DNA of 23,990 nt. Origin: a virus. Below are positions 1-23,990 of the stretch, piece after piece. Both the position numbers and the translations under genes were made by a program. How positions within the stretch are numbered: the first letter of the stretch is position 1; every line of letters starts with the position of its first letter. The notes beneath the pieces were generated by a model. That model saw nothing but the letters and a program-made list of their open reading frames with translations, had not been told where the DNA came from and made no database searches. The stretch lies in the IMG/VR virus record IMGVR_UViG_3300032323_000502, positions 1-23,990 of that record; one strand, 5' to 3'.

Positions 1-66
1 AGGCAGGGATCGAACCTACGACCAATTGATTAACAGTCAACTGCACTACCGCTGTGCTACTTCGGA
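1..66 (-). tRNA. tRNA-Asn (GTT), 3' end cut by window
   Basis: Partial cloverleaf: acceptor 5' strand TCCGAAG, D-arm, anticodon loop CTGTTAA (GTT) and T-arm GTAGG/CCTGC are present. The acceptor 3' strand and CCA lie beyond base 1. A second Asn gene is at 3811. Confidence 0.9.
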
Positions 67-72
67 ATAAAA

Positions 73-149
73 TGGTGCGGATGGTGAGACTCGAACTCAC
101 AAAATTTGGCTTCTAAGACCAACACGTATACCAATTCCATCACATCCGC
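73..149 (-). tRNA. tRNA-Leu (TAG) with short variable loop
   Basis: Acceptor GCGGATG/CATCCGC, encoded CCA, anticodon loop CTTAGAA (TAG), T-arm GTGAG/CTCAC. The D-arm looks like that of Leu tRNAs, but the variable region is only about 5 nt where Leu tRNAs normally carry a long arm. Confidence 0.88.
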
Positions 150-166
150 ATGTTCTCTACTTATAA

Positions 167-243
<77 letters not shown>

Positions 244-251
244 AAATTCTC

Positions 252-326
252 TGGTGGTGACGAGTGGACTTGAACCACCAACCATTTCCGTATGAAGGAA
301 GTGCACTGCCATTGTGCTACGTCACC
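252..326 (-). tRNA. tRNA-Met (CAT), elongator or Ile2 type
   Basis: Acceptor GGTGACG/CGTCACC with encoded CCA; anticodon loop TTCATAC. One of three CAT tRNAs in the array. Sequence alone cannot tell Met from lysidine-modified Ile. Confidence 0.88.
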
Positions 327-336
327 GAAATACAAC

Positions 337-392
337 AGGATCCGCTTTGCTTTTTTCCAATAAAAAGGTTTTTGATTTGCGGTAAGGATCCT
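337..392 (-). repeat. Inverted-repeat spacer element E1
   Basis: A 56-bp element bounded by AGGATCC/GGATCCT, inserted between the GTTTT after the Pro/Met-side CCA and the next tRNA. On the minus strand it starts AGGATCC-TTACCGCAA and ends AAAGC-GGATCCT-GTTGTA. It closely matches the element at 3747-3805, with a different central hairpin. No D- or T-arm is seen. Confidence 0.6.
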
Positions 393-398
393 AAAACT

Positions 399-473
399 TG
401 GTGCCCCAGTACGGAATCGAACCGCATCACTCGCCTTACAAGAGCGAACCTCTACCATTAAGGATACAAGGGC
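399..473 (-). tRNA. tRNA-Thr (TGT)
   Basis: Acceptor GCCCTTG/CTGGGGC (one mismatch, one wobble), encoded CCA, anticodon stem TCGCT/GGCGA with loop CTTGTAA (TGT), T-arm GCGG. Confidence 0.9.
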
Positions 474-486
474 AAAATACAACAGG

Positions 487-546
487 ATAGTTTTTAGCTT
501 TTTTCAATTACAAGTTGAATGCTTTTATTTGCAGAACCTATCCTAA
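487..546 (-). repeat. Inverted-repeat spacer element E2 with anticodon-arm-like hairpin
   Basis: Bounded by AGGATAG/CTATCCT, with the family motif GTTCTGCAAA after the first stem strand and GTTGTA after the last. The centre is a 5-bp hairpin TTCAA/TTGAA around a 7-nt loop CTTGTAA, identical to the Thr(TGT) anticodon loop. D- and T-arms and CCA are absent, so this is tRNA-like at most. Confidence 0.55.
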
Positions 547-549
547 AAC

Positions 550-626
550 TGGTTGCGGAGTGCTGGAATCGAACCAACTACCTTCAGCTTATGAGACTGA
601 CGGGATAACCATTTCCCTAACCCGCA
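550..626 (-). tRNA. tRNA-Met (CAT), initiator-like
   Basis: Loop CTCATAA and the 3' end GCAACCA match initiator tRNAs, with position 72 an A. Position 1 is T and would pair with A72, unlike the bacterial C1:A72 mismatch, and the three G:C pairs of the initiator anticodon stem are missing. The amino-acid type is therefore tentative. Confidence 0.85.
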
Positions 627-632
627 ATAACT

Positions 633-708
633 TGGCGCCTCGTAGGGGTTTCGATCCCCTTACCTCAACAGTGACAGTGTTGCGCTCTCCCAATTGAGCT
701 AACGAAGC
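633..708 (-). tRNA. tRNA-Asp (GTC)
   Basis: Acceptor GCTTCGT/ACGAGGC, encoded GCCA, anticodon stem CAACA/TGTTG with loop CTGTCAC (GTC). The T-loop is ATCGAAA. A second Asp(GTC) gene is at 3974. Confidence 0.92.
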
Positions 709-840
709 ATGAATATGTGGCATTACGAACTTTAGCCGTCACTCTACGTGGTGACCGAATAGACCAACTGGCGTTGACCCGCACATGTAACACGCTTGAC
801 CCTATGTCAAGATTGACAGTCATAGCTAGTATGACCGAAC
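709..840 (-). other. Non-coding spacer with adjacent hairpins
   Basis: A 130-bp gap between the Tyr and Asp tRNAs with no complete tRNA. It holds two back-to-back hairpins at 805-818 (TGTCAA/TTGACA) and 819-835 (GTCATA/TATGAC), and a GTCAC/GTGAC hairpin further on. It may be tRNA debris or a processing signal; no function is recognised. Confidence 0.35.
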
Positions 841-926
841 TGGTGGAGGTGATAGGGATCGAACCTATTTGCTCCGAAGAGCGACGGATTTACAGTCCGC
901 TGCCATACCATTACGGCGGCACCTCC
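841..926 (-). tRNA. tRNA-Tyr (GTA)
   Basis: Class II tRNA: acceptor GGAGGTG/CACCTCC, CCA, anticodon stem GCGGA/TCCGT with loop CTGTAAA (GTA), long variable arm GCTC-TTCG-GAGC. Confidence 0.93.
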
Positions 927-1038
927 AAATTCTTATACAACTGACAACTCATTCGTTGCGCCACTCTCATTCGCAACCATTTCGCCCAGTATACGTTAGG
1001 GTTAGTGGTACGTAGTAATAGTTGTTACTTGCTAGTGA
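927..1038 (-). other. Non-coding spacer
   Basis: About 110 bp without a recognisable gene. A small TTGCG/CGCAA hairpin lies near 953-975. Nothing else can be supported. Confidence 0.3.
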
Positions 1039-1106
1039 CCATGTTGTCGGACTCGAACCGTTAGCTCACAGTGTTTTCGAGGCACTGCTTTCTCAACATC
1101 TACAAC
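1039..1106 (-). pseudogene. Degenerate tRNA-Ser-like (CGA)
   Basis: The T-loop TTCGAGT is flanked by only 3 bp (CGG/CCG). A 7-nt loop CTCGAAA (CGA) sits on an AGTGC/ACACT stem with the same closing C-A mismatch as the Ser(TGA) gene at 2683. A weak acceptor GTTGTAG/CGACAAC can be drawn. There is no CCA and no proper D-arm or variable arm. It looks like a decayed Ser tRNA. Confidence 0.45.
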
Positions 1107-1128
1107 GAATTGTCATGTGTATAAAAAC

Positions 1129-1204
1129 TGGTACACGATACGGGAATCGAACCCGTCTTACCAACGTGAAAGGCTGGTGTCCTAAACCGATAGACGAATC
1201 GTGC
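1129..1204 (-). tRNA. tRNA-Glu (TTC)
   Basis: Acceptor GCACGAT/ATCGTGT, CCA, anticodon stem CCAGC/GTTGG with loop CTTTCAC (TTC), T-arm ACGGG/CCCGT. The promoter at 1228-1256 lies directly upstream. Confidence 0.92.
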
Positions 1205-1227
1205 ATTTCCTAATCAACTAAGACATT

Positions 1228-1256
1228 ATTATACATCAAGTAAGAATAAAAGTCAA
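1228..1256 (-). promoter_or_regulatory. Sigma70-type promoter inside the tRNA array
   Basis: Minus strand: TTGACT, 17 nt, TATAAT. This is a full consensus -10 and near-perfect -35. It would start transcription just upstream of the Glu tRNA and drive the distal array. The spacer TTTATTCTTACTTGATG is nearly identical to that of the promoters at 4846 and 4945. Confidence 0.85.
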
Positions 1257-1265
1257 CAAGTATCT

Positions 1266-1342
1266 TGGAGTGCGTGACAGGATTTGAACCTGCATGATAC
1301 GGATTTGCAATCCGCTGCCTAACCTTTCAGCTACACACGCAC
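1266..1342 (-). tRNA. tRNA-Cys (GCA)
   Basis: Acceptor GTGCGTG/CACGCAC, discriminator T, encoded CCA, loop TTGCAAA (GCA) on GCGGA/TCCGT, T-arm GCAGG/CCTGT. Confidence 0.93.
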
Positions 1343-1350
1343 ATAAAAAC

Positions 1351-1425
1351 TGGTGGGCTGAGAGAGAATTGAACTCTCACTCGACCGATTATGAGTCGGC
1401 TGCTTTACCATTAAGCTATCAGCCC
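1351..1425 (-). tRNA. tRNA-Met (CAT)
   Basis: Acceptor GGGCTGA/TCAGCCC, CCA, loop CTCATAA on GCCGA/TCGGT, T-arm GAGAG/CTCTC. It could be elongator Met or Ile2 (lysidine). Confidence 0.9.
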
Positions 1426-1431
1426 AACATC

Positions 1432-1507
1432 TGGCGTCCCGTGAGAGATTCGAACTCCCGACCTGTGGTGTAGAAGACCATTGCTCTATCCACTGAGCTA
1501 ACGGGAC
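1432..1507 (-). tRNA. tRNA-Arg (TCT)
   Basis: Acceptor GTCCCGT/ACGGGAC, GCCA, loop CTTCTAC (TCT) on ATGGT/ACCAC, T-arm GGGAG/CTCTC. Confidence 0.93.
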
Positions 1508-1513
1508 ATTAAC

Positions 1514-1590
1514 TGGTACGGATGGTGGGACTCGAACCCACAGAACTCGGATTTTAAGTCCGATACCTATACCAATTCGGTTACATCCGC
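1514..1590 (-). tRNA. tRNA-Leu (TAA) with short variable loop
   Basis: Acceptor GCGGATG/CATCCGT, CCA, loop CTTAAAA (TAA) on TCGGA/TCCGA, T-arm GTGGG/CCCAC. The variable region is only 5 nt (GTTCT). Confidence 0.9.
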
Positions 1591-1599
1591 ATTAAATTC

Positions 1600-1676
1600 T
1601 GGTGCCGAAGGTGGGACTCGAACCCACAGAATCTTGATTTTGAGTCAAGCACGTATACCAATTCCATCACTTCGGC
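1600..1676 (-). tRNA. tRNA-Leu (CAA) with short variable loop
   Basis: Acceptor GCCGAAG/CTTCGGC, CCA, loop CTCAAAA (CAA) on CTTGA/TCAAG, T-arm GTGGG/CCCAC. Its body is close to the other two Leu genes, and its variable loop is also 5 nt (ATTCT). Confidence 0.9.
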
Positions 1677-1780
1677 ATGGCTCCGTCTTGCTCTTTGCTT
1701 TATCTCGTCAGGGGAGAACCACAAAGAACTATTTTAACTCGGGAGAACGGAAGCACCGAGATTAGTCGTCGACACAACAT
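1677..1780 (-). other. Non-coding spacer
   Basis: About 100 bp with a CTCGG/CCGAG hairpin but no recognisable tRNA or RBS-led reading frame. It may be tRNA remnant. Confidence 0.3.
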
Positions 1781-1869
1781 TGGCGGAGAGTGTGGGAATC
1801 GAACCCACTCACCGTATCACTACGATGACAGATTAGCAATCTGCTGCATTACCATCCTGCCCACTCTCC
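1781..1869 (-). tRNA. tRNA-Ser (GCT)
   Basis: Class II tRNA: acceptor GGAGAGT/ACTCTCC, GCCA, loop TTGCTAA (GCT) on GCAGA/TCTGT, long variable region, T-arm GTGGG/CCCAC. It begins 5 nt after the metallophosphoesterase stop codon. Confidence 0.92.
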
Positions 1870-1874
1870 ATAAC

Positions 1875-2456
1875 TTACATGGTTGGTCCATTACCATTCT
1901 TGAAACCAACCTCACCACCTTCGTCCTTGATTCTTTGAATCACGTCTTCAAACAAGATGGGTCTGAAATCTGTTTGTTCAACGCAAACGCAGTGGTAACG
2001 TGGATCAATAACTGGTGTAGCACCAGCATGCTTTTGAATCATAACACGATTAGTATGCAAGTGACCATGAATGTTAACACCGAAGCGACCCAATGAATCT
2101 GGGTGCAACGGAATATGACTCAAGATCATTCCATTCATTACGTGATATGCACGCAACTCTCTAAAGTGTTGACGGTATTCGTCATCACGAAAGATGTCAT
2201 GGTTACCACGAATCAAAACCTTATCACCATTCAACCTACGCATAATCCCTAAAGACTTGCGGTTAATAACAACGTCACCTAAGTGGTAAACCTTGTCAGT
2301 TGGCTTTACAGTTTCGTTCCACATCTTAACCATGGCTTCATCCATTTCTTCTGGATCAGTCCATGGGCGAATCTTTGTCACACCATCATCACGAGTGAAT
2401 CTGCATACACCAGCGTGACCAAAGTGTGTATCACTAACTAAAAATACACTTGGCAT
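1875..2456 (-). CDS. Calcineurin-like metallophosphoesterase
   Basis: A 193-residue cytoplasmic phosphoesterase. The family signature is complete: D-T-H near residue 9 (SDTHFGH), GD about residue 60 (LGDVV), GNHD about residue 84, a lone His in the SHIPLHP segment, and GHLH (NIHGHLHTN) near the centre. Together these build a two-metal site for cleaving phosphomonoesters or diesters. I chose the second in-frame ATG because AGGAG lies 6 nt upstream of it and directly abuts the first ATG (2462). The gene sits alone within the tRNA array, between Ser(AGA) and Ser(GCT), so it is probably co-transcribed with the tRNAs. The family fold is clear; its substrate (RNA end, nucleotide or other) cannot be read from sequence. 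Confidence 0.9.
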   Translation of the reverse strand: MPSVFLVSDTHFGHAGVCRFTRDDGVTKIRPWTDPEEMDEAMVKMWNETVKPTDKVYHLGDVVINRKSLGIMRRLNGDKVLIRGNHDIFRDDEYRQHFRELRAYHVMNGMILSHIPLHPDSLGRFGVNIHGHLHTNRVMIQKHAGATPVIDPRYHCVCVEQTDFRPILFEDVIQRIKDEGGEVGFKNGNGPTM

Positions 2457-2474
2457 ATACATCTCCTATAAAAT

Positions 2475-2564
2475 TGGCGGAAGTAGTAGGATTTGAACCC
2501 ACGAACCCTTTCGGGTTGACTGCTTTCTAGACAGTTGCCATAAACCAGACTCGACCATACTTCC
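2475..2564 (-). tRNA. tRNA-Ser (AGA)
   Basis: Class II tRNA: acceptor GGAAGTA/TACTTCC, GCCA, variable arm AACCC-GAAA-GGGTT, Ser-type D-arm. The anticodon stem ACTGT/GCAGT encloses CTAGAAA, giving anticodon AGA, unusual because A34 is rare in bacterial Ser tRNAs. Confidence 0.82.
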
Positions 2565-2574
2565 ATTGAACAAC

Positions 2575-2676
2575 AGGTTAGTTTGATTGCCACCGTGGCA
2601 CATCACCAGAATGCCTTTCGGCTGGTTGGTAATGCTGGAATCGAACCAGCTAATTTTGTTTTGCAGAACCTAACCT
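2575..2676 (-). tRNA. Circularly permuted tRNA-like gene (element E3)
   Basis: Read on the minus strand: outer stem strand AGGTTAG; GTTCTGCAAA family motif; T-arm GCTGG-TTCGATT-CCAGC; acceptor 3' strand ATTACCA, A, CCA; a linker hairpin GCC-GAAA-GGC; then acceptor 5' strand TGGTGAT; GT; D-arm GCCA-CGGT-GGCA; and the outer strand CTAACCT. TGGTGAT pairs with ATTACCA over all 7 positions (one G-T). The 3' half therefore precedes the 5' half. No anticodon can be assigned without knowing where the halves join. Confidence 0.55.
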
Positions 2677-2682
2677 AAAACT

Positions 2683-2774
2683 TGGCGGAGAGCAGAGGAG
2701 TCGAACCCCATCCCATTTCTGAGAACCGTGTTTTCAAGGCACGTCGCAGGACCAACCCCGCTGCATTACTCTCC
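2683..2774 (-). tRNA. tRNA-Ser (TGA)
   Basis: Class II tRNA: acceptor GGAGAGT/GCTCTCC, GCCA, loop CTTGAAA (TGA) on CGTGC/ACACG with a closing C-A mismatch, variable region with TTCTC/GGGAT pairing. Confidence 0.87.
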
Positions 2775-2780
2775 ATAATT

Positions 2781-2857
2781 TGGCGTCCCCCACAGGACTC
2801 GAACCTGCATCACCCAGCTTCGTAGACTAGTACATTATCCAGTTATGCTAAAGGGAC
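2781..2857 (-). tRNA. tRNA-Arg (ACG)
   Basis: Acceptor GTCCCTT/GGGGGAC, GCCA, loop CTACGAA (ACG) on CTAGT/GCTGG, T-arm GCAGG/CCTGT. Confidence 0.9.
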
Positions 2858-2867
2858 ATAAAACATC

Positions 2868-2967
2868 AGAATAGTTTGTTTGCAGTGGGATTTGAACCCA
2901 CAATCGTTTCTTTTGAAGAGAAATTGTCAACCATTGACAGTGCATTAATTTTTGCTGTAACTATTCT
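2868..2967 (-). tRNA. tRNA-Glu-like (TTC) nested in spacer element E6
   Basis: Inside an AGAATAG/CTATTCT outer stem lies a tRNA body: D-arm GTCA/TGAC, anticodon stem TTTCT/AGAAA with loop CTTCAAA (TTC), and T-arm GTGGG-TTCAAAT-CCCAC. Only 4 bp (TGCA/TGCA) of an acceptor remain and there is no CCA. The stretch after the first stem strand (TTACAGCAAA) matches the spacer-element family. It may be a pseudo-tRNA or a tRNA with an unusual split acceptor. Confidence 0.5.
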
Positions 2968-2973
2968 AAAACT

Positions 2974-3048
2974 TGGTACCTCGTGACGGGATTGAACCGC
3001 CGACCTTCTCCTTGTAAGGGAGTCACTCTACCGCTGAGTTAACGAGGC
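2974..3048 (-). tRNA. tRNA-Val (TAC)
   Basis: Acceptor GCCTCGT/ACGAGGT, CCA, loop CTTACAA (TAC) on ACTCC/GGAGA, T-arm GGCGG/CCGTC. Confidence 0.92.
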
Positions 3049-3055
3049 ATAAAAT

Positions 3056-3183
3056 TGGTGGGGACTGCGGGATTCGAACCACGCACAAGAACTTTTACAG
3101 AGTTGAGCTTTAGTATTGCGGAAACAATTCTACAGACAGAATTGATTTTTTGCTATGCTATGCTACCATTACATCAAGTCCCC
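3056..3183 (-). tRNA. Oversized tRNA-like gene (GTA-like loop) with internal insertion
   Basis: 128 nt with acceptor GGGGACT/AGTCCCC (7 perfect pairs), CCA, D-arm ATGT/GCAT, and T-arm GCG-GG/CC-CGC with one bulged T. Between the D-arm and a 4-bp anticodon-like arm AACT/AGTT (loop CTGTAAA) lies an extra segment of about 50 nt. That segment has hairpin CAATTCT/AGAATTG followed by TTTCCGCAATACTAA, like the start of the spacer elements. If the insert is retained this is probably not a normal tRNA. Confidence 0.5.
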
Positions 3184-3329
3184 ATTTTTCTGAAACACAC
3201 TTATCGGAATTGAACCGATGACCAGAAGGCAATGCACATCCAGCTATGCTCCACATAAACGCTTAGCCTCAGCGTCAGTATGCTTCAGAAAAATGACACA
3301 CAACTTATCACATTGTACTCCGTGTGTCA
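3183..3329 (-). pseudogene. tRNA remnant (possibly Arg TCT) within competing stems
   Basis: A T-arm ATCGG-TTCAATT-CCGAT (3203-3219) and a D-arm GCAT/GTGC are recognisable. Between them only 14 nt remain, including CTTCT, as if the 3' half of an Arg(TCT)-type anticodon arm were deleted. There is no matching acceptor and no CCA. A perfect 12-bp helix joins 3183-3194 to 3284-3295, and an 8-bp helix joins 3294-3301 to 3322-3329. Confidence 0.4.
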
Positions 3330-3338
3330 GGGAGAGTT

Positions 3339-3413
3339 TGGTGGACCGTGGGAGAATCGAACTCCCAACTGTGCCTTGCAAGGGCACTGTGTTCCCAGTT
3401 ATACCAACAGCCC
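3339..3413 (-). tRNA. tRNA-Ala (TGC)
   Basis: Acceptor GGGCTGT/ACGGTCC (two wobbles), CCA, loop CTTGCAA (TGC) on GTGCC/GGCAC, T-arm GGGAG/CTCCC. A second Ala(TGC) gene is at 3663. Confidence 0.9.
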
Positions 3414-3419
3414 ATAAGA

Positions 3420-3495
3420 TGGTCTCCGTAGAAGGATTCGAACCTTCACCACACCGCCCCAAACGGTGTACGCAACCTGATAACGCTTTACAGAG
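3420..3495 (-). tRNA. tRNA-Pro (TGG), second copy
   Basis: Acceptor CTCTGTA/TACGGAG, CCA, loop TTTGGGG (TGG) on CACCG/CGGTG. It diverges from the Pro gene at 167, so it is not a recent duplicate. Confidence 0.88.
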
Positions 3496-3502
3496 ATAAA
3501 CT

Positions 3503-3577
3503 TGGTACTGCGTATGGGTAACGATCCCATCTAGTCACCTTGAAAGGGTGATGACCTCACCTGAAGTCGAACGCAGT
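3503..3577 (-). tRNA. tRNA-Glu (TTC), second copy
   Basis: Acceptor ACTGCGT/ACGCAGT, CCA, loop CTTTCAA (TTC) on TCACC/GGTGA. The T-loop ATCGTTA lacks the usual T54. Confidence 0.85.
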
Positions 3578-3662
3578 GTAAATTAGTGGAAGTTCCGATA
3601 GCACCCATCGTCACTAACAACCGTTGAGAAGCCATGCATCAAAACAAGACTTCTATTTGCTC
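3578..3662 (-). other. Non-coding spacer with hairpins
   Basis: 85 bp with a TTAGTG/CACTAA stem enclosing CGAT/ATCG, and an AGAAG/CTTCT stem. No tRNA or coding sequence is recognised. Confidence 0.3.
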
Positions 3663-3737
3663 TGGTGGAGACCGTCGGTATCGAACCGATCTAGACAGCA
3701 ACCTTGCAAGGGTTACCCGTAGCCCTCTACTGCCCCC
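3663..3737 (-). tRNA. tRNA-Ala (TGC), second copy
   Basis: Acceptor GGGGGCA/GGTCTCC (G-T pairs and one mismatch), CCA, loop CTTGCAA (TGC) on TAACC/GGTTG. The weaker acceptor suggests partial decay. Confidence 0.83.
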
Positions 3738-3746
3738 AAATACAAC

Positions 3747-3805
3747 AGGATCCGCTTTCTTTTCAAGATAATGGTTTGAAATTTTTGAATTGCGGTAAGG
3801 ATCCT
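3747..3805 (-). repeat. Inverted-repeat spacer element E5
   Basis: AGGATCC/GGATCCT ends. The sequence after the first strand (TTACCGCAA) and before the last (GAAAAGAAAGC) matches E1 at 337-392. The central hairpin is TTTCAA/TTGAAA with a 9-nt loop. It is flanked by GTTTT and GTTGTA like the other members. Confidence 0.6.
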
Positions 3806-3810
3806 AAAAC

Positions 3811-3889
3811 TGGCTCCGTGTGTGAGGATCGAACTCACCTAATCATTGATTAACAGTCAAGCCCTTGCACCATGCTTGGGTTTCACGGA
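3811..3889 (-). tRNA. tRNA-Asn (GTT), second copy
   Basis: Acceptor TCCGTGA/ACACGGA with one A-A mismatch, GCCA, loop CTGTTAA (GTT) on a 4-bp TTGA/TCAA stem, large D-arm. Probably functional but imperfect. Confidence 0.82.
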
Positions 3890-3902
3890 ATAGAAATATA
3901 AC

Positions 3903-3968
3903 AGGAATGTTTTGACGAACATGTCAAATTAAAAGTTTGGTGTTCTTAAAAGTTGCTGAACCATTCCT
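3903..3968 (-). repeat. Inverted-repeat spacer element E4, tRNA-like
   Basis: AGGAATG/CATTCCT ends with the family motif GTTCAGCAA. Inside, GTTC/GAAC could be a D-stem, CAAA-CTTTTAA-TTTG an anticodon-like hairpin (TTT), and GAC-ATGTTC-GTC a small third hairpin. There is no CCA. It is the most tRNA-like of the short elements but still non-canonical. Confidence 0.5.
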
Positions 3969-3973
3969 AAAAC

Positions 3974-4048
3974 TGGCGATGCGTGGGAGAATCGAACTCC
4001 CGTCTTCGGATAGACAATCCGAGATAATAACCATTATATGAACGCACC
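3974..4048 (-). tRNA. tRNA-Asp (GTC), second copy
   Basis: Acceptor GGTGCGT/ACGCATC, GCCA, loop TTGTCTA (GTC) on TCGGA/TCCGA, T-arm GGGAG/CTCCC. Confidence 0.87.
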
Positions 4049-4054
4049 GTAACT

Positions 4055-4128
4055 TGGTCCTCTCGACAAGAATTGAACTTGTAATAAACGCTTATCAAGC
4101 GTACGTTATACCATTTAACTACAAGAGG
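4055..4128 (-). tRNA. tRNA-Ile (GAT)
   Basis: Acceptor CCTCTTG/CGAGAGG, CCA, loop TTGATAA (GAT) on ACGC/GCGT, T-arm ACAAG/CTTGT. Confidence 0.9.
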
Positions 4129-4138
4129 ATAATCTTTT

Positions 4139-4214
4139 TGGTGCCTCCTACTGGTATCGAACCAGTCTCTTCGGATTTTCAGTCCGACGCTTTCACCTGA
4201 TTAGCTTAAGAGGC
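4139..4214 (-). tRNA. tRNA-Phe (GAA)
   Basis: Acceptor GCCTCTT/AGGAGGC, CCA, loop CTGAAAA (GAA) on TCGGA/TCCGA, T-arm ACTGG/CCAGT. Confidence 0.92.
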
Positions 4215-4227
4215 ATACAATTTTCTT

Positions 4228-4302
4228 TGGGGTGAATAATGGGTTACGATCCCATACTACAACTTTCACAGAGTTGGGTGCTACCACTACACTATACTCA
4301 CC
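4228..4302 (-). tRNA. tRNA-His (GTG) with G-1 and leader/trailer helix
   Basis: Acceptor GTGAGTA/TATTCAC, discriminator C73 opposite an encoded G at -1 (the His hallmark), CCA, loop CTGTGAA (GTG) on CAACT/AGTTG. The acceptor helix continues outward: 5' leader TTTTCTTTGG pairs fully with CCAAAGAAAA at the 3' end, covering the CCA. Confidence 0.9.
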
Positions 4303-4313
4303 CCAAAGAAAAC

Positions 4314-4390
4314 TGGTGGGTCTGCTCGGATTCGAACCGAGAGTCTTACTGGTTAAAAGCCAGATGTTTTCGCCGTTAAACTACAAACCC
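4314..4390 (-). tRNA. tRNA-Lys (TTT)
   Basis: Acceptor GGGTTTG/CAGACCC, CCA, loop CTTTTAA (TTT) on TCTGG/CCAGT, T-arm CTCGG/CCGAG. Confidence 0.92.
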
Positions 4391-4394
4391 GTAT

Positions 4395-4470
4395 TGGTCC
4401 ACTCGCTGAGATTCGAACTCAGACCTCGATGATTAAGAGTCATGTACGCTACCATTAACGCCACGAGTGG
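4395..4470 (-). tRNA. tRNA-Lys (CTT)
   Basis: Acceptor CCACTCG/CGAGTGG, CCA, loop CTCTTAA (CTT) on ATGA/TCAT, T-arm CTGAG/CTCAG. Confidence 0.9.
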
Positions 4471-4480
4471 GTTGTCGTAA

Positions 4481-4552
4481 TTATTTGATTTTACGTGCCA
4501 ACCCAAGACCAATACGGGATCTTGAGCGACACTACTGTTTACCAGTTTTCAT
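4481..4552 (-). other. Shine-Dalgarno-led mini-ORF with in-frame TAG
   Basis: AAGGAG lies 6 nt upstream of ATG and encodes MKTGKQ, then TAG, then a 16-residue basic stretch (C-R-S-R-S-R-I-G-L-G and on) to TAA. It could be a 6-aa leader peptide, a small basic protein broken by a stop, or a readthrough product. No amber-suppressor (CTA) tRNA was seen in the window. It lies between the Gln and Lys(CTT) tRNAs. Confidence 0.3.
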
Positions 4553-4575
4553 GTCGTTCTCCTTGAACATTGTTA

Positions 4576-4659
4576 CCATATTGAATCACACTAAAAGGGA
4601 TCTAACGCCATACCCTCTACAGGGAGACGCTAAAAGAGATCTAATGCAATTCAATATGG
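4576..4659 (-). repeat. Inverted-repeat hairpin trailing tRNA-Gln
   Basis: An 11-bp perfect inverted repeat CCATATTGAAT/ATTCAATATGG whose first bases are the CCA of tRNA-Gln. Inside are two imperfect direct repeats of about 18 nt (CTAAAAGGGATCTAACGC-like) and a CCCT/AGGG hairpin. It could act as a processing or pausing structure. Confidence 0.55.
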
Positions 4660-4730
4660 CACCCGAGGTAGGAATCGAACCTACAATATCAGAGTCAAAG
4701 TCTGGTGTGTTACCACTACACTACTCGGGA
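4657..4730 (-). tRNA. tRNA-Gln (TTG)
   Basis: Acceptor TCCCGAG/CTCGGGT, GCCA, loop CTTTGAC (TTG) on CCAGA/TCTGA, T-arm GTAGG/CCTAC. It is the promoter-proximal tRNA of the array. Confidence 0.92.
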
Positions 4731-4734
4731 ACAT

Positions 4735-4772
4735 ACGGTCATCAGCACCAGCGAACTAACACTGATGACCGT
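4735..4772 (-). other. Leader hairpin of the tRNA transcript
   Basis: A perfect 11-bp stem ACGGTCATCAG/CTGATGACCGT with a 16-nt loop lies just upstream of tRNA-Gln and downstream of the 4846 promoter. It would form at the 5' part of the tRNA precursor. There is no T-tract, so it is not a typical terminator. Confidence 0.5.
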
Positions 4773-4845
4773 CTTAAATACAGAATCCCAAATTTTTAAG
4801 GAACATTTCGAAGTAACGCTAAAGAGCATCAACTTCAGAACTCTT

Positions 4846-4874
4846 ATTATACATCAAGTAACAATAAAAGTCAA
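4846..4874 (-). promoter_or_regulatory. Main promoter of the tRNA array
   Basis: Minus strand TTGACT, 17 nt (TTTATTGTTACTTGATG), TATAAT. It differs at one spacer base from the promoter at 1228. The first gene downstream is tRNA-Gln. Confidence 0.85.
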
Positions 4875-4887
4875 CAGCTTTCTGAAA

Positions 4888-4908
4888 GACCCTACTAGTA
4901 GAAGGGTC
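4888..4908 (-). terminator. Weak hairpin between tandem promoters
   Basis: GACCCT/AGGGTC stem followed on the minus strand by TTTC. It sits between the promoters at 4945 and 4846. The T-run is short, so it is at best an attenuator. Confidence 0.3.
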
Positions 4909-4944
4909 ATCAGGGAGGACACAAAAGTATCCAACAAGGCATTG

Positions 4945-4973
4945 ATTCTACATCAAACAAGAATAAAAGTCAA
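4945..4973 (-). promoter_or_regulatory. Second promoter upstream of the tRNA array
   Basis: Minus strand TTGACT, 17 nt, TAGAAT. The spacer resembles that of the 4846 and 1228 promoters. It lies just after the terminator at 4981-5015. Confidence 0.75.
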
Positions 4974-4980
4974 CACCTAA

Positions 4981-5015
4981 AAACAAAAAACCCTCGAGAC
5001 TTTCATCTTCGAGGG
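4981..5015 (-). terminator. Rho-independent terminator
   Basis: Stem ACCCTCGA/TCGAGGGT followed on the minus strand by T6-G-T5. It closes the unit that ends at 5040 and separates it from the tRNA promoters. Confidence 0.85.
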
Positions 5016-5039
5016 TTTTGGTAAAGAGACTAAGTTCTC

Positions 5040-5177
5040 TTACATCTTCTTACCAAAACCCTTCGTATCCTCAATCGCATAGCCAGAGCCTTCTACAAAT
5101 GATGGACGTGTGCTATTCCACGCAGCGACCATAGGTAGCTGTTTGTTAAGTCTGGAATGTAACACTATCGATTTCAT
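5040..5177 (-). CDS. Small protein of unknown function, start uncertain
   Basis: A 45-residue frame starting MKSIVLHS and ending KGFGKKM, with no motif I recognise. It ends 25 bp before a strong terminator and lies under two tandem promoters, which argues that something here is expressed. The ATG at 5177 falls almost at the predicted start point of the 5185 promoter and would be leaderless. Other options are an inner ATG at 5132 (30 residues) or a GTG at 5243 (67 residues) served by the 5269 promoter and preceded by AGGG. No good ribosome site decides among them. Confidence 0.4.
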   Translation of the reverse strand: MKSIVLHSRLNKQLPMVAAWNSTRPSFVEGSGYAIEDTKGFGKKM

Positions 5178-5184
5178 AGTAGAA

Positions 5185-5213
5185 ATTATACGCCTTGTAG
5201 GAATTAAAGTCAA
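5185..5213 (-). promoter_or_regulatory. Sigma70-type promoter
   Basis: Minus strand TTGACT, 17 nt (TTAATTCCTACAAGGCG), TATAAT. Its start point falls at the small gene ending at 5040. It is tandem with the promoter at 5269. Confidence 0.75.
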
Positions 5214-5268
5214 GTTCTTTTTGAGACAAGGGTTGCAGTTCACAACACCCTGTCTTCTATTTAGTCAA

Positions 5269-5297
5269 ATTATACCGCAAGATTGAATAAAAGTCAA
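5269..5297 (-). promoter_or_regulatory. Sigma70-type promoter
   Basis: Minus strand TTGACT, 17 nt (TTTATTCAATCTTGCGG), TATAAT, immediately downstream of the rubredoxin gene. Confidence 0.75.
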
Positions 5298-5315
5298 TCT
5301 TTTTTGAAGATATTT

Positions 5316-5444
5316 TTAGAGCACTTCGTACTCGTCTTTGCCAACACCACACTCAGGGCACTCGAAGTCTGCTGGCAGATCTTCCCACTTACCTTCAGTG
5401 GCTTCATCGTGGACATGTCCACATACTACACAAACGTGATCCAT
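5316..5444 (-). CDS. Rubredoxin
   Basis: A 42-residue iron protein carrying the two rubredoxin knuckles: CVVCG near residue 5 and CPECG near residue 33. The intervening acidic DLPADF segment is typical of the family. Four cysteines would bind one iron for one-electron transfer in the cytoplasm. AAGGAG precedes the ATG, which overlaps the stop of the rubrerythrin gene (TAATG), so the two are translationally coupled. In standard rubrerythrins this domain is the C-terminal part of the same chain; here it is a separate protein and the likely electron donor to its neighbour. Confidence 0.88.
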   Translation of the reverse strand: MDHVCVVCGHVHDEATEGKWEDLPADFECPECGVGKDEYEVL

Positions 5445-5914
5445 TATTTTGCTCCTTGTGATGTGTTAACAGTTTCCCAAATTTCTTGGTACGCTTCAGC
5501 ATGACGTTGCTCAACCTTCTTCAATGCATTGAATCGCTTTTCTGCCTTGGCAAGCACAGCACGGAATTCTTCAGCATGAGTCTGACTCTCTGCGATCTGA
5601 TGTGCTGCTTCACGTTCAGCTTCTTGGTTGCCTTCAACAACTGCTTCTGCTTGCATCTTAGGATACATTGTAGTGTACTCATAAGTCTCACCTTCGATGG
5701 CAAGTTCAAGTGCGTGCTTAGTTGATGGAGTACCAACCAACAATTCAAGATGACCCCAAGCATGTTTCAACTCTTGGTCAGCTGTGTGTTCAAAGTGTTT
5801 TGCAACATCTTCAAATCCTTCAGCACGTGCAAGTTTCGCAAAGTAGCGATACTTGATATGCGCCATTGACTCACCAGCCAATGCGCTTTCTAGGTTCTTT
5901 AGTGTAATCGACAT
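5444..5914 (-). CDS. Rubrerythrin, diiron domain only
   Basis: A 156-residue ferritin-like four-helix protein. Visible ligand motifs are the early Glu of LAGESMAHIKYRYF (about 15), ELKH (about 48-51), the Glu of EGETYEY, the Glu of THAEEF, and EQRH (about 134-137), which together give the two-iron site of rubrerythrins. The family reduces hydrogen peroxide using electrons from rubredoxin. The C-terminal rubredoxin domain is missing here and is encoded by the overlapping downstream gene. Its ATG directly follows the stop of the dCMP deaminase gene (TAAATG). An oxidative-stress role during infection is an inference. Confidence 0.9.
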   Translation of the reverse strand: MSITLKNLESALAGESMAHIKYRYFAKLARAEGFEDVAKHFEHTADQELKHAWGHLELLVGTPSTKHALELAIEGETYEYTTMYPKMQAEAVVEGNQEAEREAAHQIAESQTHAEEFRAVLAKAEKRFNALKKVEQRHAEAYQEIWETVNTSQGAK

Positions 5915-6358
5915 TTACACCCTTTCTATTTCAATGTTACAGTTTTTCAAAAAATCTAAACCAATTTCGTCTCTATATGTATGACGGTAGTACACCTTCT
6001 TTACACCAGCACCGTAGATTAACTTAGCGCACTGAATGCAAGGAGCATGAGTACAGAATAGATCGGCACCATTGCCTCGCTCACCATCACGTGCCAACTT
6101 AAGTATTGCATTTGCTTCAGCATGGATTACCTCATCTTTCGTTTTCGTCACTGGTGGTAAAACTTCTCCAAAACCTGGAGCAACTTCTACCTCGCACACA
6201 TTGTCCCAACCTGACGGTGTTCCATTGTAACCAATAGAGATAATGCGATTGTCTTGTACAACAACAGCACCAACCTTCAACCGTTCAGCAGAACTCAGCT
6301 GAGAAAATCTCTCGGCTGTGTCCATAAATGCATCAATCCACTTTTGTTTCATTGACAA
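5915..6358 (-). CDS. Deoxycytidylate (dCMP) deaminase
   Basis: A 147-residue zinc cytidine-deaminase-fold enzyme that converts dCMP to dUMP for dTMP synthesis. The zinc site is complete: HAE at 79-81 (VIHAEANAI) and PCIQC at 106-110. N-terminal KVGAVVV and GYNGTPSG are typical of the dCMP deaminase group. The start overlaps the end of the upstream gene by 26 bp, and the stop abuts the rubrerythrin start. It fits with nrdA/nrdB elsewhere in the window as part of phage nucleotide metabolism. The second ATG (MKQ) is a possible alternative start. Confidence 0.92.
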   Translation of the reverse strand: MSMKQKWIDAFMDTAERFSQLSSAERLKVGAVVVQDNRIISIGYNGTPSGWDNVCEVEVAPGFGEVLPPVTKTKDEVIHAEANAILKLARDGERGNGADLFCTHAPCIQCAKLIYGAGVKKVYYRHTYRDEIGLDFLKNCNIEIERV

Positions 6359-7049
6359 ATTCTTCTTTCAAACCACGCCACTTGGCAATCTTGATTTTCT
6401 TACCATCACCATTGACCCAATTCTTTCCGTTCCAGTCTGCGTATTCTGCAAATGGCCAATTAGGATGTGCAGGATCTTTGGCTTCGTAGCGACCAACACG
6501 AACAGGATTCACTTCAGGTGGATACCATTCGGTTTTCTTGGCTTCTTCATCTTCATATTCGGCTTCAGCTTCACGCTCAGCTTCTTGATCATGGTAGTAA
6601 TCAATCAAACCAGTAAAGTCTTGAAGATCTGCAGGTAGTGCTTCAAGCGACTCTAGATCAGTGAAGTCATACTCATAGAAGTCATCACCACCTTCAGTAT
6701 TAAACGTACCGCAGAAGGCACAACCACTTTCATGGTAAAGTGCTTGCACTTCCCATCCGTCATCAACCAAATACTCGTACATGGCGATTGGAGGCGACCA
6801 AGCAGTCTCGAAAGAGATCCAAATAGTATGGTCGTCCTGTCTATCAAAATCAATAATGGTCATGTCCCATTTGGTGCCCCAGTTATTGATGTTCCAGTCA
6901 TACCAGTTTTCGTCTTGATCCAAAGGTCGTGGACGCAGATGGTAAAACACTTCACAGTCTTGCTGGTCTTTCAGTACTGCTTCTAACGCATCAATCTTTT
7001 CTTTGTCCTGATGTGTCAGGGTAACACTGTTATCGCACCAATTAGGCAT
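6333..7049 (-). CDS. Api92/YubB-like ferredoxin-fold protein
   Basis: A 238-residue protein beginning MPNWCDN and containing NNWGTKWD and a W-S-P-P motif, as seen in the Api92/YubB-like (ferredoxin-like fold, DUF1281) family of phages and plasmids. The function of this family is unknown to me. The middle (about 120-170) is strongly acidic and Glu-rich, and the C-terminal 60 residues carry repeated tryptophans and a basic tail. It is the first gene downstream of the 7079 promoter, with a weak ribosome site (TTGAGAA). It overlaps the dCMP deaminase gene by 26 bp. Confidence 0.72.
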   Translation of the reverse strand: MPNWCDNSVTLTHQDKEKIDALEAVLKDQQDCEVFYHLRPRPLDQDENWYDWNINNWGTKWDMTIIDFDRQDDHTIWISFETAWSPPIAMYEYLVDDGWEVQALYHESGCAFCGTFNTEGGDDFYEYDFTDLESLEALPADLQDFTGLIDYYHDQEAEREAEAEYEDEEAKKTEWYPPEVNPVRVGRYEAKDPAHPNWPFAEYADWNGKNWVNGDGKKIKIAKWRGLKEEFVNETKVD

Positions 7050-7078
7050 TTCTCAATCCATTCATTATCTTAAGTAGA

Positions 7079-7107
7079 ATTCTACTACACTTTTCTTTGC
7101 AAGTCAA
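7079..7107 (-). promoter_or_regulatory. Sigma70-type promoter
   Basis: Minus strand TTGACT, 17 nt, TAGAAT. The -35 box overlaps the stop codon of the upstream gene. It drives the Api92-like, dCMP deaminase, rubrerythrin and rubredoxin genes. Confidence 0.75.
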
Positions 7108-7574
7108 GCGTTTTCTGTAGGTTGGGCTCCAGTCTCTTCTGGAGCCTTGGAGTTTTTTGCTGGAGCCTTTGCAGGTGGCGCAGGAATGAATCCAGCATCA
7201 GCAACCAACTTGTGTGTGATCTTGGGATACTTCTTTGTTAGTTTTTGGTCTTTGATTGCAAGTACCAGTTCAGCTTCGCTTGGGTGAAGATTCTCAAGCA
7301 ACTGAACAAAGAGAGTTTCCTTGCGTAGTGCTTTCAAATCTTTACGGCAGAACACGTACAGCTTACGAACCTCTTGATAGAGATTGGCAGGTGTCATACC
7401 CAGTGGAGCAGAATCTTTCTTGTATGGAGGATCGCCTTCAGGTAGATCGAATTTCTTCTCTACCAAGAATGCGTGTTCAAAGATGAATCGTAGTGCAGCG
7501 TTAGCCTTATACTTTTCAATAGTCTTTGGGTCTTCGTTGATCTCTGTTAAGATCTCAGTGATATATTTCGCCAT
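7104..7574 (-). CDS. Conserved phage protein, function unknown
   Basis: 156 residues, soluble and lysine-rich. The body (1-120) looks alpha-helical. The C-terminus after residue 125 is a low-complexity Ala/Pro/Lys tail (PAPPAKAPAKNSKAPE), which suggests a flexible extension. It resembles proteins found near replication genes in T4-like phages (possibly the DUF6433 group, from memory), and I assign no function. It lies 8 bp after the RNase H gene in the same operon. Confidence 0.65.
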   Translation of the reverse strand: MAKYITEILTEINEDPKTIEKYKANAALRFIFEHAFLVEKKFDLPEGDPPYKKDSAPLGMTPANLYQEVRKLYVFCRKDLKALRKETLFVQLLENLHPSEAELVLAIKDQKLTKKYPKITHKLVADAGFIPAPPAKAPAKNSKAPEETGAQPTENA

Positions 7575-7582
7575 TGTTGTCC

Positions 7583-8479
7583 TTAAAAATCGTCAAGTTC
7601 ATCAAGCAAAAGACGGCAACGGTGTTCAATCAAGTAGTTCATGACTGCCATCTTGTCGCCTTTTGGTTTGTTATTTAGATATGTATTCACAATCGAGTCG
7701 TTCACATCTTGTGGGATGTGTTCGAATGCTACCAACGTAGAGTTGCGATGCCAGTTGCGTCGTTCATCTTCTGTACGACAAGCATCAAAACCCTTCTCAA
7801 TAAACTCTTCAAGACGTTTGGCTGAGACTGGTTTCTGACGAACACCATCTTGCAAGAAGATGTCGTCTGGTGATAGAATGTTCGGCACTCCGTCACCTGC
7901 ATCACCCTTAACGATGTGTTCAATCATCCACGCTTTGAGTTCGGACTTGGATGCAGTCACGTACTTCTTTTGCATTGGTGACCACTGCTTGATGTTATCA
8001 TACACCTGCAGTTGTTTGAAGTCTTTGTCTGAAGACAGAATCAAAACCTTCTGTGGATCCTCCATCAAACCTTCAGTGATTAGCTGATTGGTTTGAAGCC
8101 ACTTACTCATGCATGCGATTACGTCATCGGCTTCTGCACGATCAACGTGAATCACTCGCCACGGAAAGTGCGTTGCAATGTCTTCACGCATTTCAGTCAG
8201 CGTGTCAAAGATCAGCTTCCAATCAAGATCAGATGCATCTCGGTTTTTCTTGCGTGATGCTTTGTAGTGAGCAAACGCTTCTTTGCGCCAGTACTTGCGA
8301 CCATCGCAACAGATGACCAACTCGCCATACTCACCACCATACTTTTTCTTATATGACTTGAGTGTGGAAAGAGTTACGTGACGAATCAAGTTCTTCACTT
8401 CGGACTCAGTGCCCTTCAACTCTCGTTGGAAGGTTAGAATCGCTGCCAAGCTGACTTGACTGTAGTCTACTAAAATCAT
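7583..8479 (-). CDS. rnh: T4-type RNase H (FEN-family 5'-3' exonuclease)
   Basis: A 298-residue nuclease of the FEN/5'-3' exonuclease family, which in T4 removes RNA primers from lagging-strand fragments. The acidic metal sites are in order: D5 (LVDYS), D59 (CCDGRKYWRK), AEADD at 115-119, SSDKD at 149-153 and GDAGDGVPN at 192-200. The basic K-x-x-R-K-K segment at 66-80 is the arch region. Length matches the T4 protein (about 305). Its ATG overlaps the stop of the upstream gene (TAATG). The neighbouring dsbA-like gene fits the T4 gene order. Confidence 0.92.
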   Translation of the reverse strand: MILVDYSQVSLAAILTFQRELKGTESEVKNLIRHVTLSTLKSYKKKYGGEYGELVICCDGRKYWRKEAFAHYKASRKKNRDASDLDWKLIFDTLTEMREDIATHFPWRVIHVDRAEADDVIACMSKWLQTNQLITEGLMEDPQKVLILSSDKDFKQLQVYDNIKQWSPMQKKYVTASKSELKAWMIEHIVKGDAGDGVPNILSPDDIFLQDGVRQKPVSAKRLEEFIEKGFDACRTEDERRNWHRNSTLVAFEHIPQDVNDSIVNTYLNNKPKGDKMAVMNYLIEHRCRLLLDELDDF

Positions 8480-9612
8480 TAAAATGCTCCAAGGATAATT
8501 GTTTCTTCGTTGATACGACCATTTGGTTGCGCTGGCTTGGTAGTCAGCGTCTTCATCTTAGCGTTCAACGGACGCTTGCCGATTGTCAATCCTTTGAAGA
8601 ATTCTTCTGGCTTGCGTAGTGTGTATTGCTTGGAATCAGTGACAGAGAATCCAATGATGGTAGTTCCCTTGACTGCCAAGACACCACCATCGGCTTTGTA
8701 AACGCCAATGCGACGGTACTTGGTATTATACACCCAAACTTCAGTGGAGTCAATAATACCTTCTGGCTTCACAGACTTGAGATTCAACTCAGCGAATTCC
8801 TTTAGGTACTTCATACGTGCTACTTGCTTAAATGCAGGCACTGGCTTACGCTTACGTGGTGCACGATTAGCTTTGGCAGTTTGTACTTGCTGGTTGCAGT
8901 CAGAGATAATCTGATCAACAAAGTCAGCATAACGCTTCAACTCACGCTTGTTCAGGAATGAATATCCTTCATTGAGTTGTTCGTCTTTACCTTCAATGGC
9001 TTCACGCAGTTCTTTGGAGAGACCAACGTAGAACTCGCCAATACGTTTTGCAATGGGTGCTGCAACAAGGTTTGACGCAAGGTAGGTTTTAGTAGAGAAG
9101 TCACTCTTGCATTTACCAAGGATAAAGTCATCAATGGCACCGTCAATCTCAGCTGCAAACTCATGGGCTTTGTCTTCCATGCGTTGCTGAATAGAAATTA
9201 CGTTTACAGGGAGTGCTGCTTGTGCTGCATCTTCTGCTTTCTTGTCTGCTTTAATTTGAGACTTTTGACGAACACTGACTTGTTCCTTGAGGAATGCCAG
9301 ACGTTCGTTGAAGGTATTGTACTCTTTCTCTTGAAGAGCAGAGCCACCTTCCATTAGACGAGCAAGAATACCTGCGTAGCGGAAATGATACTCATCTACT
9401 TTGAGTAGTTCCACAGCCAGTTTCTTGTCAGTTTGAGCGACGAAGTGAATGAGCCACTTCTTCTTTTCTTTGTCATCGTGACTTACGTTGTAGTAGTTCA
9501 ACGCCACGATTAGATCTCGCATGTAGGTTTCGGGGTGGAGTTGAACCTCCACACCCTTAGCCATACGATCCGCTTTCGCGATTAGTGCTTTACGCTTTGC
9601 AGTAGTTGCCAT
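8479..9612 (-). CDS. Conserved phage protein next to RNase H, function unknown
   Basis: 377 residues, soluble, highly charged and mostly helical. A coiled-coil-like stretch falls around 105-160, a basic segment R-A-P-R-K-R-K-P around 250, and a beta-rich region around 285-340 (W-V-Y-N, Y-R-R-I-G-V-Y). I do not recognise a catalytic motif; the basic patch and replication-gene context hint at nucleic-acid binding, which is inference. A strong GGAGG site lies 9 nt upstream of the ATG and the 9642 promoter lies just above it, so this is the first gene of an rnh-containing operon. Confidence 0.7.
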   Translation of the reverse strand: MATTAKRKALIAKADRMAKGVEVQLHPETYMRDLIVALNYYNVSHDDKEKKKWLIHFVAQTDKKLAVELLKVDEYHFRYAGILARLMEGGSALQEKEYNTFNERLAFLKEQVSVRQKSQIKADKKAEDAAQAALPVNVISIQQRMEDKAHEFAAEIDGAIDDFILGKCKSDFSTKTYLASNLVAAPIAKRIGEFYVGLSKELREAIEGKDEQLNEGYSFLNKRELKRYADFVDQIISDCNQQVQTAKANRAPRKRKPVPAFKQVARMKYLKEFAELNLKSVKPEGIIDSTEVWVYNTKYRRIGVYKADGGVLAVKGTTIIGFSVTDSKQYTLRKPEEFFKGLTIGKRPLNAKMKTLTTKPAQPNGRINEETIILGAF

Positions 9613-9641
9613 AGGTTTGTAACCTCCATAATATAATATCT

Positions 9642-9670
9642 ATTATACCGCAAAGCGGAATTAAAGTCAA
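9642..9670 (-). promoter_or_regulatory. Sigma70-type promoter
   Basis: Minus strand TTGACT, 17 nt (TTAATTCCGCTTTGCGG), TATAAT. The -35 box overlaps the stop of the dsbA-like gene. It drives the 377-residue protein and RNase H. Confidence 0.8.
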
Positions 9671-9927
9671 GCAGTTTTTGTGATGTCCTCGTAGACGTCC
9701 ACGAATTCTTCGTGTTCGGCTTCGACTTCAGTTAGGTTCTGCTTGTGATAAGTCACTGCAATTTTCTTAACGATCTTGCGTGGGATCTGGAAGTTATCAG
9801 AAACTTCTTTGACGATCTCTTTGATCAGATCTCGCTCAGCTTCAGTGCGTGTCATGGATGCGCTGATTTCACGCACAGCTGCCATAACTTTCTTTTTGTC
9901 TTCAGGGTTTGAAATTTTAATAGCCAT
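9667..9927 (-). CDS. dsbA: DsbA-like dsDNA-binding late-transcription regulator
   Basis: An 86-residue basic/acidic helical protein. Its C-terminal half follows the T4 DsbA pattern: IKEI..., a basic K-I-V-K-K-I core, then YHKQN and EAEHEEFVDVYED, close to T4 YHKDN and EAETEEVVELYD. In T4 this protein binds double-stranded DNA and aids late-gene transcription. It sits one gene from rnh, as in T4-type genomes. The assignment rests on the recalled T4 sequence, so an alignment would be the decisive check. Confidence 0.78.
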   Translation of the reverse strand: MAIKISNPEDKKKVMAAVREISASMTRTEAERDLIKEIVKEVSDNFQIPRKIVKKIAVTYHKQNLTEVEAEHEEFVDVYEDITKTA

Positions 9928-9933
9928 AATAAC

Positions 9934-10125
9934 TCACTTCTTAATAGAAACATTTGCACGCAGGAAACCACCAAGCAGAATAATTGCTGCCCAAGTCTCA
10001 AGCGAATACGAAATTGCCAGAACAGGGAACAATGTGTTCAATGCCCAGATGGTCAGCAATGGACCAAGTACAACAAGGGCAACGATAAACGCTACCAACA
10101 AAACAATTTTAATCAAATCACTCAT
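9934..10125 (-). CDS. Small two-TM phage membrane protein
   Basis: 63 residues with two hydrophobic helices (about 5-25 and 28-55) separated by a short N-T-L-F-P turn, and a basic C-terminus (R-A-N-V-S-I-K-K). It resembles tiny membrane proteins of aquatic T4-like phages. Function unknown. It lies 6 bp upstream of dsbA and 1 bp after the next gene upstream, in a tightly packed operon. Confidence 0.7.
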   Translation of the reverse strand: MSDLIKIVLLVAFIVALVVLGPLLTIWALNTLFPVLAISYSLETWAAIILLGGFLRANVSIKK

Positions 10126-10126
10126 T

Positions 10127-10402
10127 TCAAATCTCCACTTTAACTACAGAATCCCAACGGAAAGAACGCCACTCGCTTACTTCTGTGTCAAAAACACGTA
10201 CTGCGGATCCAGCAGTCTGGCTAGCTGTTTCGGTCTTTGGTCGTTTGTCTGCGGGGATGTTCCCTTCGACAAGGGTGCATTGCATTTTTCGTTCGCTGCC
10301 ATCTTTCTTGGTGAAGGTGACAAGAACTCCTTGTTGGTTAGTGCGCAAGTTGTTGAGGACATGTTCTTGTAACTCAAGATCGGTTGCTAGGTTCATTATC
10401 AA
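10127..10402 (-). CDS. WYL_2/DUF2693-like small SH3-fold protein
   Basis: 91 residues with the pattern VTFTKKDGSERKMQCTL in the middle and a C-terminal F-D-T-E-V-S-E-W-R-S-F-R-W-D motif ending V-V-K-V-E-I. This matches the small Sm/SH3-like (WYL_2, DUF2693) proteins common in phages, perhaps nucleic-acid or ligand binding. The start overlaps the preceding gene by about 29 bp; the second ATG (M3) is an equally possible start. Confidence 0.75.
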   Translation of the reverse strand: MIMNLATDLELQEHVLNNLRTNQQGVLVTFTKKDGSERKMQCTLVEGNIPADKRPKTETASQTAGSAVRVFDTEVSEWRSFRWDSVVKVEI

Positions 10403-10613
10403 ATCTCACTTTCAAATCATTAACTAAGGGTTGGAAAAAATCTTTGAACTCACGGCTAGAGAAAAACATCTCGTACTTTGAGTCAACGATAGTCTTACCG
10501 TTTTCATCGATCAAGTTCTTTCTCAGTGTAAATTCAACCACATCATAATCGTGGTCTTTAACAGTTAGGGTTGTGGTCAACCCTTGCTTACTCAACTCGT
10601 AAATATTGTCCAT
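10374..10613 (-). CDS. Hypothetical phage protein
   Basis: 79 residues, soluble, with an alternating pattern typical of beta strands (T-L-T-V-K-D-H-D-Y-D-V-V-E-F-T-L) and a short helix at the end. No family recognised. The ATG lies inside the end of the GTG-start gene upstream (26-bp overlap), and its 3' end overlaps the next gene, which supports expression as part of the operon. Confidence 0.6.
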   Translation of the reverse strand: MDNIYELSKQGLTTTLTVKDHDYDVVEFTLRKNLIDENGKTIVDSKYEMFFSSREFKDFFQPLVNDLKVRFDNEPSNRS

Positions 10614-10737
10614 CGTCTTTACCTTTATGTTTAATCTTACGGGTGTGCCTAACCTTCGACTCCACTACACGCATGCGGTACTTTGGAGTACGTAGATCTT
10701 TTGCTATCAGATCTCTAGGTTTCAACTTATTATACAC
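10588..10737 (-). CDS. Small basic phage protein with GTG start
   Basis: 49 residues, very basic, with a core R-D-L-I-A-K-D-L-R-T-P-K-Y-R that I associate with a small basic protein conserved in T4-like phages. I chose the GTG at 10737 because AAGAGGA lies 5-6 nt upstream and it is 16 bp from the previous stop codon; the first in-frame ATG would cut off the conserved core. It overlaps the next gene by 26 bp. Function unknown; the charge suggests nucleic-acid binding. Confidence 0.65.
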   Translation of the reverse strand: MYNKLKPRDLIAKDLRTPKYRMRVVESKVRHTRKIKHKGKDDGQYLRVE

Positions 10738-10757
10738 GATTTCCTCTTACAAATCAA
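10729..10757 (-). promoter_or_regulatory. Possible promoter inside the start of the 49-aa gene
   Basis: Minus strand TTGATT, 17 nt, TATAAT. The -10 box is the codons TAT-AAT just after the GTG start of the 49-residue gene, so a transcript from here would omit that gene's ribosome site and serve only later genes. It may be fortuitous. Confidence 0.4.
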
Positions 10758-10972
10758 ATAAAATTTATTAGTACATTCCTTGCGTCGCTTAGGTCTTCTA
10801 AGTCTTCGTCAATGCTTGCGAGAATCAACATCTCCCACAAGACGTTAGCCATGGGACGTTTGTGCTCAGGCAACTCTTCCATCCATGCATGAATCTCGTC
10901 CATGCTGTCGCATGCCCACATCTCGTCGAGCATTGCAACTTGTTCTTTGGTCAAACCTTCAATTTTAATCAT
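10754..10972 (-). CDS. Hypothetical phage protein
   Basis: 72 acidic residues, predicted all-helical, with two Trp-containing segments (D-E-M-W-A-C and V-L-W-E-M-L). No recognised family. The start overlaps the stop of the MazG-like gene by 4 bp (ATGA type), indicating coupling. Confidence 0.6.
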   Translation of the reverse strand: MIKIEGLTKEQVAMLDEMWACDSMDEIHAWMEELPEHKRPMANVLWEMLILASIDEDLEDLSDARNVLINFI

Positions 10973-11247
10973 ACAATCTCAGTGCGGATGTGTTTAGACC
11001 AAGTGTTCAGTTTCGTGGCTTTGCGTAACTTCGCTTGAACCACTGCTTCACGATCAATTGCAAACTCCTGCTTAAGAAGTTCCAACATACATTCCAAGTC
11101 ACCAATTTCTTCTTCAAGAGACTGCTTGTTGGACTTACCCTCATGCACACCAGCGAATCCGAAACGGAAAACCTTACTGATTGCTTGGGTCACTTCTGCA
11201 CATTCCTCTTGGGCGATGTGCAAAATTTCTTCTAGCCGTTTATCCAT
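10969..11247 (-). CDS. MazG-like nucleotide pyrophosphohydrolase
   Basis: 92 residues from the second ATG (MDKRLEEI). The MazG-superfamily metal motif is visible: E-E-C-A-E in helix 1 and L-E-E-E-I-G-D-L in helix 2, separated by a K-V-F-R-F-G segment. Family members hydrolyse NTPs or dNTPs to monophosphates, and phage versions are proposed to affect nucleotide pools or host alarmones. The start is a choice: the ATG at 11259 adds four residues, but the one at 11247 lies 2 nt after the upstream stop, favouring coupling. Confidence 0.75.
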   Translation of the reverse strand: MDKRLEEILHIAQEECAEVTQAISKVFRFGFAGVHEGKSNKQSLEEEIGDLECMLELLKQEFAIDREAVVQAKLRKATKLNTWSKHIRTEIV

Positions 11248-11249
11248 TG

Positions 11250-11480
11250 TCAATCCCATCTTTTCTTATCACCAAATTCTTCATTCCAATCGTAGCCAGA
11301 ATGGTACGCACCCAATTCATCTACGTTCATAGCAGCAACACGCTCTCCTGAGTCGCCACCTACACCACCACGATGCGGGTCACGTGGGCGACCATAGTAA
11401 CTGTCGGCTGCACCACGATCGAAGAAACTTCCATGACTTGCGTCATAGACTTTACCTTTCCACTCACCATACGCCATCAT
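11250..11480 (-). CDS. Conserved small phage protein (DRGAADSYYGR type)
   Basis: 76 residues with the motif F-D-R-G-A-A-D-S-Y-Y-G-R then H-R-G-G-V-G-G-D-S-G and a C-terminal G-Y-D-W-N-E-E-F-G. I recognise this as a small protein repeatedly seen in T4-like aquatic phages; no function is known to me. It starts ATGATGG and overlaps the stop of the 54-residue gene upstream. Confidence 0.7.
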   Translation of the reverse strand: MMAYGEWKGKVYDASHGSFFDRGAADSYYGRPRDPHRGGVGGDSGERVAAMNVDELGAYHSGYDWNEEFGDKKRWD

Positions 11481-11641
11481 ACTTCTCCATAATAAATTGC
11501 ATCCTCATCATATGAGTCGGCTGCATACTGCTCAAGTTCCCAGAGTTGATACATCTCCTCCATGAACTCCTCGTATTGTTCATCGATCCTGCGCTGACGC
11601 TCTTCCTCAGCCAGTTCTTCTAGCAGAAGGTTTACGTCCAT
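11477..11641 (-). CDS. Acidic helical mini-protein
   Basis: 54 residues, starting MDVNLLLEELAEEE and ending YYGEV, almost entirely helical with Glu and Tyr enrichment. The ATG overlaps the upstream stop (TAATG) and its TGA overlaps the next start, so the frame is tightly embedded in the operon. No family recognised. Confidence 0.6.
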   Translation of the reverse strand: MDVNLLLEELAEEERQRRIDEQYEEFMEEMYQLWELEQYAADSYDEDAIYYGEV

Positions 11642-11805
11642 TATCGACCTGCATTCATTGCACGAATACCGCTATACATAACCAGCAAGCCAACAACAGC
11701 AAGGCTAGTCTGAAGAAGAAGGCTAGCACTGGGGTCAAAATCCAGAGTACCCACAGCACCAAAAGCAAGCATAAAACCGATAAAAGCACGGATAGAACCC
11801 TTCAT
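11641..11805 (-). CDS. Small two-TM membrane protein
   Basis: 54 residues starting MKGSIRAF, with two hydrophobic helices (about 5-20 and 28-48) and a short acidic turn (D-F-D-P-S). I chose the ATG at 11805 because AAGGAG lies 7 nt upstream; the earlier ATG at 11829 has no ribosome site. First gene after the promoter at 11837. Confidence 0.7.
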   Translation of the reverse strand: MKGSIRAFIGFMLAFGAVGTLDFDPSASLLLQTSLAVVGLLVMYSGIRAMNAGR

Positions 11806-11836
11806 AACAAACTCCTTTTTCTCATTCATTACAGTT

Positions 11837-11865
11837 ATTATACATCAGGTACGAATAAAAGTAAA
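11837..11865 (-). promoter_or_regulatory. Sigma70-type promoter
   Basis: Minus strand TTTACT, 17 nt (TTTATTCGTACCTGATG), TATAAT. The spacer is close to that of the tRNA promoters. It lies right after the terminator at 11882 and starts the unit of small genes. Confidence 0.78.
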
Positions 11866-11881
11866 CACCTTTGTTGCAAAG

Positions 11882-11914
11882 AAAAACCCCTGTAAATTCA
11901 ACAACTTACAGGGG
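11882..11914 (-). terminator. Rho-independent terminator after the holin gene
   Basis: CCCCTGTAA/TTACAGGGG (9 bp), followed on the minus strand by TTTTTC. It ends the long curli/cyclase/lysis transcript. Confidence 0.88.
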
Positions 11915-11942
11915 TCTAAAACCTTACTGGGAGTAGGGTTAT

Positions 11943-12329
11943 TTAGTCATTTCGGGTGTTTCGCTCCACAGGATCTACTGTTGGGGTTGCGGAAGGCATC
12001 CTCGGGACTGGTTTTGGCGATAGTACGCTAGGTGCTGTTGACACGCTTGGTGATACGGTGTTGTCATTGTTGACTCCTGCTAGTTTCTCTTGTCCACGGC
12101 TCCAAGCTGCAACACCCAGAACCGCACCCATAGCCATATGGAACAAGCCAGCACCTTTAAGTGTTAGCGGATCCCACTGGCTTGTTACTTGACCATCATA
12201 GTAGGCTTGCAGAATAGACCAAAGAACAGGGAAAAGAGCGAAGTCAAGGATACATACAGACATGTACATCCAAGCCATCATTGGACGCCACTTGCGTGTT
12301 GTCCAGTCTTCTCTGTTAGGGTTAGTCAT
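11943..12329 (-). CDS. Holin-like protein
   Basis: 128 residues from the second ATG. Motifs R-K-W-R-P-M-M-A-W and C-I-L-D-F-A-L-F-P-V-L-W head the first membrane helix. G-L-F-H-M-A-M-G-A-V-L-G-V-A-A-W-S-R-G heads the second. Together they match the holin family of aquatic T4-like phages that permeabilises the inner membrane for lysis. The C-terminal 40 residues are a Pro/Ser/Thr-rich tail. The ATG at 12329 overlaps the upstream stop (AATGACTAA), which is why it was chosen over 12365. Last gene before a strong terminator. Confidence 0.78.
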   Translation of the reverse strand: MTNPNREDWTTRKWRPMMAWMYMSVCILDFALFPVLWSILQAYYDGQVTSQWDPLTLKGAGLFHMAMGAVLGVAAWSRGQEKLAGVNNDNTVSPSVSTAPSVLSPKPVPRMPSATPTVDPVERNTRND

Positions 12330-12783
12330 TGCGTGAGTTTCTATGAGTTGGATCACCAGCTTCAAACACAGGCATCACTGTAGCTTCGCCAAGTGGGCTT
12401 GCATAAGTTTGCTGCATCATTGGCATTGACATTGGTCGTGGTGCCATTGGCATTGGAGATGGAGAAGATGGTGGTGGAGCCAAAGGTGCTGGTGGTTTGT
12501 CCCAACCCTTTTGCGCAGCTTGCATTGCCAACTTCTGTGCGTCTTTATCACCACCAGCCAACATGATACCTGATAGAGTACCAGTCAAGAATGTAGCGAT
12601 AGGGATGATCAACTCAAAGAACTTCTGATCAATAGGGCTGATAGCGTTCAGTGGTTGAGTCACAAAGATGATAGAGTACAGAACTACGAAAACAATTCCA
12701 ACAAGGGTAAATGATAGACAGATACCGATGAAGAATTTTAGTCGAGCCATTAACTGCTCTTCGGTGTACATTAGGTCATTCAT
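12322..12783 (-). CDS. Two-TM phage protein with Pro/Met-rich tail, lysis cassette
   Basis: 153 residues: a cytoplasmic start, helices at about 15-42 and 57-77 (ending T-L-S-G-I-M-L-A-G), then a Pro/Met-rich tail (about 97-128, P-A-P-L-A-P-P-P and P-M-S-M-P-M). It sits between a single-TM protein and the holin with stop/start overlaps on both sides. An accessory holin or antiholin role is a guess from position. Confidence 0.62.
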   Translation of the reverse strand: MNDLMYTEEQLMARLKFFIGICLSFTLVGIVFVVLYSIIFVTQPLNAISPIDQKFFELIIPIATFLTGTLSGIMLAGGDKDAQKLAMQAAQKGWDKPPAPLAPPPSSPSPMPMAPRPMSMPMMQQTYASPLGEATVMPVFEAGDPTHRNSRND

Positions 12784-13058
12784 TTACATGCTCCTGCTGG
12801 TAGTGGTGTTGTCATAGATGGTGGAGTTGCTTTACCTTCTCCGTCTTTTGGTGGACCAAGTCGTGGATCACGTTGTCCTTTAAAAATGTGTTCTGGGCAA
12901 GTGCGTGTTACATCACACAATGGCATCTTACAGATGTCTTTTTCCCAATTTGCTGGGTCTTGGCATGGGTAGCGAAAACTTTCTCTGCTAACCATAGAGA
13001 ACCCAATAGGAATTAGCAGCAGTACTGCCAAGCCCCACATAAGATGTTTGTCTCTCAT
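12780..13058 (-). CDS. Single-TM Cys-rich phage protein, lysis cassette
   Basis: 92 residues with an N-terminal hydrophobic segment (8-24, anchor or signal), then an exported-looking part with C-Q-D-P-A-N-W-E-K, C-K-M-P-L-C and T-R-T-C-P. The four or five cysteines could form disulfides in the periplasm. I recall similar proteins beside holins in aquatic phages. A spanin-like or endolysin-helper role is possible but not shown. ATGA overlap with the next gene. Confidence 0.6.
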   Translation of the reverse strand: MRDKHLMWGLAVLLLIPIGFSMVSRESFRYPCQDPANWEKDICKMPLCDVTRTCPEHIFKGQRDPRLGPPKDGEGKATPPSMTTPLPAGACK

Positions 13059-13074
13059 TTCAATTCCTTAATTA

Positions 13075-15096
13075 TTACTTACTTGTTGCATGGTAAACTC
13101 CGTCCCAATTGCTTGGCTTTCCTTCTTTCATTCTTGCAAGCATTAGTTCGTAGTAGTGTTTTAGAGGGGATTCCTCTTCCATTAGTTCTTGAGCTAACTT
13201 CATGGCTTTCTTCCAATCACCAGAATAGTAAGCATCAAGATACTGTTGATGTTTGTCACCAACTTTAGCGATGGCATAAATGTGCAGACCAATTGTCTTA
13301 CCTTTTACAGCGATACAATCTAGCTGAGCCACATCATAGACATGCTTCACTCGTTCTGCAGTATCTGGTCCGATAACTAACAGAACACCATAACCTTTCG
13401 TTTGCCCCTCTAGACGAGCAGCAGTCGAAACTGAATCACCAAGTACATCATAACCGTAACGATCGTTGGCACCAATGTTACCAATCAAAGTTGGACCAGT
13501 GTTGACACCAGCACCCATACCAACAGGTGGACGACCTTCTGCTTGAAGAACTTTATTGAACTCTTCAATAGCGTCAATCATTTCTAACGCAGTACGAACA
13601 GCAGTCACTGGATGGTCTACGTCGTCAACTGGTGCATTGTGAACGTGCAGCGATGCATCACCAATGAACTTGATAATACACCCACCGTTCTTCAACACTG
13701 GCTTGGACAATGCGTCCATGTATCGGTTCATCACGTTAGTCAAACCTTGCACGTCAGCACCAAATGACTCACCAAGTGTAGTAAAGCCACGCAAGTCAGT
13801 CATAACGATAGACAAGTCACGCTTCTCACCCTTTAGTCGTTCTGCTGCACCTTCAGGGTCTTCAGCCAATTGGTTAACGATGACTGGAGAAACGTATCCA
13901 CCGAACTGTTTCTTGATTTGCTGTTTCGCTCGCAACTCGACAAGGAACTTGACGATGTATCCATGGAAGCTAACAATCCCAATGGTAAGTATCGGGAACA
14001 CAGCATCAAGTAGATAGCTTGATCGAACAAAAAGTTGGAAGCCACCAAAGTAGGCGAGTGCTGCCAAAGCGATCGCAAAGATGTAGCCATGAGTAAACCT
14101 TGTTAGGTAGAGTGATAGAATTACAGCAATTACGATGAACGCCAACTCAGCTGGGAATGCCCAGTCAGGTCGGCTAATGTTTGTTCCACTGGTAAGAGTG
14201 TCTAATACTGCAGCTTGAAGGTGATGAGGATAGACTGCGCCGATCGGTGTAGCCACTGGGTTATTAAGACCTTTGGCTGTAAGTCCGACAATGACGATTG
14301 CTCCACCAAAGTCTTTTGGTAAAGCGGCAGCGGAATGCTCTCTTGGTTTGCTTGACCAGTCCACCCAAATTCTACCGAGTTCGTCTGTTGTGATTTTTCC
14401 GAACTGAGGAATTCTAACGGCTTCGATTCCTGACTCGTTGACCTTGACTTGAAAGCTAGGGTCTCCGCTGGCAACACGCAGTGTTTCCAAACTAATGCTT
14501 GGGTACAAGTCGCCATTTGCGTTGACGACCATTGGTACTCGTCTGGTAACGCCATCGATTTCTGGCAGAGTGTTAACAACACCAATGCCAGCAGCAGATT
14601 TATTGTATGGTGCATGGTTCGGAAGAATGCTTCCATATCTCACTCCAGTATCTTTTGGATCACCACCAACAACAGAAACTCCTGGACGAAACGCTTGTGT
14701 CACAGAGTCTGTAATCTGTGGGTTTACATCAGCAACATGTGGAAGAACCACAGGTGCTTGTTGCATTAAATTAGTTAATTGAGAATCTTGACCAAAGCGA
14801 TCACGCTCAGGCATATAGATGTTAAAGACAACCAACCCAGCACCAGAAGAATACAGATTAGCAACCAGTTCGGCATACTGTCCACGAGGGAATGGGAATT
14901 GTCCTTTTTGTCGAATATAGGCATCGTCGATATTGACCACATGAACCTGTTGGCTAGTGGTGCTCTCCTTACTTGTTATTAGTTGATCGAAATAACGAAG
15001 TCGCACTGACTCAACGAAAGAAGGATCAGCGATACGAATGCACAACAAGAGCACTAGCGTTACTAGAGCCATCCATGGTGATAATAATTTTTTCAT
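13075..15096 (-). CDS. CHASE2-domain class III adenylate cyclase
   Basis: 673 residues. One N-terminal membrane helix (4-22), a periplasmic CHASE2 sensor (about 25-305), three membrane helices (313-332, 337-357, 363-383) and a cytoplasmic class III cyclase domain (about 425-610). Metal-binding D434 (TDLRGFT) and D480 (FIGDAS) are present. The ATP-selecting pair K476 and D550 (YDVLGD) is present, as is catalytic R561. The usual transition-state Asn of the V-N-x-A-x-R motif is Ser557, so activity may be lowered or altered. The expected product is cAMP. The ATG at 15096 overlaps the upstream stop (ATGA) and gives a cleaner membrane start than 15138. Placing such a sensor in a phage is unusual. 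Confidence 0.9.
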   Translation of the reverse strand: MKKLLSPWMALVTLVLLLCIRIADPSFVESVRLRYFDQLITSKESTTSQQVHVVNIDDAYIRQKGQFPFPRGQYAELVANLYSSGAGLVVFNIYMPERDRFGQDSQLTNLMQQAPVVLPHVADVNPQITDSVTQAFRPGVSVVGGDPKDTGVRYGSILPNHAPYNKSAAGIGVVNTLPEIDGVTRRVPMVVNANGDLYPSISLETLRVASGDPSFQVKVNESGIEAVRIPQFGKITTDELGRIWVDWSSKPREHSAAALPKDFGGAIVIVGLTAKGLNNPVATPIGAVYPHHLQAAVLDTLTSGTNISRPDWAFPAELAFIVIAVILSLYLTRFTHGYIFAIALAALAYFGGFQLFVRSSYLLDAVFPILTIGIVSFHGYIVKFLVELRAKQQIKKQFGGYVSPVIVNQLAEDPEGAAERLKGEKRDLSIVMTDLRGFTTLGESFGADVQGLTNVMNRYMDALSKPVLKNGGCIIKFIGDASLHVHNAPVDDVDHPVTAVRTALEMIDAIEEFNKVLQAEGRPPVGMGAGVNTGPTLIGNIGANDRYGYDVLGDSVSTAARLEGQTKGYGVLLVIGPDTAERVKHVYDVAQLDCIAVKGKTIGLHIYAIAKVGDKHQQYLDAYYSGDWKKAMKLAQELMEEESPLKHYYELMLARMKEGKPSNWDGVYHATSK

Positions 15097-16328
15097 TGTT
15101 GTGTAACTGTCACAGAACACCCACCAACAGTAGCACAAGACTGTTGTATAGAATAAGTCTGATTAGTATTCCCTTGTTGCAGCACGTTAATATTTGACGC
15201 TCCACCATTATTCGTAACTTCAATACGAGCACCGTGGGCACCACCATCTTTCTGATCTAGCATAACTGTATGTCCATTTCCAGTTGCTTTGATATCCGAA
15301 TATTTAGTTCCGCTACCAGATTGTGTGCTACTTATTGCATTTCCATTTCCGTTGTTAGAAATAAAGCTAATCTTCTCGCCGTTCCCTGACTGGTTGTTCA
15401 CAATAGTATTATTATTGCCACTGATCAACATCTCAGAGAAATGTCCAGTACCAACTCCAGTGTTACCTTGATGGTTGTTAAGAGAGTTTCCAGAACCTTG
15501 TATGTGCACCTTAGCGTAGTTCTTAACTCCATACTGTCCGATGTCAACTATGTTAGAATCTCCTAGGACGGTGACGTCAACTAGGTGATAGAAACCAGAT
15601 TGAATAACATCAATGGAGTTGTAGCTGCCGATCTGGACAATATTGACTTCGTTCTTGTAAGTTTGTCTTGCTCTGGCTGCATTTACTTTAGCTTGTTGTT
15701 CTGCTGTGATAGTGGCAGAGTAAGATGGAGCAGGTGGAGGTGTTGCAGTTTCAGTTGCACCAGCAGTTCCTGGGTTGGCGATAGTGCCACCTGTTTGCTT
15801 GGTGCTTGTGGTAGTGTTTAGTGGATCGTATTGATAAGTTAGCTCACCAATCTGCATACTATCACAGTTAAGACCGCATCCCTGTCCAGCTTTAGTGGTA
15901 GGGAATACCATAAAGTAATAAACGTAGGCAGCAGTGTTATTGACGTTGATAGGTGTTGATGTGTTGTATCTACTGTCTGATAAAGTCAGAGAACCCTGTT
16001 GAATAAGAGACCAACTACTACCACTGTTACTTCCATACAACTTATAGCTTGTTGGATCACGACCACTAAAGTCGTTTGCTGTGGTTATTGTGAATGACTT
16101 TACAACTCTACCCTGATTCAACTCAACAGTGACACCAGCATTAAGTTTATCGAAGTTCAAGTATTTTGTGTATGGGTTTCCGTCGAATGCGTTTGAAGCA
16201 CCCTCACTATATGGGCTATTGTAGCTGGTTGGTGTAACACCTATGATGTTCAGATTAGAACTGTACAATGAGATGTTATCTGCATAAGCAGAAACCGACA
16301 TTAGAAATAAAACGAGAAACTTCTTCAT
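15093..16328 (-). CDS. Secreted discoidin (F5/8-C-like) domain plus curlin-repeat protein
   Basis: 411 residues. A signal peptide (1-16, cleaved after S-A-Y-A). A beta-sandwich of discoidin/F5-8-type-C kind follows (about 20-165), with A-F-D-G-N-P-Y-T and P-T-S-Y-K-L-Y-G-S-N motifs and two Cys. Next is a Thr/Pro linker (170-215), then curlin-like repeats (about 225-411) of the form Q-x-G-x-x-N with beta strands between, ending C-S-V-T-V-T-Q-Q. Discoidin domains often bind sugars. The likely role is an amyloid or beta-helical surface protein with a binding head, exported via the neighbouring CsgG channel (inference). ATGA-type overlaps with its neighbours. Confidence 0.8.
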   Translation of the reverse strand: MKKFLVLFLMSVSAYADNISLYSSNLNIIGVTPTSYNSPYSEGASNAFDGNPYTKYLNFDKLNAGVTVELNQGRVVKSFTITTANDFSGRDPTSYKLYGSNSGSSWSLIQQGSLTLSDSRYNTSTPINVNNTAAYVYYFMVFPTTKAGQGCGLNCDSMQIGELTYQYDPLNTTTSTKQTGGTIANPGTAGATETATPPPAPSYSATITAEQQAKVNAARARQTYKNEVNIVQIGSYNSIDVIQSGFYHLVDVTVLGDSNIVDIGQYGVKNYAKVHIQGSGNSLNNHQGNTGVGTGHFSEMLISGNNNTIVNNQSGNGEKISFISNNGNGNAISSTQSGSGTKYSDIKATGNGHTVMLDQKDGGAHGARIEVTNNGGASNINVLQQGNTNQTYSIQQSCATVGGCSVTVTQQ

Positions 16329-17407
16329 TTCTGTACAATGGTGATTGTAGAACCACCACCCTTGTTAATGTTCTGTAGGTAAGTAGTGCCATCTTGTAGA
16401 TATGAGACAGTCTTGTCTTCATCAACAGAAGTTCTTACACACGCAGTTTGACTGGCAGTATAACGACATACGTTGATCAATGACTGGTCGTCATTGTAGA
16501 AGTATGTTGCGCCAACAGCAGGGTTAAAGTTTGGCAGTAGTCTGCTATCAGCTGATAGGTGATCAGTCTTCAATGCTGCGCTCTCAGCATCAAGCATGTT
16601 ATACAAAAAGTTAATGTCTAATGCGTTTCGATCTAACTCTTTGAAGTTCTCTAATTGGTTTTCGTTTAGTGCACTGAATGCTAACAAGTCTACGTTTAGA
16701 TCATTTTTATCGAGAATGTTCTTTGATTCTACGATTTCTTTATCCTTAATTTCTTTCGGTGGCGCAATGATCAAAAGGTTGTTGATGTTCGCCTGATCGA
16801 TATTAACGATAATTGGAGATGTTGGGGGAGTTGATAATGACGATACCAGTGTGGCTTGATATGGTTGATCCATAAACACTTCACCAGCGTCATTTTTAAC
16901 AGAGATTGCGCCAGTTACACACTTGCGCTTATCGTTATCACAAGAAGGTAGTAGCACAATTAGGCTACGACCAAGTTCGTCCACTGTCATGGAAAAGTCA
17001 GTACCCCTAACCGCCACCGTGGCAGTAGGGGTATTGATTGCAACTTGTTGTGGATTTGTTTTTGCTATTTGACCACTTGCGTAACGAGCAGTGCCCATTA
17101 CAACTTTCATAGCTAATTTGCCTGAACCTTTCTTCGGATCATACACGAAGTCGTCAATAACGAGTTTTGATTGCTCGGTAATGTTGACTGTCGTGTTATC
17201 CTCGAAGGTTAGTTTTGCTTTCGCCTTAGCAGTAACCACCGTGTCATTCATCTCTACCCCAGAACCTACGTTGCTGGAGATTGATTTCTTGTCACGGACT
17301 ATTTCTGTTGGTCCAGATTGCTCTGTGACTTTACCTACAGCAGCCCAATTAGTTGGACTGTGTAACAGAAATAGTGTTACTATTGCCAGTTGAATTGATC
17401 GTAACAT
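16325..17407 (-). CDS. Exported FecR-domain protein with curlin-like C-terminus
   Basis: 360 residues. Signal peptide (1-23, ending N-W-A-A), FecR domain (about 30-145, with F-E-D-N-T-T-V-N-I and I-N-T-P-T-A-T-V-A-V-R-G-T), a helical low-homology middle, and a C-terminus G-G-G-S-T-I-T-I-V-Q-K. That end copies the curlin repeat S-G-S-T-I-T-I-L-Q-Q of the next gene upstream. FecR domains occur in periplasmic sensors and in proteins near secreted repeat proteins. It overlaps the upstream curlin gene by 59 bp, so the signal peptide is written in another frame of that gene's end. A partner or nucleator for curlin is an inference. Confidence 0.8.
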   Translation of the reverse strand: MLRSIQLAIVTLFLLHSPTNWAAVGKVTEQSGPTEIVRDKKSISSNVGSGVEMNDTVVTAKAKAKLTFEDNTTVNITEQSKLVIDDFVYDPKKGSGKLAMKVVMGTARYASGQIAKTNPQQVAINTPTATVAVRGTDFSMTVDELGRSLIVLLPSCDNDKRKCVTGAISVKNDAGEVFMDQPYQATLVSSLSTPPTSPIIVNIDQANINNLLIIAPPKEIKDKEIVESKNILDKNDLNVDLLAFSALNENQLENFKELDRNALDINFLYNMLDAESAALKTDHLSADSRLLPNFNPAVGATYFYNDDQSLINVCRYTASQTACVRTSVDEDKTVSYLQDGTTYLQNINKGGGSTITIVQK

Positions 17408-17945
17408 TTTGTGTAGTCATTCCAGATTGAGTCACTCCAACTGTGTTTAGGTTTCCACTAATTGCAGCATTCATAGTAGTAGTGCCAGTGGCAGTACTTG
17501 TATGAGTGATAGTATTAGTATCGCCAGTCACAGTGATGTTGCTGATGTGATTAGCACCTGCACCCAATGCTTGAGTGATGATGTTATCGTCACCTGTTAC
17601 TGTTTGAGTAATTGTAGAACCAGAACAGCCTGCAGAAGTAGTTGTACCACAGTCGATAGTTTGTGTATTACCACTACCGTTTGTTAGTACAGTTACGTCA
17701 GCTGCTGAACCATTCACGACCATTGCTAGGATGTTGCTGTCGCCAATCTGAGATAAGCTAACAGTATTAGAACCAGAGCCAATATAAAGACTATCAGTAG
17801 TCGTACCAGCAATATTGCCGATACCTTGCTGTAGGATTGTGATAGTAGAACCAGAACCAACTTGTTCAACATACACATCATTTGCATAAACGAAATTCAC
17901 GCCAAGCAATGCCATAACTAGAGCACTTGCCTTTAGTCGTTTCAT
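17349..17945 (-). CDS. Curlin-like secreted repeat protein (CsgA/CsgB type)
   Basis: 198 residues. Signal peptide (1-21, V-Y-A|N), then about seven imperfect repeats of 20-25 residues with G-S-G-S-x-x-x-x-x-x-Q-x-G-x-x-N or close variants. Asn, Gly, Ser, Thr and Gln dominate, with almost no charge, as in CsgA/CsgB amyloid subunits. The first repeats keep the flanking Gln and Asn best; later ones replace Gln by Thr. Two Cys occur near the centre (D-C-G, G-C-S). CsgG and CsgF are encoded immediately upstream. It would be the extracellular fibre subunit or nucleator, though assembly cannot be proved from sequence. Confidence 0.83.
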   Translation of the reverse strand: MKRLKASALVMALLGVNFVYANDVYVEQVGSGSTITILQQGIGNIAGTTTDSLYIGSGSNTVSLSQIGDSNILAMVVNGSAADVTVLTNGSGNTQTIDCGTTTSAGCSGSTITQTVTGDDNIITQALGAGANHISNITVTGDTNTITHTSTATGTTTMNAAISGNLNTVGVTQSGMTTQNVTINSTGNSNTISVTQSN

Positions 17946-17948
17946 TTC

Positions 17949-18740
17949 TTAATCCTTTGGATTTATTTTAGTTTTGAATTTCCATAATCCCTTACGTTCA
18001 CCATCTACAATCATTTCGTAGACAGCCTGTTCGATTGCTATACGAACAGCATAGGTAGTTGGTTCGTTTATCGCTTGACCATTTTCTAGTTCTAGCGACT
18101 TCGTCCCTGCATCAATAAAACGCAACACACCTACATTATGAGCAGTACTGTAAATTGTCTTACTTACAGCAGTGCTCAGCAATACTTCTCCTGAGTTCAC
18201 ACTTACTATTCTCATGGAGATTACAACTTCATCAACACGATACTGCTCACTTCCACCAATACCAAGGAAGCGTGCGCCATTACCACCAGATCGAATGTTG
18301 GAGTCATAGCCGATGATACCACCATCAACAATAACACCAGCCACCGTCATTGGCTTTAGAGGAGTTGCATTCTTGCCTTCGTAAACTTCTCGTTGATTAC
18401 GGATCAACTGACGCTCTTTAACAAGGTTGTCGAGACCAACACGTTCTACAACCTTGAACCATCCGTTGCTGTCTTGGAGTGCTTTAATGAGGAATACCTC
18501 AGCACCTTGCGTAACTGCTGAAGAGAACAAAGCGAGTTTTTCGTTTGGTTTCTTCTGACCAGTTTTGTCTTGGAATCCATAGACTGCAATGGTTATTGGT
18601 GGACCATCAATCTCAGGAAGTCTTTCGACCAGAGTTTTTCTTGCTTCTAGTTTAACTGGTTCTTCCTGCGATGCTTCCATGCGGATATTTGCACAACCAG
18701 TCAATATTAGAATTGACAATGCGATAAGAGTCTTTTTCAT
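17949..18740 (-). CDS. csgG: CsgG-like outer-membrane curli secretion channel
   Basis: 263 residues. Lipoprotein signal with lipobox L-T-G-C (Cys16), then the full CsgG body: I-A-V-Y-G-F-Q-D-K-T-G-Q, E-R-V-G-L-D-N-L-V-K-E-R, G-Y-D-S-N-I-R-S-G-G-N-G-A-R, G-V-L-R-F-I-D and a C-terminal G-L-W. E. coli CsgG forms a nine-membered lipoprotein pore for CsgA export. In the constriction loop, E. coli has Tyr and Asn before Phe; here the Phe (A-L-F-S-S-A-V) is kept but the others differ. The start at 18740 was chosen because it leads the lipoprotein signal and follows the csgF stop by one base. Confidence 0.93.
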   Translation of the reverse strand: MKKTLIALSILILTGCANIRMEASQEEPVKLEARKTLVERLPEIDGPPITIAVYGFQDKTGQKKPNEKLALFSSAVTQGAEVFLIKALQDSNGWFKVVERVGLDNLVKERQLIRNQREVYEGKNATPLKPMTVAGVIVDGGIIGYDSNIRSGGNGARFLGIGGSEQYRVDEVVISMRIVSVNSGEVLLSTAVSKTIYSTAHNVGVLRFIDAGTKSLELENGQAINEPTTYAVRIAIEQAVYEMIVDGERKGLWKFKTKINPKD

Positions 18741-18741
18741 C

Positions 18742-19197
18742 TTAGAATCCAAACGATGCGATAGGAACAGTCACGTTTGTTTGTGTACCGTTCGGTTCAG
18801 TGATTGTTAGCGTAACATTAGAGCCACTGTTGACCCATGAGATGTTTGTTCCCTGAAAGTCCATAGTGCCTTGTGTAGCACCACCTTCAGCGAACATTTG
18901 ATCAGCTAACTGTTTGGATAGTTGAGCGTAGATGCGAGACTCTACGTTGTTGAGGAACTTTGCCAAGTTTGTATTCTTAGCATCACGCTCCGCTTTATCT
19001 TGCGCAGCTTGTCGTTCATCTTTGAGTTTCTGCTTACGTGACGATTCTAACTGCTCAATAGTTAGAACGTGGTTGGAGTATCCTTGCCCATTAAACGCTG
19101 GGCTGATAAATTGATGCGTAAGTTCTGCGGCATAACTATTGCTTAAATTGACTATTAGCGCTGCCGTCAGGAATTTTCTTAAGTGATGCTTTAACAT
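18742..19197 (-). CDS. csgF: CsgF-like curli assembly factor
   Basis: 151 residues. Signal peptide (1-23, S-Y-A|A), then a mature start E-L-T-H-Q-F-I-S-P-A-F-N-G like E. coli M-T-F-Q-F-R-N-P-N-F-G-G, the segment that plugs into CsgG. A charged helix (50-95, K-D-E-R-Q-A-A) follows, and a C-terminal beta hairpin (V-T-L-T-I, T-N-V-T-V). CsgF couples CsgG to curlin nucleation at the outer surface. It precedes csgG directly, and its start overlaps the upstream gene by 62 bp. CsgE, CsgC and CsgD are not seen. Confidence 0.85.
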   Translation of the reverse strand: MLKHHLRKFLTAALIVNLSNSYAAELTHQFISPAFNGQGYSNHVLTIEQLESSRKQKLKDERQAAQDKAERDAKNTNLAKFLNNVESRIYAQLSKQLADQMFAEGGATQGTMDFQGTNISWVNSGSNVTLTITEPNGTQTNVTVPIASFGF

Positions 19198-19471
19198 CGT
19201 CGATCCCGTTCTTTTGGTTATCTTCCGAGGGCTTATACCCTTCTTTTTCTCTCAAAGCCAAAATAACATTCACTTTCTGATTCAAACGGATAAGGTCGTT
19301 ATCCAACATTCTAATGCGATCTATTAGATCAATCAGAACTTTACTAGCCTCACCTGTTACTGGTTTAATCTCAGTAGTCACCCATTGCCATACGTAGTAA
19401 ATAAAATACCCAAGACCGAATGCTGCTACAATAGGAAAACCAAACTTATTGACTAACTCTGCGATATCCAT
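19136..19471 (-). CDS. Single-TM protein with cytoplasmic coiled coil
   Basis: 111 residues: M-D-I-A-E-L-V-N-K-F-G-F-P-I-V-A-A then a helix (about 10-32), an amphipathic coiled coil (about 45-72), and a Lys-rich soluble tail. Its first 75 residues follow the same plan as the protein at 19562 (E-x-G-F-P-I-x-A-A ... Y-F), so the two look like paralogues. Function unknown. It sits just above csgF with a 62-bp overlap, so membrane anchoring of the curli-like apparatus is one idea only. Confidence 0.65.
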   Translation of the reverse strand: MDIAELVNKFGFPIVAAFGLGYFIYYVWQWVTTEIKPVTGEASKVLIDLIDRIRMLDNDLIRLNQKVNVILALREKEGYKPSEDNQKNGIDDVKASLKKIPDGSANSQFKQ

Positions 19472-19473
19472 GG

Positions 19474-19578
19474 TTATTCACTTTCAGATGGTAATGTATT
19501 ACATTCTTTACAGTCTTCGTCTTTGCGGTTAAGTGCACCACAAACTTTACATTCTTTAAGGTTAATCTCTACGTGCAT
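19474..19578 (-). CDS. 34-residue zinc-knuckle mini-protein
   Basis: Starts M-H-V-E-I-N-L and has two C-x-x-C pairs (C-K-V-C-G, then C-K-E-C), enough for one zinc site. Its start lies 17 bp inside the end of the upstream gene and its stop is 2 bp before the next ATG, consistent with an operon gene. No function is assigned. The ribosome site is weak. Confidence 0.55.
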   Translation of the reverse strand: MHVEINLKECKVCGALNRKDEDCKECNTLPSESE

Positions 19579-19837
19579 CACTTTGCTCTGCTCTTGCGAT
19601 TCTATCTAAATCAGGTGGAATCCCTAAAGCATGTGACACCTTTGTATCAATACGAATGACGTCATGATTCATGGCTGCTACTCGTTTGTCGAGTGCCATG
19701 ATGATACCCTTGATGGAGTTAACAGAACCTGTAACACCAGCAAGGATGAACTTTAGGGTAAGAAATACGAAATACCCACCAGCAATGGCTGCTGCAATGG
19801 GGAAGCCTAATTCGGCTACGAGTTTGAAAAACTCCAT
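19562..19837 (-). CDS. Single-TM protein with short coiled coil
   Basis: 91 residues with M-E-F-F-K-L-V-A-E-L-G-F-P-I-A-A-A, a hydrophobic helix (about 10-34), then a coiled coil (I-I-M-A-L-D-K-R-V-A-A-M) and a charged tail. It is built like the protein at 19136. The N-terminal topology resembles small phage holins or tether proteins, but no function is known. Confidence 0.62.
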   Translation of the reverse strand: MEFFKLVAELGFPIAAAIAGGYFVFLTLKFILAGVTGSVNSIKGIIMALDKRVAAMNHDVIRIDTKVSHALGIPPDLDRIARAEQSDARRD

Positions 19838-19898
19838 CTTAGATCCACTTTATTATAGTTGTTTTTTGGATTATACAACTATTTAGGACAAGCGGATC

Positions 19899-20990
19899 TT
19901 ACGGAGTGATTCTTCTACCTGCCGAGTCGTATTCGACACCTTTAGTGTGTTGTAGGTTATCAACCTCTTGCACTATGGTATCGGCAGGAACTACCTCAAC
20001 TTTAGCATCATCTTGTACTTTCACATCTTCTTTATGAAAGAATTTGTGGATTATAGACTTAGCCTCATCTGGTAGTGGATCTTGCTTCTTAAATAACTGC
20101 TCAGACCAAGAACTAACTTTCGCTGGTTCATCTGGTTCTTCTTTCAACTCTTCCAAAGAAGGTTTTTCATCTACATCTACAACCCAAGCATCTGGCTTGT
20201 CTGTTTGATTTTCTTTATCTTCTTTGTCTTTACGCATCTGCCAGTTGGCAGCGATAAGCATGAGAACGGCTAGTGGGTCAAACACTAGCACAATCATCAT
20301 GATAACGATTCTTACTGCTTTTTCGAGGACTTCTTCGTTGGCGCTGTCTTCGTAGATGAGCGCAGCGATGTACTTGATGGGTCCAACTTCAGCTTCGACT
20401 TTTCGGACTTCTGAGGCGATTGGGGCACGCTCTTCGTTGAGTTTTGCGATCTTGGCTTGCGTGGTGCCGATTTCTTGGAGGATTCTGGCTCTGTCTTTTT
20501 GCTGAGATCTACGGATGGCAATACTTCGTTCGACTCCACTGGTTCCACTATTGGCGCCAGTGCTGGTGCCACTTCTGGAGATGGTTTCGTTAACTTGCGA
20601 ATCCAGTTGATTAAGTTCTGCACGATTTGCATTTAGGTTTTCCTTTTCTGTTTTGATTTTTTCGTCGATGAGTGATAGCTTGGCTGCTACATCACCAGTT
20701 GGAACTGCTTGATCCAAGTGTGCCTTAGACAAGTACCCAAAGATACCCATGGATGTTAACAGCATCAGTACGACTAGCGCAATGCTGAAGTAAACCATCA
20801 TTAGCTTTGGGATTTGTTTCCAAGAGCGATAGAGCCATGAAGCCACTACCAACTTTGAAACCTCTAACAATGACCCCATGATAAAAATAGGAGTGGCTGC
20901 AGCTGCGAAGATAGCAACCAAACCCATGATTGAGTAATAAGCAGCGATTGCTGATAACCCAAATGCTGTTGCGAATAATAAGTACGTCAT
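19899..20990 (-). CDS. Large phage membrane protein with coiled coil
   Basis: 363 residues. Membrane helices at about 5-24, 28-48 and 63-86 (T-S-M-G-I-F-G-Y-L-S-K follows), a soluble coiled-coil domain (105-210, rich in Glu, Lys, Arg), a fourth helix (about 227-249) and an acidic tail with Pro (255-363). I recall similar proteins in aquatic T4-like phages; no function is assigned. It starts ATGA-overlapping the GIY-YIG-like gene. The sequence around 20312-20632 also reads as an open frame in another phase, but codon context favours this one. Confidence 0.72.
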   Translation of the reverse strand: MTYLLFATAFGLSAIAAYYSIMGLVAIFAAAATPIFIMGSLLEVSKLVVASWLYRSWKQIPKLMMVYFSIALVVLMLLTSMGIFGYLSKAHLDQAVPTGDVAAKLSLIDEKIKTEKENLNANRAELNQLDSQVNETISRSGTSTGANSGTSGVERSIAIRRSQQKDRARILQEIGTTQAKIAKLNEERAPIASEVRKVEAEVGPIKYIAALIYEDSANEEVLEKAVRIVIMMIVLVFDPLAVLMLIAANWQMRKDKEDKENQTDKPDAWVVDVDEKPSLEELKEEPDEPAKVSSWSEQLFKKQDPLPDEAKSIIHKFFHKEDVKVQDDAKVEVVPADTIVQEVDNLQHTKGVEYDSAGRRITP

Positions 20991-21412
20991 ATTTTCCCTT
21001 TAATGTGAGAGCCATGAACCCTCACGGAGATTTGTCCATTATAAAAGTCGTCGCTCTCTAAAACTCTTCTTGTAAACTGCTCACGTGCTTCAATGTATGA
21101 GCACTCAGCTTTTGATTTACAGAAGAACAGAATCTCTCTGGTAAAGTTTTCCTTACCGAGCAATTCGATGTCTTTGTTTAGTTCAATAGATGAACCATAG
21201 TACTCCATCCAATCAGAGTCAATCTTTGACTTGATCTTCTTTTTCTTTTTAGTTCCATTCTTCAAAGTTACAGTCTTGATGGACGTCTTTGAAAACTTGG
21301 CTAACTTCTTACCAATGTACATGCGACTGTTGGCTTTGTTCGTAATCAAATAAACAAAGCCAACACAATCGTCTGGTAAGGATTCAACAATCTCGTTTTC
21401 GTATAACCACAT
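20987..21412 (-). CDS. GIY-YIG-like nuclease
   Basis: 141 residues. The N-terminus carries V-G-F-V-Y-L-I-T-N followed by R-M-Y-I-G-K-K, the GIY-YIG pattern with V-Y-L and Y-I-G. A Lys-rich insert K-K-K-K-K-I-K-S follows, then W-x-E-Y-Y-G-S-S and a conserved E-A-R-E-Q-F near the end that could supply the metal-binding Glu. It could be a phage DNA nuclease (homing or host-DNA type). First gene of the long block, 30 bp after a hairpin. Confidence 0.65.
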   Translation of the reverse strand: MWLYENEIVESLPDDCVGFVYLITNKANSRMYIGKKLAKFSKTSIKTVTLKNGTKKKKKIKSKIDSDWMEYYGSSIELNKDIELLGKENFTREILFFCKSKAECSYIEAREQFTRRVLESDDFYNGQISVRVHGSHIKGKI

Positions 21413-21426
21413 GAAGAAGATAAAGA

Positions 21427-21444
21427 TAGTAGTAGAACTACTAT
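21427..21444 (-). terminator. Weak hairpin after the zinc-ribbon gene
   Basis: ATAGTAGT/ACTACTAT stem with a 2-3-nt loop lies between the zinc-ribbon gene and the GIY-YIG-like gene. The minus-strand tail CTTTATC is only partly T-rich, so termination is likely partial. Confidence 0.35.
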
Positions 21445-21591
21445 TTATTCTTCCTCGGTGTAGTCATCCTCTTCGTAGATGTCGGCTGAACAAACTGGAC
21501 AGTACACAATGTCTTCCAGTCTTTCTTCAGACTTCAATATAATCTTACCACGTGCGCCACATTCTTCGCACTCAAAAATCTTAGTTGCCAT
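21445..21591 (-). CDS. Small zinc-ribbon protein
   Basis: 48 residues with C-E-E-C near residue 8 and C-P-V-C near residue 34, the two knuckles of a zinc ribbon, then an acidic tail (Y-E-E-D-D-Y-T-E-E-E). The ATG overlaps the nrdB stop (TAATG). Partner and function unknown; small ribbons of this type often bind nucleic acid or polymerases. Confidence 0.65.
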   Translation of the reverse strand: MATKIFECEECGARGKIILKSEERLEDIVYCPVCSADIYEEDDYTEEE

Positions 21592-22580
21592 TACGCTGCC
21601 TTCCCCCAAACATCATCCCAAGAACCAGCCAGTGCACCTTTAGCATAATCAGTAACTCGGTTCTCGAAGAAGTTACCATGGACTGGTGCGTTGATCATTT
21701 CTTCGACCCATGGCAGAGGGTTCTTCTTAACTTTGAAGATACCTTTCATACCAAGACCAATCAATCGGCGATCAGCGATATAACGAATATAGGTTTTTAC
21801 ATCTTCAGCTTTTAGATCACGCATGTCACCTGACTGGAATGCCAAGTCAATAAACTTATCTTCAAGTTCAACCATCTTCTCAGCGATACTGTAAATGCGA
21901 CCTTTGAGTTCGTCATTCCAGATCTCTGGGTTTTCTTTAACATATTCCTTGAACAACTTCATCATGTTCTCAGCGTGCATTGTCTCATCAACAATAGACC
22001 AAGTAACAATCTGTCCCATACCCTTCATGAGACCATGACGTGGGAAGTTCAATAGCATAATGAATGACGAGAACAACTGCATACCTTCAGTGAATGCTGA
22101 GAACACGGCAATGTGTTCAGCAGTTGAAGCGATAGTTCCATTGCGGCTAGAGATATCCAAAACATAGTCATGCTTGTCTTTCATCTCTTGGTACTCTAAG
22201 AACTGATTGTATGTGCTGTCTGGCAGACCCAGAGTTTCAATCAGGTGAGAGTATGCAGCAACGTGCAAGGCTTCACGAGCAGCAAAGCCAAGAAGCATCA
22301 TACGAACTTCTGGTTGCTTGAAGTATGGTAGGTAGTTGTTAACATAACCACCAGCAACGTCAATGTCGCCTTGTGTAAAGAAACGGAAGATGTTTGTTAG
22401 GAATGCTTTTTCTTCCTTGGTCAAAGACTTCTTCCACTGTTTAACGTCTTCCATCATTGGCACTTCTGTGTGAAGCCAATGCGCTTGTTCATGTTTCAAC
22501 CACGCATCATATGCCCATGGGTAGTTGAATGGTTTGAAATATGTACGGTCATCCGTAAGTCTACTTGCTTTTTTAATCAT
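21591..22580 (-). CDS. nrdB: Ribonucleotide reductase class Ia beta subunit
   Basis: 329 residues. Diiron ligands in order: D72, E103, H106, E165, E199 and H202. The radical Tyr is at Y110, four residues after H106 as in E. coli (Y122). NrdB supplies the tyrosyl radical to NrdA for making dNTPs in the cytoplasm. Length is close to the usual 340-390 for phage proteins. It lies 2 bp after the 63-residue gene, which separates it from nrdA. Confidence 0.95.
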   Translation of the reverse strand: MIKKASRLTDDRTYFKPFNYPWAYDAWLKHEQAHWLHTEVPMMEDVKQWKKSLTKEEKAFLTNIFRFFTQGDIDVAGGYVNNYLPYFKQPEVRMMLLGFAAREALHVAAYSHLIETLGLPDSTYNQFLEYQEMKDKHDYVLDISSRNGTIASTAEHIAVFSAFTEGMQLFSSFIMLLNFPRHGLMKGMGQIVTWSIVDETMHAENMMKLFKEYVKENPEIWNDELKGRIYSIAEKMVELEDKFIDLAFQSGDMRDLKAEDVKTYIRYIADRRLIGLGMKGIFKVKKNPLPWVEEMINAPVHGNFFENRVTDYAKGALAGSWDDVWGKAA

Positions 22581-22582
22581 TC

Positions 22583-22774
22583 TTATTCCTTATCCAATAC
22601 TAATTCTATCATGTTATCTTTAATATAAACACCCACAACCTCACGGTAACCATCATCAGTACTCACAACAACTTTGATTATACTTTTCGATTTAGGCAAC
22701 TCTCCACTATGTTTCGGGTAGAGTGCTGCCCAATATTTCTGGATCTTACCAGCGATGTCGTAGGCATCCATCAT
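22583..22774 (-). CDS. Hypothetical protein between nrdA and nrdB
   Basis: 63 residues, M-M-D-A-Y-D-I-A-G-K-I-Q-K-Y-W, a helix then two beta strands (I-I-K-V-V-V-S-T-D-D-G-Y and M-I-E-L-V-L). Family not recognised. It is spaced 0-2 bp from both nrdA and nrdB, so it is part of the same operon and may act with the reductase. Confidence 0.6.
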   Translation of the reverse strand: MMDAYDIAGKIQKYWAALYPKHSGELPKSKSIIKVVVSTDDGYREVVGVYIKDNMIELVLDKE

Positions 22775-23990
22775 TTATCCTTCACATGCTAGACAAACAG
22801 ATTCATCTCCAGTCATGGCAGACAAGTCGATCTCTTTAATCACTTCACGTTCAATACGTTTAGCAACTTTGTCTGCTTTTGCGATCTTATCAGAACGGCA
22901 GTAGTACATTGTCTTCAACTTCATCTTCCAAGCCATAAAGTGAACCGCATGGATGTATTTGATGTGAGAATCTGGACGGAAGAACACATTCAAGGACTGA
23001 GCCTGATCAATGTATTCTTGACGATCTGCAGCATGCTGAATAACCCAACGCTGGTCAATTTCCATACCAGTCTTAAACACATCCTTATTCCAGTCATCCA
23101 TCCAATCCAAGTGCTGAACAGAACCATCGTTGGCGATAACAGAACGCCACACATCATCAGCCCATCCTTCGTTGTGCTTCTTGGCTTCTTCCTGAATGAT
23201 TGCGTCAAGGAACTTGTTCTTGTTCAGGTGAGAACCCGATAGAGTGTCTTGGCGATAAGCATTGGCGCGATAAGGTTCAATGCTAGGACTAGTATTGCCC
23301 ATGAGAATGGAAGAAGAAGCATTGGGAGCAATAGCCATAAGATGACTAAAGCGATTCCCAGTACCCTTAGCGTCAGGTGCTTCACCTCGTTCCAATCCCA
23401 ATGCCTGATTAGCTTCATCCAACTTTCCTCTCACTGTTGCGAAAATAGCTTTGTTCAAACCAACTGCCATAGATGATTCCCATGGCAAACCTTTCTTTTG
23501 TAGCAATGCATGCCATCCCAACGCACCGATACCAATTGAACGCTCGTTCATTGCTGAATACTTAGCACGTTTAATTTCTTTCGGTGCATTCTGAATAAAG
23601 TATTCAAGGACATTATCTAGCATTTCTGCAATGTCACGCAAGAAGGTTGGGTGGTCTTTCCACTCATCGTAGTACTCTAAGTTAAGAGAAGACAAGCAGC
23701 AAACAGCAGTACGCTTTTCGTTTGTTGGCAAAATAATCTCTGAGCAAAGATTTGATTGGTGAACCTTCAAACCTTTTTCTTTTAGCCAGTGTGGCAACTT
23801 ACGGTTTGACTCATCGATGAAGTGGATGTATGGCTCACCAGTTTGCATACGCATCTCAAGGATACGTTGCCAAAGTTCTTTTGCTGACACAGTCTCACGG
23901 ATCTCGTTTGACTTTGGATCAATCAAGTCCCAAGAATCATCTGCATCTGGATCAAGCATGCATCGTTCAACAATTTCCATGAACGCATCA
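22775..23990 (-). CDS. nrdA: Ribonucleotide reductase class Ia alpha subunit, 3' part
   Basis: About 404 C-terminal residues; the gene continues past base 23990. Visible active-site parts are S-N-L-C-S-E (radical Cys with Asn and Glu), the second active-site Cys in A-V-C-C-L-S-S-L-N-L-E, the radical-path pair Y-Y (T-M-Y-Y-C-R-S) and the C-terminal redox pair C-L-A-C-E-G. It reduces ribonucleotides with NrdB. The ATG at 23980 is internal, not the true start. Confidence 0.95.
   Translation of the reverse strand, partial: DAFMEIVERCMLDPDADDSWDLIDPKSNEIRETVSAKELWQRILEMRMQTGEPYIHFIDESNRKLPHWLKEKGLKVHQSNLCSEIILPTNEKRTAVCCLSSLNLEYYDEWKDHPTFLRDIAEMLDNVLEYFIQNAPKEIKRAKYSAMNERSIGIGALGWHALLQKKGLPWESSMAVGLNKAIFATVRGKLDEANQALGLERGEAPDAKGTGNRFSHLMAIAPNASSSILMGNTSPSIEPYRANAYRQDTLSGSHLNKNKFLDAIIQEEAKKHNEGWADDVWRSVIANDGSVQHLDWMDDWNKDVFKTGMEIDQRWVIQHAADRQEYIDQAQSLNVFFRPDSHIKYIHAVHFMAWKMKLKTMYYCRSDKIAKADKVAKRIEREVIKEIDLSAMTGDESVCLACEG

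What the first reader, a model, noticed from the sequence alone, without database searches (positions are those of the whole stretch)
13075..19197. Phage-borne curli-like secretion locus linked to a cyclase
csgF and csgG homologues are followed by a curlin-repeat protein, a FecR-domain protein, a discoidin-curlin fusion and a CHASE2 adenylate cyclase, all with overlapping ends in one direction. csgG/csgF have, to my recollection, been noted in some pelagimyophages. The full set with two curlin-type substrates and a cyclase may be a distinct system, and could be a cell-surface or superinfection device or a virion fibre.
Basis: partly seen in the sequence, partly recalled or inferred. Interest (0 to 1): 0.85.

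Follow-up and report, generated by a model that had tools for sequence, protein, structure and literature searches.

The report
Phage-carried curli secretion and cyclase module
A bacterial virus carries a complete, already published kind of gene set for exporting amyloid-type (curli) fibre proteins from the cell it infects; comparison with about 200 related viral loci shows that two small membrane proteins always belong to the set and that its FecR sensor ends in a piece of fibre-like protein, which suggests how the fibre could report to the accompanying cyclase.

Summary
In detail: six same-strand, mostly overlapping genes at 13075-19197 encode CsgF, CsgG, a curlin, a FecR protein, an F5/8C(discoidin)-curlin fusion and a CHASE2 cyclase, on a phage fragment. 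The kind is published: phages HTVC008M and Melnitz hold the same six genes in order, and PMC9599517 described them in pelagiphages. So this is a new member of a known kind. Added here: (i) two small membrane proteins upstream always belong (26/26 TM-centred loci with enough context hold the cyclase); they sit where the literature places a "histidine kinase" but have no kinase domain. (ii) FecR ends in a curlin-like tail in essentially every complete phage copy, and in none of 35 complete FecR proteins outside the module. (iii) The second curlin has a Cys-pair cap (72/73, versus 0/147 in the first) and a swappable head (F5/8C, PA14, others, none). (iv) Three alphaproteobacterial assemblies carry the csg-FecR-cyclase operon without the TM pair. 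(v) It occurs in contigs up to 364 kb. Best model, inferred: infected cells export a fibre, and curlin-tailed FecR couples it to the cyclase. A virion fibre is unlikely, because all exported parts carry Sec signals.

The parts
19562..19837 (-). TMb: 91 aa, N-terminal transmembrane segment plus coiled coil (phrog_18771)
   Evidence: phrog_18771 7e-36; relatives next to the module; 26/26 TM-centred loci with enough context have the cyclase
19136..19471 (-). TMa: 111 aa paralogue of TMb; overlaps csgF by 62 nt
   Evidence: phrog_18771 3e-34; no histidine kinase match in 28 relatives
18742..19197 (-). CsgF, with signal peptide and the N-terminal F-x-S-P-x-F...G segment
   Evidence: PF10614 2.3e-17 over nearly the whole profile; segment seen in all viral CsgF with an intact N-terminus
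17949..18752 (-). CsgG outer-membrane lipoprotein pore (lipobox LTGC; the likelier start is the second ATG, 18740)
   Evidence: PF03783 2.3e-53; E. coli CsgG 8e-51; G19-C20 invariant in 11 phage CsgG
17349..17945 (-). Cur1: first curlin-repeat protein, 198 aa
   Evidence: Curlin_rpt 1.2e-4; relatives in 86/86 viral loci with enough flank
16325..17407 (-). FecR-domain protein, 360 aa, Sec signal, no lipobox
   Evidence: PF04773 3.5e-11; model residues 52-210 match PupR cell-surface signalling domain 6ovk, Z 15.4, rmsd 2.6, 135 aligned
16328..16510 (-). curlin-like C-terminal tail of FecR (residues 300-360, six predicted strands)
   Evidence: model; profile comparison with the Cur1 C-terminus E 1.4e-5 versus 0.08-0.55 for other FecR segments; terminal-strand statistics
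15093..16328 (-). Cur2: F5/8C head plus curlin solenoid plus Cys-pair cap, 411 aa
   Evidence: PF00754 5.8e-9, PF07012 6.8e-6; model with 16 strands about 12 residues apart at residues 226-410
15894..16226 (-). F5/8 type C (discoidin) head of Cur2
   Evidence: Pfam residues 35-145; replaced by PA14, unassigned sequence or nothing in relatives
15096..15155 (-). conserved Cys-pair C-terminal cap of Cur2 (C398, C404)
   Evidence: 72/73 Cur2-position curlins versus 0/147 Cur1-position curlins
13075..15096 (-). CHASE2 sensor plus class III nucleotide cyclase, 673 aa
   Evidence: CHASE2 2.2e-40, Guanylate_cyc 2.2e-16; catalytic D, K, D, R kept in 58/58 viral copies; start

Best explanation
A phage-encoded, self-contained type VIII (curli) export module for the infected Gram-negative cell. 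Shown by sequence: a CsgG pore and CsgF with its N-terminal CsgG-binding type segment, two Sec-exported curlin-repeat proteins, an exported FecR protein, a CHASE2 cyclase with its main catalytic residues, and two dedicated small membrane proteins. Inferred: Cur1 builds the fibre; Cur2, capped by a Cys pair and carrying a swappable head, is a minor nucleator or tip subunit that gives the fibre its binding specificity. FecR keeps its folded domain in the periplasm while its curlin-like tail engages the pore or nascent fibre. It thus reads whether export or assembly is under way and passes this to the periplasmic CHASE2 domain of the cyclase, which raises cAMP (or cGMP) in the infected cell. TMa/TMb assist or regulate the cyclase in the inner membrane. 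The benefit to the phage (aggregation of hosts, or blocking rival phages) is unresolved. Rough likelihoods: identity of the parts 0.97; fibre exported by the infected cell 0.65; FecR-to-cyclase coupling 0.45.
For: Family membership of each part; obligatory linkage in both directions: csgG-centred, FecR-centred CsgG and CsgF 63/63, cyclase 53/54. FecR tail: similar to the Cur1 C-terminus by profile comparison, modelled as six strands at roughly 11-residue spacing, pLDDT 83-89, terminal strand in 77/92 copies (11 of the 15 exceptions are contig-truncated) against 9/1744 other viral ORFs, 68/71 in a FecR-centred set, absent from 35 complete bacterial FecR proteins outside the module. FecR and CHASE2 cyclases are neighbours elsewhere (Campylobacterota; PMC9239204). 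Cyclase catalytic residues conserved. TM genes stay with the cyclase even when on the other strand.
Against: No clumping was seen in Melnitz infections by microscopy or cytometry under the conditions used (PMC9004378). No CsgE or CsgC in the locus. Pfam's curlin model does not reach the FecR tail, so the tail rests on motif, profile and model evidence; a profile E-value of similar size arose from signal peptides (CsgF against Cur1, 7.7e-5). FecR-CHASE2 contact is not shown. Host and expression timing are unknown.
Confidence: 0.5

Rival explanations
1. Lysis timing: CsgG (with or without CsgF) is used as a pore that depolarises or permeabilises the envelope, as proposed for Melnitz (pinholin or secretin model); the curlin genes are secondary.
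For: Proposed in PMC9004378 from gene order and modelling. TMa/TMb are small membrane proteins with very weak holin-like and YvrJ-like matches.
Against: CsgG is an outer-membrane pore, whereas holins act on the inner membrane (established knowledge). The premise that csgA/csgB are lacking is doubtful: the Melnitz record annotates two curlin-repeat genes, and a curlin is present in every viral locus with enough flank. CsgF keeps its N-terminal segment. It does not explain FecR with a curlin tail or the Cur2 heads.
Confidence: 0.1
2. Regulatory reading: FecR and the cyclase are iron or nutrient sensors that switch the curli genes or host genes through cAMP, without touching the fibre.
For: Proposed in PMC9599517; the FecR domain folds like that of PupR, an anti-sigma regulator.
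Against: This FecR has a Sec signal at its N-terminus and no cytoplasmic anti-sigma part, and no FecI or FecA gene lies in the cluster. The curlin tail is specific to the module.
Confidence: 0.2
3. Uptake channel: the CsgGF pore lets nutrients or cofactors into the infected cell.
For: Suggested in PMC7029224 and PMC9599517; CsgE gate absent.
Against: Does not need the curlins, which are as conserved as the pore, nor the Cur2 heads.
Confidence: 0.08
4. Virion fibre: the curlins and the discoidin fusion are appendages of the phage particle.
For: Head swapping in Cur2 resembles that of tail fibres; a weak PHROG tail-protein match covers the head only.
Against: All exported parts start with signal peptides for periplasmic export, and an outer-membrane export pore is encoded with them. 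No structural genes lie around the locus in this window.
Confidence: 0.04

Closest known systems
Phage type VIII (curli) module of pelagiphages: HTVC008M (KC465899) and the HTVC023P-type podoviruses (PMC9599517)
   Same: In HTVC008M the same genes in the same order: TMb, TMa, csgF, csgG, curlin, FecR, second curlin, CHASE2 cyclase
   Different: CsgG 51% and cyclase 35% identical to HTVC008M; here the second curlin has an F5/8C head where HTVC008M has PA14; backbone genes only distantly related to known phages
Methylophilales phage Melnitz (MZ577097; PMC9004378)
   Same: Same eight genes in the same order
   Different: CsgG 48% and cyclase 40% identical; the second curlin has no recognised head domain in Melnitz; the paper reports csgA/csgB lacking although the record annotates two curlin-repeat genes
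csg operon with FecR and CHASE2 cyclase in alphaproteobacterial assemblies (Hyphomonas TMED17 L060; Caulobacteraceae L047, L048)
   Same: csgF-csgG-curlin(s)-FecR-cyclase; CsgG groups with the phage CsgG against 70 other bacterial CsgG, SH-aLRT 99
   Different: No TMa/TMb and no curlin between FecR and cyclase; very rare
E. coli csgBAC-csgDEFG curli system
   Same: CsgG/CsgF pore and curlin-repeat substrates
   Different: No CsgD, CsgE or CsgC here; adds FecR, cyclase and two membrane proteins
FecR - CHASE2 adenylate cyclase clusters of Campylobacterota (PMC9239204)
   Same: FecR protein next to a CHASE2 cyclase
   Different: Those clusters have a phosphodiesterase and a TPR protein; no curli genes are mentioned there

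Membership tests
Phage T8SS (curli) module of PMC9599517 | csgF, csgG and a curlin-repeat gene adjacent in a phage genome | tested here: met
Phage T8SS (curli) module of PMC9599517 | FecR follows the first curlin, then a second curlin and an adenylate cyclase | tested here: met
   order as
Phage T8SS (curli) module of PMC9599517 | one or two histidine kinases precede csgF | tested here: inconclusive
   two small TM-coiled-coil proteins occupy that place, without kinase match; the sequences called HK in that paper were not available here
Curli / type VIII secretion (bacterial) | CsgG lipoprotein pore homologue | tested here: met
   PF03783 2e-53, E. coli CsgG 8e-51, lipobox cysteine invariant
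Curli / type VIII secretion (bacterial) | CsgF with the N-terminal segment that binds CsgG | tested here: met
   PF10614 2e-17 and conserved segment in relatives; binding itself not tested
Curli / type VIII secretion (bacterial) | curlin-repeat substrates | tested here: met
   PF07012 in both curlins; solenoid model for Cur2
Curli / type VIII secretion (bacterial) | amyloid fibre formed on the cell surface | not testable with these tools
   needs expression and imaging
Class III nucleotide cyclase | two metal aspartates, base lysine, transition-state arginine | tested here: met
   58/58 viral copies; the Asn position is Ser in the window (Ser in 25/58, Asn in 33/58)
FecR of the FecI/FecR/FecA system | N-terminal cytoplasmic anti-sigma part, with FecI and FecA partners | tested here: not met
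   Sec signal at the N-terminus, FecR domain only, no FecI or FecA gene in the cluster
Histidine kinase (for TMa/TMb) | HisKA or HATPase domain | tested here: not met
   91 and 111 aa; no such match in 28 relatives

The most novel reading that the evidence does not exclude
FecR is itself a fibre-coupled subunit: its folded domain stays in the periplasm while its curlin tail threads the CsgG/CsgF pore or nucleates the fibre, so that fibre assembly or load is read directly and relayed to a CHASE2 cyclase with the TM pair. This would be an amyloid-to-cyclic-nucleotide sensing circuit, carried by phages and by a few alphaproteobacteria.
Probability: 0.3. Interest if true: 0.85.

Novelty: new member of a known kind. 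Interest (0 to 1): 0.55.

Why it matters
Phage curli modules are widespread and their purpose has been open since 2020. The comparison here corrects the parts list (two dedicated small membrane proteins, probably what was reported as a kinase; two curlins where one paper reported none), shows that FecR carries a fibre-type tail and that the second curlin is a capped, head-swapping subunit, and finds a bacterial counterpart. Together these turn 'function unclear' into specific experiments: does the fibre talk to the cyclase, and what do the exchangeable heads bind?

Tried and rejected
T4 late promoter (TATAAATA) search: no exact site, 15 one-mismatch sites versus 19 expected, so no timing evidence. 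Sigma-70-type promoter scan at chance level; terminator-like sites 16 versus 10.4 expected, not pursued. Rfam: only tRNAs, no riboswitch like the one reported for Melnitz. Pfam's curlin model on FecR proteins: no hit. The AlphaFold model of Cur2 did not resolve the F5/8C head (pLDDT about 30, 12 sequences), and a PDB fold search with it gave nothing below 1e-3. The first part of the FecR model resembles an adhesin anchoring domain (5ix9, Z 6.8); Z under 8 may be only a common arrangement, so I use it only as a lead. A search for more bacterial csg-FecR-cyclase operons in 385 class-level and 299 order-level genomes found only the seed genomes among full-length high-scoring matches. A recent pelagiphage transcriptome paper has no curli data. 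Considered and rejected: host chromosomal segment; phage contamination as the source of L060 and L047 (their neighbours are ordinary bacterial genes). L041-L046 and L100 are probably phage contigs in bacterial bins, so they were not counted as bacterial.
Full report
OBSERVATION. The window is a 23,990-base IMG/VR virus record with phage genes (nrdA/B, T4-type RNase H, DsbA, a SegE-like endonuclease) and 27 tRNA genes. On the minus strand, in order of transcription, lie TMb 19562-19837, TMa 19136-19471, csgF 18742-19197, csgG 17949-18752, curlin 1 (Cur1) 17349-17945, FecR 16325-17407, the F5/8C-curlin fusion (Cur2) 15093-16328 and the CHASE2 cyclase 13075-15096. The cyclase start is better placed at ATG 15096, which overlaps the Cur2 stop as ATGA. 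The 59-nt overlap of Cur1 and FecR recurs in relatives, which suggests translational coupling (inference).

KNOWN OR NEW. In annotated phage genomes, CsgG relatives occur only in HTVC008M (two records), four Melnitz isolates and one short unannotated Salmonella-phage record. HTVC008M and Melnitz hold the same set in the same order. PMC7029224 described csgF/csgG with a curli-associated protein in pelagimyophages and proposed 'sibling capture'. PMC9599517 described CsgF, CsgG, CsgA/B, FecR, a second CsgA/B and an adenylate cyclase in myo- and podo-type pelagiphages, with one or two 'histidine kinases' upstream. PMC9004378 proposed a lysis-timing pore and reported csgA/csgB lacking in Melnitz, although its record annotates two curlin-repeat genes. 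The kind is therefore known.

HOW UNIVERSAL. Scans of viral contigs gave 37 loci with the window CsgG and 80 with a CsgG profile (576 relatives before the cap). Among 100 distinct CsgG, counting only loci with enough flank, CsgF is present in 96/96, Cur1 in 86/86, FecR in 74/74, the cyclase in 53/55, TM genes in 21/21. Seen from FecR: CsgG and CsgF 63/63, cyclase 53/54. Seen from the TM genes: 26/26 loci with at least 19.5 kb of context hold the cyclase and 21/26 hold csgG. The scans were capped at the best 80, so these counts describe the nearer relatives. Several contigs are of jumbo-phage size (for example L014 317 kb, L021 344 kb, L031 349 kb, L137 364 kb); a paper search found none describing curli genes in jumbo phages.

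TM PAIR. TMa and TMb are paralogous proteins of about 90-110 aa with a GFPI-type N-terminus, one transmembrane segment and a coiled coil (the last two read from the sequence). In many large contigs they lie on the opposite strand next to the cyclase rather than before csgF, so their closest tie is to the cyclase. They have no kinase domain. Their place and copy number match the 'histidine kinase, sometimes two' of PMC9599517; that identity is my inference.

FECR TAIL. The FecR domain (residues 52-210 of the model) is a true FecR fold (PupR, Z 15.4, rmsd 2.6, 135 aligned). After a variable linker the last 60 residues form six predicted strands at about 11-residue spacing with good confidence. 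A profile of the last 45 residues aligns end to end with the C-terminus of Cur1 (E 1.4e-5); FecR middle and N-terminal segments do not (0.55, 0.08). A control pair (CsgF and Cur1) gave 7.7e-5 in the signal-peptide region, so the E-value alone is not proof. The terminal strand pattern is present in 77/92 phage FecR, 11 of the 15 exceptions being truncated contigs, against 9/1744 other viral ORFs, and in 68/71 of the FecR-centred set. None of 35 complete bacterial FecR-domain ORFs outside the module ends this way; many of the best matches are near the N-terminus of very large proteins.

CUR2. The curlin downstream of FecR ranges from 86 to 803 aa. Its curlin part is modelled as a solenoid of 16 strands, and its C-terminus carries a Cys pair in 72/73 cases, against 0/147 in the Cur1 position. 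The head is F5/8C here and in L004, PA14 in HTVC008M, L011, L352 and L394, unassigned in others, and absent in Melnitz. This looks like a minor, capped subunit with an exchangeable head (inference).

CYCLASE. Both metal aspartates, the base lysine and the transition-state arginine are kept in 58/58 viral copies; the Asn position is Ser in 25 of 58, the window included, and the second base-contact position is T, D or S. It is probably active; adenine versus guanine specificity is not settled.

BACTERIAL COUNTERPART. Three alphaproteobacterial assemblies (L060 Hyphomonas, 705-kb contig; L047 and L048 Caulobacteraceae) have csgF-csgG-curlin(s)-FecR-CHASE2 cyclase without TMa/TMb; the neighbours of L060 and L047 are ordinary chromosomal genes. 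[quoted passage not shown] these are exceptions. In a quick CsgG tree, phage, phage-like bin contigs and these three separate from 70 other bacterial CsgG with SH-aLRT 99; long branches meet there, so the exact branching and the direction of transfer are unsure. Samples of 385 and 299 related genomes added none.

MECHANISM. Shown by sequence: the parts list, signal peptides, conserved catalytic and lipobox residues, linkage, tail and cap. Inferred: export of a fibre by the infected cell, FecR reading the fibre through its tail, relay to CHASE2, cyclic-nucleotide output, and the purpose. The FecR-CHASE2 neighbourhood in Campylobacterota (PMC9239204) supports the pair as a signalling unit. The absence of clumping with Melnitz (PMC9004378) is the main evidence against a visible fibre effect.

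VERDICT. Observation confirmed; interpretation partly supported; new member of a known kind, with an improved parts list and a testable coupling hypothesis.

Noticed in passing
window 1-4730: A dense array of 27 tRNA genes (ARAGORN), with two further Rfam tRNA matches at 1-66 and 2880-2944, broken by a metallophosphoesterase gene at 1875-2462.
   Followed up: no
window 19899-20990: 363-aa protein with several transmembrane segments and a coiled coil (weak DUF4407/tetraspanin matches) just upstream of TMb; relatives lie near the module in many loci but not always adjacent.
   Followed up: partly
window 20987-21412: SegE-type GIY-YIG endonuclease between nrdB and the membrane/curli genes; the best matching PHROG is labelled NAD synthetase, which looks like a misannotation.
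   Followed up: no
window 5444-5914: Rubrerythrin/ferritin-like protein beside a dCMP deaminase in a phage genome.
   Followed up: no
L041-L046, L100: Contigs binned in bacterial genomes (Rhodobacteraceae, Flavobacteriaceae, Pirellulales, Pelagibacter, Sphingobacteriales) carry phage-type curli modules, five of seven with the TM pair; probably phage contigs misassigned to bins.
   Followed up: partly
L230-L258: In Alphaproteobacteria the FecR domain nearest to the module's FecR often sits near the N-terminus of very large ORFs (900 to nearly 7000 aa), perhaps an anchoring role in giant surface proteins.
   Followed up: partly
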